The position numbers and the translations under genes were made by a program. The notes under the pieces were generated by a model. It saw nothing but the letters and a program-made list of their open reading frames with translations, did no database searches and was not told where the DNA came from. Below are positions 1 through 64,000 of a DNA stretch of 64,000 nt, one piece after another; within the stretch, counting starts at the first letter, position 1; the number at the start of each line of letters is the position of its first letter. The DNA is from Aphanomyces cochlioides (Eukaryota > Oomycota > Saprolegniomycetes > Saprolegniales > Verrucalvaceae): positions 1,891,501 through 1,955,500 of the forward strand of contig JAHQRK010000013.1 in assembly GCA_019828595.1 (NCBI GenBank), in the 5' to 3' direction.

Positions 1-863
1 TGAAAGGCTTTCTTGGTATATCCAAACATATACTCGATAGGGTTAAAGAATGGACAATAGGCTGGCAGAAAAATAGAAACAATGCCAGCTTGTCTGAGAT
101 TCATAACAATGCTTGGATGACAGTGTATTTTTGCGCCATCCAAAATCCAGATTGAATTACGACCAGGATACAATGAGACTTCCCCTGAGTGAGCAAACAT
201 GTGACAGTATTGTGCAAAGGAGTCTCGATCAAACGTTCCTTCAGTGTCATAATAGCCAAGTAAACCGTCAGCTCCAATGAAGCAAAGCAACGAAACACGC
301 GGCTTTCGATTAAATTCGCCACGGTGGACAATTTTTTCACCTCTCATTGAAAATCCTCTTTTTCGCAACATTCCTCTGTTGTCAAAACTTACTTCGTCAA
401 GAAATACAATGTTCCTTTGGGTCCAGTACAAGGAATCGACTTCTTCCACAAATCGACAAATATCTTGATGGTTGACATGAATTGCTCTTCTTTCCAAAAC
501 CTTCCACGTCATGCCGTAAGCATGAATAATGGACCAAATATGGGAGACAGGGATTCCCTTTTTGAAGTGTTTTTCAAAAGCTGCTTTCGCCTCGTCAAGA
601 AATGAAAGTGGATTCCCTCTGTAGTAAGATATGAGCCACGCTTTTTCAATCTCTGAAAACTTCCGTGCTTTGGGAGCATTGCTTCTGTTGTATGTTCCAG
701 TTTCGTTGTACTTTTGGATCCAATTTGCGATCGTCTTCTCGTCTTTGTGATAAATCACAGCAAGCTTGCTCTTCTTCATACCAAGGAAGAAGTAACCATA
801 TAGACAGTGCATGACTGTGTTTTCGCTAGCGTGGCGACTGACGGCAGACACAAGAAGGCTCAT
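1..863 (-). CDS. Tc1/IS630-like DDE transposase, partial (runs off left edge)
   Basis: The minus strand is open without a stop from an ATG at 863 to the window edge (287 codons). The N-terminal part reads as helix-turn-helix DNA-binding sequence (KTIANWIQKYNETG). The catalytic part follows: FLDEVSFDNRG supplies the first Asp, WILDGAKIHCHPS the second, and PAYCPFFNPIEYMFG the Glu. This is the order and spacing of the DDE_3 (Tc1/mariner-IS630) transposase superfamily. The enzyme would cut and rejoin transposon ends in the nucleus. No frameshift or stop is seen in the visible part, so the copy may be intact. The C-terminus and the left end of the element lie outside the window, and I could not identify the right terminal repeat in 864-1122. 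Confidence 0.85.
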   Translation of the reverse strand, partial: MSLLVSAVSRHASENTVMHCLYGYFFLGMKKSKLAVIYHKDEKTIANWIQKYNETGTYNRSNAPKARKFSEIEKAWLISYYRGNPLSFLDEAKAAFEKHFKKGIPVSHIWSIIHAYGMTWKVLERRAIHVNHQDICRFVEEVDSLYWTQRNIVFLDEVSFDNRGMLRKRGFSMRGEKIVHRGEFNRKPRVSLLCFIGADGLLGYYDTEGTFDRDSFAQYCHMFAHSGEVSLYPGRNSIWILDGAKIHCHPSIVMNLRQAGIVSIFLPAYCPFFNPIEYMFGYTKKAF

Positions 864-1122
864 GTGGATGCAGAGGACGGAAGAGATGAGACTATCGGCC
901 TTTCTGTTGTCACTTTGAAAATGGAGACAAATTTGATTTGCAGAAATATTTGTAATCTTGTCCAATCAAATGCCTAGGCGACGATTGTGGGAGATTCGGA
1001 AAATCTCGCAAAATCGGAAAAGCACAATACACTGTAATAGTGAGACACTTTAACTTAAGATGTGATTATTGTACGCCTTGATAGTTCGTCGTTTGGATTC
1101 ATCTGGCATTTTCAAACCATCA

Positions 1123-1667
1123 ATGGCATCCTCGACGAGCCCGACGATCATTCGCGAAGCCGTGGAAGCTGACATTCCGTTGATTTACGACTTTATACAC
1201 GAGCTTGCAATGTACGAAAAGCTCGCGCATGAACATGTCGGCACCCACGACGACTTGCGCGACACGCTCTTCAAGAACAAGTACGCCCACGTCATCATTG
1301 CGTCCGTGGAAGGTCAAGACGTGGGTTTTGCGCTCTATTTTTTCAACTACTCGACATTCTTGAGCCGCGTACGTTGAAATCTCGATTGCTACGCTCATTC
1401 GTTTTGTTCTAGCCTGGTTTGTACCTTGAAGACTTGTTCGTCCGTCCGACGGTCCGTGGCCGTGGCGTTGGCACGACTCTGATGAAACATTTGGCCAACT
1501 TGGCCTTGGCCAAAGGCTGCGGTCGCATGGAATGGAGCGCTATCAATTGGAACACGCCAGCCATCAACTTTTACTTGGGCAAGACTGTCGGCGCGACATG
1601 CATGAAGGAATGGGACATCTATCGACTCCAAGGAGATAGTCTTGACCGCTTCGCGCAACAAGAATAA
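1123..1667 (+). CDS. GNAT family N-acetyltransferase (diamine/thialysine type), two exons
   Basis: Two reading frames join across a 44-nt GT..AG intron (1369-1412). Exon 1 is 1123-1368 and exon 2 is 1413-1667, giving 166 residues. Splicing joins STFLSR to PGLYLEDLFVRP, the usual core of SSAT-like acetyltransferases. The acetyl-CoA site is RGRGVGTTLM in the second exon. The N-terminus (TIIREAVEADIPLIYDFI) matches the start of the GNAT fold. Family members acetylate polyamines or thialysine in the cytosol; the substrate here is inferred. An in-frame ATG at 1069 would add 18 residues, but the ATG at 1123 gives the expected family N-terminus. It is a stand-alone host gene with no obvious damage. 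Confidence 0.88.
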
Positions 1668-2216
1668 GCACATTTAAAGCACCAGATTCGCTTGCCTCCA
1701 TGATCTATTACAGGACGGAATTTTGACAAAGTATAGTCAAAGATTGTAAACTCGACCAAAACAGCTTGGAACTCAAAGAATTCCGCACCTGAGTGCTCAT
1801 TTCCACAAGTCATCACAATTGAGCAATAGAGCTCTCGATGAGTGACTATCCACGTCTACAGCCATTATTGCGAAGTTGCCCACTAACAGGTCATGCTAAG
1901 CGCCCCTGTAACTGCTCCCCCAGATTCCCCCTCAGTCTGACCCTTTCCTTTCCCCTTTACCTTCCTTTAGGTTGCAATAAAACTCTCCCGATGTTGTAGC
2001 AAATGTATATTCTTTAATGTACAGAGTGTAGTCAAACATTTAGAGGATGATGGAATTGGCAATCTACGATGGAAGCCCCCCCCCCCGAGTCTGCAACCCA
2101 ATGTGTGTTGCAACACCGCCATGTTGTTGGTGCCTAAGACGAAGTCGATCAAATTTTACACGAGACGTCTATGTTAATAAATACAATCATCTACATGACT
2201 ATGACCGAGCAGTCAT
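1668..2216. other. Intergenic, no gene seen
   Basis: Short spacer between convergent genes. It contains a C-run near 2078-2090 and no convincing reading frame or RNA gene. Confidence 0.6.
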
Positions 2217-3533
2217 TTAACTACATTTGATCGAGACGCGCTGCATGGACGCGCACGTGTGGTTTCTTGGCTTGGTGAAGCCACACGCACAGCAGACAGT
2301 ATGCACGAGATCGTCTCCATATTGTTCCAAGTACGCGACAATGTGCGTGTGTCCATTCCGCTTGGCGCCTTCGATGGCCTTCTCAGAGCATCCATCAGAA
2401 CGATGGCGGTGCAAAAACTGGACGACATCCATGTGTCCATTAGTCGCCGCGGCGTCCATGGCTTGCATCGTGCATCCAGCGCGGGGTCTGGCTTGTTGGA
2501 GGTACATCAAGACGGCTAGATGTCCACTGGCGGCGGCTTCCGCGATGGTTTCAGAGCCCCATCGCTCGTTGCGGTTCTTGTGAAGCCACTCCACGACTTT
2601 GACATGGCCGTTCGCTGCTGCTGAATGCAGCGCTGCACGAGTACAACCTTCATTTCGATACGTGCCGAGAAACTCGACGACTTTCAAGTGGCCATGTTGA
2701 GCTGCCAGGTCCATCGCCGCTTTCGTACATCCTTCTCGGCGGTTAAAGTGCAAAAATTGGACGACTTGCAAGTAACCACCAGCTGCTGCCAGGTCCATAG
2801 CTCGTGGGGACGACGGTCCACCGACTTGGTGAACATATTTCACAATTTCCAAATGTCCATGAGCCGCCGCGGCAACAAGAACAGCACCGTTGTCAAACGG
2901 CAAGACTTTGTTCAAAAAGTAGAGGGAAGTTAGTTGTCCAGTAGCGGCCGCGACTTGCATGATATCGGTCGGATAGATGGATCGGTCGATGTTGAGACGG
3001 TCGAGGAGATCCACTTGACCCGTCGCGACCAAGTAGATAAAGACAATGCGGCGCATATGTGGCAAACATGTGAAGAGGAGGTCGAGCCGTGACGGTCCGT
3101 GGATGCGAAGCCAAGGAGCTAGCCGATCGTGAATATCTTGGACGTGGGGAAGGCTGGAATGCGCCACGAGCGGTCGATACATCGACAAGGCAGCCATATC
3201 GTGGTAGATTCCGCGCTGGTACGCCGCAATGCGTGGCATGAGATCACTCGAAAGCAGCACAAGTGACATCGATCGTGGCAAACAAAGAATGATCGATCCA
3301 GAGCCGGTTGTCAAGATCCGTGACGGTTCAAGATATTCCATAAAATCAATACAGTCGATGCCAAAGGTGAAACCCCCAAAAGCGTGGGACGCTTTCGAAT
3401 CGTGGCCGTGAAACTCCAGTCTACGAGGCAGCGAGATTAAACAGCTCGTCAAGAAGCTCTCCAACTTTACAAGAAGCCAAGCCACCGCTTGGATTTCTCC
3501 CTCAAAGTGTATGGATTCAAATGGCCTGGTCAT
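2217..3533 (-). CDS. Ankyrin-repeat protein
   Basis: The protein is 438 residues if started at the ATG at 3533; the frame is open a little further upstream but without an ATG. The second half is at least six degenerate ankyrin repeats of about 30-33 residues, each carrying the pattern A-x-x-GH-x-x-V-V-x-(F/W/Y)-L-H (GHLEIVKYVH, GYLQVVQFLH, GHLKVVEFL, GHVKVVEWLH, GHMDVVQFLH). The N-terminal 200 residues have no motif I can name. Saprolegnialean oomycetes carry very large families with this layout, probably protein-protein interaction scaffolds. Partner and location are unknown. No intron is needed and the gene appears intact. Confidence 0.85.
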   Translation of the reverse strand: MTRPFESIHFEGEIQAVAWLLVKLESFLTSCLISLPRRLEFHGHDSKASHAFGGFTFGIDCIDFMEYLEPSRILTTGSGSIILCLPRSMSLVLLSSDLMPRIAAYQRGIYHDMAALSMYRPLVAHSSLPHVQDIHDRLAPWLRIHGPSRLDLLFTCLPHMRRIVFIYLVATGQVDLLDRLNIDRSIYPTDIMQVAAATGQLTSLYFLNKVLPFDNGAVLVAAAAHGHLEIVKYVHQVGGPSSPRAMDLAAAGGYLQVVQFLHFNRREGCTKAAMDLAAQHGHLKVVEFLGTYRNEGCTRAALHSAAANGHVKVVEWLHKNRNERWGSETIAEAAASGHLAVLMYLQQARPRAGCTMQAMDAAATNGHMDVVQFLHRHRSDGCSEKAIEGAKRNGHTHIVAYLEQYGDDLVHTVCCACGFTKPRNHTCASMQRVSIKCS

Positions 3534-6500
3534 CGTACAATTGACCAAGTCTGTAGAACTTGGAGCGTAAGTGTTTCATTGACCGTTACTATAAAGGCCG
3601 TGTGATTGACCAAAGACAGGCGTTGAGGCAAGAAACGAATGGGCGTTTTGCTGTCGTGTAGCACGCTCGGGTCGCGGTTGATTCAGTTACAGAAACTCCC
3701 TTGTGCGGTTTCCTACGTCAGTCTGTCTAGCGAGTGTGAATTACCCTTTATAATCGATATCTTGTTTGAATTCATATTTTAAATATATTGTCTTTTTCGT
3801 CCAAATTTACAGTTTTGATCAAAATCGACGAAATTTGTGTGATCAATCTGGCAATAGTGAATTCAAGTATAATCGGAAGGTACATGAATTAATGTGTGTG
3901 TGTTGGTGTGTTTTGTGTGTGTTTAAACAAATTCTGGACGCTGATTGGCTGGTTCGACTTGGTGATTGATTCAAAGTTTAATCGATTTCAGCCAGGTTCA
4001 GAAATTTTGAGTCAATCAGACAATATATTCATTTATAAAGGTAGTGAATAGATGTTTGATAGAATGACTTGCTAAGACACGATTTATGCTGTTTCGCCTT
4101 TCACATTACTCTTACGTAAGCTAAGAGGTGACTTTTGCTAGGAAAAACTAGATTAGGATGGTTTATGTGTGAGTAGATATAGCCAAGTCAAGATAGCCTT
4201 TATAATATAATTACTGTATGATATATATATCCTTTGTAAATGAATATTGATGATCCCCATCGATTGATATCTCACAGCTCGAAATGTCATTCAACTTGCG
4301 TCATCGTTTGCTAAAGCTAGGAGTTTACCAGTTGATAATGCAACAGGATGGAGCAAAAATGAGCTTGACAGACGATTATAATCTACAGTATATATCCACC
4401 ATCAACGTCGTCGTCGCGATGGTTTCATCCAAGGTTGTTTCAAGTAGGGGAATTGCCACAGTCTTCGAAAAAATCCCGAGACATCCACTATCAGGCGAAA
4501 AAGTTTCCAAGACGAGCTGGATTCCAGTCGCGAGAGGACCGTCGCATCGCTGTCGTCAACGAAGCTTCTCTGGTTGTCGTGTCGGTTCGCCGCGGGGTCG
4601 ATCGCGTCAGTCATGTCATGCGAAATCCCACCTGTGGACCGCTCGAGTCCCCCTCTTGACGTGATGCTCCATCGACGTCGCCACCTTACCAGTAGAATAG
4701 CAGTGCTTTGCACTCTTGTCCTTTTCAAGAGGCCAAGCACGTCGTGAAGGATCGTAAACCACCGCTGCGAACGATAACTTGAATTCGATCTGGTCTGAAT
4801 GGCTTCGATAATTCGATATAGAAGACTTGGATGCGACACACTCACTGAGGTGAGATTCACCCGTCAGTCATAAACTCTAAACGCCTTAAAAGCATAAAAG
4901 TTTGCCTCGTTTAGTAGTCTATCTCGTGTAAAAATAGAGTTTAGAATCTCTCAATCTCGATGGAATCGTCTTATTCTGACATGCATGATAACTTTTATAG
5001 AGCTCAACTCTATCCAAGTTGTTATTCTCTGTCACGAGCTGAGTCGCGGAACGAGAGTCAGTCGTTGCTTGCGTGCGTTGTATTTTGCTGGCCACCTTGG
5101 CCTGTTTCTTCTATCAGCCACAAGAGTGAATCAGTCGCGCCGCGCTTCGATTTCGAAACAAAGCGAGCGACTTTCTTCAAACTTTGCCATGGCGATCCCA
5201 TGAGAACATTTCCACGCAGTGTTTCGAGAGGGTTATCGCTTGAGAATCGACTGAAATCAAAGGCGAGCGACGCCAAGGACGTTGGACAAAGGTAGCTGGT
5301 CCTGTGGGTTGCATTCGTGCGATTGGATGCGGCGTCTCATGTTCAGACGTCGCCGTCAATCGGCGTGGATGAAAAAGCCTCAACGATCTAGAAAAGAAGC
5401 CAACGCGGCGATTCTCGAGCTTCCAAGAATTCACCCGCGCGACGAATCCATCATGGCATATTCCACAGTCGACCCAGGGGTGGACAGTGGCAAATTATCG
5501 AAGGCCACTCCGAAACAACGTCGTGGTCCAGTAAATAGGTCATCCACTAAGTTTCACTGAATTCGATGATATTTCACTGAGCAAGACGCGCGCCGGTGAT
5601 GTTTTTACTTCTTGCTAGTTCGACAAGCTACCAGAGTCCATCTCGCGAACGCCGTCGTCGTTGAAAGAGCAGTCGTTGGCATCGCGCGTGTCAAGACTGT
5701 TGCAGATGGACGAAGTCAAGGGGCTATCGGGATTGGGAATACTGTTTTCAATGGAAGAAGGTGACCAACTACGTGTCTCGAGCTTGTACCACCGGGGAAT
5801 TCAACGGGGAAGACGATGAACGAACTGCTGAGAACATGAAGCCGGTCGGAGGAAGGCGAGTTCCTGTTGAGGGCTGCTCGGGAAATGGCTCCACGTTGTG
5901 TGCAAGATATTGTCAGAGGACGAGAGTTGGATGATTGCATTCGGGAGACGACGACGCGTTGCAAGCCTTGAGGCTATGAAGTCAGGTGTCGCATCATTTC
6001 ATTCGTTGGAATTCCTGGAACTGAGAGGCTGTCAGAGGGGTGGGGAGCTTGTAGTCAATCGTGTCGTCCGTACGAAACAAAATCTGTGTTGGTTCGGATG
6101 GAAGATTCTTCTCCCAGACAGTCGCAAGTTGGGGAAAGCATTGCGTCAATGTTTGCCATGTTCTTCTTGTTACTAGAAGGGATGGAGCTACAGTAATCCA
6201 GTGAGTTTGAACAAGCTCTCGTCTTGTTTGAAGCTTTGCATCGCGAATGTGTTGGCAATGGCAACTTTTTTTTCACTGGATTGCGTGGAGAGCATCTGGA
6301 CGTCACACAACGCCAAAGGTTCTGTTTTGGGACGACAAGGGTTGGACGATTGCAATTAGGGAGACTCCACAGCGCCACGGAAGTCGCTTGCAATGTTTCT
6401 CGTCCTCGCAGGTCATTCGTGGTTCCGCGTCGCCGCTGAAAACCATTCGCCGCTTGAGCTGCTCTAGATCCAGAAGTGCACGTGTTTTCGCACGACTCCA

Positions 6501-6680
6501 GGACGAGCTCGGAGCCATCAGCATTGACAATCAAGGCTGTCTAGGTCTCGAATGTTTCGAGTCTTCCCTGCAAAAACACCAGAGGTGCTGAGTTATTACG
6601 CTCAGTGAAGAAAGCCACGTTTGTCATGATCAAACGTGTACCTCTGTAGTCACCTCTAGGGAGAGTAAACTTCTCCTGGA
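3534..6680. other. Gene-poor region, only short unsupported frames
   Basis: The stretch 3760-4270 is AT-rich and featureless. From 4284 to 6590 there are several 60-160-codon frames on both strands, but none resembles a known domain, and overlapping frames of similar length occur on opposite strands. I see no confident gene; a strongly decayed host gene or retroelement is possible. Confidence 0.5.
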
Positions 6681-6718
6681 TTTATATATCCCCCTCTCCT
6701 TTATATATCCCCCTCTCC
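6681..6718. repeat. Two-copy 19-bp tandem repeat
   Basis: TTTATATATCCCCCTCTCC occurs twice head to tail (6681-6699 and 6700-6718), an exact period of 19. No gene is adjacent. Confidence 0.8.
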
Positions 6719-8141
6719 CTCCAGTAGAGTCATTCCAGCGTCGTGGAAGTACGATAGCACCACTGCGAACGATGGTCCAATAATCATTGTTCCTGCCGTC
6801 TGCTTGCGTTCAATTTCTCACGATCCAACGACTTCAGCAGATCCCACGAGGCTTATAGCCCCCACCGTCTGCCCAGCCTCCCTGTGACTTACTTGGTTGT
6901 ATACTAAAAAGCGAGCTTAATAGTTAATCTCCTCGGAATTTTTCACTTTGGAGTGGATGGAAATGGGGGCTGCTCCATTCTGGTCTATTTGCTCACTGGC
7001 ATAGCTCTGAGCTTATTGAAAATCGCAAATTTAGCTAGCTGGACCACAAATGGCCGTGGGGGGGGACGGTTGGAGGCGACTGGGGGGGTGCTGGGGGGAG
7101 TTGACTAGCGATATTAGTACTTTGAGAAAAAGTGCCCACGAGACAACGACTTATTCGGCCACCTGGTCGGACTGGATGACGTGTCGTTCTCAACGAGGGA
7201 TTCGATTGGATACGTGGAGGATCGGCTGCCGTCTCGCCAGTGTCCACGAGGGAAAGAGGGAGACACTGGCCAATCTATTCGCAATCGCCTCATGGCACAG
7301 CCCACGGCCACTTTTTACACAGTCAAGTTTGTCCAAAGGTAGTAACGCTCTCCAGAGTCGTTCGCTTACAATGAGATCCTATTACTGATCATGTCCCGTC
7401 TCGTCGCCTGTTTCACCGCCTCTATGTCGTCAAATATAGCGTAGAACAACGTATTTCCAACTACGACGGAGCTAGCCAAGGTGGAGTAGGCTAAAAGACC
7501 AGCAGTCGACGTGGCAATACCGTCTTTTGTTGTCCAGATAAAGTTGGAAACCCCCCTCACCCCCCCACCGAATCCCCCTTTGTTTCCTCTATAGGAACGC
7601 TATCTGAGAGGACGATGGATTGAGACTTGGCATCATATCAAAGACCAAGATCTCCTCTGAGAAGCTACGCAATGAGTTGGATGCGAAGGACACATTTCTC
7701 ACCTCCACGGACGACCAGATGTCTGTCAGGTTGGACAAAAGAGCCACGTCAACGATTACGTGGGGTTTCCCCGCGCAGGATTTCTTTCGCATTCGTATGC
7801 AATCGTACTGTACTCTGAACAGTTTACGACATCCCCCACGGTGGCAACAACATCACGGCGATGAACGCAGGTGACAAGAAGCTGCCGCTCTTTGACGTTT
7901 TCAACGTTACGACTGCACGTAGCGCAGACGTGCTCAATATTTCAAAGGCATCGAGGACGGCGGAGAGCCAAGGCCATGAGCGACATCGTAGCTATGTGCG
8001 TGGCAAGCCAGATGGTCCTCCGTAGTGGATAAAAATTCCAACGAGATCGTTCTGTTTATTCGCCACATCCAACGTATGTTACGACAACACTTGATCGAGT
8101 AAGTGGATCTGTGTCATTTTCAATTCCGATTTCGATTTCCC
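6719..8141. other. Gene-poor region
   Basis: Only short overlapping frames without recognisable domains. A minus-strand frame at 7366-7560 encodes a hydrophobic stretch (ASSVVVGNTLFYAIF) that could be a relic of a membrane protein. The rest shows nothing I can name. Confidence 0.45.
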
Positions 8142-8636
8142 ATGGTCAAGTGCGTCTTTCAAGAGTGCCGCAGCAACGTCCAAGTCGGGAGCACCAAGTG
8201 CAGACTCCACCGAAATCGAAGCCAATGCATCGAGCCCAATTGTCCCAACCAAGCGTACGCCCGCGGTCGTTGCGTACGCCATGGATCTCGCAAACACTGT
8301 CAAATGGATGGCTGTGTGCATTACCGTCGGTCAGGCGGCTATTGCGCCAAGCACACGACGGCCATTCGAAAAGGATTGGTTCATCCCCCGACTCCATTAA
8401 CTGACCGCTGCACCGCCAATTGCAAATTTGAACCGCTGCGGTTTGCATTGGACTCCCCGCCAATTGCCCTCCTGGACGTCTTGGACATTGCGATTATTCA
8501 GAGCCTCTTGCTCGACGGGAGTGCCAGTGATTACGCTGGTAAAGCCACTGAAACCAAGTGCGAAGCGCTCTCTCTCTTGCATGAATTGTCCGCAGTCGCG
8601 ACGACAGCAACATCGACGGTCTACTTTGCCGTGTAG
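8142..8636 (+). CDS. WRKY19-like Cys-rich zinc-finger protein
   Basis: The protein is 164 residues from the ATG at 8142 (an upstream in-frame ATG at 8103 adds 13 unlikely residues). The first 80 residues form three or four short Cys/His units: VKCVFQECRSN, CIEPNCPNQAYARGRCVRHG, KHCQMDGCVHYRRSGGYCAKH. The repeated pattern C-x4-C-x(5-9)-G-x-C-x2-H is the hallmark of the oomycete proteins usually named WRKY transcription factor 19-like. They are not true WRKY proteins and their function is untested; nucleic-acid or metal binding is inferred. The C-terminal half is low in motifs and slightly hydrophobic. The gene is a single exon and looks intact. Confidence 0.82.
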   Translation: MVKCVFQECRSNVQVGSTKCRLHRNRSQCIEPNCPNQAYARGRCVRHGSRKHCQMDGCVHYRRSGGYCAKHTTAIRKGLVHPPTPLTDRCTANCKFEPLRFALDSPPIALLDVLDIAIIQSLLLDGSASDYAGKATETKCEALSLLHELSAVATTATSTVYFAV

Positions 8637-11017
8637 AAAACTCCATAGACTTATTTAATGTGCAATACAAACCCCAACAACTTTCGAACTCCTTTGCTGA
8701 TCCAGCGAGCCTCTTGTCTATATACTCGGAGGTGCCAGCGTGACTGTCAGTGGTCGCAGTGGTTGCCAAGAAGACAAGAACGCGGCCAGAATTCCTGCTT
8801 GGTTTCATCCTAGAGGGGAGACGGCTCCCATCTACATTGTAGGCTCCAACTTGGAGCCTTTCACGGCCAAAGAGCTTATAAATATCAGGCTAGTCGCACG
8901 GGTTATTCGTGGGCTGTAATGATCGCTAGCATTTGACCAGGGCTAGCTTCAAAGCAGGCTTGAGAGATCCCGACGGCAGCAACGCATCGGGAAATGACAA
9001 CACACTCGATGGCATGCACATCGTACCTGTTGTGCTCGGAAAGAGTCGTCTGTGGGATATGTTACAACTAAATGCATCTACCGTCGTACCCATGGACTCA
9101 ACCTCGTTGTAAGCAAGGCGCTCATGGGGCCAACTCTGGCTTGGTAGTAGCACGCCTGCCCTTTTGACTGCGAACTTTTTATTCAAAGTCATGGCTCAAC
9201 GCGACAACTTCATCATTTCTCTCCCTCTATCGCCCTTGCTTCATCTGGATCGACGACCAACTCTGGCATTTCAAACCATCTCCACGACATGAGATTAGCC
9301 CAAGCAGTCCACCTTTGGTGGGATTTGCAAAATGTACAATCAACAGAAAGGTTAACCACAGAGTGTGCCTTTTATCCTTCATTTTTACGAGTATTGTCAT
9401 CGACTTGGCCCAATCATATCGCAAGTAAACAACCCAAGTTTCACTTACAATGTTAATATTGCGATATTCGCATTGACAAGAGATCCGTGGCATGGATGAA
9501 GTCGTTCATCGCATCGTGCGTTGACAATCCAATTCGCATTCGCTGGAATGATGCTCAAGGGTTGCGACTTGACTTGTGGTCGATGCGTCTGGTTTGGCCA
9601 CCATTGGGACATGCAATCGCAGTTGAAAGAGATGAGCTTGGGCGTGAATCTGCATCCAAGACCAAGTCAATGAAAGCTGTCGATCTTATGAGCGATTTGA
9701 CTGAAACTGCTGGACGAACGTTTGTTTTCTCGATGAAATGCAGTCTCTTGTGAGATCTTCCAGATCGAAAGACTACCGTATTTGCTTGTCTTTCACATCT
9801 CCCGCTGAGATGCGATGAGATCGCTCGAACTCACCTTTCGTATCAAGAGCGGGCTATGATCAACTTAAATCAACGTTTGCAGCCTTTTGGCCTCTCAACA
9901 CTAGCGCCCTAACGTTACAGTCGCTTTGACTTTGGGTATCATATCCAAAATCACCAGACTCTTCAACGCCAGCCACTGCAGATCATCGCACTGCAGTTGC
10001 CAACGTTTCACGTTATCAACACGAGATTTCTCTCTCTCCTACCGGTATTAGAATATGCTGTCATGGCATGGCTCAGTGCCAAGCCTTCGATATTTTCTTC
10101 GTGTTCTCCAGTCGCTCTGAGACAACGAATTTCCCTGCTATGGTTTCATCAAATGCTCAATGATTCAACAATTTGGTCGCTGCGCTTCATGGATAAGTCG
10201 ATAAAGTCAACCAACGTCTACGGTACTCCTGCCAGTGGCGCTGCTGCCGGCCACTCAATCATGTCGTGACATTTGACATGTGTGAAGTTCCAAATGCATA
10301 TTTACCTTTGAAATTTTATGAAAGATTGAATTTCACAGTTCAAACCAAATGGCCCCATGTCAAACTACAGCGTTTTGATTGGCTAGCATGGACCAACTCG
10401 ATCTCTGATTGGCTAAAAATGAGAATTACGTTATCCCGCCGCAGAGGAGATTGACGGGATCGCCATCCAACGCACGCAGAATCTTCTACTCGTTGTTGTA
10501 TTCTTTGGGCTGTAATTTGAGCGATGCGATCGCCAGCACCTAAGCCGAGGCCATTTCGGGTCAAATCCTCAACATTTTTATGCTCCAGCGGTCTCAATAT
10601 TCAACAGCAAGGGCCGGCGGATTCGTTCTCAATGTCGCATTGCCCTTCCGCTACTCATATCAAAGTCATTTGAGATGGACAAAAAGCCATCAAATCGATT
10701 TCTAAAGTGTTGGACTAAAGGTATTTTTCTCTTGAACTTGTCTCACATGTCGTGGTTGCTGCGCTGCGGCCGTCGCTGCCGCCCCCACCCTGCGCCCCCC
10801 CAGGAGCAGCAACCCTGGCTTGGCAAAGCTGACAGATCTTCGACGCTTTTCGCGGCAGCCATGTCTTCGCCATGGATCGGTCGCTCGATTTAGTGTGCTA
10901 TTTTAACGACAAAAACGCTCGATATGTGACACTTGCGAACGCCGCAGCCAATTCGCATACTGTTAAGGTGGCCCGAGACAAGCAAGCACCTCTACCTCTC
11001 AGTCTCTCTCTCTCGCC
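8637..11017. other. Long intergenic region, no gene seen
   Basis: About 2.4 kb containing only unsupported short frames on both strands. Nothing matches a transposon end, RNA gene or known domain by eye. Confidence 0.5.
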
Positions 11018-11911
11018 ATGCTGTCATGTGCTCGGAGCTTCCATGTCTTGACGTATGCGTCGATTCTCTTGTTCGTCGTCGCGATCGTCTTTGTGATCCT
11101 CGCCATGGTCGCGGTGGGGGTCTCGGAATCGCAGAACATGTGGACCGACGTCTTTCGCATTGTCAAAGCTTTTTCCAGCGACGCCATCCTTGCAGTTGCG
11201 ATTCTATGCCTTGTCGCGTCTATCGTCGTCGCGTCGTGCCCTGGCTCGATGCCACAAGCTAGAAAATGGCTCTTTCTCGTCTTTGGACTTGGGCTCTGCG
11301 TTTCCATCGCTGCGTCCGTGATGGGATTCGTCACGAGCTACCATGCGAAGAGCTGGTCTGGCGTGGCGTACCCTGCCGAACCAGACGAAGTGACGATCGC
11401 GATGGGATTCAATCAAATGTCCTGTGCGAATCGACTGTGTCATGCTCGAGCTGCCAAATTCACGTCGTGGTTTCCCAACGCAAGCTCTCCACTGGCCAAC
11501 AACTCGACCCAAGACCAAGGTCTCTGTGAATCCATTGCGTCTCAAGACGTCAAGTTCCAAAGCTACAAGATGTCGTGCAAAGCCTGCGCTGAAAAGGATC
11601 TGAACAAGTATGCCGCGATTTGGACTTGGGTCGACTCGCAATGCCCAATGAATGCGACCACGGACGCCTTCTGTGGCCAAGTCGTCTTGTCCACTGCGTC
11701 GAATAGCTCGATCGTGCTGTCGCCCTACTTGAAATGCCGCAAAGCCCTACTCAACGAGTGGATGTACTACGCAAAACGCGTCGCGGGGGGCGGCACGATT
11801 CTCGCGATTGCAGCATCCATATTTCTCGTCGTGCTCTTTCGAAGTCCCAACTCGACCATCCGCCAGCCGTGTCCTCGCGAGCGAATCGAATACTACGTCC
11901 CCCATGTATAA
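11018..11911 (+). CDS. Tetraspanin-like four-TM membrane protein
   Basis: A single exon of 297 residues. Hydrophobic segments lie at about residues 11-34, 54-74, 83-106 and 254-273. Between the third and fourth is a loop of roughly 145 residues with at least ten cysteines and several N-x-S/T glycosylation sequons (NASS, NNST, NATT, NSSI). The arrangement of three close TM helices, one large Cys-rich extracellular loop, a fourth helix and a short basic tail is that of tetraspanins and related oomycete proteins. The canonical CCG motif is not present; the nearest is SCKACAEKD. Likely plasma-membrane or vesicle organisation; the specific role is unknown. Confidence 0.75.
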   Translation: MLSCARSFHVLTYASILLFVVAIVFVILAMVAVGVSESQNMWTDVFRIVKAFSSDAILAVAILCLVASIVVASCPGSMPQARKWLFLVFGLGLCVSIAASVMGFVTSYHAKSWSGVAYPAEPDEVTIAMGFNQMSCANRLCHARAAKFTSWFPNASSPLANNSTQDQGLCESIASQDVKFQSYKMSCKACAEKDLNKYAAIWTWVDSQCPMNATTDAFCGQVVLSTASNSSIVLSPYLKCRKALLNEWMYYAKRVAGGGTILAIAASIFLVVLFRSPNSTIRQPCPRERIEYYVPHV

Positions 11912-11981
11912 TAAGCAGTTTGAACCAGTTAACTTAATCTAAGCCAATGTCGATTCCCAAGTGTTAGCAGTCAAATACTTA

Positions 11982-12839
11982 GAGCATCCCCAACGGTGAG
12001 ACGGTATTCTGGGCGGCAAAATTTAGATTTACAGAGACGGTAAACTATTTTTGGGCAACCCCAACAGTGAATCGGCAAAACGGCAAATACATATGGATGC
12101 TTGGCGCGCTAAGTTGGTTGATGATATCGCTTTGTGGAGCGACGATGATGAAGTTCTCTCACTGTGGGGACAAAAAGAAGACCGCCGACGTGGTGGTTCT
12201 GTCTTTGGGTTTAAACTGGTCACTCTTTTGACCCGACCCCTTAACGTTGTCTTCAGCAATATTCACCCATGACCGTGCAAGTTGGCAATCCACTTCCACA
12301 GTAAAATTCGAGCCACGGGTTGGGGCCATGACACTGCAAAAATGATCCCCGATGCGACGCTTACGAATGAAAGATTTGCTATGTGTGTTTTGATTGGCGG
12401 ATATATTGTGCTTTTGATACAAAATTGTGAGGAACGGTTTGAATCGACCGAGGTTTCGAATCAATTCCAAATCGAACGGGCTTCTCTGATTGGTTAGAAT
12501 TAAACTTTAAAATTAGTCAGCCAATCAGAATCGATCAGACACCTGACTCACGCAAAACACACACTGACACACACCACTTCAGTATGATGAAATCGATTTG
12601 AAAAGAATTCGTTTTTTGGTCAAAACCACAAAAATGACAATAATATACTTAAATTTGCATTACATAGAAAGGCTTAATGAAATACCGTCCCATTCTCTGG
12701 AACGGCAAATTCGTCAAATTTACCGTCTAATCGAAAAAATATACCGCTTCCGGCATAATACCGTTCTCCTTGCCAAAACGGCAAATATCAAACCAAAAAC
12801 GGTAAAATACCGTTTACCGCGCTACCGTTGGGGATGCTC
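11982..12839. mobile_element. PIF/Harbinger-type MITE, 858 bp
   Basis: Terminal inverted repeats GAGCATCCCCAACGGT (11982) and ACCGTTGGGGATGCTC (ending 12839) are flanked on both sides by TTA (11979-11981, 12840-12842), the 3-bp duplication typical of PIF/Harbinger elements. There is no transposase inside. The interior repeats the motif CGGTA/TACCG near both ends. The right duplication touches the 3' end of the broken START-gene copy. Confidence 0.85.
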
Positions 12840-12842
12840 TTA

Positions 12843-13224
12843 GAGGTATTGAACGTGGTCGCAGCTGGTGGAATAGTCGATTTGAGTCTTGTTGAGCCGC
12901 AGAAGCTCGTTGCTCGTCCTTGTTTGACTTCGTCGTATGGCTTCTCCATTGACGACTGACAGGTTGATCGTAGATCGAATTCAAGACCGCTGTAGACGGA
13001 GTCGACTTCGTCGTCGTCGTTGTCGAAGTCGAGCATCGGCACCGATGCGAATCGTTCCGACACAGAGGACGTTTCAACAGAAATCTCGGACAAATGGAGG
13101 CTGCTCAAGCGTGAAATTTTGAGCGATGCAAGGGTTGGATCTGCTTGAGGGATATCAATGTCGTCAACCTGGAAGCAGGGGACAACGCGAGGGGGCTTGG
13201 ACGGGCTACGATTCAAACAAGTTG
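12843..13224 (-). pseudogene. 3' fragment of a START/FYVE-like gene paralogue
   Basis: On the minus strand this segment is homologous to the 3' end of the gene at 35048-36466. It shares SPSKPPRVVP, DDIDIPQADP, SSLHLSE, SVETSS, ERFASVPMLD and VYSGLEFDLRSTCQS. Upstream of the fragment (towards 13267) homology stops after about 13224, well short of the START domain, and internal shifts follow FDLRSTCQS. It is a truncated, decayed duplicate. A MITE abuts its 3' end and the Polinton lies 43 bp from its broken 5' end. Confidence 0.85.
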
Positions 13225-13261
13225 AGCTCTCTCCACCCTTCGGAGTTCAAGAAGAGGGGAA

Positions 13262-13267
13262 ACTGTA
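13262..13267. repeat. Polinton target-site duplication, left copy
   Basis: ACTGTA directly precedes the left terminal repeat. The identical six bases follow the right terminal repeat at 30505-30510. Confidence 0.95.
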
Positions 13268-13547
13268 AGTAATAGCTGTTAAAGGTATATCGTGGCCACT
13301 TCAAAATTCTCATGACGAGAAGCATTAGTAAGGCATCATCCATTAGCTAAGAATGGATTCTCACCCATTTCCACAACCATACGCTAGAGACACCCTCGAG
13401 CAAAAAACACAATTAACACTTGTGGAAGTGTCCAAAGGCAAAATGATCACCACTCAAAGCATTTTGCATCACCAGCATAATCTTGACCTTCATACAGAAA
13501 ATTTTAAAATTCATTTGATCTTGAACAATAATTATTTATAATATAAT
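13268..13547. repeat. Polinton left terminal inverted repeat (280 bp)
   Basis: Inverted copy of 30225-30504. The match runs from AGTAATAGC to TATAATATAAT, where the two sides diverge. It contains a small open frame (13353-13541). Confidence 0.93.
13353..13541 (+). CDS. Small open frame inside the terminal repeat
   Basis: 62 codons reading inward from the left end (starts MDSHPFPQPYARDTLEQ). The identical frame occurs in the right repeat at 30231-30419. There is no recognisable domain. It may be a chance frame preserved because the repeats are kept identical, or a real duplicated small gene. Confidence 0.3.
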   Translation: MDSHPFPQPYARDTLEQKTQLTLVEVSKGKMITTQSILHHQHNLDLHTENFKIHLILNNNYL

Positions 13548-13585
13548 GCGATATTCAGATTTACTGTTAACAAATTACCCAATAA

Positions 13586-13720
13586 TTTACGCAAAAACAT
13601 TGGGGGTCATTTAGCGCTCCAGAAACACTTGATCGTCCTGATAAATTAATTGTTGATAATAGGAATAAATTTGTTGAAGATTATAATATTAAATCATTAG
13701 CGAAAGAATTTTTTGTATAA
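13586..13720 (+). pseudogene. Possible 3' remnant of a lost Polinton gene
   Basis: A 44-codon frame closed upstream by a stop and without an ATG, encoding a polar, AT-rich sequence typical of the viral genes around it (APETLDRPDKLIVDNRNKF; ends LAKEFFV). It lies between the left terminal repeat and the CR gene. It could be the tail of a viral gene removed when the CR gene was acquired. I do not recognise the family. Confidence 0.35.
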
Positions 13721-13938
13721 ATCGATCGGGTAAAATTGCCAAATAACTGAAATGCGCAATACTTGAAATACACTTTATTACGTTTATTTTAATATGAATA
13801 CGAACATTTTTTTTGTATTCACTCACGCCCTGGTATTCGCAAGTACTGTAGCCGTCGTACGTCAAATGACAGAGGTAGGATCGCAAGGGTGTAGACTTTT
13901 GAGCGCCAGCAGAAACATATATATATATTGATCAATCC

Positions 13939-15619
13939 TTAGACTTCAATCTCAAGCACATATTGTGGAATCACATTCAAATATGACAAGTCGCACACCT
14001 GCTTCAGTCGATCGATGTGCTTGGTCAGAAGCGCAAACTCTTTTTTCACCTCCGGATCCTCAGCATGAGCCATCAAATCTGAACAAGTAAAAATTTTCTT
14101 GGCGTGCAACTTCTTTTGCAGGACTGGCCCAATATTTGGAATACATCTCACGCCGGCTCCCATCAAATCTTCCAAACGCAAATTTTGAGAGATCAACTGT
14201 TGATTCTTGTACGAGCCGCCCATTCCTTGAGGCACAACAAATATCAGTTGAGCAAAGCGTGGGTTTTGTTTGATCTTGTCAACAAGCTCCAACTTTGCAA
14301 ACAATTCCACTAATCCTGCACAATCGACTGGATGGTTCATTGATTTTGTAATTTGAAACAACAGCAACGTATGATCCAAATGGATAAATGAGTCAATGGA
14401 CTTGAATGTTTGAGATATCGGGATTTGATACACATTCTGAAAGACCATTTCCAAAGTAAAGTTTGTTGCAAACCGCTCATAATGCCCCATGGTCTTATTG
14501 ATCGTCAGCGATTTCTCTTGCTTTGGTTCGTCAAGTTGTGCGTACTTGAATGTATCACCTTCAAGAAATTTTTCATGCACGAGATTTTCAAACAACCACC
14601 CATTAAACGTAGACGCTTTTCCTGCACCGTCAAGCCATTTCATCAACTTTGCTCGTTCTTGGCTAAGTTTAACGGCGAGTTGGTTGTAAATCCGTATTCC
14701 AATCCAATCCGAACCAAACTCGAGTGTTGCAAATGTTGGATCCTCTTCAGGAATGTAATGCAGCAGTCGATGAACTACAAGATTTAACGGCACAGACATT
14801 TCAAAGCACGCTTGAACATCCTCCAACGTTTTAATCTTCTCAATCGCTTGTTCCATGGCGATCAATCCCTTTCGATACGCTCTGGCTGATTTTGCTAGAC
14901 AATAGCGCGGGACACCACCAAACTGTCTATATCTCTCGGTCAATTCTTCGTCTGATATCTCCAAATTCAACACTTTGACGGCGTCACCCAACTCGCCCAA
15001 TTCCCAAACAGGCATATACAGCTCGCAATGAGCTTCGACATTCTTCCGCATCGAATCGAGCCAACCAAAATTGGGACTTGTGAAAGTTACCATTTTCGAA
15101 CGAGCAGGTTTCACAGATGGCGGTCCATCGTAGAGATGGAGTGCATTGGGATATTCATGCTGCAAACGCGCAAACGACACTGAATCAAAAGTGTGCACCA
15201 CAGGACCTTTTGGACCAAACACGACACACTCCTCCAATTGCCGATCCTTGTTGAAAGACGCAGTAACAAAAGTGACCTCAGGATGTTCGTTTCGGTATCG
15301 AGAAAAGAAGTAGTCATAAAAGATCGATTTGCCAATGCCTACACAAAACACACGCGTCTGTTATCCATCTTTTAATCGTATACAAGTTCAAACCTGGTGT
15401 TCCCGTCACTGAGATGTAGTCGTATGTCTGTAGAAGTTCAATTACACGAACATAATACGACGAGTACGCTTTTCTCACATAGTATTCTTCCGCGCGATAC
15501 TTGAAAGCAGTTGGCAAGTCGACAGTCACGTCCTGCACACCTTGCGCTTCGACAGACATGTTCGTCTGCGGTGCAGGAGCTGGGACGGGACTTAGCGCTA
15601 AGTTCGGGCTGCCGTCCAT
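13939..15619 (-). CDS. Crinkler/RHS-type (CR) P-loop NTPase with nuclease-like domain, two exons
   Basis: Exons 15394-15619 and 13939-15338 join across a 55-nt GT..AG intron to give 541 residues. The intron splits the Walker A loop, and splicing restores GTPGIGKS. The N-terminus is Pro/Ala-rich and lacks the LFLAK-type secretion header of classical Crinklers. The middle is an AAA-like NTPase. Residues around IDSFIHL and LLLFQITK fit the D..(Q/E)xK pattern of the restriction-endonuclease-like domain in Crinkler-RHSP proteins. A C-terminal IPNIGPVLQKKL resembles a helix-hairpin-helix. Zhang et al. (Aravind group) linked this class to transposons. Here the gene lies inside a Polinton, next to its left terminal repeat. 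The first ATG is at 15619. Confidence 0.8.
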
Positions 15620-16180
15620 TTTGAAAGTGACGATATTACCCAATAATTGCTTATCTCGTTGAATATTATCAACCAATCATATGCAATGAAATCAGCGAAT
15701 GGCTGTCAAAATCTCATAATGAAAAAATGTGTGCGATCTTCGTATTCCAACAAATGTTCTTTTCAATTATTTAGATTTCCTTGGGTGTTAACAGTAAGTA
15801 CTACTACATAGTAGTACTAACTCTTCTTTAGGTTTTTGGACTATGATACAATGTATATCACAATATGTTCATTTTAAGTTATTTGTTTTCGAAAAAAAAT
15901 GAGAAACGTGAAAAAACAGTTTGCTTCAATTTTCATCACCGTGTCCCCCATTTTGGACGGGCGAAGTTACCGCACTCCAATATCTCAACTATGTTGATCA
16001 GCATTTGGTACAAATATATTAAAATTTGATTTCCAACTTCCATTATAAAACATCACACAATTTTATAATTATTTTATATTTATTCAAAACGGGACAATAA
16101 CAATTGCACCTATTTTAATTATTGTAAAATTTAAAGCAAGATATAGAACATATTTATGTAATAATTACGAAAACCGTGAA
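15620..16180. other. Intergenic between CR gene and viral module, with a 22-bp palindrome
   Basis: Non-coding by eye. AGTACTACTA-CA-TAGTAGTACT at 15797-15818 is a near-perfect palindrome with 10-bp arms, upstream of the divergent genes at 15619 (-) and 16181 (+). It could be a regulatory site. Confidence 0.5.
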
Positions 16181-16390
16181 ATGTTTGACCACGTAGAGAT
16201 TTATAAAACAAACGATGATGCTTATATTGTAATTACAAGTCCATACGGAGATAAAGATTATGAAGGATTCTATGGATTTAATAAAATCTATAAATTGTAT
16301 AACGATTGGGCTACTACGTATTTTAAAAGAATGAGTAAAGCAGAAATAATTAACTGTAATAAAATATTTAAAAGCGAGTTTGGATATTAG
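16181..16390 (+). CDS. Hypothetical Polinton protein, 69 aa
   Basis: Starts MFDHVEIYKTNDDAYIV and ends KSEFGY. It is acidic and aromatic-rich, with no recognised domain. Base composition matches the viral genes around it, and it precedes the tandem repeat at 16411-16530. It may be a small early viral gene; function unknown. Confidence 0.5.
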   Translation: MFDHVEIYKTNDDAYIVITSPYGDKDYEGFYGFNKIYKLYNDWATTYFKRMSKAEIINCNKIFKSEFGY

Positions 16391-16410
16391 TATGTTTACA
16401 TCTGTTTCAG

Positions 16411-16530
16411 TTTAACTCATAGTCAATGAAATAACCATATTTTTTGTCCATCATTTGTTTGAATTTAACTCAATGTCAATAAAAGACGTGTTTTTATATG
16501 TCCATTTGATTGAAAATAACTCAATGTCAG
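16411..16530 (+). repeat. Three imperfect ~53-bp tandem units
   Basis: The core TTTAACTCAATGTCAAT recurs at about 16411, 16464 and 16515, each followed by an A-rich stretch and TTTT..TGTCCAT. The unit period is about 53 bp. It lies in the non-coding gap between two small viral genes. Confidence 0.7.
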
Positions 16531-16730
16531 TCATTATATATTTGGTTAATCGGAACTGACTTGATTTATTATTGGAAAAATATGCCGTTTTCCCGACAAA
16601 AACCTGATGAACATAACAGACAGTCCAACATTTACTCACAAAAATTGAACATCCAAACTTGACCAATTCAAAAATTCAATATTTAATTAATTTTAAAAAT
16701 ACCTATCACCTATAGAATATATTAAAAATA

Positions 16731-17039
16731 ATGGAATTAAATTTCGGAAAATACAAAGCTAAGACTATTCAAGAAGTTTTTGAGATTGATCAAAATTACT
16801 GTAAATGGTTAATAAATCAGGAAATGTTATTGTCAAACAAACCAGAAATTAAAACATATTTAACCGAAAAATTAAAAGATGCTGATCTATCATACAAAAT
16901 GCGATGGGGTAAACATAGAAATCTAACTCTGAACAAAATTAAAGAAATTGATCCAATTTATATTGATTGGTTAAAAAATAATCAATATGTGATAGAAAAT
17001 TGCCCAAAATTAATATCTGAGCTTGAAGCATTAAAATAA
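16731..17039 (+). CDS. Tandem ExoX-C-like (DUF3820-type) small protein
   Basis: 102 residues made of two copies of one motif: LNFGKYKAKTIQEVFEIDQN then YCKWLINQ, and later MRWGKHRNLTLNKIKEIDPI then YIDWLKNN. The pattern (F/W)GK(Y/H)-x4-(T/L)-x2-(V/I)-x2-ID-x2-Y-x2-WL is that of the exodeoxyribonuclease X C-terminal-like domain, which occurs as small stand-alone proteins in large DNA viruses and phages. No nuclease domain is attached. A DNA-binding or accessory role in replication is inferred. The stop codon is 2 bp from the stop of the convergent protease gene. Confidence 0.7.
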   Translation: MELNFGKYKAKTIQEVFEIDQNYCKWLINQEMLLSNKPEIKTYLTEKLKDADLSYKMRWGKHRNLTLNKIKEIDPIYIDWLKNNQYVIENCPKLISELEALK

Positions 17040-17040
17040 A

Positions 17041-17418
17041 TTATTCGAAATCGGAATTGTTTAGATTGTGGAATCCATCAAATAAATCCATACGATTATT
17101 CTGTTTTGCATATAACCAAAGCATACACCATATACCGCAATATTCAGCATACGTTGATTGATATTGTTTTTTGTTATATTTTTTTATTCCCAAAATCAAA
17201 GGCGGTGGCTCGCCCATAGAATCAAAATATTCATTTTTATAAATCGCAGTCCAATGTCCAATTCCACCACCATTTTCTAACAAAATAATATAATTTCCGT
17301 TTTTGGGCAATTGTTTTTTTATTTCTTCAAAAGTGTAAATATTTGTTATTTCAACACCCAATAAATTAGATAATTTAATTAACTGATGATCGCTTGTAAT
17401 TCCTTTTATTAGGTCCAT
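17041..17418 (-). CDS. PRO: Adenain-like cysteine maturation protease
   Basis: 125 residues. The catalytic signature of the adenovirus/Ulp1 cysteine-protease fold is visible: GHWTAIYKNEYFDSMG supplies the His and Asp, QSTYAEYCGIWCMLWLYA supplies the oxyanion Gln and nucleophile Cys (CGIWC). Polintons and polinton-like viruses use this enzyme to mature capsid proteins. It is shorter than adenovirus protease (about 200 residues), as usual for polinton-like viruses. It lies back to back with the major capsid gene (17473, +), so the 54-bp gap must hold both promoters. Confidence 0.85.
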   Translation of the reverse strand: MDLIKGITSDHQLIKLSNLLGVEITNIYTFEEIKKQLPKNGNYIILLENGGGIGHWTAIYKNEYFDSMGEPPPLILGIKKYNKKQYQSTYAEYCGIWCMLWLYAKQNNRMDLFDGFHNLNNSDFE

Positions 17419-17472
17419 TAAATAATTTAAAAAATAATCTTATCTGTGGCTGTATATAATTAATAAAATATA

Positions 17473-19230
17473 ATGAGTGAGTATCAATTAGCCGATCAAT
17501 TTTTATATGAAAGCTCTTTAAAGGGTGAACCATCTATTAGCGTTTCCAAAGGAAAACGAATGGTTCAAGTCCCCGATGTAAATCAAGGTAGCTATCAATC
17601 TGGTATTATTTCAATTGATGCTGCAACAAGTCTTCAAGGCGCTAAAGGCTTTGCTTCTTTAAAAGATGCTTATCTTACGCTACCATATATTGTCTCTATG
17701 AAAAATACTGGCGCTGGTACATTCGGTGCTATCAATCGTTATTGTACTGCTTTAAAAGCTGGAGTATTTAATATCATTGATTCAATGACAGTAGAACTTA
17801 ATGGACAAACTATCATTACTGAATCGGATTTCAAACTCTACTGGAATAACATTCGAGCAATGACTGAATGGAGCATTTCTGACCTTAATAAACACGGTGC
17901 TGACGCTTTTATGAGCGCGGATGATTGGCAATCTATGTCTTTTTCTTCAGCAACGACTTCGTTATCAGGCGATGGTTTTACAAACAATTTCTCAAATTGC
18001 ACCGCTACTTTGGGAACTGTACCAACTGAGGCATCGTTGAAAGAAAATAACGGATTTATTTCTCGTATTTACAGCAATCCACAACTTACTGGAAACATTG
18101 ACTCATCGGGAAACTATACGGGTGGAGTAAATGCCTACAATTGGATTACACAACGATCTTCTGTAGCATCAACCATTGCAGCTCAAAACGGCAAAGGAGC
18201 TTTTGTCGTAAATACTGCACCAGTGGCGGGCTCGGTTCTTGGTGTTTGGCATCATATGTTAAAAATTCGTCTTGTTGATCTTCATCCAATTTTTAAAGAA
18301 TTGGATCTTATCGGAAATCCTCAATTGAAATTACGACTTAAAGTAAATAGTGGTTATTGCGATATTGCAGTTACTACTACTGGGCTAACGTTAGCTTCTA
18401 CAACTATGACAAGCGGCAATACCGTTCCAGTTATGTTGGCCTCTGCTGATTCTGCAAACGCTCTTGCTGGATGTAATACAGCTACGACGACTGTTCGTTT
18501 AGCATTTGGTCCCCTTCAGAATAACATTACAACGCTAGCCCAAGCTGGGCAATACCTTCCATTTACAACAGCCAGATTAAATATTCCATTCTATGATATT
18601 GCTAATCCGTTACCGATTGTAAGTCAGCCTGTAAAGAACGTGAAATATCTTGATTGTTATGCTCAATATTTCCGAGGAAAAGCCGGCACTGGTGCTCTTT
18701 CTTCAGCTCAACAAAATGCTACATTCAATCTTCAATTATCTGGTTCTTGGAAAAATATCAAATATGTTTGTTTGGTACCATACAGCGAAACAAGCAGCGG
18801 ACATTTTGCAAATTCGTCGGCTAATGGTGTAGAACAATTCCAAAGCCCATTTGATAGTGCGCCTTGGACTTGTCAAGCAGGTAGTTCAATTCGTAGCTTT
18901 CAAGTTCAAGTTGGAAATGACAACGTATTTAGTAAAACATTGGATTACGACTTTGAAGCTTGGAATGACGAATTTAAGAGACTTGGAGCAATTAATGGTG
19001 GTCTTACCCACGAAATTTCAAATGGTTTGATTGATTTTCAAAAGTGGCAAACGATTCAGCGTATTATGGTCGCCGACTGTTCTCGTATTACTAACCCAGA
19101 CGTTCCACAATCAGTTATCGTAAGCGGTGTCAATGCTTGCTGCCAAGGAACAAATTGCTTGATTTTAGTTGTGTATGAACGAGATCTTTCTGTTGACCGT
19201 TTAACTGGGGAAATTCATCATTGGACTTAA
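17473..19230 (+). CDS. MCP: Major capsid protein (double jelly-roll)
   Basis: 585 residues, the usual length for Polinton/PLV major capsid proteins. The N-terminus (MSEYQLADQFLYES), the segment GVFNIIDSMTVELNGQTI and the later GVWHHMLKIRLVDLHPIFKE followed by LKLRLKVNSG match the conserved blocks of PLV double-jelly-roll capsids. These form the pseudo-hexameric capsomers of an icosahedral particle. The frame is intact with no intron. It is flanked by protease (-) and fibre (-), and a hairpin with T-run follows its stop. Assignment is by motif recognition; a structure prediction should show two jelly-rolls. Confidence 0.85.
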   Translation: MSEYQLADQFLYESSLKGEPSISVSKGKRMVQVPDVNQGSYQSGIISIDAATSLQGAKGFASLKDAYLTLPYIVSMKNTGAGTFGAINRYCTALKAGVFNIIDSMTVELNGQTIITESDFKLYWNNIRAMTEWSISDLNKHGADAFMSADDWQSMSFSSATTSLSGDGFTNNFSNCTATLGTVPTEASLKENNGFISRIYSNPQLTGNIDSSGNYTGGVNAYNWITQRSSVASTIAAQNGKGAFVVNTAPVAGSVLGVWHHMLKIRLVDLHPIFKELDLIGNPQLKLRLKVNSGYCDIAVTTTGLTLASTTMTSGNTVPVMLASADSANALAGCNTATTTVRLAFGPLQNNITTLAQAGQYLPFTTARLNIPFYDIANPLPIVSQPVKNVKYLDCYAQYFRGKAGTGALSSAQQNATFNLQLSGSWKNIKYVCLVPYSETSSGHFANSSANGVEQFQSPFDSAPWTCQAGSSIRSFQVQVGNDNVFSKTLDYDFEAWNDEFKRLGAINGGLTHEISNGLIDFQKWQTIQRIMVADCSRITNPDVPQSVIVSGVNACCQGTNCLILVVYERDLSVDRLTGEIHHWT

Positions 19231-19246
19231 ATACACAAAAAAACTA

Positions 19247-19260
19247 CTAAGCGAGCTTAG
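19247..19260. terminator. Hairpin between convergent capsid and fibre genes
   Basis: CTAAGC-GA-GCTTAG is a 6-bp-stem hairpin 17 bp after the capsid stop, followed by a T-run (19267-19273). It lies between two convergent genes, suggesting a 3'-end or transcription-stop signal for the capsid transcript. Confidence 0.45.
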
Positions 19261-19302
19261 AATTGCTTTTTTTATTACTAAGGGTCGAGAGACTTCGCTC
19301 TA

Positions 19303-21519
19303 TTACAGCAAAGCGCTGCTTTTTGTGCGTCGAACAGGTTTAGTTGTCAGTTGTTCCATCTGCATCTGCTGCTTTCCAACAACTTGAGTAAGATTATCAA
19401 TTTTCTTAAGCGCACGTTTAAGAGCAGAATGCAGCAATGGTACAATACTAATCACATCGACAACAAGGCGGCTGTCAGATCCAATCTGAATAACATCACC
19501 ATTAACACACTCAATCATTTCCTCGGGCAATGGTTCATCCGAATCAGTAGCGCCAACTAACACACTCAAACCATGTTTCACGAGTTCTTGTGCACCATAG
19601 CCATAATGGCGTTTATCAGGATTTGCCTTATAGCTATACTCGATAGGAGTGATATTACGGACAAATCGCTCGGATTGATCTTGAGATAGATCGATTACAT
19701 CTGATTTTGTTCTCAGATCTGAAAGACAATCAATTTCACCAGAAGCAACCATAATCCCACCACTCGTCTTAAGAGAGAAGTTTCTATTACTAAATCCAGT
19801 CGCCTGACCAACTGAACTACTCGTAATGAAAGTAAAGCCCGATCCAGTTGATTGTGAGCCAGTACCAAGGATTTCCAGAGGACATCCAGGATTGTTTGTG
19901 CCCACGCCCCAAAAACCGTTAGATGACTTATAGAAGAGTGAGGATTGAATGTTGATATCTTTGTATTGAGACGATGAATAATCGAAGCATTGTAGAATGC
20001 CAACACTCGAACCAGTCGAATAATGCATATGCATACCTGGACCTGTGGTGCTAAGATCACCCGCATTGAGACCATAGCAATGAACTCCACCATTAGCAAT
20101 ATTGAGATTACCACCAGTACTCAGCTGCATCTGCTGAGTACCAGTGATAGCCGGCGTAGTTGAGTTGTTGTAAAACCAAGTATGCAAGCCACCAGACGTA
20201 TAATTGAGTGATAAGCTCGATACGCCGAGCATGTAGGATGGGCTTGTGTTATTGGTCTGAGCAAGACAAATGATATTGTCTTTCGATGTATTAGTTCCGA
20301 GATCCATTTTATGACTATTGCGCGCTGAGATACCAGATAGTTGAATCTGCCCATTATTAGCAAACGTATAATATGTGCTTGTTCCTCCATTCGTACTCGA
20401 TAGCACAATATCGCCTCCAGAACTTGTATTGATAGTCGAATTAACGGTTGCACTATAATACATTGCCAAGTGGTATCCAACGCTTGTAATCGAAAGGGTC
20501 CCGCCAGTATTCGAAGTAGAACCAATCGTAGCCGTAGTTGCTGAGATCGATGCGCCAGAATTGATAGCTCCACCAGTATTGATAGCTCCTGATACGCCCA
20601 TTCCTCCAGCGATTACCAAACTACCATTCGACTGCGTTGTTGAAGCAATATTAGAATTGATATTGATTATACCAGAAGCTGCTACTTCGAGTAATCTGCT
20701 ACCTCCGTAAAATCCAATTTGAAATCTATTATTGGTTGATCCGCTGCCAGCATAATAAAAGGAAAGTTCAGCTTGATTATTATTGTTGGTTGATTGACCA
20801 AGCGTAATATAAGAAGTGCCAGCAATAGCAAGATTATTGTTTAAGCAAGATATTGCTCTTGATGTATCTGTGCTCGTTCCTTGAAGTATAGATCCGCTTA
20901 CTGATGCATTACTACCTACATACAGTTTCTTAGCAATAGCGCACCCACCATATATAGTCATTGAGCCGCCTGCACTCGAAGATGTAGCATCCGAAGTGCT
21001 TAGAAAACCTGTATTGCCTGCAGTGGTCATACTCATCAGAAATGATCCATTCCAAATGTAGAGCTGACCAGGAAGCTGTGAATTCGTCGATCCACGGCTA
21101 CCAATCTCGAACGTACCTTGGTCATTAATAAATGCGCACGTCGATCTTCCCGCAGTATTTGACGAACTATTTAGATTGATTTGCGCGGTTCCATTAATGA
21201 TATTGATATCGCTACCGGCATAAATTTTCTTGGACACCGCCAATCCACCTGCAGTAATCATCGAGCCTGTAATAGTGCTTGATGCATCGGTAGTGCTTGT
21301 GTTTGTGTAAATACCAGTCATACCAATCGAGTTGATTCCACTTATTGAAAGCCCTGAATCTAAAATTAATGCCTTTTTAGCACTTGCTTGCCCAGCAGTT
21401 AGATTACTGATATATGAGACTCTAGGATCACTTTTTCTCAAATAAACATCACTTGTGTAATTTGACGGATTGTATGTTGAACTATTTATAGTAGGTGTAT
21501 TAGCTATGATTCCACTCAT
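19303..21519 (-). CDS. Fibre-like protein with C-terminal S74 (endosialidase-type) chaperone domain
   Basis: 738 residues. The first 600 are low-complexity, Ser/Thr/Gly/Asn-rich and beta-repetitive: the motif S-G-G-(M/A/L)-(T/A)-(I/V)-(Y/A)-x-G-G-x-A-(I/V)-x-K-K-(I/L)-Y recurs (ITAGGLAVSKKIYAGS, IYGGCAIAKKLYVGS, VIAGGMGVSGAI). The last 130 carry the S74 intramolecular chaperone signature: SDLRTKSDVIDLS with the Ser-Asp cleavage site, ITPIEYSYKAN, HYGYGAQEL, and a terminal helix LLHSALKRALKKIDNLTQ. Such proteins trimerise, then auto-cleave the chaperone, in phage tail spikes and viral fibres. A spike or receptor-binding role on the Polinton particle is inferred. Confidence 0.85.
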   Translation of the reverse strand: MSGIIANTPTINSSTYNPSNYTSDVYLRKSDPRVSYISNLTAGQASAKKALILDSGLSISGINSIGMTGIYTNTSTTDASSTITGSMITAGGLAVSKKIYAGSDINIINGTAQINLNSSSNTAGRSTCAFINDQGTFEIGSRGSTNSQLPGQLYIWNGSFLMSMTTAGNTGFLSTSDATSSSAGGSMTIYGGCAIAKKLYVGSNASVSGSILQGTSTDTSRAISCLNNNLAIAGTSYITLGQSTNNNNQAELSFYYAGSGSTNNRFQIGFYGGSRLLEVAASGIININSNIASTTQSNGSLVIAGGMGVSGAINTGGAINSGASISATTATIGSTSNTGGTLSITSVGYHLAMYYSATVNSTINTSSGGDIVLSSTNGGTSTYYTFANNGQIQLSGISARNSHKMDLGTNTSKDNIICLAQTNNTSPSYMLGVSSLSLNYTSGGLHTWFYNNSTTPAITGTQQMQLSTGGNLNIANGGVHCYGLNAGDLSTTGPGMHMHYSTGSSVGILQCFDYSSSQYKDINIQSSLFYKSSNGFWGVGTNNPGCPLEILGTGSQSTGSGFTFITSSSVGQATGFSNRNFSLKTSGGIMVASGEIDCLSDLRTKSDVIDLSQDQSERFVRNITPIEYSYKANPDKRHYGYGAQELVKHGLSVLVGATDSDEPLPEEMIECVNGDVIQIGSDSRLVVDVISIVPLLHSALKRALKKIDNLTQVVGKQQMQMEQLTTKPVRRTKSSALL

Positions 21520-21587
21520 ATTTTTAATAGAGTTGAAGACAAATAAGTATATATTCTAAAATATATATAATATTAGCTTTCTAATAA

Positions 21588-22271
21588 ATGAGTTCCAATG
21601 AAATAGAGGACTGGGGAGGAAAATTACCTAAGGCTTATAAAAGTAAGTCTCATGGTATAAACAAAGATCTTAAAATTCAGAACCTTTTCAGAGCTATCGT
21701 GCTGGGACCCAGCTATTCTGGTAAGACGAATCTAATTTTCCATATTCTCAAGCACTCTCCTCATATTTACAGCCATTTGCATATTATTGCTCGCAATCCT
21801 GAGCAAAGTCTGTATAATTACTTAAAAGATAAATTAAAAGACTTCATTACGATTTATGACCCAAATGAACCACCTCCTTCTGTTGACGATATTCCAAATA
21901 ATGGCTCATTACAATTAGTTATCATCGATGATTATTCAAATGACAAAATGCTTCAAAAAAATATATTTACGCATTATTTCACCCGTGGAAGACATAAATT
22001 GTTAAGCACTATATTTTTAGCTCATTCATATTTTGACACATATAAAACCATTAGATTGAATAGCGAATATGTATTTATTTTAAAAGCAAATAGCAAAAGA
22101 GATCTTCAAATGGTTTGTAAGGATTTTAACATTCCTGAAGTTAATGAAGACAAAATGATCAAGGCATACAATAAAGCTACTGCAAGCAAAGGCCAAGCTC
22201 TGTTTGTTGATTCTGTTAATCAAGAATTGAGGTATAATTTTGGGAAAAAAATTGATTTGAATACACTTTGA
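21588..22271 (+). CDS. ATPase: A32/FtsK-HerA-type genome-packaging ATPase
   Basis: 227 residues. Walker A is LGPSYSGKTNLIF near residue 42, Walker B is LQLVIIDDYS near residue 105, and a sensor-like FTRGRHKLLSTIFLAHSYF follows. This is the order of the packaging ATPases shared by Polintons, virophages, poxviruses (A32) and giant viruses. It would pump DNA into preformed capsids. It is divergent from the fibre gene with a 68-bp AT-rich shared promoter region and is 80 bp upstream of the penton gene on the same strand. Confidence 0.88.
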   Translation: MSSNEIEDWGGKLPKAYKSKSHGINKDLKIQNLFRAIVLGPSYSGKTNLIFHILKHSPHIYSHLHIIARNPEQSLYNYLKDKLKDFITIYDPNEPPPSVDDIPNNGSLQLVIIDDYSNDKMLQKNIFTHYFTRGRHKLLSTIFLAHSYFDTYKTIRLNSEYVFILKANSKRDLQMVCKDFNIPEVNEDKMIKAYNKATASKGQALFVDSVNQELRYNFGKKIDLNTL

Positions 22272-22351
22272 TAAGCTTGCTTTCAGCAATTAGAGAGACA
22301 ATTATTTCAATCAAATAATAAATAAATGATATAAAATAACATAAGAAAAAA

Positions 22352-23209
22352 ATGAGCTCACTTATTGTTCTTAATTCAACTCATATTGTGAATAATGGCT
22401 ATAATAATACGCTAAGATATACATTTGGGAATAGTGCAGTCAATTTTAGCAATATGGAAATTGCTGTTGCTGGGATTCAATTGTATAATTCTCAATTCAA
22501 TATTAATTCAACCTTGTACGGAAATAATACATTTCAAATTATTGTACCATATGGCGCTACTACATCGACCATATCTATCACTTTACCTAATGGTTATTAC
22601 AGTTATGCTGATATTCAAAATTATGTAGCTTCTAAACTTATCGCGGCTGGTGCATATCTGATTGATTCTAATGGAAACAATGTGATATATTTTAATATTT
22701 CAGAAAATTCTACATATTATGGTTGCCAAATTGATTTATTACCTACTCCTTTAAGTTTACCAACAGGCTGGTCGCTACCAGCCAGTGGGTTATATTCAAC
22801 AGGCGTACCAACAGGTGGCTATGCTCCGCAAATTATCATTCCAAGTGGATTTAATTTAATAGTTGGCTATCAAGTTGCAACATTTCCTCCCTCTCGTCAA
22901 ACGACTGCTCAATCGTTTTTAAGTAGTTTTACTCCACAAGTAAACCCTGTTTCAAGCTTTTTAGTTCGTTGTAATTTAGTTAATAATCCATACACTTCTG
23001 TTCCTGATGTTTTAACGACTTTTACATCACAAAACACCACTATTGGGGATTTAATAGATGTAAGATATCCTGAGTATTCTTGGGTAGAAATTTCTGATGG
23101 CTCAAGACCATACATAGAAGTGATAATTTGCGATCAGAATTATAATATTGTCAAGTTTGAAGATAGTCAAATTTTAATTCAGTTGATTATTAGACCGAAA
23201 AAAAATTAG
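22352..23209 (+). CDS. mCP: Minor capsid (penton) protein
   Basis: 285 residues. The start (MSSLIVLNSTHIVNNGYNNT followed by LRYTF) and the block MEIAVAGIQLYNSQFNI match Polinton/PLV penton proteins, as do TISITLPNGYYSYADIQNYV and the ending VKFEDSQILIQLIIRPKKN. These are single jelly-roll proteins at five-fold vertices. The gene follows the ATPase and is intact. Assignment rests on motif recognition and on synteny with the other morphogenesis genes. Confidence 0.82.
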   Translation: MSSLIVLNSTHIVNNGYNNTLRYTFGNSAVNFSNMEIAVAGIQLYNSQFNINSTLYGNNTFQIIVPYGATTSTISITLPNGYYSYADIQNYVASKLIAAGAYLIDSNGNNVIYFNISENSTYYGCQIDLLPTPLSLPTGWSLPASGLYSTGVPTGGYAPQIIIPSGFNLIVGYQVATFPPSRQTTAQSFLSSFTPQVNPVSSFLVRCNLVNNPYTSVPDVLTTFTSQNTTIGDLIDVRYPEYSWVEISDGSRPYIEVIICDQNYNIVKFEDSQILIQLIIRPKKN

Positions 23210-23220
23210 CTTACTATTCT

Positions 23221-23415
23221 CTAATTATTTCTTTCGATCTCTATAATTGCTTTTTTATGTGCATATGATCTTTGATGACTAAAACGATATCTCACGTTTA
23301 CTGATTCACCGCAATCACAAATGTATCGGTTTCTTTTGTATGGATTCAGATTTCGTTTAACTTGAGCATCAATCATTTCTTGAGTCTTCTTTATTAATGT
23401 TAAATCGATAAGCAT
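23221..23415 (-). CDS. Small zinc-finger protein
   Basis: 64 residues from the ATG at 23415. The C-terminal half is a single finger: YICDCGESVNVRYRFSHQRS followed by YAHKKAI, i.e. C-x-C-x11-H-x5-H. Comparable C-x-C..H..H micro-proteins are common in large DNA viruses and virophages. Nucleic-acid binding is inferred. It is convergent with the penton gene (12 bp between stops). Confidence 0.6.
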   Translation of the reverse strand: MLIDLTLIKKTQEMIDAQVKRNLNPYKRNRYICDCGESVNVRYRFSHQRSYAHKKAIIEIERNN

Positions 23416-23436
23416 TGTTGAAAGCACAAGCTTATA

Positions 23437-23448
23437 CTCTATATAGAG
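23437..23448 (-). promoter_or_regulatory. Palindromic TATA-like box
   Basis: CTCTATATAGAG lies 22 bp upstream of the zinc-finger gene's ATG. Similar TATATA-containing boxes precede the polymerase (about 29950-29957), the 443-aa gene (25645-25655), the fibre and ATPase pair (21548-21572) and the capsid gene (17452-17459). Confidence 0.45.
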
Positions 23449-23529
23449 GTATTTTTTTTACTACCGATTTTTTACAAAAGCTTGATGTTTTGGTGTTCAA
23501 AGCTCATGGTCAAACGTAAAATGGTATAT

Positions 23530-24009
23530 TTATACTAGTCGAAAACTACCACCACGTTTCTTCGCACGAACAAGGGCCATACGATCTTTAGCCGCTTGAG
23601 AGCCCTTTTGAAAACCTACGCCGCTAAGTTTACGAATGCCTTCCCTAATAGGGGCCAATTCTGGATTACTATATGCGATTGCATCTCCAACTCCACTTAG
23701 TACAGGTTTAATTACACTATTCCAAGCCGTACTCAAACCTGATCTCAAACTATCCCAAATGCTTCCGCCTTGGTGATGGCTTAAATCGTGATGAATTTCC
23801 CCTTCAGTAAAATCCAAACGAGCTCCTTTATTAGCTTTTTGAGCTTGAACTATTTTGCTATAATTAGCTGGATGCACAAGCATTGGCTTACTTCCTTTTA
23901 AATCATCAGCGCTAAATACAACTGTACCACCTTTGGATGCTTTAGAAAGTTTTTTCTTTGAAAGAGATGATGATACGTGAACTACTTTATAACCTCCTGT
24001 TCCTTTCAT
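23530..24009 (-). CDS. Probable minor virion protein (PX/pVI-like)
   Basis: 159 residues, basic (many Lys/Arg), Gly-rich at both ends. It contains an amphipathic segment (GGSIWDSLRSGLSTAWNSVI) of the kind seen in membrane-active adenoviral pVI and in Polinton minor virion proteins. Three stretches fit the adenain consensus (M/I/L)xGx-G: MKGTG at the N-terminus, LSGVG at about residue 104 and LSGVG at about residue 129. That suggests processing by the element's own protease. No sequence family assigned beyond this. Confidence 0.55.
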   Translation of the reverse strand: MKGTGGYKVVHVSSSLSKKKLSKASKGGTVVFSADDLKGSKPMLVHPANYSKIVQAQKANKGARLDFTEGEIHHDLSHHQGGSIWDSLRSGLSTAWNSVIKPVLSGVGDAIAYSNPELAPIREGIRKLSGVGFQKGSQAAKDRMALVRAKKRGGSFRLV

Positions 24010-24080
24010 ATTTCGTTGATTTAAACGAAGTCTATATTTTATGAATTACATAAAAAATAAAAATATATTATTAAATCATC

Positions 24081-24287
24081 TTAAAGAGCAAATGTCTTTG
24101 ATTTTTGCTCTAATTTCTTTTTTCTTTTATATTCATCAATAGATGGTCCATATCTTTGAAAACTTGATTTTGGTTCTGTATTATCAATGATTAAGTTTTC
24201 CATCGTTTCAATTAGTCTATCTTCATTTTCTTTGGCCTTTTTATTATATATTTTTAAAAATGGATGTTTAACATTAATCGTTTTCAT
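24081..24287 (-). CDS. Hypothetical Polinton protein, 68 aa
   Basis: Highly charged and Lys/Glu-rich (KKAKENEDRLIETMENLI), probably helical. It starts 6 bp after the stop of the 443-aa gene on the same strand, so the two may be co-transcribed. No recognised domain. Confidence 0.5.
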   Translation of the reverse strand: MKTINVKHPFLKIYNKKAKENEDRLIETMENLIIDNTEPKSSFQRYGPSIDEYKRKKKLEQKSKTFAL

Positions 24288-24292
24288 AGCTT

Positions 24293-25624
24293 CTATATTG
24301 TCATCATCAAAATATCATTGAATTGTTTATCGCTTAAAATTCCATTTTGAAATAAATGAATCGACATCTTCTTTAGTTCCGATTTGATCAAAGGATTATC
24401 ATTACCGATCTTGATTTCACCAATGAGCTTATTGAATTCAGCAACATATTTATCACTACCATCTCGTGGATCGCTAATAGTTTCTTTAAACGAATTTAAT
24501 AGTTTACAAACTTTTAGAGTATCGTAAAACGCAATTTTATCTTTGTTGTCAAGCTGATTATAAAGACTATAATCAATAACTCCATCAAATAACAAGATTT
24601 TGATGATTTGAAGTAGTTTATCTGACATTTTTAATCGTTTAAAACAGGAATTACCAGACGGATGGCGTAAACTTAAATATCCTTGACCAAGAGCTTTCAA
24701 ATTGACATATTTAGCTCCAAGAGGTCGATATAAATAATCTTTTTCAAAATTATGTAAATGCGAAATTCCCGCGCCGATTAAGCCTCGTCCAATGAGTTTT
24801 TTACGGGCGATTAATTTAAAGCCTTGGCCTTCCATTTTGATATCAGGTTCGCTTTTAATTGACATTTGAGTAACGCCTTGTCGGATGCCATTCACACGTC
24901 TATTTTCATCAATAATTTTGTCAATTTTTTCTTTTGTAGCAACCCAATCGTAATCAATTATACGTTTATTCTTATTTTCATGATCACTCCGTATGGTAAA
25001 TAGTCTTCCCGATCTTCCCAAGTATACACTCTTATCTTCATCACCATTTAGTAATATCGGAGAAATCTTTCTTGTTTTAAAGAAGTTCCAATTGTCCTTA
25101 TAAAGTTTTATAATTTGTTCTCTGGGGTTTTTTTTGTTATCCTCTGCGGGAAATATTGGTTTTGACTCTTCGTCGTCTTCATCAGACAAAATTCTGAAAC
25201 GATTTCTTGTTTCGACAGGGGGCATATTTTCTAATTTGATTTGATCCCTTGTTTTAATTCTGGGTTCGTATCTTGGATTACTTTCATATTGAGTTCCAGT
25301 TGTAATACCCATTGGCTCGGTTTGAGCAGATCTGGCTTTCGTATTTCGTTTAGTTTGGGTTTGTATAGTTCTACCGTTTGATTCGGTTTGAACTTCAATG
25401 GTTCTTGGGTTTGATGAATCTGTTTGAATTTCAATTGTTCTGCCAATATTTGAAGACATTTGAGGTTTTGGTAGAATTACATTTGATGCAACATCACTAC
25501 TCCAAATAGCAGTTTCATATGCCTTTTGTTTAATAGCATCGATCTTTTTATCAAGTTTGATTTGATCATAATATTCTTGTAATTTTGCTTTTTTATCAGC
25601 GAGATCCTTATAGCTCGGATACAT
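24293..25624 (-). CDS. Probable virion protein, 443 aa (PY-like position)
   Basis: The N-terminal 110 residues are charged, with a Thr/Gln-rich repeat of about 12 residues (GRTIEIQTDSS, PRTIEVQTESN, GRTIQTQTKRN, ARSAQTEPMG). The centre is acidic and basic by turns. Near residues 263-285 are MEGQG, LIGRG and LIGAG, all fitting the adenain-type cleavage consensus (M/I/L)xGx-G. The C-terminal 150 residues are helical (LLQIIKILLFDGVIDYSLYN). By location and cleavage motifs it is likely a structural or core protein cut by the protease. I do not recognise a family. Confidence 0.55.
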   Translation of the reverse strand: MYPSYKDLADKKAKLQEYYDQIKLDKKIDAIKQKAYETAIWSSDVASNVILPKPQMSSNIGRTIEIQTDSSNPRTIEVQTESNGRTIQTQTKRNTKARSAQTEPMGITTGTQYESNPRYEPRIKTRDQIKLENMPPVETRNRFRILSDEDDEESKPIFPAEDNKKNPREQIIKLYKDNWNFFKTRKISPILLNGDEDKSVYLGRSGRLFTIRSDHENKNKRIIDYDWVATKEKIDKIIDENRRVNGIRQGVTQMSIKSEPDIKMEGQGFKLIARKKLIGRGLIGAGISHLHNFEKDYLYRPLGAKYVNLKALGQGYLSLRHPSGNSCFKRLKMSDKLLQIIKILLFDGVIDYSLYNQLDNKDKIAFYDTLKVCKLLNSFKETISDPRDGSDKYVAEFNKLIGEIKIGNDNPLIKSELKKMSIHLFQNGILSDKQFNDILMMTI

Positions 25625-25662
25625 TTTACTACGAATTAATTAACGTATATATATTTGGTAGT

Positions 25663-26751
25663 TTATATTACCTGTGCAAAATAATTTTTTTCTAATTGAC
25701 TCATTTGATTTTTATTAAATATTCTTAGATTCTTCTGAGGCTCCCATGATTCACTTCCATCAGCCCATTTAACCAGATATTTGTATTGACCATTTTTTAG
25801 TTTCTTGTGACTTAAAATTTTCTCAGCTTCATAAATGTCATTTGCTCTTCCATCAGCGTCAGTAGTTTGAGCTTCTACTATTTTTATATCATTAACTGGT
25901 TTATATACGACGTGATTATTTTTTGATCGTAAATGCGTCTTTAGTCCATCTAATCCAATAAATTCATAAACGGATTTTGAATATTTAGCACCTTCTTTTT
26001 GAAATGGATTTTTTGGTTTCAATTTGTAACGTACTTTTGAGCCAATCGGGATGCTTTCTAAGACTTGCTTTGCTACATTTTGGTTATGATCATTTTCGGA
26101 AAATATGACTTTTCCTTTCATCTCATTTGGCGTTGCATGAATGGATGAATGTTCCGTGTCATTGTAATTTGAAATTGCATCGTTTAGATGCTTTTGAGTT
26201 AGCTTTTTAAAGATTCCTGTCTCGAACATTTTGGTTAGTCTTGATTTTAACGTTCTAATGAATCGATCTACCTTGCCTAGAATTGTATGATCCCCAGACT
26301 CTCCAGCGTAATGACTGATATGTTCTTTTGTTAACAGTTCTTGAACTTTTTTATTCATAAACTCATTTCCATTATCTGATGTAAACGAATGTGTTTTGTT
26401 TCGAGAAAGAAATTCTTCTATTGCTTTTCTAACTACAGGCGCAGTTTTGTTTTTCAACAATTTGGCGAAGCCGATTCGACTGTTAATATTGATTGCGATA
26501 AATATTGGTTGTTTTTGCCAAAAAGCTAAATCCATTTGCCATGAGTTTGGATTGTTGCTTGCAATTTTGAACTCAGGAAATTTCTTGTTTTGAGCTGAAT
26601 GCTGTTGAATATCAGTTTGTTTCTTATACCAATCGCGAACTTGTTTTAGAGTAATAGAATTATTAAGTTCTTTTGCTTTTTTATACAATGCTGTTGCGCT
26701 AATGAATCCAATCTTTGGATCATAGTATAATTTTTTAAGAAGTGCAGACAT
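25663..26751 (-). CDS. INT: Retrovirus-like integrase with C-terminal chromodomain
   Basis: 362 residues. The rve core has SWQMDLAFW (first Asp), FTSDNGNEFMNKKVQELL (second Asp) and, 35 residues on, LGKVDRFIRTLKSRL, where the expected catalytic Glu is Asp. A chromodomain follows near residues 306-345 (YEAEKILSHKKL, YKYLVKWADGSESWEPQKNL). Polinton integrases of this type insert the element and generate the 6-bp duplication; the chromodomain may bias targets towards marked chromatin. The gene starts 10 bp downstream of the polymerase stop on the same strand. Confidence 0.9.
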   Translation of the reverse strand: MSALLKKLYYDPKIGFISATALYKKAKELNNSITLKQVRDWYKKQTDIQQHSAQNKKFPEFKIASNNPNSWQMDLAFWQKQPIFIAININSRIGFAKLLKNKTAPVVRKAIEEFLSRNKTHSFTSDNGNEFMNKKVQELLTKEHISHYAGESGDHTILGKVDRFIRTLKSRLTKMFETGIFKKLTQKHLNDAISNYNDTEHSSIHATPNEMKGKVIFSENDHNQNVAKQVLESIPIGSKVRYKLKPKNPFQKEGAKYSKSVYEFIGLDGLKTHLRSKNNHVVYKPVNDIKIVEAQTTDADGRANDIYEAEKILSHKKLKNGQYKYLVKWADGSESWEPQKNLRIFNKNQMSQLEKNYFAQVI

Positions 26752-26760
26752 ATTATATAT

Positions 26761-29700
26761 CTAAGCAAATGAAACTTTTCTTGTAAACTTCAATCTCTTG
26801 CTTACCTTTTGTGTCTTAGTGTTAATGTCGATTGAACAACATTCGCTTAGATCAAATTCCATTGATTCACCATTATACATCTTCACATACTTTTCGAGAG
26901 GATTTTCTTTAAGAAGCTTTCCAGGAATACCCTTCATACGAATATGATGTCCCTCAACATCATTACCATCGCAAGATAGCACATTCACATAGCTTTTTTT
27001 TCCTAAGAATATTGACTCCTTAGCATAAACCTCTCCTTTTGAACCTTCAAGACTAAAATCTGTATGAAATTGCCCCATTTGCTTTCCAATTAGTTCTCTT
27101 CCATATTTTTCTTTAAAAGCGATTGCCAATTTTGGAACCCCATCACGATCAATCATCATCGAATCTGTATCCTGATACCAAATGTTAGCTTTAATATCTT
27201 CTGCAAGACACATAACTTCATTCATAATATGTTTTGAAGAATCGAGTATCTGAACTCCAAGATGAGCTGGTGAATAATGTTCATAGAGATATTTGTGTTC
27301 TTCAAATAATGCCAAATCACCAGTAATTGGCGTTCTTGAAATCATTTTATGAATCTTTCGTTTTGTTCGCTCTTTAATCTCGTCAGATCCTTTGACAAGT
27401 ATCTTCTCTTTTACAATTGGTTTTTGAATTAGCTTTCCGTAAGCGCTATTGAGGAGCAATTTGATTCCTTCTTGTAGAGGATTGCCTTCTTTTTTCAACT
27501 TAAGTCGTTCGTTGAATAATTCTTTTACTGCTTCTACTATCTTTGGATTAAAACCTTCATCCCAATAACAACCTTCAATTACCGTATATGTAGCATTTTG
27601 AAATTTTACAATATCTTCAAGAGCTTGCTTTCCAATAACCATTGTTTGTCCTATGATATCATTTGTAAAACCACGTGATCCATCTTGTTGAATACTTAAA
27701 AGTGGAAAACTTTGATGTTTTCCGATAGAGTTAAATCTAACTCGAGCAATGTAATAATCAGCATTATTCGGAATTGTATCCTTAAAGAATTTTGCTTTAC
27801 CTTTTACATAACCGCTTAATATTGATTGTCCTGATGGATATAGTGAAACAGCATCAAAATCCGATAATTGATGTTTAATGTGATACTTCTTATTATCTCG
27901 AGTCATAACTCGTCCTCCAACAATAGCTTGTCTGATAAATCCCAGAACGATTCCATTTTGTTCATAGCAACCATCAAAGCAACCTTGATTATGTTGAATT
28001 GCATAAGCAATTGATGGCATAGACATAAATCGATATACATCAATGTTGAAACGATTAATAAACATCATTCTGAAAGCTTCAAAACAAGTGTGAAGAACAT
28101 CAACATCGCGATTACAATAATGTATAGCATACTTCTGGATATCGATTTGGTCTTCAATTACTGCACCGATCTTGTTTGCGTTGGCAATCATAGCTCCTTT
28201 GTCTTCAAATCCATTGAGATAGCTAAGCTTCCACATTGACTTGAAGTTGTTTTCATTTATGAAGTCATGAGGAAATGATTCTTTTTCTAAGTTAAGATCT
28301 TTGCTTGCATCCTTGAACATCTTTGGAAGATTTGCAAGTTTGCTATTAATAAAACTCATTGAGCATTTGACTACAAGTTCAGAGCTTTTATAAAAGCAAT
28401 GAGCTTGCTTTAGTCGAGTTCCGCATTCTATCATATTGCTCTTTTGAGAAAAGCTTGTTACGTGTTTCATTAGAAAACGCAAATCGAATCCAGCATTGTG
28501 AGCCCAAAGTAAATTATGACTCTTTTCGGGAATTGACTCTAGAAATCGTTGAGCACAGTCAAACCCATAAAAGTTTTGTGTTTCGCCTGTTGAATACAGC
28601 TTTCTAAATTTATACTTTAGGATCTTGAAAGATATGCAGTAGGCAACGTGCTCGTTATCATTATTTACTAATGTTTCAAAATCGAAATAGATAACATTAA
28701 AGTTGATTATTTCTTCATATTGTTTAGTGTATTTATTAATTACTTGATTGAAAGGCGATTGACCAAATTTCATTGTACCATCAACACGTCCAATTTCTTT
28801 GAATGTATTCTCATCAAAGTCTTCTTCATATAATGAATCAACTTTTTGATACTCATTGTTAAGTAGTTTAGGAACATTACTTTGAGTAATAGGAATAAGT
28901 AATTTATCTCTGTTGTGATATAAATGTGAAATGACTTCAAAACTGTCAAGAAACTTGATTCGTTTTGAATTATAACTAACTCGTCCGTGATGAAGTATAA
29001 ATTCAGTCGATCCTTCTATTTTTACAATTTCTGGATTATTAAGAGCTGTTAGAGTGATTTTAGTTTCTTTAATAGCAAATACGTGTTTTGGCGTTACTCC
29101 AAGACGAATTACATTGTTACTATGAGGTCCATAATTATTAATATTATAACTTTTAACTCCATTATTGTTTTTATAGGTTTTTACTTCCAATCTTAACTTA
29201 AACTTTTCTGCTATTTTTTTAAACAAATTAGTTGTAATACCTGAATGAAACATTAGTTGCTTAATTTTATTAACAATGACTTTTGAAACTCCTCCTTGCT
29301 CAAGAGCATATAGAAAGCATGGAATTTCTGATTCTTTTGGAAGACCATTTGGTGATTCAGGATATACTTGAAATTGGTCAAGTAAATAATCTGCTTTTGT
29401 TAAATAACGGAAAAAGTTTTTGCGAGATGATCTGGATTGCTTTGGATCTTCAATCCATTCTAACGTTATCATTGTTGTTGGAAGAATGTTAAGATCAACA
29501 TCAGCTCCGGATGTGTATTCATTATTTTCAGTTATATAAAGATTTTCAATATTTACTTGATTAGAATTCAAATGATACGTTCGAAGAGTTGATCCATCTA
29601 TATCTAGAAAATGAACTAATAAGTTTTTGTCGGCAGGAGCAATGATGTTTGGACGAATTCGCTTAAATTGTTCAAGAAGCAAAGTTGTTGTTTGATAACT

Positions 29701-29934
29701 GTTAACCTTCTTTAATGCTTTGAAATCACTTAATTGTGATTTAGCTTTATACATCTTAAAGACTGATGCAATTTTAGTCTGAGAGTCAGCTTTACGTTGT
29801 GGTTGATTTAGGATTTCTTGGATCTTGGATATTTTCATATCCCATCTAACGGGGAGACCAAGTGATTTAGCCTGTTGATAGACTACTGACTTGGCTCTAG
29901 TTGCTTTAATTGCATTATTAGCTTTTGAAGACAT
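26761..29934 (-). CDS. PolB: Protein-primed family-B DNA polymerase
   Basis: 1057 residues. The 3'-5' exonuclease motifs are YFDFETLV (ExoI), LLWAHNAGFDLRFL (ExoII) and YCNRDVDVLH (ExoIII). The polymerase motifs are FDAVSLYPSG (A), LLLNSAYGKLIQ (B) and IWYQDTDSMMID (C), with a late KKSYV. The roughly 400-residue N-terminal region before ExoI is typical of Polinton pPolB and may include a terminal-protein-like part. It would copy the linear element from protein-primed ends. The frame is intact. A TATATAGA box lies about 20 bp before the ATG. Confidence 0.95.
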   Translation of the reverse strand: MSSKANNAIKATRAKSVVYQQAKSLGLPVRWDMKISKIQEILNQPQRKADSQTKIASVFKMYKAKSQLSDFKALKKVNSYQTTTLLLEQFKRIRPNIIAPADKNLLVHFLDIDGSTLRTYHLNSNQVNIENLYITENNEYTSGADVDLNILPTTMITLEWIEDPKQSRSSRKNFFRYLTKADYLLDQFQVYPESPNGLPKESEIPCFLYALEQGGVSKVIVNKIKQLMFHSGITTNLFKKIAEKFKLRLEVKTYKNNNGVKSYNINNYGPHSNNVIRLGVTPKHVFAIKETKITLTALNNPEIVKIEGSTEFILHHGRVSYNSKRIKFLDSFEVISHLYHNRDKLLIPITQSNVPKLLNNEYQKVDSLYEEDFDENTFKEIGRVDGTMKFGQSPFNQVINKYTKQYEEIINFNVIYFDFETLVNNDNEHVAYCISFKILKYKFRKLYSTGETQNFYGFDCAQRFLESIPEKSHNLLWAHNAGFDLRFLMKHVTSFSQKSNMIECGTRLKQAHCFYKSSELVVKCSMSFINSKLANLPKMFKDASKDLNLEKESFPHDFINENNFKSMWKLSYLNGFEDKGAMIANANKIGAVIEDQIDIQKYAIHYCNRDVDVLHTCFEAFRMMFINRFNIDVYRFMSMPSIAYAIQHNQGCFDGCYEQNGIVLGFIRQAIVGGRVMTRDNKKYHIKHQLSDFDAVSLYPSGQSILSGYVKGKAKFFKDTIPNNADYYIARVRFNSIGKHQSFPLLSIQQDGSRGFTNDIIGQTMVIGKQALEDIVKFQNATYTVIEGCYWDEGFNPKIVEAVKELFNERLKLKKEGNPLQEGIKLLLNSAYGKLIQKPIVKEKILVKGSDEIKERTKRKIHKMISRTPITGDLALFEEHKYLYEHYSPAHLGVQILDSSKHIMNEVMCLAEDIKANIWYQDTDSMMIDRDGVPKLAIAFKEKYGRELIGKQMGQFHTDFSLEGSKGEVYAKESIFLGKKSYVNVLSCDGNDVEGHHIRMKGIPGKLLKENPLEKYVKMYNGESMEFDLSECCSIDINTKTQKVSKRLKFTRKVSFA

Positions 29935-30051
29935 AATTTTTCAGATCTATATAATTACAATTTTTCTTTCAAGATCAAATTGTTTTTCTTGAAGATGTAT
30001 ATGAGTTGGAATAAAAAAAATATAGCTTAGAAAATATCAAAATTCTGTGTC

Positions 30052-30207
30052 TTAAACATTGATTTGTCTTAACAAATTAACTTCTCTTTTGTAGTGATTT
30101 CTAGCATTAATTCGATCCAAGATGCGTTGTTGATGTTTGTAGTAATAATCGTGATTCACCTGAACTCTTGGTTTTTTGTCTTCGGGTGATTTCTTTGGTG
30201 GAGCCAT
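30052..30207 (-). CDS. Small basic Polinton protein, 51 aa
   Basis: Starts MAPPKKSPEDKKPRVQV and ends REVNLLRQINV. It is strongly basic, with a helical YYKHQQRILDRINARNHYKR segment resembling the short KERI/YY-type basic helices of viral micro-proteins. It lies between the polymerase and the right terminal repeat. A DNA-binding or terminal-protein-like role is possible but unproven. Confidence 0.45.
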   Translation of the reverse strand: MAPPKKSPEDKKPRVQVNHDYYYKHQQRILDRINARNHYKREVNLLRQINV

Positions 30208-30224
30208 TTGTGATTATTTGTTGT

Positions 30225-30504
30225 ATTATATTATAAATAATTATTGTTCAAGATCAAATGAATTTTAAAATTTTCTGTATGAAGGTCAAGATTATGCTGG
30301 TGATGCAAAATGCTTTGAGTGGTGATCATTTTGCCTTTGGACACTTCCACAAGTGTTAATTGTGTTTTTTGCTCGAGGGTGTCTCTAGCGTATGGTTGTG
30401 GAAATGGGTGAGAATCCATTCTTAGCTAATGGATGATGCCTTACTAATGCTTCTCGTCATGAGAATTTTGAAGTGGCCACGATATACCTTTAACAGCTAT
30501 TACT
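30225..30504. repeat. Polinton right terminal inverted repeat (280 bp)
   Basis: Inverted copy of 13268-13547. It ends ..AACAGCTATTACT and is followed by the target duplication. Confidence 0.93.
30231..30419 (-). CDS. Small open frame inside the terminal repeat, right copy
   Basis: Identical 62-codon frame to 13353-13541, reading inward. Same caveats: no known domain, possibly incidental. Confidence 0.3.
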   Translation of the reverse strand: MDSHPFPQPYARDTLEQKTQLTLVEVSKGKMITTQSILHHQHNLDLHTENFKIHLILNNNYL

Positions 30505-30510
30505 ACTGTA
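30505..30510. repeat. Polinton target-site duplication, right copy
   Basis: ACTGTA, identical to 13262-13267. Confidence 0.95.
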
Positions 30511-31563
30511 TCAAATCCAGCATCACCAACACATGGCCATCGCAGTCTCCCGCCTCGCGATTGTAAGCTAGCCATGAGTTAGAGAGAGATCGTAGTCGAG
30601 GGCTACAACGATGTCACGGGGGCACAGAGGGTAGGCATGGGATCGTCAGCCCGCGGGTTATCACCAAGACTGTAGCCCCCCCGTTCCTATATAAACTAGA
30701 CTGTAGCACTCCCCCGTTCCTGTTCCTCGTCCTCCAGGTCGGCGTACTAGATTATTCCCTCCATGATAAGCTGATAATCTGAATTATTGTAGTTCCTCGG
30801 TGGTTTCACTCAGAGGGACTTGGCCAAACCTTCCCCCGATGTAGCCAAAGCTTTTTGATGGGCGGATGTCTCTTTTGAGGCAAACTTAAAGGGATATACC
30901 CACGTCACACTCACGCAACAGCCGTCGGATTGCCTCATGGATAACTTTCTCAAGCTGACGTGAACAGCCTTGACTAGCGATTGCCCCACCTGAAAGAACG
31001 CAGCGCTCTCTCGCCTGGAGCGAAAAGTTGCCACCTTCCTAGCGAGGTTGAAATATGACCTGTCTAAGTGCATCAGCAGGAAGATTGTTCAAGTGTTCGT
31101 AGCCCCCGAGTCCTCGAGAGAGAGCGACCATTGCGTCCTTCATTATGAAGTCTTGAAGTCTTTAGGAAGTAGTCTGGGGCAATCAGTAGATTGCATTCAA
31201 GTGTTAAAGGGGCGTGGTTTCCGACGGCCTATTGTAACTGGGGATACATCTATGCAATTGTCACTTCTGCTTCCATTGTCCCCATGATAGGAGCAAACCT
31301 GCGAGTCTCTGTTTGCATGTCAAATCAACTTTGTCCAAATTTGATGGCTTCCCAATCTTATGGCTCTCAGTGTGTCATTCAGCGCTTATGCTGGCTATGC
31401 TTAGGTGCCTTATTCGTGGCTCAGATGACGCCACGCAGTATATGTTTCTGGTGCTTGTATCTTGAAAACCTTGGTTGAAATCGACGTCGATGCACTCGCA
31501 AGACAACCCAGCTGACACTGTGAGTGTCAAAATTATTAACTATGACAGTTTTTTTAAAATATA
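30511..31563. other. Non-coding flank, possibly LTR-derived
   Basis: GC-richer than the Polinton. Contains TATATAAACTAG near 30693 followed by C-rich pyrimidine blocks, which resembles a retrotransposon LTR promoter, but no second LTR copy is visible. Short frames at 30810-31478 match nothing I know. A perfect 7-bp-arm hairpin (TGACACT-GTG-AGTGTCA) lies near 31512-31528. Confidence 0.4.
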
Positions 31564-31880
31564 GGGCCCGCCTGGCTACGACATCTTTATTTTAAATATT
31601 TGAAACTGCAGTTTTCAAAAATGCAGACTCGAATACTTTCAAACTTTTAAAATTGAAAATCTGTGACTCGTCTGGCGTCATTTTATTAAAAAAGATCTCA
31701 TTGATTTCCGCGATTTGCAGAGGTTAATTCACCGAACAACCTGTTTTTATAACGTTGATTTGGCAGGCAGAATTTCTGTTGGTCAGATATATATCTTCCG
31801 AGTTTTTCTATTGGACGAAGTCCAAGCGTGAGTGGTTCATTTGCACTTTTAAATTTCGCGCGAAGAACTTCCCAACGACA

Positions 31881-33133
31881 ATGATCTCGAAGCGCATCCT
31901 GGCATCGTACCTTCATCTTTGGCTATCGAGAGGAACACTCGTGCTAATGTCGACTTTCATGACGTACCATTACATCAAATACGTACGGAAGAAACCCAAG
32001 CGCACGTCCAAAATGACCGGTAAAATGTGGCTTGCCGAAAAAATGAATGGGAACGAAGCCAGCTTTATTGAAAGCTTTCGGATGCGACGAAGTGTTTTTA
32101 AACGCCTTGCACATGAGCTTGTTGAGCATGGTGGTTTGAAGGGACAAGCTACATTGATACCTACGAACAGCTCGCAATATTCCTCTACTTTGTTGGACAA
32201 CATGCCTCAAGTGCTCAGCTGCAATGCCGATTCCAGCATTCAGGAGAGACAATTACACGACACTTGAAGAGAGTTCTAGCCGCATTGATCAAATTGACAT
32301 CAACATACATTCAAATACCGAGCGATGATTCCCCAGTTCCAAGACACATAAACAACAACCCCAAATTTTCACCTTTCTTTGACAATTGCCGAATGGCAAT
32401 AGATGGTTGTCATGTGCCCGTTTGGGTTCCTGAAAAGCATGTTGGTCCTTTCCAAGGAAGGAAAGGAGTGACAATGAACGTGCTGTGTGCGTGCGATTTT
32501 GATTTGATGTTTACATATGTGTTGACAGGTTGGAATTGCTTTGCGATTCTTGATAACTTTGTATTCATAGGTTGGGAAGGATCTGCCGGTGATGGACGAT
32601 TGTACGAAGACGCTTTGAGCAAGGGACTTACTTTGCCTGCGAATCTCTTCGACATAATGGACGCAGGATTTGGGCTATCGTTGAAAGCACTGACTCCCTA
32701 TCGAGGAACAAGATATCACTTAAAAGAGTTTGGACGAGGGAAAATGAAGCCACGGTCAAAAGAAGAACTGTTCAATTTAAGGCACTCTTCTCTACGAAAT
32801 GTAATTGAACGGGCCTTTGGCGTTCTAAAGAAACGATTTCCTGTGCTTACACATCCAGTCCAATATAGCTATTCATTCCAGACGAAATTAGTCATGGCTG
32901 TATGCGTGGTGCACAATTTCATTAGTTTGAATGACTCCTCTGATGACCGATTTGTGCGTGAAGCAAAACTCGAATTACGAAGAAAAAACAACCAGCCTCT
33001 CGTGGCCACGGATATACAGCAAGATGCCGATGAAGTTGTCGAGACAATGGAAGCGAAAGAATGGAGAGATTCAATTGCATCTGAAATATTGCTATCTTAT
33101 CAAAGAGACTGTAGACAACGAATCGGAAATTGA
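31881..33133 (+). pseudogene. Harbinger (DDE_Tnp_4) transposase, single frameshift
   Basis: Starts MISKRILASYLHL. A shift near 32160-32170 separates the N-terminal part from the rest: reading on in the other frame restores EQLAIFLYFVGQHASSAQ and FQHSGETITRHLKRVL, the conserved Harbinger block. The catalytic part is intact: CRMAIDGCHVPV (Asp), LFDIMDAGFGLS (Asp), RNVIERAFGVLKKRFPVL (Glu). About 410 residues overall, the usual size. Its partner Myb-like gene follows on the opposite strand. Confidence 0.85.
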
Positions 33134-33172
33134 AGCCAGTTAATCAAAGTGTCGTTGATAATGACATCACAC

Positions 33173-33974
33173 TCAAACCACTTCTCGTATTAATTTGACT
33201 TGGCGATCTAGCCAAATTTTACGAGCATTACCCTTCATTTGAAGAAACATTGCGGCCTTCGTCGGATTCTCCATGACCTCAAATGCCAAAACAAGGTCCT
33301 CTTCGTCAAGGGACCTTTGAAACTCATCTTGAAGTACGTTTACAGCTTTCTCGGACGGCGTGAGGTGACTAGAAACTCCACAAGCGTTGTCGCTTGCTCA
33401 AATTGTCACTTGTGTTTTGAGATTCTTTGGCTTGTTGGTCCGAATCAAACGATTGACTGCTTTGTTGTGATTCTTGGGTTGGCTCGTAGTCATTTACCAC
33501 TTCATCAAATCCTCGGAATTGAGGGGATGAGAGAATTCTCAATCCTTCAGATGCAATTTGTCCAGAGGATATCGAGAATGCACCAGTTGAAAGAGTTCCA
33601 TTGAACAATGCATGGCAGAGGAAGTAGCATGGAAATGATATCCCTCGCCATTTCTTCACTTCATTCGATTTTCCACGTAAAAAAATCTCCCAGTCTTCAT
33701 CTGAGGCTACAACCTTGCATGTTTCAGCCTCGAAGCCCATGCCAGACGCGTTGGCCATGCTTGAAACAACTCGAAATGCCTTCTTCAAGATGTCGTGTCG
33801 TGATCGCAGTTGTGACTGAGTAAAAACGACGTCGGATCCGTCATTCAATGCTTTGAGGGCCGCCTTCCATGCTTCTTTTTTGTATCCGCTGTTGGCGCGC
33901 TTCCCAACTTGGCCAACTTGACGGATCAACTCATTCAACCACAGCTCGTCCAATTCGTCGTTCCAAAGCACCAT
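33173..33974 (-). pseudogene. Harbinger-associated Myb/SANT-like protein, frameshifted
   Basis: From the ATG at 33974 (MVLWNDELDELWLNEL) the frame carries a Myb_DNA-bind_3-like trihelix (YKKEAWKAALKALN, SQLRSRHDILKKAF, DEDWEIFL). It ends prematurely near 33372. The next frame continues with the expected conserved tail (SEKAVNVLQDEFQRSL, FEVMENPTKAAMFLQM, RKIWLDRQVKL) to a stop at 33173. One frameshift therefore breaks the gene. These proteins help the transposase enter the nucleus and bind ends. Confidence 0.75.
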
Positions 33975-34370
33975 GTTCAAGTGTTCAATCGACAGTTCAA
34001 CGAAAAATGATCCTCCAGAGAACGATCACTGTTCTGTTGAAATATTCATGAAAAAGATGAATATTTTTATTGAATATTTGAGAGGCTTTTATTCAATATT
34101 TCTGATAAAAAAGAATTCAATAATTGGCGTCCAGACAGTGCAATTCTTCATAATTCAAATTTCAAAATATGAGGAAAGATTATTGAATATTTTCGTAAAT
34201 TATTCAATATTTGGTGGCATCCAGAGGCGGCCATAATCTTTCATTAGGTCGTACTTAAGAAAGTATATGATTTGTAATATATACGTTAAATTCGAACTTA
34301 TTGGTGCGTCGACTAAGAGCAAAGTCTTGGTTTTATCAATTAAAGAAGCCCCATTGGTTTTGACGGAATC

Positions 34371-34545
34371 ATACCTTCTCGGCCTTTTGGCTAAGATCAA
34401 GTGTAGTATCTGTTCTAATCAGTGTGAAAACTGATTTCCATACTTTGTATGGAGTTTTTTTCACATTCATTTTTATAGACTCCGGCTGGACAGCTCGCTT
34501 GCGACTGCCAACTGGACAGGTTTCCGAGGGCCCAGCACTCCTCCC
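34371..34545 (+). ncRNA. U2: U2 spliceosomal snRNA
   Basis: The first 60 nt are nearly canonical U2: ATACCTTCTCGGCCTTTTGG then CTAAGATCAAGTGTAGTATC, containing the branch-point recognition sequence GTAGTA, then TGTTCTAATCAG. An Sm-like site (CATTTTTATAG) lies near 34469-34479, followed by a GC-rich 3' stem region. The 5' end is well defined at 34371; the 3' end is approximate. It starts 139 bp from the proposed end of the Harbinger element. It base-pairs with intron branch points, consistent with the short introns seen here. Confidence 0.88.
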
Positions 34546-35047
34546 TTGTGAAGCCTAACCCACCTCCACTCCTCTCCGTCGTCCTCCTCTATCTTCCCCT
34601 TCATTTCATGCCCCTATCTTCTATCGGGAGCGAAGCGAGCCGCCGAACGTCAGCGAGGCTTTGTGGTTGTTTTGAGTTTAATGCGTATTGGCTGTACATT
34701 GGGATTGTATTGCTCCTCGGTTGTGAGAAATTGTTGTTGGAATCTGCGTTTTCCCTGTGTTGTAGGAGGGCCATTTGGGAGATCTGGAGGTTGTTGACCA
34801 CATTTGGTTGGTGCGGCAGTTGATTTTGTTTTAGTGCCTGGCTGGTTGCACTTTTGTGCGTATGGAGGAGGCTGGGAACATCGAGGTTCCAATCATTGTA
34901 GCTCCGACTATGCAAAGTAGAGGGAAATGTCGGCATTCTGCTGAAGTTAGAATTATACCCGTTGCCCCCTCCCCTGTGTCATAGACTATAGAATCAAAGA
35001 CGGCGATAAGACTTGTGACGATAGACTAATAGTTAGATACTGTTAAA
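34546..35047. other. Intergenic between U2 and the START gene
   Basis: Contains a 111-codon minus-strand frame (34601-34936) rich in Asn, Gln and Ser, without domain or homologue that I recognise; it overlaps frames on other strands. No confident gene. Confidence 0.45.
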
Positions 35048-36466
35048 TTAGAGGTATTCCACGCGGTCGCGGCTTCTATAATAGTCGATTTGGGTCTTGT
35101 TGTGCCGCAGAAGCATGAGCGTGTCATCCATGCGTGCTGTCAAGTGGGAGAGCTGGGCGCTGAGACTTTCACCGTTTTCATTGTTCACTCGGGGAGTCAT
35201 AGCCCTTGTTTCTTCGACTTCTTCGTATAACTCCTCCAGGATATCCAAGTGCGACTGGCAGGTCGATCGCAGATCGAATTCAAGTCCGCTGTAGACGGAG
35301 TCGGCTTCGTCGTCATCGTTGTCCAAGTCGAGCATCGGCACAGACGCGAATCGCTCCGATTCTGAGGACGTTTCAACGGAATACTCGGACAAGTGGAGGC
35401 TGCTCAAGCGCGACATTGTGAGCGACGTGAGAGCTGGGTCTGCTTGAGGGATATCAATATCGTCAAGCTGGAGGCGGGGGACAACGCGAGGGGGCTTGGA
35501 CGGGCTACGAATCAAACAAGTTGTGCAGAAATGTCGTTTGGTCGCTCGAATCGAGGGGCCTCCGTCTGGATTGCTCTCAATCACGCGTTTCTTCTCCATC
35601 TTGGAATAGTCGCGCCGACAAAGCGCACACACCGCGTGGACCAAGAAGGACATTTTGCGCTTCTCCATGGATGGATGCAACTGTTGAGTGAGCCAAATCG
35701 ACTGAGCCACGTCGGTGGCTCTTGAAATTGCCAGCAATTGCGGCATGGCGCTCACATCGCTGCGCCACACCGACGACGAAGATAGCGAGCCACATGGATC
35801 GATCGTACAGTGCGTCATTACCAACGTGCAGCCGATCGGAAGCTCTCGAAAGATGCGGCGAATCGACACCTTGGCACGGACAATAGATAAATCGTCGAGG
35901 GGGCCACATGGAGGCAAATGAATCGATTCCATGATGCTGTAGCCAAAGGTGGATGGCTGACCAGTGGCGCTGTCGAGCGCTTGCGCCATGCCCGTTGATT
36001 CAAAGTAGCAGATATCACGTGGCTTGTTGATGGCACTGCCCGGCCATTTCGTGGCGCACCACTTGAGTCCCGTAAAGCGGAACGGGTTCTCGTCGTCGGC
36101 GACGTCGATCGCATGGAGAACTTCACCATCGATGAACTCTTTGGGCATCAAAAGCGCCGAGTGGACGCGAAACGTGTGGCTGTCTTCCGCATGGAGACAC
36201 GTCATGACATCGTGGAGTTTGCCGTGGACAATGCCAGAGATCATCAAGTCGGATGGGGCTCCAGGCTTGGCCTTGAAGATATTGAGACCATGGAACGATC
36301 GAAAGTGTTTCCAGTAGCGGTTTTCATCTTGTGTTGTGCCATCGCATTCTTCCAGCGCTTGGTGGAGGAGTCGTCGTCCCAATTTGCGCAATTGGTCCTT
36401 CTGAGATGCCGTCAATGGTGTCAAGAGGAATCGACTGGACGACGATTTTGAGGGCGATGTCGTCAT
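35048..36466 (-). CDS. START-domain protein with FYVE-like zinc finger (oomycete family)
   Basis: 472 residues from the first ATG at 36466 (MTTSPSKSSSSRFLLTPLTA). The central 250 residues have the layout of the large oomycete START-like family (VHGKLHDVMTCLHAEDSHTF, DVADDENPFRFTGLKWCATK, PRDICYFESTGMA). Then come CALCRRDYSK and HFCTTCLIRSPSKPPRV, a reduced FYVE/RING-type Cys cluster, and an acidic Ser-rich tail with a short coiled segment. Lipid binding at membranes is the likely role. The frame is intact; a truncated paralogue of its 3' end lies at 12843-13224. Confidence 0.8.
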   Translation of the reverse strand: MTTSPSKSSSSRFLLTPLTASQKDQLRKLGRRLLHQALEECDGTTQDENRYWKHFRSFHGLNIFKAKPGAPSDLMISGIVHGKLHDVMTCLHAEDSHTFRVHSALLMPKEFIDGEVLHAIDVADDENPFRFTGLKWCATKWPGSAINKPRDICYFESTGMAQALDSATGQPSTFGYSIMESIHLPPCGPLDDLSIVRAKVSIRRIFRELPIGCTLVMTHCTIDPCGSLSSSSVWRSDVSAMPQLLAISRATDVAQSIWLTQQLHPSMEKRKMSFLVHAVCALCRRDYSKMEKKRVIESNPDGGPSIRATKRHFCTTCLIRSPSKPPRVVPRLQLDDIDIPQADPALTSLTMSRLSSLHLSEYSVETSSESERFASVPMLDLDNDDDEADSVYSGLEFDLRSTCQSHLDILEELYEEVEETRAMTPRVNNENGESLSAQLSHLTARMDDTLMLLRHNKTQIDYYRSRDRVEYL

Positions 36467-36574
36467 GAGGGGCAAAATGTGGCAATGAATCCTCGCGGAG
36501 CTCGGGGGCGCGCGTGGCACATCGCGACTTGAAGCCTCAAGGCACAAGTATCGAGCCAATCGGTTGAGCGACAC

Positions 36575-37837
36575 CTACCTCGGGGGGGATTTATTGGCTT
36601 ATCAAGAAAACAGACGACGACGTAGGGGTGCTTCTGAGCCCAGACAGTGGGCTACAGCGCCCACTCTCGCCGATCCTATGGAGAAGACGCTGCATCAAAT
36701 CAATCAACAGCGCCTCTGTCACACGGTCGTCCCATTAACCTCTCATGAGGAATATAAATTATACAAGGTTAAGTATAAATTATAATTGGAATTAAAATAT
36801 ACAAGTTGTCTTTCAATACAATACACTGAATCCTCAAGTAAAGTTTGATAAATAATATTTGCAGAATATATTGAAAAGTAATGGTATTAAGTATAATAGG
36901 TTTGCCTTGTGAAAGACTGCTGGGGTATTTTCTAAGCAGACATTGTGGTGAGGGACGCGAAAGGACTCCTTGAGGAGCAACGCGAGGCCTTTGGAGCTCA
37001 TCTGAGCGATTCAACCGGGCTGTAGCACCCGTTCAAGCTACTTAAAGCAGTTGTTAAAATGGACGATGTTTTGGCTTCTCCCCACGTAATGGATGGGCAT
37101 GTTCTCCGACAACACGGCAGATCTCCACACAGATATTGAAAGGCTAATATGGATGGCAAGGGAGGGGGCTTGTTCCTCTGTGGTCGATACGTCCTACTGT
37201 ACCTGTCACATGGTGGTTGAATTTCACATTTTCCAAATGTCCATCGTGGGTAAAGCCCACTCTTCACCATCCAGACAAGACAAAATCCAACTTGACATGT
37301 CTCCAACCGCACGTTGGCTCGTCATCACCTTGAAACTACGTCGTTGGCTTCAGGAATGCCGTGAAGTCTTCACGCTCAATGCATGGGCTTTGGGGGCATC
37401 CCGCTGGAGCCGAAGCTTCAAGTGGGGGGATTGCTTTTGGGCTAAACTTTTGTCTGTGCTTTCTTATCAGTTGGCAGAGTTATCCGACGTGGGTGCTTGC
37501 TTGACACTTTTTAGCAGTCGCTATGGTTTATTCCCATAGACGTCGCGGCTTTGTATTTTCAACAATATCCGACCCAAGCGTGTCAATGCGTCGTCACCAT
37601 TTCTGAACCGAGTGTCATTAAAACCAGGTAAACTTGATCTATTTTGCTCGAGTAGAAGGCATTAATGTCACTAAATCCAGGTAAATTTGTGTACATGGTA
37701 TCGGCATGCTCGGCACCGCCAGGCAATTGTTAACCCGCCGATGTGGCTTCAAGCCGCCGTCGGGCAAAGTAAGAATTGCCGATGTACATATCGTTATTTG
37801 CATGCTAGTAACAGGATAGATACACACTTAGAGATGC
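36575..37837. other. Intergenic, no gene seen
   Basis: AT-rich from 36770 to 36900, then mixed. A 148-codon plus frame at 37093-37539 has no recognisable features. Nothing confident. Confidence 0.5.
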
Positions 37838-39630
37838 GGGTTCCCGGGATAACTCAAATGATTCATCGCAGACGTCTTGTTCTGTAGGAACCCATCGACC
37901 CCGGCCAAACACACGTCGTTTTGTCTCACTTGAAAGTTGTACCCACGGGCGTAGTCGTTATATGGATAAACGTTGTCAAATGTACAGGAGCCACTAAGAC
38001 CAGTCATTGCCCCCCCCCCGTTGAAAACAGGTAGACCCCTTACTAGGGGAATAAAGTTGGTACCAATCGATGACCCTTGTTCAATTTTAATAAGGGATGT
38101 TTCTATGGCATCTGCACTCTATATGATGATGAGATAGAGTAGATGGTCTCTTCCGGAGCTAGCTGTCTAATTCTCTAGCCTTGATCATTTGTTGCTGGAC
38201 GACAGCAACACGCACAGCATTCTTAATGCGCTGTTGGATTGACAAGACGTCTTGGGGGCGCAAAGCTTCAGAGCCGCGGTGCACAAGGCATTCTTGAGCC
38301 CAAGAGCCAAGCGGATCTTTATCATCTTCAGCTTTATTCAGAGGTCTGGACCGCTTTCTTCGCTTCGAGACAAATGACGGTACGCCGGTCAAGAGTTCCT
38401 TGATCCGTTCTTCAGGATCGGTCATCGAATCGATTTTGTTGTCCTTGTATGGGTTGAAAATGTATCCGCCGTTGATGTGGAGGGCTTCACTCTGATCTGT
38501 TTCAAGAGGCATAAACTGCGCCAAGCCACCTAATGCATAGTTAGGAAGGTTTTTCAAGGCTGATGTTGTCTATACCACATAATGTATCTGGATGCTTGGC
38601 CATATCATCATCTCTAGCAGCGCCAGAGTTCGCCCAAGGCGAAAAGTAATACGGCCTTTGGGCTAGCTCGTATGCTAGCCAAAACAATTCTTTGTCGCCA
38701 TATGAAAAGCCAATTCGATTGCGGTCATGCTCGAGGAGATGCCACAGGACATCAATGGCGATAGGAGCTTTGGATTTTTTGACGACGACGATCGAAGAGT
38801 CTTGTTCATGTGCCGCATCACCAGCCCAAGCGAGAGATGACAGTAAATGCTGCGAGAGGTTCTTTTTCAGTCCATAATGCGCATAGTCGAATGTCTCGAC
38901 CAGTGCATGGAGATTGGGTCTATCAACGAAGTTGGGGCTCAGCAACAAAGAGAACACTGAATACTGGTTTTCGTAGACGTTGTTCAGGTATTCCTTCTTG
39001 AGAATCTCCCGATCGTAGAAGAAAATCGTGCCAGTCTCTTGGTACCTATACATTGAAAGTCAAGTCAAGCTATGGAAGGACCGACATACCCTGGTACATC
39101 GAACAAACGAGATGGATTTTGAAAGACCAAGTCGTCGGCGTCCATGAGGATGACCTCATCGAGTCGAGTATGCACAAGAGCCAACGGCTTGAGCCAAAAA
39201 CTGCGGTAGCCAGCCATTTGGTCTTCGTGGAGTTTGCCCAATGCGACCATTTCGCGGCAACCGTCGACGATCTCAATATTCGAGTCGTAGTCACGGAGTA
39301 GCCGTTGCGAGACATTCGACAATTCACCATCGCAGTGATACATCTGAATAAGGTCTTTGTAGCCCAGAGCACGTAGTTCTTGCACGAGCGAGACAGTCAT
39401 GGGGATCATGGCATCGAACAAACAAATGACAATTCCTCGGGTCGATGGCGTCGATCGAAGGAGCTTTTGACGCGGCAATGGAGAGTCATTCAAAACAGAC
39501 GACACGTCAGAGATAAACATAAACAAGGCCATAGTAATCGCATAGACGGCCAGGAAGAGAAAGAGAGCGACGATGTAGCGCCGCTGCCACCATGAAGCCG
39601 TCGACTCTCCTCGCGCCATCACTGAAAATA
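37838..39630. repeat. Segmental duplication, copy 1
   Basis: Matches 53781-55559 at high identity in the same orientation, including the whole mannosyltransferase gene and about 320 bp of its 3' flank. At the 5' side similarity stops at 39630, exactly where the Rep-bearing inverted-repeat element begins. Confidence 0.9.
38159..39619 (-). CDS. MNN1-like alpha-mannosyltransferase, three exons (copy 1)
   Basis: Exons 39090-39619, 38576-39045 and 38159-38529 join across 44- and 46-nt GT..AG introns (the second with a CTAAC branch site) to give 456 residues. Near the N-terminus is one signal-anchor helix (YIVALFLFLAVYAITMALF), so it is a type II Golgi protein. The catalytic DxD is in LMDADDLVFQNPS, preceded by MYHCDGELS; this is the MNN1/Mannosyl_trans3 layout. 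Members add mannose to cell-surface glycans. The paralogue at 54091-55548 shares the gene structure. The normal upstream region has been replaced by a Rep-bearing element 11 bp from the ATG. Confidence 0.85.
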
Positions 39631-39752
39631 CGATCATGACCATTAAATAGTGTAATTTCAAACGTTTGAAATATTTGAAAACATGTTCGAAACATTCAAT
39701 TTCTTTTCACTTGAAATTTGTATGCGTCGATGGTTGCGTCAATTTGCTTGCG

Positions 39753-40535
39753 TCAAAATTTATTCCGCACGACTCCAGTTTTTAATAAATGCTGGGAATG
39801 CTCATTAGCAATTTCCCAGAAACGATTCGAAAGGTCTTTCTTGGAAGTCTTCGGATACAAAAACTTCAACAACGAGGTCTTCCCTGTTCCAGGAGGGCCA
39901 TACACATAGACGTGAGGGTCCAAGTGCTTTCCAAAAAAGGTCTTCTTTCGTTGGGACACCATAGCCTTCAGTTTTTCGCCATATTGCATGTAATTGCGTG
40001 GGTATTTCTTGAAAGCCTCCTCTTCTTTTCCAGCTTCAATCAGTTGTCGTAAGTCGATGATTACGTCATTGATTCTGCACTTCTTCTCTTCTCCAGATCG
40101 TAATGGCGGACCGGCTCTTTTAAGATCTTCTGGCAAAGTGCCTTTCTCCAAAGTAATGAGGCATGTAGGATCCTTTTTGCTGAACTCCTTCGTGTGGTGC
40201 TCTCGCCAACCTTTGTATGGAAGCGAACGGTTTCTTGGCTTGAGGTAATAGCCCAATTTCATGTCAATTCCCCACTTTTTCAAGATGGCATTGGATGACA
40301 TGCGGTCGTGAAGGATAAGTGCCACGTGGACATGTTCCACTTGGTAGTCGGTATGTTGAGGTTTTGTTCCGATCTCAATCCCGCTGACCAGGACATAGCG
40401 TATTTTACCTTCAGCATAATGCTCCTCGATGGCAGCAATTAGCATCAATAGGTAGTCTTCACTTGAGATGTTGAATCGGTAGTCCCATTGTCTGTCGAAG
40501 TCCTTCAAGTTGGGTGTCTCGCTTGTACTTGTCAT
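39753..40535 (-). pseudogene. rep: Truncated CRESS-DNA-type replication protein (HUH endonuclease plus partial SF3 helicase)
   Basis: 260 codons from the ATG at 40535. The HUH endonuclease part has YRFNIS (motif I region), EHVHVALIL with His68 and His70 (motif II) and YYLKPR at 96-101 (motif III, Tyr..Lys). The helicase part begins with GPPGTGKTS at 213-221, but the frame then runs into the left inverted repeat, which encodes its last residues and stop. Walker B and the rest of the helicase are missing. This family nicks and joins single-stranded DNA origins in circular ssDNA viruses and plasmids. As drawn it is a broken endogenous copy or a relic of the element's own Rep. Confidence 0.75.
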
Positions 40536-40748
40536 ATTGGTAAATGTCTGCTTCGTTTTGTAAGAAATTCCATTTTTCGCATGCACCCATTTCTACCTGG
40601 TCTCTGTCACACGCATCTGGTCTATAGAACCATGGATACTTCCCTCTCTCAAACTTTATAACATCGAACCATAAAATGACACAGTAAAGAACATGCTTAT
40701 TCTTTTTGTTGCAGGTAGGGTGGTAATGGTAACAGAATGTATGTAGCT

Positions 40749-40784
40749 GTATGAGCTCAATTAAAATTTTAATTGAGCTCATAC
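40749..40784. repeat. 36-bp perfect palindrome
   Basis: GTATGAGCTCAATTAAAA is followed immediately by its exact inverse (40767-40784). It could extrude as a cruciform and is adjacent to the right inner repeat of the Rep element. Confidence 0.9.
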
Positions 40785-40814
40785 GACTCCAGTTTTAATA
40801 AAAAACTGGAGTCG
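40784..40814. repeat. 13-bp-stem hairpin at inner edge of the right inverted repeat
   Basis: CGACTCCAGTTTT-AATAA-AAAACTGGAGTCG. The right arm is the inner end of the right inverted repeat; the left arm duplicates the inner end of the left repeat. Confidence 0.85.
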
Positions 40815-41186
40815 TGCGGAATAAATTTTGACGCAAGCAAATTGACGCAACAATTTACGCATACAAATTTCAAGTGAAAAGAAATTGAATGTTTCGAACA
40901 TGTTTTCAAATATTACAAACCTTTGGAAATTACACTATTTAATGGTCATGATCGAGGGAAATAGTTGTACATTGCGAAAAGTTTGACCGGATATTTCATT
41001 GGATAGCGAAAATATTCGTTTCGTTCTTGTTTCGTCGCAGTCAACTGTTGTTTGAACTATTTGATATTTTGTGTAGAAGTTTGTATGAAGAAAAACTATC
41101 TGGGAGATAGATCAGGATCGCGGAATTTTTGTGAAAAGTCTTATCCGGAAAAGGTTGCCTTGGTTGTTTGATCATTTGCAATTTTC

Positions 41187-43438
41187 ATGGCTGAAAAACG
41201 TAAGTCAGGCGCCACTGCCGCAGAAGAGCCAGGCGACAAGGTGCTTCGAGCTCGAGTTGCCGAGCGCACACGCTCTCAATACAATACCATGAATGTTCAT
41301 TTGAAGAAATGGCTCCAATCGTCTGTCCCTGGTGCAGTTGTGGGTGACGTGATCCAGCTCCCTCTCACAACAAGCACATGCAAATCGTTTCTGGCTTCCG
41401 TGACAGTTAAACGCAAACGTGGGGTCTCAAGCGGCAAAACAAATATCCCCAACTCGTACTCTACAGTGAATGGGTACATCAACGCAATAAAGTTTCTACA
41501 TAAAGAGGGAAAAGTGGAAATTCCGAAAGATCTAGACGACATGCTAAAAGGTAATATCATCTGTACACTAACCGCTAATAATGTCTAGCTTTTGCCAATG
41601 GTTACAAGAGGCAGGTAGCAAAGTTTAAAGAGAACGGAACAATGTCCATGCAAGAGGGTAAGATTCCCTTGACCACCGAAGGTATGCATGTTAAAAAAAA
41701 TCAAATAAAAGAAGAGAATAGCTTACCGATTTCTGGCTCAGAAGCCCTGTCAAACTCTAAGCACGGCGCCCCAGTCCATTGCTTTCTAGTTCTTTCATGG
41801 AATTTGATGACACGAGCTGAATCCACTGCATCCATCCGATTTGGCCACATTTCATGGCAAGGTAAATAGTATTCTACAATTTAGCTTTAAAGCTGTAGGT
41901 GATGCGTTAGTCATCAAGATTGGTCGCACAAAAAATGACCAGGAAGGTAAAATGGCATGGCCTCGCCATGTCTACGCAAATCCATTTGAACCTACGATTT
42001 GCCCTATACTGAGGTAGCATTTTTATATCTTGAAAGCGTTGTGTATCATGGACATTGTAGCCTAGGACTCCTTATGTTTACTCTGGGTGCTCGTCGGGAG
42101 GGGATGTCGGCACTTGTTTTCGACGTGAATGTTAAGGAAAGCTTCGCCAGTTGGCTGCTTCGCATTTGTATAGATGAAGACGAAAGGATGACGGAAATTG
42201 GCGTGAGCGCCAAAGACATCGGAACTCATTCACTTCGGAAAGGCGTATTGACGGCTTTATCCAACTCGCCTGCGGGCCCACAGGCTGTCTCAGTGTGGTT
42301 ACGAGCGGGATGGAGTTTAGGCAGTGTGCAAGGCAGATATGTATTTGCTGGAGCTGGCGGCGACCAGCAAGTTGGAAGAGCTGCTGCAGGTAATGAAGGA
42401 ATCATTCATGTTGACAACTTTATGTTGGGCTGGACATGAATGGAATCGAGTTTGCTGTATTACCGCCACATTTCACTCAGCAAGCATTGACAATTGCTGA
42501 ATGGGAAGCCATTTTGCCTGGATACAGGACATTTTACCCTAGAGGGTTTTGTTCAGTGCTCCCGTTCCTTCTCGCATCAATCGTGTATCATGCCGAAGTC
42601 CTCAAAACTAGCCTTCACCCATCCCATCCATTCTTTTTGTCTCTTTTGTGGAGCTCTGGCCATCTCGCAAAGCTCAAATCTCAAGTGGTGACTGGTTCCA
42701 TGCGAAACGCAACGTCATGCATGATTGCCAGCGGCATCCCACCCCATGTGGCTCTTTCCGAGCGAATTTGTACTGTTGAAAATACTCTGAGAAAACTTGG
42801 CTGACACATTGACCACAACTACCCAATCGCTTCCAGATGCAGTATGCTCACGTGTAGTTGCAAGCATTTCAGCTGTCGGTAGCCTGAACGAAGAGTTCAA
42901 ACAACTGTGTGACAAATTGACTGACTTGCTTGACCGATCTCATGCTGGTGTCCCATCATTCGGTCAATCCATCTCATGCCTACCAGCTCCATCATTGCCT
43001 GCCAACAGTGACAATACACCTCGTCATGGCTTTCCAACACACGCCTGGGGAGGAAGACTCCACATTGTTCCTCAAGGATTTCGATTCCCCACGTGCAAAG
43101 TACAAGATCTTTGGAATTTGTGGTGGAGCGGGATAAATCTCGACGGAATTGGACCACTTCGGCTCGTCACTGGCAGCTCAATTCAAAAGTGTGATGCTAC
43201 AAACTTTTCCAAGGCTAAGCAGGTTATGAAAAAGCTCCTTACATTCACCGAAATCAGTGAGAAATCGATTGCCCAAATGACAGTATCGTTGCGCAGTGAA
43301 TTATTTTTCAGGGTATTTGACAAAACGTGTAAGCATGCGTATGGCGACATGTCAAACGATGAATGGCTACGACGCAGAATTGACGACATTAGCTACGTCA
43401 CCTTGTACGGGGCTTTGAAAGAGCGAGAAAAGTGTTAA
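41187..43438 (+). pseudogene. Crypton tyrosine recombinase with GCR1_C-like tail (introns, probable frameshifts)
   Basis: Begins MAEKRKSGATAAEE with a core-binding part (RTRSQYNTMNVHLKKWL). Introns of about 40 nt seem likely near 41552-41588 and 41684-41723. The catalytic half has SWNLMTRAESTASI (Arg), GTHSLRKGVLTAL (His..Arg) and GRYVFAGAGG (Tyr). Further on LPPHFTQQAL and VPQGFRFPTCKVQDLWNLWW match the GCR1_C-like DNA-binding domain of Cryptons. After LAQK near 41756 and after TICPI near 42007 the frame must shift unless splicing differs, so decay is likely. Tyrosine recombinase would insert a circular form at short sites. Confidence 0.72.
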
Positions 43439-43868
43439 CCATGAATGAATTGTATTTGCTACCTCTCAATGTTTGATTTAACCATTGAAAGAAGATTAGG
43501 CTTCAGTGTAGATTAATATACACAAATCGACAAAAGCTTCTACACAATGTTGTAAGTCGTAGTCTCTCAATAACCACAACACACCAGTGGGAAGACAAAC
43601 TTGAAACCCACTGCAAATATCAATCATCCGGACGATCGCTCCAAGCAACCCTCTTTTTAAAGACAATAGGATAAGATACAGGGGCTCCGAAAATAGTATA
43701 TTTTATTCAGGAAATGATTCCCCCCATTTTGGCAATTCCCCCCCTGAAATTCATTTTTGATACATTTTTGCCTAGCATTTCCGACATTAGGGGCATGGCC
43801 GTGAGCTCCCGCGATGACACCCATAATTTTGGCACATTTTAAGTGTTTGCAGTAGTTAAGGGCTCTAA
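43439..43868. other. Intergenic, no gene seen
   Basis: Contains two C-runs in an AT-rich context (CCCCCC at about 43721 and CCCCCCC at about 43739); otherwise featureless. Confidence 0.5.
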
Positions 43869-44084
43869 GAGCATCTCCACTCGGAGTTTATATTTGTATT
43901 TGTATTTTCAAAACTTCGGTTCTACGGATAAATTTAGCAACTATGGAAGTTATCCGAACAATTTTACGTCTCGAGTTGCTATTTTTTCGAAATAAAAACT
44001 TTTACCACAAAATTTTCGGATAATCTAAAAATTATTCGTAACTTCGATTACAAATACAAATAAAAACTCCGAGTGGAGATGCTC
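43869..44084. mobile_element. PIF/Harbinger-type MITE, 216 bp
   Basis: GAGCATCTCCACTCGGAGTT at the left end and its inverse at the right, with TAA on both sides (43866-43868, 44085-44087). The arms are long enough for the whole element to fold as a hairpin. The TIR start GAGCATC is shared with the larger MITE at 11982. Confidence 0.9.
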
Positions 44085-45153
44085 TAAAATGGCGGTCGAT
44101 TTTTGGGAAGCCAGGGCAAATTATGTATCAAAAATGAATTTTAGGGGAATAGTCATTCTCCGGAATTTGTGGGCAATTTTATCGAGTTTTGGAGCATTTG
44201 TGGGACAAATCGTCCCATATTTTCAAAATTTTTGTGTCAGTCTTTTTCATACATTTTCAAGAGCATATACAATTTCAGCGGATTTTGTGGGGCAGAGTCC
44301 CACACAATCAATTTATAGGATTTTGACATTCGAGGTTTTTTCCTGGCCTAAGTGACAAAAAGACGCCAAAACTATGGAGAAACGCTGTTCTTGCAGTGAC
44401 AAAGCAACGAGCTCAGCTAATATTCATGCCATTCGAGTGAGCTTTGAGTAATCCCTTTAAGAATATCACCTGCAAAGCCCCCGAAGCTTAGATTTCACAC
44501 GGCAGCACCGTTGATACATCCATGAACGACATAATCATCCGTTAAGGTTCATAGTGACCATTCAACTATTGTTTGGCGTGTGCTGCATCTAAAAATTGGC
44601 TCTTTGCTTTGTATTTGGCGACTCATAATATGAGTCGCCAAAAAAATCCTTAGCTGTATGAATTGAAGCCATCGGTACTTGATAAAGTATACGCTACTCG
44701 TTTTCAAATCTGCTAGCTTAAAACATTTTGCCATGAAATACGAACGTTCTCTTTGTTTCATTGGACTGTGTAAACAAAATCTGTGTAAGTTGCAAGGATT
44801 GCAAGCTCCCTTAGGTTGTCAAATGGCTTTAGTTGTCAAGTAATGAGCCACGACACAGCTGAACCCTCTTCATATTCACTACTTATGGGGTCACTGCTTC
44901 GCAACCTCAAAGGGAGGCATGGGAGGCACTTTGAAAAATGGTAGACCAACGTCGGATGGCTATAGATGCCGCCTAACTGTTTAACTTACAAGTTATACAC
45001 TATCAATGTGTGCGTTTTATACTTCCCACGATTGTCCCACAAACTCCGGCTAAGAGTCATTTCCTTTATTTATTCAATTTTTTAAAGAAGAAGAATAAAT
45101 ATATTCATATTCCAGAACGGTAGAAATAAATATATTTGAGCAAAAATATTTAG
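44085..45153. other. Intergenic repeat-derived DNA
   Basis: No supported gene. The part 45085-45150 (AATAAATATATTCATA..CCAGA..CG..GAAAT..AATATATTT) resembles 52490-52552, so both are copies of an unnamed AT-rich repeat. Confidence 0.5.
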
Positions 45154-45319
45154 GGTGCGTCTGGCAAATGGCATATTATGCCATTTTCAGCAAATTTGGG
45201 ATCAACGATTTATGGCATATATATTAAAATGGGGGTAAAACCTCCATTTCGCAAAATGGCATTTTGGGAGGCCCCAGTGCATATATCCCAACCAAAAATA
45301 CTTCCTCTGTTCCACATTA

Positions 45320-45918
45320 CTCCCTCCGTCCCAAAATAATGGAGCGAGTTTGGGGAGGGTTTACATGACCACCTATAATATTTACAAGAAAATGTCAAAC
45401 CATAAATTCATCCATCCTAGTACATAGAATCAATCTCTGATTGGATATTCAAACAAAGCATGCTTCCAGCTTCTCATTGATGTAATTCAAGCGGGAAAAC
45501 ATTGATCAAAACCGATAAAATGACCAGTCAAAATATCCATACAAATATCAATATAAAACATTCACTCTGTAATATAAGGACTAACATTCGTATGTAAGGA
45601 CACAGTCGACAATGGGAACAGGACGTTGAATGGAAGCGTGGTCGTGAGGGATGGGAACGTTGGTAAAGAATCTGAATTCAATTGCTTAGAAGTAAGCGCG
45701 TCCTTGGAATTGGTCGTGGATCACAACACTACATCGCAATCTTAGAGATGTCATAACGTTAGTTAGACGTATTTTGTACAATCCTATTGGTCGTCTGGAA
45801 TGACACAAACTCTGACATCTTTTAATCAAATTATAAAATTTTGAAGTCAAGTGTATTTTTATTCCAGGAGGTGTACGCCGATTTTCTGATTCGCTCCATT
45901 TTTTTGGGACGGAGGGAG
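45320..45918. mobile_element. Stowaway-like MITE inside the mariner left end
   Basis: CTCCCTCCGTCCCAAAATAA and an inverse ending TTTTTGGGACGGAGGGAG, flanked by TA (45318-45319, 45919-45920). About 599 bp with no complete transposase. Confidence 0.9.
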
Positions 45919-46137
45919 TACTACTCAGAAAAACTTTTCATCGACCCCCAAAATACATTTCACGTCGAAAGTCGATGTAGTACATCATTATTTAAAGAGA
46001 ATAAAAATGTGCAGGTTTTGTCCATTGGTTCTCAAGTGCCCAGACTGAGTTTTCGCGCCCAAAATCAACTTCAAATATACACCAACCGAATAAAATTACG
46101 CCACATAATGAAACAAACACATTTTTGAATTGCCACC

Positions 46138-47384
46138 ATGGAGAATCAAGCCGCACACACCAGCCGGGAGCTGTCGAGCGAGTCGAAAGAAGAGGTCATC
46201 CACACCCTTCTCTGATTCTTCAAGAAAAGCAAACTACGCCGTGATGCAATCGCCCAAACGGCTGAGCTCCTCAACGTGAGTCCGAGCACCGTTGCCTACA
46301 TTTGGCGCACGTTTCGCACCCGTGGATCAACGCAGTCACGCAAGATCGGGCGTGTCGGTCCGAAGCCAAGATACACGCCCCAACGCATCAAGGAGGCTGT
46401 ACAAGGTGTGTCCATGGATCGATGCGAAACGTTGCGAGACATCTCTGTCGCCACTGGGCTGTCGCTGGGAACACTCAGTCGCTCCCTGAAGAACGGAACC
46501 TTTACACGTCACTCGACACGGATCAAGCCGCTCCTGTCGGATGCCAACAAGCTTGAACGCACTGAATTTTGCGCGAAACCGTCGAATTTGACAACTTTTG
46601 GGACGTGGTCCACCTGGACGGGGGAAAATGGTTTAACGTGGACAAGGATCGACGCAAGGTTTACCTTGTTCCTCGTGAGACTCCTCAGCGTCGCGCATGG
46701 CAAAGCAAACGCTTCATCCCTAAAGTAATGTTTCTGGCGGCTGTGGCCCGTCCTCGCTTCGATGAGGCACGTGGTATCGTCTTTGATGGGAAAGTGGGGA
46801 TGTGGCCGTTCGTACGCGAAGTCCCAGCAGCGCGCAACTCACGGAACCGTTCTGCTAGAAGTATGGTCACGACACTGGTCAATGTCAATGCCACTGTTTA
46901 TCGTGAGTACGTGATCAAGAAGGTCATTCCTGCAATCAAGGCGTCGTTTCCAAGTGCCAACAAGCGCGTTGTTCTTCAACATGACAATGCCACCCCACAT
47001 GGTTCCATCACGGACGCCGAACTGGTAGCCGTGTCTACGGATGGGTGGCAGTTCGTGATGCGTCGTCAGCCACCAAACAGCCCAGACTTGAACGTGCTTG
47101 ACCTTGGCTTCTTCGCATCTATCCAGTCCCTACAATACAAGACGATGAGTCGCACTGTGGACGATGTGATCCGCGCCACCCTCTCAGCACTCAACGACTT
47201 GAGCTATGAGAAACTTGAAAGCGTGTTTCTCACCTTTCAGGCGGTGATGCGTCTTGTTCTCGAGCACGATGGGGGCAATCACTTCGCGTTACCCCACCTC
47301 AAGAAAGCAGCCTTGCACCGTGCTGGTCTTCTGATGACCAATGTTTCTTGCACTGTATCGCTACTTTTGTTGGCTAGGTATTAA
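46138..47384 (+). pseudogene. Mariner transposase (plant-type, about DD39D), broken
   Basis: Starts MENQAAHTSRELSSES; an in-frame TGA at 46213 and a one-base shift near 46565 break it. The DNA-binding part has VSPSTVAYIWRTF. The catalytic part has VVHLDGGKWF (Asp), VVLQHDNATPHGS (Asp) and NSPDLNVLDLGFFASIQSLQ, with the third Asp 39 positions after the second. That motif is the signature of plant-type mariners rather than animal DD34D. About 415 codons in all. It is the coding core of the element at 45301-47493. Confidence 0.85.
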
Positions 47385-47663
47385 TGACCAATGAAATCAT
47401 AGTTTTTTCTTATGAACCAATCATATCCATTTTGCACAGTAATGTGGAAAAAGTCGTTTTTACTTTTGGAGAAGTAATGTGGAACAGAGGAAGTATTGGA
47501 TTTGGAGCAAAACTCTTAGAGATAAACAAGTTCATATTTTGACCAAAATTATTGAATTTGGCCTCAAAATGGCATCTTGGGCCAATTTATTGTAATATTT
47601 TCAGTTGCAAGACGGGCCCTTATTTCTCGTTTTTCAAGTTCTATTTTATCCCCATGGCCGTTA

Positions 47664-48147
47664 CAGAGAACGACGCTGAATAGTGGACAAGAAGATATTT
47701 GCCAATAAATTCTATGAAGTTATTTTTCTACATCTCTATTGGCTTGATTTTGGAGTTGTGCAATTTATAACTTTGGCATGCCTCCACCGCCAAACTACAT
47801 TGCCTCCCAATGTCTGTGCACCATCGATTTCGACCGACAATTGGCCAGAAGCTTTATGTCGCGGGAATATGCGAGACGCACACGTTGGCCGAAGCCACGT
47901 CGATAATTGGATATAATACGGTTATTGGTATTTTTAATTCAAGCCTCTGTAATCATAACTCCTCTCGTTTCGAATGTGATTTGATTTTTGCTTAACCTGC
48001 AGATCTCGGGATAAAAACGCTGTCTATTTATATTCTTCGAGAAAATATAATATAGCGACAATATTATTTTCCGAAAGAGCCTCTAATTGGCTAATATTCT
48101 AACCAATCAATTTGGAGAATTAGTCCACTATTCAGCGTCGTTCCCTG
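47664..48147. mobile_element. Pogo-like MITE, 484 bp
   Basis: CAGAGAACGACGCTGAATAG at the left and CTATTCAGCGTCGTTCCCTG at the right (one mismatch), flanked by TA on both sides (47662-47663, 48148-48149). CAG termini with a TA duplication fit pogo/Tigger-type elements. No transposase inside. Confidence 0.8.
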
Positions 48148-48173
48148 TAGTCAAGCGGTATAGACCTTTATTA

Positions 48174-48834
48174 CTACCTCTGTCTGGCATTAAATGCGAG
48201 TGAACATTCAATACCATACAAACAATAAGATATATGAATCTAATTTTTTATTATTGTTATCTCTGGAGTATCACTTTTCCCCAATAAGTATCAAGTTTTC
48301 ATCAAGAAGTATCATTTGTTTGTCTTGGAGTATCAATGTAAATTAAGAAGTATCACTTCTTCATCAAAAGTCACAATTTCCCTAAGTCGAAAATTTGACA
48401 GGTCGCTGTTTCCTCAAGAAACACGTTCATTGTAGCTAATACAGCCAGGTAGTCACACTATGGTCATTGTCGATTGATCTTCAGCTTGATATGGCACACA
48501 CATTTAGCTTATTGTACTGTGAAACGTGGCTCAAAGCGTGTTTGAGTGTCGAATGGCAACTTTTGACATTTGATAACTTTATCTTGTGTTTTGTATGTAA
48601 CTCATCCATTGATACTCCAAATTCTTTTATATTTCTTTTTTTCGGCACTTTTATCTTGAGTTTCGTATGTGTGCCCCCTTACTGCAACTTTGCAACATGA
48701 GGGAATAAAAATGATCCAAAAGTATTTCTGAATTTGTGACAACTGAGGGAGTCTATCCTCCAATTTTCAAGCCAATCAGACGATTTTTAGTATCTCATTT
48801 TTCACCACTCGCATTTGTTGCCAGACAGAGGTAG
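48174..48834. mobile_element. Stowaway-like MITE, 661 bp
   Basis: CTACCTCTGTCTGGCA (48174) and TGCCAGACAGAGGTAG (ending 48834, close inverse), with TA on both sides. The interior has several AGTATCA-type short repeats between 48265 and 48350. Confidence 0.8.
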
Positions 48835-49145
48835 TAAAAATTTTTGGTAGCTTCGTATTTGTACATATCGGAACTATCCGCCTGAAAATGTGCATTGTGG
48901 AGATCAAAATATGGTTGCAAGAAATAATGACATTAGAGAGTTTTCGCAAAATCGAACTATACTATAAATTTGATTATACCTATAATTTTTTGCAGTATAC
49001 CGTACAACTCGATATTCTATAATCAAAGTCCCAAGTGAATTTGACTTTGGACACCTCGCTATAATACCCTTCCAAAACCTCTATAAATTCACAACCTGTC
49101 ACATCTTGTACAGGAGAGCTTCACTGGACCTCCTTAAAGCACACT

Positions 49146-49947
49146 ATGAACACTGCATCCAAGAAGACGACTACCAAGACCACAACCATCGCCAAGACCG
49201 CATCGACCTGTCAAGGATCATCAAGCCAGGATGAAGACGAAACGGCAGCCGAGGACGACTCTGAAGCCCGCATGAATGTGGAAGTGAAGAAGGAACGCAA
49301 AACCTGCTTTGCGTTCAGTGAGGAAGACGACATCAAAGTCCTCCAAGAAGTTCTTAGCGACGACGGAATATTCAAGATGGACTCGAAGGAATCCCAACAG
49401 TGGCGTGGCATTGCAATTCGACTTGTTCAACAAGGCATGGACGTCACTGCACATTCCTTGCGTCGCCGAGTGAAAGTGATTCATGATGCTTTCTTGCTGA
49501 AAGAGAAGCAGTCTAAGTCGGCATCAGGTATGTATCGACTGCGTCAAACGCACACGAGAAACGATTTTGGAAGACTTTGACGAGAAAACGCAGCTCCTGG
49601 TCGAGTACGACGAGCTGATGGAAGAGCGTGTGCGCAATCGTATCGACCAGAAGACAATCAAAGTTCACATCAACAAGGCGAATGATGAAGGCGGACGCGC
49701 AATTCGTGATGCTGCCATGGCCACCGTCGATCGCGCCAAGATGGACGACAAGCCCAAGTTCGACATTCATGAGTATCTCTTAGTCCAACAGCGACAGCGA
49801 GCTCTAGAACTTGAATATCAGGCGAGTGCAAAGAAGCAGCGGCTTGAGCTTGAAGCACACCAATTGACTCTTAATGAGCAAACCTTGATTCTTCAGCAGC
49901 AGCAGATGCAGATGATGTCAAAGATCATTGATAAGATGACCAAGTAA
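49146..49947 (+). CDS. Myb/SANT-like transposon partner protein, two exons
   Basis: Exons 49146-49527 and 49574-49947 join across a 46-nt GT..AG intron to give 251 residues. The N-terminus is Lys/Thr-rich, then acidic. Residues 55-115 form a Myb/SANT-like trihelix (FSEEDDIKVLQEVL, SQQWRGIAIRLVQ, TAHSLRRRVKVIHDAF). The second exon encodes a long Gln/Leu/Glu-rich coiled coil (ALELEYQASAKKQRLELEAH). It faces a Harbinger-type transposase, so it is probably its DNA-binding partner. No break is visible. Confidence 0.75.
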
Positions 49948-50097
49948 ATGCGTTGTATTTGACACAAGAGGTTAAATGAAAATAGTTCACTTTATCTTAA
50001 TAAATTCATATCTTTATTTTAACTTTTATATGAAATTTATTATAGTTCATTTATATTAAGTTAATAATGGTATTTTGGATAAAATGAATTAAGCAGT

Positions 50098-51126
50098 TTA
50101 ACCAAGGTAATTTTCAAGAGATGGCGGATCGAGTTCGAAGAAGCGACTAGCTTGGTTGCCACATAGCACGCAATTCAGGCAGTTAGTGAAGAGCACACCC
50201 ATGAGATACATCTTGGCTACAGGAGAGAGGAAGACCTTCACTTTCTTTTTGAAGTCTAGGAACGCCCAGTATCGTAGGATATCACCAAAACACCATTCGA
50301 CGGACACACGCACTGAGCTCATCTTTGAGTTGAACTTGACTTGAGCTGGGGACAAGCGCGAGCCCTTGTATGGACCCAATAGCCATTTGCGCAGTGGGTA
50401 GGCGGGATCGCCATAGATAGACATGTCTTCTGGAGCAAAAGCCGTCCACTTGTTGCCAATATTGCTTGATCGAAGGAGGATAATGTCGTGCCGGCGACCT
50501 TCAATTGGTCCATGCATAGCCATGATTAGACCATTTGCGAGGGTGACGCTTTGAAACTTCAGCGAATGCACTCGCTTGTGACCGTTATACGCTTGACGCT
50601 GAAACCGTGTGGGGCGACAAATTGGACGGACAGTACTGTCGATAAATGCACCACATGTAGTATTTACACCTGACTTCTTAGCGATAGCTTTCATTGAGGC
50701 TACACCGCATAAACGAAGCATGTCAGCTTCAAACTCTAACTTTTGACTGTACTTTGAAAATATAGCATTGACGACGTGTAGAAAGAGTTTACACAGCGTG
50801 GGAACACTGCGTCCAAACATCATAGCAATATCAATCCAGCGATTGGGGTAGCTCAAACGTCGTAGTACTATCAAAAGACCTTCGTGAGCCTGCACTTTGG
50901 TCCTGTCATGAGTGATAAACACCTCAGGTAAACGCATGCACACAAGTAGTCTCTCTATTTCCGACTTGGAAAAACGGAACAATGCAATGCTAGTCTGCTC
51001 ACACACTGAATCTAGATGAAAGCGCTCATGAGGGATCATGAGTCTCTCACGGATGCTGCGATCGAGAAGTAAGTAAGTGAGATCGTCATCTCCCGCAGCG
51101 AGAAGTACCAGCAAATGCAACTTCAT
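50098..51126 (-). CDS. ISL2EU-like DDE_Tnp_4 transposase
   Basis: 342 residues from the first ATG at 51126. The catalytic domain has CGAFIDSTVRPICRPTRFQR (Asp) with YNGHKRVHSLKFQSV, MSIYGDPAYPLRKW (Asp) and SSVRVSVEWCFGDIL (Glu). The NGHKRVH..KFQ block is the hallmark of the ISL2EU-like branch of PIF/Harbinger transposases. The expected first Gly of IDG is Ser (IDST). The frame is intact and probably expressed convergently with the Myb-like gene. It would cut and insert elements with 2-3-bp duplications. Confidence 0.85.
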   Translation of the reverse strand: MKLHLLVLLAAGDDDLTYLLLDRSIRERLMIPHERFHLDSVCEQTSIALFRFSKSEIERLLVCMRLPEVFITHDRTKVQAHEGLLIVLRRLSYPNRWIDIAMMFGRSVPTLCKLFLHVVNAIFSKYSQKLEFEADMLRLCGVASMKAIAKKSGVNTTCGAFIDSTVRPICRPTRFQRQAYNGHKRVHSLKFQSVTLANGLIMAMHGPIEGRRHDIILLRSSNIGNKWTAFAPEDMSIYGDPAYPLRKWLLGPYKGSRLSPAQVKFNSKMSSVRVSVEWCFGDILRYWAFLDFKKKVKVFLSPVAKMYLMGVLFTNCLNCVLCGNQASRFFELDPPSLENYLG

Positions 51127-51270
51127 TCCACACACAAAATACAAATGTGAGGTGAACCAGTGCAGTCTGAACCCTCGCAACCAATTATATTTTTAGATGA
51201 CCGACTTTATAATTCTTTTTGATTTGCGAAATGAAATAAAGCAAGGATATACTATAGGTTTTGACTATAA

Positions 51271-52444
51271 GAGCGCGTTCGGTGGTCAACGAAATATTGT
51301 GATATTTCATATCATGAAATTGCTATATTTGATTCAAGCAAAATATCATTATTTCACAGATATCGTTTTATATCAAGGGCGTTCAGTTTGCATTCATATT
51401 TCATGTTTTCATCTGTGTCCGGTTCATACGCTCGCTAACCAGTTACTACTACCTCCGTCCAGAAATATTTGCTACAACATCACTCTTTTCTTAAAATGAA
51501 TGTATGTCAGTCCAAATTTCACATTCTAAAACATCCTATGGACCTAAAAATAGGGTTTGTTTAGAGTTATTTATGGGCGTAAAGAGCGTGCCTTGAATTT
51601 GAATAGCTGAGGAGTAATCCTTGAAGAAAGCCAAGAACGTTGATCAATTTTGCTCTGTACAAAATTATTAATTGATAGAATAAATACTTTGTGTTTAAAT
51701 AGAATATGTATTATCAGAGGTTTACGTGTAATGTAGTGGTAAAGTAATATTACACGAAACTTTATAGTTTTATAATTACTTTACCAAAATGTGTTTGTAG
51801 CAAATATTTCTGGACGGAGGTAGTACAATTGTGTGGTTTCAACAGCATCACTTCAGTACTGGAACATCATGCAAAAGACTGGCAGTGGTAGAGCAAAATG
51901 TGCTTGTCTTCTTGCTTCTCGGTGGACCTCTCACGCAGATCCACCCTTCCTTGAGACTCGAGTGCCATTCAGGCCCGACCACAAAGCACCTTCAACGATA
52001 TTCCAATATAAATATACAGGGTCAGAGGTGAATATTTTTTTCACGATATTATTGTCGTTTTTGTCCAAAACTGGAAATTTGAGATGTTTTGAAAATGTTT
52101 CAACTAATTGACGCATACACTATTTAAAGTTTACGCAAACATTTTCAAACATTGACCTCGATCATGACCATTAAATAGTGTAATTTCAAACGTTTGAAAT
52201 ATTTGAAAACATGTTCGAAACATTCAATTTCTTTTCACTTGAAATTTGTATGCGTCAATTGTTGCGTCAATTTGCTTGCGTCAAAATTTATTCCGCACGA
52301 CTCCAGTTTTTTATTAAAACCACAATATTATGATATTTTTCTGAGAGTTCATGATATAACGATGACAACCGAACGCTGTATACGAAACCCAATATCATGA
52401 TATTTTAAAAATATCATATTATTTTGTGGCCACCGAACGCGCTC
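51271..52444. mobile_element. TAA-type MITE with nested insertions
   Basis: GAGCGCGTTCGGTGG (51271) and CCACCGAACGCGCTC (ending 52444), flanked by TAA (51268-51270, 52445-52447). Inside are a Stowaway-like MITE (51449-51823) and the left arm of the Rep-less inverted-repeat element. A second internal match to the TIR (CAACCGAACGC near 52370) suggests two overlapping copies. Confidence 0.65.
51449..51823. mobile_element. Stowaway-like MITE, 375 bp
   Basis: CTACCTCCGTCCAGAAATAT and its inverse ATATTTCTGGACGGAGGTAG, with TA on both sides (51447-51448, 51824-51825). The interior has an 11-bp inverted repeat (GGTAAAGTAAT..ATTACTTTACC). Confidence 0.9.
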
Positions 52445-52754
52445 TAAATATAATTCAATTTACCCATTTTGCGAAAACTCTCTATTGAGAAATAAATATA
52501 TTCATAGCCCAGAGTCGCCGAAATCAATATATTTTCACAAAATATTGTGGTTTTAATAAAAAAACTGGAGTCGTGCGGAATAAATTTTGACGCAAGCAAA
52601 TTGACGCATACAAATTTCAAGTGAAAAGAAATCGAATGTTTCGAACATGTTTTCAAACATTTAAAACGTTTGAAATTACACTATTTAATGGTCACGATAG
52701 AGGTCAATGTTTGAAATTGTTTGCGTAAACTTTAAATAGTGTTTGCGTCAATTA
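52105..52754. mobile_element. Rep-less relative of the CRESS-Rep inverted-repeat element
   Basis: Long inverted arms: TAATTGACGC at 52105, then CGATCATGACCATTAAATAG at 52159, through to CACGACTCCAGTTTTTTATT and ACCACAATATT; the inverse is read from 52754. The 52159-52310 arm is nearly identical to the arm at 39631-39785. The centre has no Rep sequence. It shows that the arms form a repeat family that exists without the gene. Confidence 0.8.
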
Positions 52755-53780
52755 ATTGTATTGTACTGGGAATTTGTCGGACGAGGTTTCGATTGATACG
52801 TTGGTGAGGTGATTGGTTAATATTATAAATAAATTTGAATGTCATGATCGCCTTGGACATTTCTGAGGTTTATGTTATTCATGGAGTTCATGTGAGCCAA
52901 ATATCAGGCAGCGACATGCATCACAGCCACTATTTTCAAATAGTGAGTATTTTGACGTGTTTTACATCCCGTCAGAGTAGTAAATTGAAGCCATATTGAA
53001 TTAGAGAGAGACTTTAAGTGTATGTGTTGAATAGCATGTTGTCCTACAATTCCAGCGCAAAAGGGAACTTTGAGATGTTGCGCTCGATTAAACATGAAAT
53101 ATTATTATTCAGTTGCAAGCTAGAGTACTTGAGTTTGTCTGCAAACGTAATGCAGTTTGATCAACAAGGTTGAGATTCTAAAATGGTAAAATGACTCCTT
53201 GTCTGGGAGGATAACGAACATTTTAAAGGAATGTAGAGGTACTAATGCATGTCAATCCTACATACAATGTATTCAGATAAACCCCACTCGTTTATTTGTG
53301 ATTCAATAGTTCCGAAGATATTTGGACAGCAATTCAACCTACACAAGTACTGGTACTTGAAAGCTTATTTCAATTCATTTAAATTAGATAAATATTCATG
53401 TTGATAACTATCAACTACGAGACGTTTAGAGTCATCGTAATAGCTGCATGGGGCTTGTAATTTTCACCTTGAAATTGTGGAGCATGAAATCCCTTTTTGA
53501 TGGTAACGACTGCCTGTAGAATTTATATTAACTACCAATCAAATAGCACCGATTATCTTTCCGACAATTTCATGTGTAATATCTCTATGACTTGAGATTT
53601 GTATACCCATCACAAAAATATTATCGGAAAAGGGTCGACTATTTTCCGACGATTCCGATATTTCGTCATATTTTATCTTGTGAATGAAACATTTTCAAAC
53701 AAATCAAATTTCCAGTTTTGGCCCCAAACGACAATATTTAAATATATTTTTTGAGAATATATTTTTCGGAGGCACAGGAG
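52755..53780. other. Intergenic, no gene seen
   Basis: AT-rich and without supported frames. Nothing recognised. Confidence 0.5.
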
Positions 53781-55559
53781 GGGTTCCCGAAATAACTCAA
53801 ATGATTCATCGCAGACGTCTTGTCTGTTCTGCACGAAACCATCGACATCGGCAAAACACACATCCTTTGTCTCACTTGAAAGTTGTACCCACGGGCGTGG
53901 TCGTTGGATAAACTTTGTCAAATTCACCGGAACCACTAAGACCAGTCATTGCTCCCCCCCGTTGAAAACAGGTAGACCCCTTACTAGGGGAATAAAGTTG
54001 GTACCAATCGATGACCCTTGTTCAATTTTAATAAGGGATGTTTCTATGGCATCTGCACTCTATATGATGATGATAGAGTAGTTAGTCTCTTCAGGAGCTA
54101 GCTGTCTCATTGATCATTTGTTGCTGGACGACAGCAACACGCACGGCATTCTTAATGCGCTGTTGGATTGACAAGACGTCTTGGGGGCGCAAAGCTTCAG
54201 AGCCGCGGTGCACAAGGCATTCTTGAGCCCAAGAGCCAAGCGGATCTTTATCATCTCCAGCTTTATTCAGAGATCTGGACCGCTTTCTTCGCTTCGAGAC
54301 AAATGACGGTACGCCGGTCAAGAGTTCCTTGATCCGTTCTTCAGGATCGGTCATCGAATCGATTTTGTTGTCCTTGTATGGGTTGAAAATGTATCCGCCG
54401 TTGATGTGGAGGGCTTCACTCTGATCTGTTTCAAGAGGCATAAACTGCGCCAAGCCACCTAATGCATAGTTAGGAAGGTTTTTCAAGGCTGATGTTGTCT
54501 ATACCACATAATGTATTTGGATGCTTGGCCATATCATCACCTGTAGCAGCGCCAGAGTTCGCCCAAGGCGAAAAGTAGTACGGCCTTTGGGCTAGCTCGT
54601 ATGCTAGCCAAAACAATTCTTTGTCGCCATATGAAAAGCCAATTCGATTGCGGTCATGCTCGAGGAGATGCCACAGGACATCAATGGCGATAGGAGCTTT
54701 GGATTTTTTGACGACGACGATCGAAGAGTCTTGTTCATGAGCCGTATCACCAGCCCAAGCGAGAGATGACAGTAAATGCTGCGAGAGGTTCTTTTTCAGT
54801 CCATAATGCGCGTAGTCGAATGTCTCGACCAGTGCATGGAGATTGGGTCTATCAACGAAGTTGGGGCTCAGCAACAAAGAGAACACTGAATACTGGTTTT
54901 CGTAGACGTTGTTCAGGTATTCCTTCTTGAGAATCTCCCGATCATAGAAAAAAATCGTGCCAGTCTCTTGGTACCTATACATCGAAAGTCAAGTCAAGCT
55001 ATGGAAGGACCGACATACCCTGGTACATCGAACAAACGAGATGGATTTTGAAAGACCAAGTCGTCGGCGTCCATGAGGATGACCTCATCGAGTCGAGTAT
55101 GCACAAGAGCCAACGGCTTGAGCCAAAAATTGCGGTAGCCAGCCATTTGGTCTTCGCGGAGTTTGCCCAATGCGACCATTTCGCGGCAACCGTCGACGAT
55201 CTCAATATTCGAGTCGTAGTCACGGAGCAGCCGTTGCGAGACATTCGACAATTCACCATCGCAGTGATACATCTGAATAAGGTCTTTGTAGCCCAGAGCA
55301 CGTAGTTCTTGCACGAGCGAGACAGTCATGGGGATCATGGCATCGCACAAACAAATGACAATTCCTCGGGTCGATGGCGTCGATCCAATGAGCTTTAGAC
55401 GCGGCACTGGAGAGTCATTCAAAACAGACGACACGTCAGATATAAACATAAACAAGGCCATAGTAATCGCATAGACGGCCAGGAAGAGAAAGAGAACGAC
55501 GATGTAGCGCCGCTGCCACCATGAAGCCGTTGACTCTCCTCGCGCCATCACTGAAAATA
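53781..55559. repeat. Segmental duplication, copy 2
   Basis: Counterpart of 37838-39630, same orientation, 16 kb away. It includes the second mannosyltransferase gene. Its upstream side continues into sequence unlike copy 1. Confidence 0.9.
54091..55548 (-). CDS. MNN1-like alpha-mannosyltransferase, three exons (copy 2)
   Basis: Exons 55019-55548, 54505-54974 and 54091-54458 give 455 residues, with intron positions and lengths identical to copy 1. TM anchor, MYHCDGELS and LMDADDLVF are preserved. Differences are a few substitutions and the C-terminus (MINETASS against MIKARELDS). Unlike copy 1 the upstream side is not interrupted by the Rep element, so this may be the copy that keeps its own promoter. 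An in-frame extension upstream to 55644 exists but is not shared with copy 1. Confidence 0.85.
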
Positions 55560-55639
55560 GTGGGTGTGAGATATTGACAACCTGTGGTAACCTATACAGA
55601 GTCCTCTGGAAGCACCGAGAACAAGCAAAGCTGTTGAAA

Positions 55640-56078
55640 AACAAAGAGTGTGTATTATCATGTAGTTAGCAAAGCAAGGTCTATTCCAATACAATTTCAT
55701 CCATATCCATATCATCATTCAAAGGTTGCAATGTGACTCTTCGGCACGACTGTTCACTCCCACTCAGAAATCCATCAATTTTGATCGGAATTTCTGAAAT
55801 TTTATTCGACCAAAAGGCTTCGTGAAATGGTCTGCTATCATGTCATTTGTATCCACATTCGCAATAGTGATAGTCTTTCTCTTCTTCACCTATTCGCGAA
55901 TCGTGTTTCGAGCGTTGAGTAATTTCCTCATTTTCTGCAAAGCAGATAGCACCATGGTTGGTTGTCTTCGTATAGAATAATCTTCTCATCAAATCCTAGC
56001 TCACACATAATGTTTTTGAGCCCAATGCACTCCTGATCTGCATAAACAATACTAGTAGCTACATGTACATTATGTAAA
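55640..56078 (-). pseudogene. 3' end of the Copia RNase H, separated from its polyprotein
   Basis: On the minus strand QECIGLKNIMCELGFDEKI and ILYEDNQPWCYLLC match the Copia RNase H block (E..G..I..EDNQ). Later DTNDMIADHFTKPFG-like sequence, with stops and shifts, corresponds to the usual ADIFTKPL end. It is the continuation of the polyprotein that stops at about 60109; roughly 4 kb of nested elements lie between. Confidence 0.75.
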
Positions 56079-56643
56079 GTTCCAATTTAAGGTCGTGTTT
56101 TTGAGGAGCCGCCGCAGAACCGCGGTATCTCAGGATCCAAGAGGGCTTTTACGATGCTTGGAAAATGAAACGACATATGAAAACCCGTGGTATCCAATAA
56201 ACAAGAACTTATACTGTTTTAGGAGGTCATTATGAAAGAAAGATGTTGTCAAAGTCAATCCAGCAAAAAATAAGGCGTTCCAATTTAAGGTCGTGTTTTT
56301 AAACTTGCTTTCAATATACTTGCCATACATGGAGAAAGAGGTTAGGGTATAAGTTTATGACAAGAAAAATAACAAATTTATAAGGATATAATCTTTCAAA
56401 GGATCATGTGGAACCATTCTTCATTTCAGTACATAAAGCATCTACTCTGTTTTGTTGTTGCTCAAGAAGGAACTTCACGCAACAAAGATAGTTTCGACTA
56501 CTTCTATCATGAGCCATCTAATGAGACCCTGTGTACTAGTACTGTTCATGCAATGAGCTGATGACCGAAATTCATCGAAAGTACTAATATTACGTAATCA
56601 TTTCCTTGTATTTTGTTCCACTCGGACAGTGGATAATTCCTTA
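56079..56643. repeat. Inverted-repeat relic with TTCCAATTTAAGGT ends
   Basis: TTCCAATTTAAGGTCGTGTT occurs at about 56082 and again at about 56281, and its inverse (AACACTACCTTAAATTGGAA) at about 59799-59818. This marks an older element into which the Harbinger at 56644 inserted. Confidence 0.6.
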
Positions 56644-56822
56644 GGCCGTGTTCGGATTGAAGTGCATTACCATGATTTTGTTTGATTCAGATGGATTTTG
56701 AAGGGGTTAGGTCGGAGAATCCACTTTTCTCCGAACACGATTCGAAATCAATCAAATCATGAGTCAGGCTCACTTATAATACATGTATGCGTTGTCAAAG
56801 TCTCAAACTTCACCACTCGTTC

Positions 56823-57808
56823 ATGGATCAAGATGAAGACATCATACTGCTGGCTGTGTCGCTGGCATCCACAGCCGTCTCAACATACATTGAAGATGAT
56901 GACGATGAACAAACGAGACAGGGGGAACGTATTATACGTCCACTGTTGTCATATGTAGCTTACTTGGATCTCCAACGTGAGCCATTGCCAGATAGCGGCT
57001 CTCGAATCATGTATGACATCTTTCGAATGGGAACGCTGGAGCTTGACCAGCTTATTTCAATGTGTGAGAAACACATTAGCCACCACTTATCACCAAAGAC
57101 AGTGGTGTGTGTGGCATTACACTGGTTAGCCACAGGAGCAAGTGCAAGAGCCCAAGAACAATTTTTTCTCGGTCAAGCTTATTCTACCATACATTCGTAT
57201 CGTCATATTGGTGTGAACGCTATAATACAAGCGCTCGTCGAAGATGGTTTCTATGGTGCAAAATTGAACGATCAAGCCAGAATTCAAGCGTCACAAAGAG
57301 CAGCTCGCTCTGAGTTCCATTTCTAAAGGTTTAGACAGAATTGTCCACCGTCGTTTGAGTACTCCAAACGCCTGCTCAACGATTATTCTTGTCTTCGAAT
57401 GTTCGATAATTGAAAATTTCCTTTGGGTTCTGTGGTCGACCAGTACTCTTTTGATACAACGAGCGGTATGTGCGTGCCATCAATGACACCAATACAGCCA
57501 CGTAATGCAGGTTCGATCGATGCAAATTGCAAACTGCTGGATGACCATGCTGATGTAAAGTAATTCACACTTGCTGCGCGCTACATAACTATCTTGTAGC
57601 TTGTCGAGTTCAATCATGATGAATCAACTGACAATATCGTGGAAGAAGATGAAGAAAGTGAAGATAGACAAACAGATTTGGCAACAACTTTATCTCAGCT
57701 ATATGAATTGAGGGACCGTGTCGATCCCGAAGCCTCTCAATAGCGAGTATTAATAGCGTTAGATATGTGGAACGCTTACTTACTGTTTAGAGATGAAGTG
57801 ATGAATTA
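56823..57808 (+). pseudogene. Harbinger transposase with inverted catalytic core
   Basis: Plus strand 56823-57326 is the N-terminal part (MDQDEDIILLAVSLAS, KTVVCVALHWLATGASARAQ, AYSTIHSYRHI). The catalytic block is on the minus strand at about 57330-57590: CIGVIDGTHIPLVVS (first Asp) followed by RIIVEQAFGVLKRRWTIL (Glu), with the second-Asp region deleted. Plus strand then resumes with the acidic C-terminal part (VEEDEESEDRQTDL) and, after an in-frame TAG, ALDMWNAYLLFRDE. The simplest reading is an inversion within the gene, plus a deletion. Confidence 0.8.
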
Positions 57809-58630
57809 GAATGCATTACGTAGTGTTAAATGCAATACACCTATTCTTCCAAAACACTTTCTAGATCATGTTTTGCAGCATACAGCTTGAACAAATTGTT
57901 CAAGCTGCTGGAAATGTCTACTAACGCTTTGAGTCGTACTTCGCGGGAGGTATCGGAGGTGTGGGACCCGGGAGGTCTCGTCAGGTCCGAGACTTATCCG
58001 GATGAAACCCAAGTTATTTTAAGTCCAGAGTGAAAATATCTTGGGTATTGCTCCTTCAGGTCCCACACCACTGATAGGCTAAAATATAACTTACATTTCC
58101 ATCCACTGGAGGCATATCAAGATAAAAGTACACTTCATGACAATAGAATTCATGAACAATCAAGCAATAAGCTATACTAGAGCTGCAAATGGAATTAAAA
58201 CGAGCAAAATCGTAGGAATACAGCTCAAATCTATAACCTAACAACGCAATAGAGCATACATATGCACGCAACCTAGACAGTGTGGCTTTTGTTCTCCCAG
58301 CAAGGGCAAGACCAAAGTCCATCGACAGCGGAAATTAGCCTCCATATGCCATACTATAATAGTATTGAAAAATGAACATGTATTCTGGTTTTATTCATAA
58401 ATTTCGCAGTGTATGGATGCTTGGTTCATGTTGTCATTCCTCTTGAAATGGAAAATATAACCAATGAAATTTCTCCAATTTCATATTTTCTAACCAAGAA
58501 TTATATTCTTTGTACAACCAATCAAATCTTTTCAAATGCTATAAATGAATATTCCTCCCTGGATCTCAAAATATAAGTTTTTGTATAGGACCCAGGTCAA
58601 GACCCACTGTGAATACAGGTACAATATCCA
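57809..58630. other. Non-coding part of the Harbinger element
   Basis: Spacer between the transposase pieces and the Myb-like gene. A small minus frame at 58056-58322 has no recognised domain. Confidence 0.5.
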
Positions 58631-59221
58631 CTAGTTATCAACATCTTCCTTCATAACCTTTCTCTTGATGTTGGCTTTGAGCTGGTGCAAAATTCGTGCT
58701 CTTTTCGCAGCCGCTGTCAAATCACCGAATGATAAATCGTTCGTCTCATTGATTGACTCTGATTGAGCCAATGTGTCAGTCGAGTGTTCGCAAACGGAAA
58801 TTGTCTCTGATAATGGGGTAATATATTCGCCGTTTGCCATGGAATCACCAATTACAGCTGATATGGCGTCCCAGTGAGCAAAAGGTTTGTCTCTAAAGCG
58901 AGACAGTTTGTTGATTTTACTACGCGGTGCATCATGCTCCGCCCACTTGTCGTCGCTAAATCCGTCTCCGTATCCAGACAAGCCAATGAGGTATCCGTAG
59001 TCAATCCAGTCGGCCTTTAGACGGCGCCATTTCGACTGAAGCTGACCGATCGACGAGATACCATGGGATCTGAGGTCACCTAAGACAGCATTCCACCCTC
59101 CCACACGGAGATTCTTACCACCAGAGGCGACATGCTTCGTTGACGCTGTTTGTCTTGTGTACGACTCAATGAGCCGAACCTCCATATCTGGAGTCCACAT
59201 GGCTGACGACTTTCCTTCCAT
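58631..59221 (-). CDS. Harbinger-associated Myb/SANT-like protein
   Basis: 196 residues from the ATG at 59221 (MEGKSSAMWTPDMEVRLIES). The trihelix domain has MWTPDMEVRLIESY, GGWNAVLGDLRSHG, IGQLQSKWRRLKADWIDYGY and an aromatic FAHWDAI. The C-terminus is basic (AAAKRARILHQLKANIKRKV). Such proteins pair with Harbinger transposases for end binding. The frame is intact although the transposase next to it is broken, so the protein could only act in trans with another copy. Confidence 0.78.
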   Translation of the reverse strand: MEGKSSAMWTPDMEVRLIESYTRQTASTKHVASGGKNLRVGGWNAVLGDLRSHGISSIGQLQSKWRRLKADWIDYGYLIGLSGYGDGFSDDKWAEHDAPRSKINKLSRFRDKPFAHWDAISAVIGDSMANGEYITPLSETISVCEHSTDTLAQSESINETNDLSFGDLTAAAKRARILHQLKANIKRKVMKEDVDN

Positions 59222-59442
59222 TGCGTGAAAGATGATGTGCGACTCCAGTCTCATATAAAGTAATACTAATTTATACATTTTTGGAGGTTTGCGTAGTCAG
59301 TTCCAATGTGCTCAAATCGTGTTCGGAGGAGATCGATCCATTCAAATCTTGATTTTGGCATTGAATCACCATTTGAAAAATCACGATTTTGAGAAACCTG
59401 ATTTCTCTTCGAAATCATGGTTTCTTTCCGAACACGGCCTTA

Positions 59443-59692
59443 TATTTTGTTCCAGAGTAGTATTTGCCAGATCAAGAGCAAGTTGGTCAACAATGAGAGG
59501 TAACGTTATGAAACAACGACGCTGCTTCTGTTTACAGACTCCACGTCTCTCATCTCGCAACGCTCTAGTATGCGACACAATAGGAATACGAGTTTCTTCG
59601 GACACGCTCCGTGCCTTTGAGCTGCTCAAAACAGCATTTACTGCCACCTCAAGCTCTGCGTCAGTGTAACGTCGACGCGGACGGCACAACAT
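59443..59692 (-). pseudogene. N-terminal fragment of an HTH transposase
   Basis: Starts MLCRPRRRYTDAELEVAVNA and continues VLSSSKARSVSEETRIPI, a psq-type helix-turn-helix, then LPLIVDQLALDLANTTLEQN. It is cut by the Harbinger insertion at 59442. Probably the transposase of the element whose TTCCAATTTAAGGT ends lie at 56082 and 59818. Family not assigned. Confidence 0.55.
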
Positions 59693-59838
59693 TGCAACTT
59701 ACGAAGTGCGAAGCTGTCCTTTCAAACAAAACATATGCTTGATTATATAAATGGCGTTCAGGTTTTCGCGCTAAAAATAAGCTAATGCTATTGGCTCAAA
59801 AACACTACCTTAAATTGGAATCCGTACCTTAAAATTTA

Positions 59839-60085
59839 GGGCCCGTCTGGCAACCGAAAATATTACAATAAATAGGCCCAAAATGCCATTTTGAGGCCAA
59901 ATTCAATAATTGAGGTCAAAAAATGAACTCGTTTATCTCCAAGAGTTTTGCGCCAAGTCCAATATTTTTGGTTGGGATATATTCAGTGGAGGCTCTCAAA
60001 ATGCCATTTTGAATATGCCATAAATCGTTGATCCCATTTTGGCTGAAAATGGCATATTGATTTTGAAATTTTGCCAGACGCACCC
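59839..60085. mobile_element. TTA-type MITE, uninterrupted copy
   Basis: GGGCCCGTCTGGCAA (59839) and TTTGCCAGACGCACCC (ending 60085), flanked by TTA (59836-59838, 60086-60088). Inverse-oriented homologue of the interrupted copy at 45154-47619; the site of mariner insertion is here a single TA (in CCAATATTTTTGGTTGGG). Confidence 0.9.
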
Positions 60086-60108
60086 TTAAGGTCCGGATTC
60101 CAATTTAA

Positions 60109-62335
60109 CAACAGAAGCAATTGATTGGCGTTTATTTCCCCACGACACGAGGCAGTTACGGTAAGAAATGGCAAAGCCAGTGGTCGATTTTCTGTCTGAT
60201 TCCTTGGCGAATGCTGAGTCAACGTAGACAACAAATCCATCATCCGCACTATCTGATCTCTTGTACACCAAACATCCATCAACAGTGCCTTTGAGGTAGC
60301 GCATAACTCGATTAATTCCAAAGATGGTGCTACTAGTCGGTTTGTCCATTTCCTCTGCAAGAACTCTTACAGCAGTTGAAATGTCTGGTCTGGTGATAAT
60401 GCTCGCATGAAGAAGTGATCCAATCTCCGATCTGACATTTGCATCTAATGTCTCCTCAACAGTCCCATTTTGTAAGAAATTTTCATCCATGGGTGTCGAC
60501 TTTGGGTTGGCCTCATCCATTTGAAAACGCTGTAGAACAGACTTCACATACGTAGTTTGGCTAAGTTTAATTCCATCCTCGAGTTGCTGTATCTCGATAC
60601 CAAGGAAATAGTCCACAGAGTCAAATGTGTTGATATCCCATTTTCAGACAAAATCTTTAAGAAGCTGTCAATGCGTTTTCGATCACGATGCATCACCAAC
60701 ATGTCATCAAAATACGCGACCACAATCAAAACAGAATCGCCTATCCCATCATAGTACATACAAGTGTCTGATTTAGCCCATGTAAATCCCATTTCAATCA
60801 TGAATGTAGTCAATGAGATCCACCCTGCACGACTGGACTGCTTTAATCCATACAATGCCTTTTTCAATTGCCATACTTTGCCATCTGGCTCCCAATATCC
60901 TTCCGCAGGCATCACGTAGATCAATTCAACTAAATCAGCTTTCACAAATGCTGTCTTTACATCATCTTGTCCAATTTGCCATTTGTGTTGCACACTCAAA
61001 GCTAACAAAAGTCGTATTGTGCTGTATTTCACGACAGGACTAAATGTTTCAGTATAATCAATTCCATGAACTTGACTGTATCCACCAGCTACAAGACGAG
61101 CTTTGTATTTGTCAATTTCACCACTAGATAGCATTTTGACTTTAAATACCCATTTAGTTTTAATGGCTTTCTGTCCAGCTGGAAGAGGCACGCAGTCAAA
61201 TGTGCCATTCGCAATGAGACTTTGAATTTCACTATCCATAGCGTTTTCCCATTCTGCAGCATCAGGTCGAGATAAAGCTTCATCTCTACTTTGAGGATCT
61301 CTAGTCGTAGCAATTAATCCAAAATGTCCATCAGACGTTAATCGATTTGGAGGACGCACGATTCTACCAGCTCTAGTAGTTGTAACCTCTTTCGTTCTGT
61401 TAGAACCAGTATCAATAGGTTGCCCTGGTGACATGGACTCGTCTTCGTCCACGTCAAAACGCAATTGTCGAGCAACGGGTGGAATGGTAAAAATGTCATC
61501 GTCATCAGAATATACTTGCGTATGAGTTCCTGTTTGAATTGAACCATGTCGACCTCTATTGTCGTTTGCACTTTCATCAAATTCACGTTGTAAGTCTCCC
61601 CCTGAATTTGAGGGGTCATAAATTCCTTGATATGAAATGTAATTGGGAAATTGGTCATCAGAGATTGGTGTTGTTGGATGCGTGGAGGGCGTTGAAGTCG
61701 CAGCTCCCACTGGTTCTGGAATATCAAACGCACCACCAGTGTGCTGTTCGCAAAATTCATTTTCGAGAAATACAACATCTCGAGAATGTACAATTTCTCC
61801 TTTGCCCTGGTGGGCGATACAGATAAGGTACGACAAACTGTCCTTTGAGTACCCCACAAACACACCAGCACGAGCGTTGCTGGCCAATTTGGAGCGATGT
61901 ACACTTGGAATATGAACCATGACTTTACATCCAAACACACGTAAATGATCAAGAGTGGGAAGTGTGCCCATAAGTGCTTCATATGGTGACTTCCCATGCA
62001 AAGCCCGTGAAGGGGATCTATTTCTCAAATGCACAGCACAATGCAAAGCTTCACACCAAAAATTAGATGGTAAATTTGATCCCAAAAGTAGCGACTTTGT
62101 CATTTCCATGAGAGTTCGGTTGCAGCGTTCGATAATTCCATTTTGGTGAGGTGAATGCCGTGTAGTAAATTCTTGAACAATCCCACGTGATAAGCAAAAT
62201 GAAGCAAAAGCACCGCCAGTGTACTCATTTGCATTGTCTGTTTTCACAAAGCGAACTTTCCTTTCACTGTATGCCTCCATTTTTGTTATGAAAGCCTTCA
62301 GACAGTTAGTTTGCTCCTCGGAATCTTTGATTTAA
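60109..62335 (-). pseudogene. pol: Ty1/Copia polyprotein (integrase, RT, RNase H), truncated
   Basis: From about 62335 the minus strand carries the integrase core (KTDNANEYTGGAFASF, HSPHQNGIIERCNRTLMEM), the GKSPYEALMG and VFGCKVMVHIP blocks, then reverse transcriptase (KTKWVFKVKMLSSGEIDKYK, VKTAFVKADL, KALYGLKQSSRAGW, active site YFDDML) and RNase H (RYLKGTVDGCLVYKRS, STTGFAISYRNCLVSWGNKR). A frameshift near 60620-60640 separates RT from RNase H. Gag, protease and the start of integrase are gone: Crypton sequence begins at about 62340. RNase H is cut at about 60109 by nested elements and resumes at 56078. Confidence 0.88.
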
Positions 62336-62339
62336 CTGC

Positions 62340-63870
62340 AAATGCACTGACAATGTGAAATGGCTCACAAGTCATGCTGACTATACCATTGAAACAGGGC
62401 GTCCGTTAGAGTTCGCAGAGTATATGAATGCGATCAAGATCGTGCGGCAAAGCACGAACAATCATAAGAATGATCACTTAAGCCTTGGAAGTGTCACGAC
62501 GCTTCAGTGGCACCAGATTGCCCGACTTGACGATATGATGAAATTGAGCTTTAGCGATCTATCCTACAATCCAATTCACCCGTCGACTTTGTTGTGTAAC
62601 AGAGGAACGAGAAGCTCCCCGACAAATCATTTTAGCCTCGATGGATGATCGCTTGTACCCGCTGCTAAATTTAGCTGTCTTTATCGAGTATACCAACCCA
62701 CCAGCCACAACAAATTCTTTTATCTATGGCAATGGATCGGACGGCCACAAAGTCATGCGTCAATTGTTGTCCAGTGCACTTGACCACTGCGAATTTCGTA
62801 AATTGTTGGACGGCGATCTTGGTACCCACAGCATCAGGAAGGGCGCTGCCACATATGGTGCAAAATGTGGTGTGTCTAAAGACCACATTGAGCTTCGTGG
62901 CCGCTGGCGTGGTCCTCGAAAGCAAGTCGATACGTACATTGATGTGGAAAGAGCTTTTCCCGACGCTCTTGTTGCTACTCGTTTGTGTGGTCCTAATGGT
63001 GCTAGTCGCTGTGCATTGTCCATGGTGGATTGGTGTACACCAGTCTTTAGAGTCGAAGACATGTGCAAGGCTATTTTCAAACAGTGTGGCTGAGTTGCTG
63101 TCTTTGCCTCTGATCTATGCCGCTGCTCAAGGAGTAAGTAGATTTGACTCTGAATTTGAGCTTATGCCTCGTACGTTGCGTGCCCGAATTCTCAGCTCCA
63201 TTAGAATTGCCACTAATATTTACCCCCAAGCCGAAGTGCCGCAGATTGTCTCGTTGGTTCCAGTGGATTTGATGGACAACTCAAATTGCTCGAGCTTGGA
63301 AATTCATTTGCACATGAACATGATCAATCGTCCAATGCATCGATCATTATGGCAGCAATTCGTGGTTTGTCTACTGAAATGAACGTTGTCAAGATGCGGA
63401 TTGAGGAGATCAATTGCCAGAATCAAGGCGAAATGATGTCAACAAGGTCAATGTTTCGATCTCAGTTGGATCGTATTCATTCATGTTTAAAAAGAAATGC
63501 TATCCAACCGGTTGTGCGTTCATCAATCCAAACGAGCAACATGGGCGATGCATCACTGGTCAGTGCAGTGGGAAAAGTGCAGTTGTCCAAGAGGCCAAGA
63601 GATCTGTACGAGCTTTTGAAGGAGTACGAATTTGGTTTGGGCGGCAACAAGCCCGCCAAACACTTCACAGAGAAGGAGCGTGGAGCCCAAAAGTTTGTCT
63701 TCTGCTTTCGTTTGAAGTTCTGGCTTCTTGTTGAGGGTTTACTGAAGCGTGGCCACACAAGCAACACGGCCATTGATGCAATGTATGCCAAACATGGCAG
63801 AGCGAGCTCCGTCACCACCATCTTGAACCTTCTGCGCAAGCTGAAGCCTAAGCCAAATGAGTTTGCATGA
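62340..63870 (+). pseudogene. Crypton tyrosine recombinase, 5'-truncated and frameshifted
   Basis: Begins within the recombinase (VTTLQWHQIARLDDMMKLSF, carrying the first catalytic Arg), continues LYPLLNLAVFIEYT, GTHSIRKGAATYGAK (His..Arg) and RGRWRGPRKQVDTYIDVERA (Tyr nucleophile). Frame changes near 62600, 63075 and 63285 are needed to read on through VAELLSLPLIYAAAQG to the C-terminal DNA-binding part (RPRDLYELLKEYEFGLGGNK, FCFRLKFWLLVEGLLKRG, VTTILNLLRKLKPKPNEFA). It adjoins the Copia relic directly. A second Crypton lies at 41187-43438, but the two are too different to be recent copies. Confidence 0.78.
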
Positions 63871-64000
63871 ACTGGCGAGTAATACACTGTACACACATTT
63901 ACAACCACTCATACTTGGTGTGACTTGTAGTGTGATGCATTGGAAGCCTACCAAAACCTACACAATTGATTTTGTGTAAAAATCACAAATGCGACATTTT

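What the first reader, a model, noticed from the sequence alone, without database searches (positions are those of the whole stretch)
13939..15619. A Crinkler/RHS-type NTPase-nuclease gene rides inside a complete Polinton
The gene lies 392 bp inside the left terminal repeat of an element delimited by perfect TIRs and a TSD, so it moves with it. It has a spliceosomal intron splitting its Walker A loop and a richer GC content than the viral genes. CR effectors have been linked to transposons by Zhang et al., but carriage as Polinton cargo would tie a host-active toxin or defence module to a virus-like element, perhaps for superinfection exclusion or host manipulation. The C-terminal helix-hairpin-helix adds DNA targeting.
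Basis: partly seen in the sequence, partly recalled or inferred. Interest (0 to 1): 0.9.

Follow-up and report, generated by a model that had tools for sequence, protein, structure and literature searches.

The report
Crinkler nuclease gene carried by Polintons
Virus-like Polinton elements in the genome of a water mould carry, next to one end, a Crinkler-type gene whose versions are shuffled from copy to copy while the capsid gene beside it hardly varies, which suggests that some suspected effector genes are tools of a selfish virus-like element.

Summary
Window 13268-30504 is a Polinton with 280-bp perfect terminal repeats, 6-bp target duplication, polymerase, integrase, ATPase and capsid-type genes. 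The gene at 13939-15619 is a header-less Crinkler/RHS-type P-loop NTPase with a restriction-endonuclease-like fold and a helix-hairpin-helix; a 55-nt intron splits its Walker A loop.

It is no one-off. The 40 terminal-repeat matches found fall in 21 elements, and all 21 carry the gene (20 open). A second Polinton lineage (own repeats and duplication, shown in one copy) carries Crinklers with the Pfam header in the same slot; so do a distant third lineage and a close relative, there shown by position only.

The cargo is the variable part. Across 17 copies its synonymous difference is 0.098 against 0.026 for the capsid gene (0.093 against 0.0025 in 14). Its alleles are mosaics (5,815 of 10,153 site pairs show four gametes; capsid 0 of 465), partly shared with A. 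euteiches.

Function (a conflict nuclease inside the cell) is inferred; the usual catalytic lysine is absent. Polinton sequence beside Crinkler genes was printed in 2013; carriage as slot cargo I did not find in the searches made.

The parts
13262..13267 (.). left target-site duplication ACTGTA
13268..13547 (+). left terminal inverted repeat (280 bp)
   Evidence: 40 matches of 97-100% in the genome
13939..15338 (-). cargo gene exon 2: NTPase core after Walker A, restriction-endonuclease-like fold, helix-hairpin-helix
13993..14190 (-). helix-hairpin-helix region (exon-2 ORF residues 391-456), set before the last strand of the nuclease-like fold
14191..14625 (-). main part of the nuclease-like fold (residues 246-390); conserved E258, D323, Q336-x-T338, H343
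15124..15141 (-). Walker-B-like LHLYDG (label by inference)
15142..15219 (-). hypervariable block with three discrete alleles between Walker A and Walker B
15339..15393 (-). 55-nt intron inside the Walker A loop (GTPG^IGKS)
15394..15619 (-). cargo gene exon 1
16731..17039 (+). small gene; its lineage-2 counterpart matches Pfam ExoX-like_C
17041..17439 (-). cysteine-protease-like gene (weak Peptidase_C5, E 0.087)
17467..19230 (+). putative major capsid protein gene, 587 aa
   Evidence: position and homologues; no Pfam capsid hit
19303..21555 (-). fibre-like gene with Peptidase_S74 chaperone domain
21588..22271 (+). A32-like packaging ATPase
   Evidence: 52 matches in genome
22340..23209 (+). 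possible minor capsid gene (not confirmed)
   Evidence: no capsid family
25663..26760 (-). rve integrase with chromodomain
26761..29940 (-). DNA polymerase B (DNA_pol_B_2)
30225..30504 (-). right terminal inverted repeat
30505..30510 (.). right target-site duplication ACTGTA

Best explanation
The gene is cargo of a Polinton. It sits in a slot between the left terminal repeat and the protease/capsid block, which several Polinton groups of this genome fill with different Crinkler-type genes, most likely all encoding restriction-endonuclease-superfamily nucleases. Shown: carriage inside the repeats (this lineage; one lineage-2 copy), Crinklers in the same position in two further groups, membership in the Crinkler/RHS NTPase-nuclease family, and mosaic variation of the cargo beside a uniform capsid gene. 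Inferred: the header-less protein stays in the oomycete cell; NTP hydrolysis by the P-loop module licenses or positions the nuclease, the helix-hairpin-helix holds DNA, and the element uses it against competitors (rival Polintons, giant viruses) or host processes. Shuffling of the block between Walker A and B would keep changing what the module recognises or what restrains it.
For: Carriage: the 40 repeat matches fall in 21 elements, all 21 with the gene. Retention: exon 2 open in 20 of 21, capsid gene full-length without stop in 17 of 21, integrase in 18 of 21. Mobility: 6-bp duplications, all different, in the window copy and 9 of 10 further copies. Slot: Crinkler headers within 4.5 kb upstream of 11 of 47 capsid loci; 0 of 5000 position shifts reach 11. 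Lineage 2 has its own repeats (266 bp, 93.6%) and duplication AAGGGC in the copy checked. Seven slot Crinklers scored directly have Pfam Crinkler E 3e-19 to 2e-25; PADLOC PD_DExK E 3.6e-16 and 1.5e-10 in the one tested from each of lineages 2 and 3. Family: hhalign 99.45 to the header-bearing L001 gene. Fold of the C-terminal domain (Z/rmsd/aligned): McrC 5.6/3.9/107, NucS 5.3/3.5/100, LmuA 5.1/3.9/115, Avs4 4.9/4.5/105, HamA 4.7/6.3/121, FokI 4.4/3.6/104, Can2 4.3/5.7/119. Variation: 5815 of 10153 site pairs with four gametes against 0 of 465 in capsid; 3' flank diversity 0.0025 against exon 2 0.033 in the same 10 copies.
Confidence: 0.6

Rival explanations
1. Accidental passenger: a host Crinkler-family gene was captured and is only carried along; its diversity comes from gene conversion with the large host pool of related genes.
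For: Host-like GC and a spliceosomal intron; stand-alone relatives, one with a variable block like form C (L060); 150 Crinkler-header places in the genome, a lower bound.
Against: Two further lineages and a close relative have Crinklers in the same place; exon 2 stays open in 20 of 21 copies at mean dS about 0.1; diversity drops sharply after the stop codon.
Confidence: 0.2
2. Addiction or host-control toxin: the nuclease acts on the oomycete's own genome to stabilise or spread the element.
For: The toxicity of family members is believed to lie in the nuclease domain (PMC5289972, passages); a header-less form would act in the producing cell (inference).
Against: No antidote gene was recognised among the ORFs listed, though none was specifically searched for; the host carries 20 open copies.
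Confidence: 0.15
3. Effector vehicle: Polintons spread plant-directed Crinkler effectors among oomycetes, and the cargo benefits the pathogen host.
For: Lineage 2 and 3 genes have Crinkler headers; the lineage-2 gene is 82% identical over 60% of its length to a Phytophthora cactorum protein; Polinton sequence lies beside 63 duplicated Crinklers in P. sojae (PMC3726527).
Against: The gene in this window has no header; none of these genes was tested for secretion; in A. euteiches under 4% of 234 Crinklers have a predicted signal peptide (PMC8780586).
Confidence: 0.2
4. Element-maintenance enzyme: the nuclease serves the Polinton's own replication, integration or packaging.
For: Fixed position and presence in 21 of 21 elements; helix-hairpin-helix.
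Against: Other groups have differently built genes in the slot, and 12 of 21 further slots have no header gene recognised; such an enzyme would not be expected to be more variable than the capsid gene.
Confidence: 0.1

Closest known systems
Crinkler/RHS-type (CR) effectors, NTPase plus restriction-endonuclease class (Zhang et al. 2016, seen only through passages of the review PMC5289972)
   Same: P-loop NTPase followed by a nuclease domain; GTPGIGKS, MPxW, FGGxPR, FE, ID and FQxT..H blocks align along the C-terminal module of a header-bearing Crinkler
   Different: no Crinkler header; helix-hairpin-helix beyond the aligned part; encoded inside a Polinton; intron in Walker A
Polinton/Maverick elements
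   Same: terminal repeats starting AG, 6-bp duplication, polB, integrase, ATPase, capsid-type gene
   Different: slot with Crinkler-type cargo that varies by allele
Polinton-flanked duplicated CRN genes of Phytophthora sojae (Shen et al. 2013, PMC3726527)
   Same: Polinton sequence in the 2-kb flanks of 63 duplicated CRN genes; fragment recombination among CRNs
   Different: described as flanking transposons that may inadvertently carry genes; the passages and the one section read do not place the genes between terminal repeats or in a slot
Bacterial NTPase/nuclease defence proteins (McrBC, Lamassu LmuA, Avs)
   Different: no sequence match in PADLOC for this protein at E up to 0.1; weak structural scores
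Virophages and Polinton-like viruses that restrain giant viruses (titles and abstract starts only)
   Same: virus-like elements, some of them integrated, proposed as antiviral
   Different: no Crinkler-type nuclease is mentioned in what I saw

Membership tests
Polinton/Maverick | long terminal inverted repeats and 5-6 bp target duplication | tested here: met
   9 of 10 further copies with exact 6-bp duplication
Polinton/Maverick | polymerase B and rve integrase | tested here: met
   Pfam DNA_pol_B_2 3.5e-27; rve 2.6e-06 (28.1 bits, under the 32.6 cut-off) with Chromo 4.3e-07
Polinton/Maverick | A32-type packaging ATPase | tested here: met
   Pox_A32 1.6e-07, over cut-off
Polinton/Maverick | double-jelly-roll major capsid and adenovirus-type protease | tested here: inconclusive
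   no Pfam capsid hit; Peptidase_C5 E 0.087 below cut-off; position and conservation fit
Crinkler/RHS NTPase-nuclease (CR C-terminal module) | homology to the C-terminal module of header-bearing Crinklers | tested here: met
   hhalign 99.45%, E 4.6e-22, 366 columns; five genomic matches (E 1.4e-4 to 4.5e-8) lie in one open frame with, or beside, a Crinkler header (C4 twice, C20, C34, C78)
Crinkler/RHS NTPase-nuclease (CR C-terminal module) | P-loop (Walker A/B) | tested here: met
   GTPG^IGKS across the intron, LHLYDG; AAA_22 in 11 of 34 members, best 1.3e-4
Crinkler/RHS NTPase-nuclease (CR C-terminal module) | restriction-endonuclease fold | tested here: inconclusive
Crinkler/RHS NTPase-nuclease (CR C-terminal module) | intact D-(E/Q)-x-K catalytic set (as recalled for the superfamily) | tested here: not met
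   D323 nearly invariant and Q336 invariant, but Thr338 in place of Lys in 14 of 14 members of A2
secreted Crinkler effector | Crinkler N-terminal header (PF20147) | tested here: not met
   no hit in exon 1 or exon 2; not among the 25 of 27 families shown for 34 relatives; no header place inside the 21 elements
secreted Crinkler effector | secretion and action in a plant cell | not testable with these tools
   needs experiments
kinetoplastid RHS protein | Pfam RHSP match over cut-off | tested here: inconclusive
   1 of 34 members at E 0.039, below the cut-off

The most novel reading that the evidence does not exclude
Oomycete Polintons keep a dedicated weapon slot: a position beside the left terminal repeat that is refilled in different lineages with Crinkler-type restriction-fold nucleases and, in the lineage of this window, diversified by recombination among copies and shared across species, like an immune or anti-immune locus. 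Part of the Crinkler repertoire, including the many members without a signal peptide, would then be Polinton-encoded conflict proteins acting inside the oomycete, with plant-directed effectors as a later co-option.
Probability: 0.35. Interest if true: 0.9.

Novelty: new variant of a known kind. Interest (0 to 1): 0.78.

Why it matters
Crinklers are mostly studied as plant-directed effectors, yet few have predicted secretion signals in Aphanomyces euteiches (PMC8780586: under 4% of 234; PMC5907361: under 25%; passages). If Polintons carry them as slot cargo, there is a concrete vehicle for their spread and duplication, and a testable alternative role: nucleases in virus-virus or virus-host conflict inside the oomycete. 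Mosaic alleles in the cargo give a handle for finding what is being recognised.

Tried and rejected
Later insertion of the cargo in one copy: rejected, 21 of 21 elements have it. Cargo variation as ordinary element age: rejected, the capsid gene and the 3' flank are nearly uniform. Positive selection by pairwise dN/dS: not supported, 0 of 190 pairs above 1. Viral contigs: three scans with the cargo family and one with the capsid gave no relative. PHROGs: nothing at E up to 0.01 for 4 of 4 cargo proteins. PDB by sequence: helix-hairpin-helix polymerases and apparent chance matches only. Foldseek gave nothing under E 0.001 for the whole model or the domain. Kinetoplastid RHS: only weak Pfam evidence, no direct comparison made. 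Polymerase copies in the genome: four calls unanswered (12, 16, 20, 31: machine busy); capsid, integrase and ATPase were searched. Metagenome contigs (such as the 26-kb one behind P0009) were not scanned: cap 0. Zhang et al. 2016 is not held. Supplementary files were not read.

In one search, 115 of 150 header places (contigs of known length) and 47 capsid loci merged by hand from the pieces were used; the C10 lineage-2 locus was left out because its contig length was unknown, one capsid 5' end (C56) was estimated, and lineage labels are mine. In one search, 17 of 21 elements were used (capsid gene broken, or with a stop, in the other four, so not fetched), and the 14-element figure drops L022, L035 and L037, chosen by me from their lower capsid identities. 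One search's 3' flank covers 10 of 21 copies and its 5' part 11 of 21.

Full report
What is there. The window lies at C5:1891501-1955500 of a 76,215,617-base genome in 94 contigs. Three of its contigs have the lengths of contigs behind proteins named Aphanomyces cochlioides (P0037 781934 = C25, P0060 2604000 = C3, P0100 2213703 = C6), so the host is taken to be this oomycete. Window 13268-30504 is bounded by perfect 280-bp inverted repeats and the duplication ACTGTA. It encodes polymerase B, integrase with chromodomain, A32-like ATPase and an S74 fibre-like protein by Pfam (rve itself is under its cut-off); the capsid and protease calls rest on position, conservation and a sub-threshold Peptidase_C5 hit.

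The cargo gene. It runs on the minus strand, exon 1 15394-15619, a 55-nt GT..AG intron 15339-15393, exon 2 13939-15338. Exon 1 ends in ..ISVTGTPG and exon 2 starts IGKS.., so the intron splits the Walker A loop. In the 11 copies whose upstream part was read (window and L030-L039) the intron is present and nearly identical, with one single-base deletion and one substitution. In 4 of these 11 (L035, L036, L037, L039) the first ATG of exon 1 is missing and a later in-frame ATG would have to serve. Third-position GC is 0.457 against 0.23-0.26 in capsid, integrase and polymerase genes, which with the intron points to a cellular origin.

It is cargo, not a guest in one copy. The left repeat matches 40 places (97-100%; 40 of 47 candidates were scored). 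Paired by position they make 21 elements: 19 with both repeats found, one on C11 and one on C56 with one. All 21 contain the gene: 20 with an open exon 2 of 471-473 codons, 83-100% identical; one (C56) is rearranged and broken. The capsid gene is full-length without a stop in 17 of 21 and the integrase in 18 of 21. Of 10 further elements checked at both ends, 9 have an exact 6-bp duplication, each different; the tenth (C13:223543) has flanks that are reverse complements of each other.

The slot in other Polintons. Twenty stretches beside other capsid genes were read, holding 21 slots since L010 covers two elements. Nine have a Crinkler with the Pfam header: L001 and eight of lineage 2 (capsid about 61%: L010's right-hand copy, L012-L017, L020). 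Six of the nine were scored directly (L001, L010, L012, L013, L014, L017), and all nine lie at header places. L001 belongs to an element close to the one in the window (capsid 95%, ATPase 96%) but has a header-NTPase Crinkler in the opposite direction; its ends were not sought and no integrase match lies near it. A further lineage-2 copy (C10:640329) and two copies of a distant lineage 3 (C6:90041, C31:271748; capsid 28-30%) come; both lineage-3 stretches were read: C6 has one open Crinkler frame (Pfam E 6.1e-20), C31 has header and nuclease part in two frames. Lineage 2 has its own terminal repeats (266 bp, 93.6%) and duplication AAGGGC at C18:684501-701895, the one copy checked, and its Crinkler ends 518-527 bp inside the left end in seven copies. 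Twelve slots have no header: L002-L009, L010's 80% copy, L011, L018, L019. In two of these (L005, L007) an ORF has a sub-threshold match to Uma2, a putative restriction endonuclease (E 0.012 and 0.0042).

Is the slot more than chance? Crinkler headers lie within 4.5 kb upstream of 11 of 47 capsid loci; none of 5000 within-contig shifts reaches 11 (mean 0.49, maximum 5). Since eight of these 11 are copies of one lineage, the count by group is the fairer one: three groups, reached by 25 of 5000 shifts. One Crinkler each from lineages 2 and 3 was tested in PADLOC and has a PD_DExK domain (E 3.6e-16 and 1.5e-10); L001's nuclease part is known only by its similarity to the gene of this window. A restriction-type nuclease is thus the likely common factor, not a proven one for each.

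The cargo is the variable part. For 17 of the 21 elements, with both genes read, mean synonymous difference is 0.098 in exon 2 and 0.026 in the capsid gene, and exon 2 is the more divergent in 124 of 136 pairs; leaving out L022, L035 and L037 (91 pairs kept) it is 0.093 against 0.0025. Nonsynonymous means over all 136 pairs are 0.050 and 0.0038. Exon 2 diversity in 10 copies is 0.033 but 0.0025 in the 312 nt from the stop codon on. A block at exon-2 residues 48-73, between Walker A and Walker B, occurs in three discrete forms, and all six combinations with the two forms of a second block near residues 261-291 exist among 20 copies. Four gametes are seen in 5815 of 10153 pairs of 143 informative sites (at least 15 recombination events) against 0 of 465 pairs of 31 sites in the capsid gene of the same 17 copies. 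Forms A and B occur in A. euteiches proteins too (P0008; P0001, P0011) and a form-C-like block in the stand-alone gene L060. Old alleles therefore sit in young elements: recombination among copies or with relatives keeps shuffling them. dN/dS is about 0.5 with no pair above 1; mean dN slightly exceeds mean dS in 2 of 11 sliding windows.

How it may work. Inference only: the protein lacks a header, so it probably acts in the producing cell. An NTP-driven P-loop module with a changing block, a DNA-holding helix-hairpin-helix and a restriction-type fold fit a conflict enzyme aimed at nucleic acid. Likely targets are rival elements or giant viruses (a Polinton-like virus and virophages are reported to restrain giant viruses; titles and abstract starts only) or host chromatin. 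Passenger status, effector transport and a role in the element's own life cycle remain open.

What was known. Shen et al. 2013 (PMC3726527; passages, section 15) report Polinton as the commonest repeat in the 2-kb flanks of duplicated P. sojae CRN genes (63 genes) and fragment recombination among CRNs, and suggest that transposable elements may carry gene copies inadvertently. A P. parasitica viral contig with four CRN genes and Polinton fragments is in PMC8204020 (passages). A helix-hairpin-helix CRN (PsCRN108) appears in a search listing (PMC4695088). Zhang et al. 2016 is known to me only through passages of PMC5289972 and recall. Among the 20 papers listed in each of six literature searches I saw no report of Crinklers as slot cargo between Polinton repeats; only titles, abstract starts and the passages named were seen, and most subscription papers are not held.

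Verdict. A well-supported new variant of known kinds: Crinkler-type genes as diversified slot cargo of Polintons. Function remains to be tested.

Noticed in passing
C13:223543-240773 (flanks L067, L068): This Polinton copy has flanks that are reverse complements of each other instead of a direct duplication; another copy in opposite orientation starts about 4 kb away (C13:244936), which suggests an inversion by recombination between copies.
   Followed up: partly
window 16731-17039; L014:7904-8239: A small gene next to the protease is found in several Polinton lineages; the lineage-2 form matches Pfam ExoX-like_C (E 1.2e-18).
   Followed up: partly
window 19303-21555: The Polinton encodes a 750-aa fibre-like protein with a Peptidase_S74 domain.
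   Followed up: no
L005:1684-2607, L007:7636-8355: Older relatives of the element have in the slot an ORF with a sub-threshold Uma2 (putative restriction endonuclease) match instead of a Crinkler.
   Followed up: partly
window 39753-40592: An ORF with a P-loop (YVYGPPGTGKTSLLKFLYP) that looks by eye like a replication protein of small circular DNA viruses; Pfam gives weak AAA-type and RNA_helicase matches.
   Followed up: partly
window 38159-39706 and 54091-55665: A gene block occurs twice in the window with nearly the same ORFs.
   Followed up: no
C4:1216647-1216769: A Crinkler-header fragment lies 224 bp outside the right repeat of the C4 element.
   Followed up: no
C45:1128904-1129017: A Crinkler-header fragment lies about 7 kb upstream of the distant capsid pieces of locus L019.
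   Followed up: no
C25:685-776 kb, C28, C88, C90: Dense arrays of Crinkler-header genes.
   Followed up: no
lineage-2 Crinkler, L014:6528-7763: It is 82% identical over 60% of its length to a Phytophthora cactorum protein, high for two distant oomycete orders; horizontal movement is possible.
   Followed up: no
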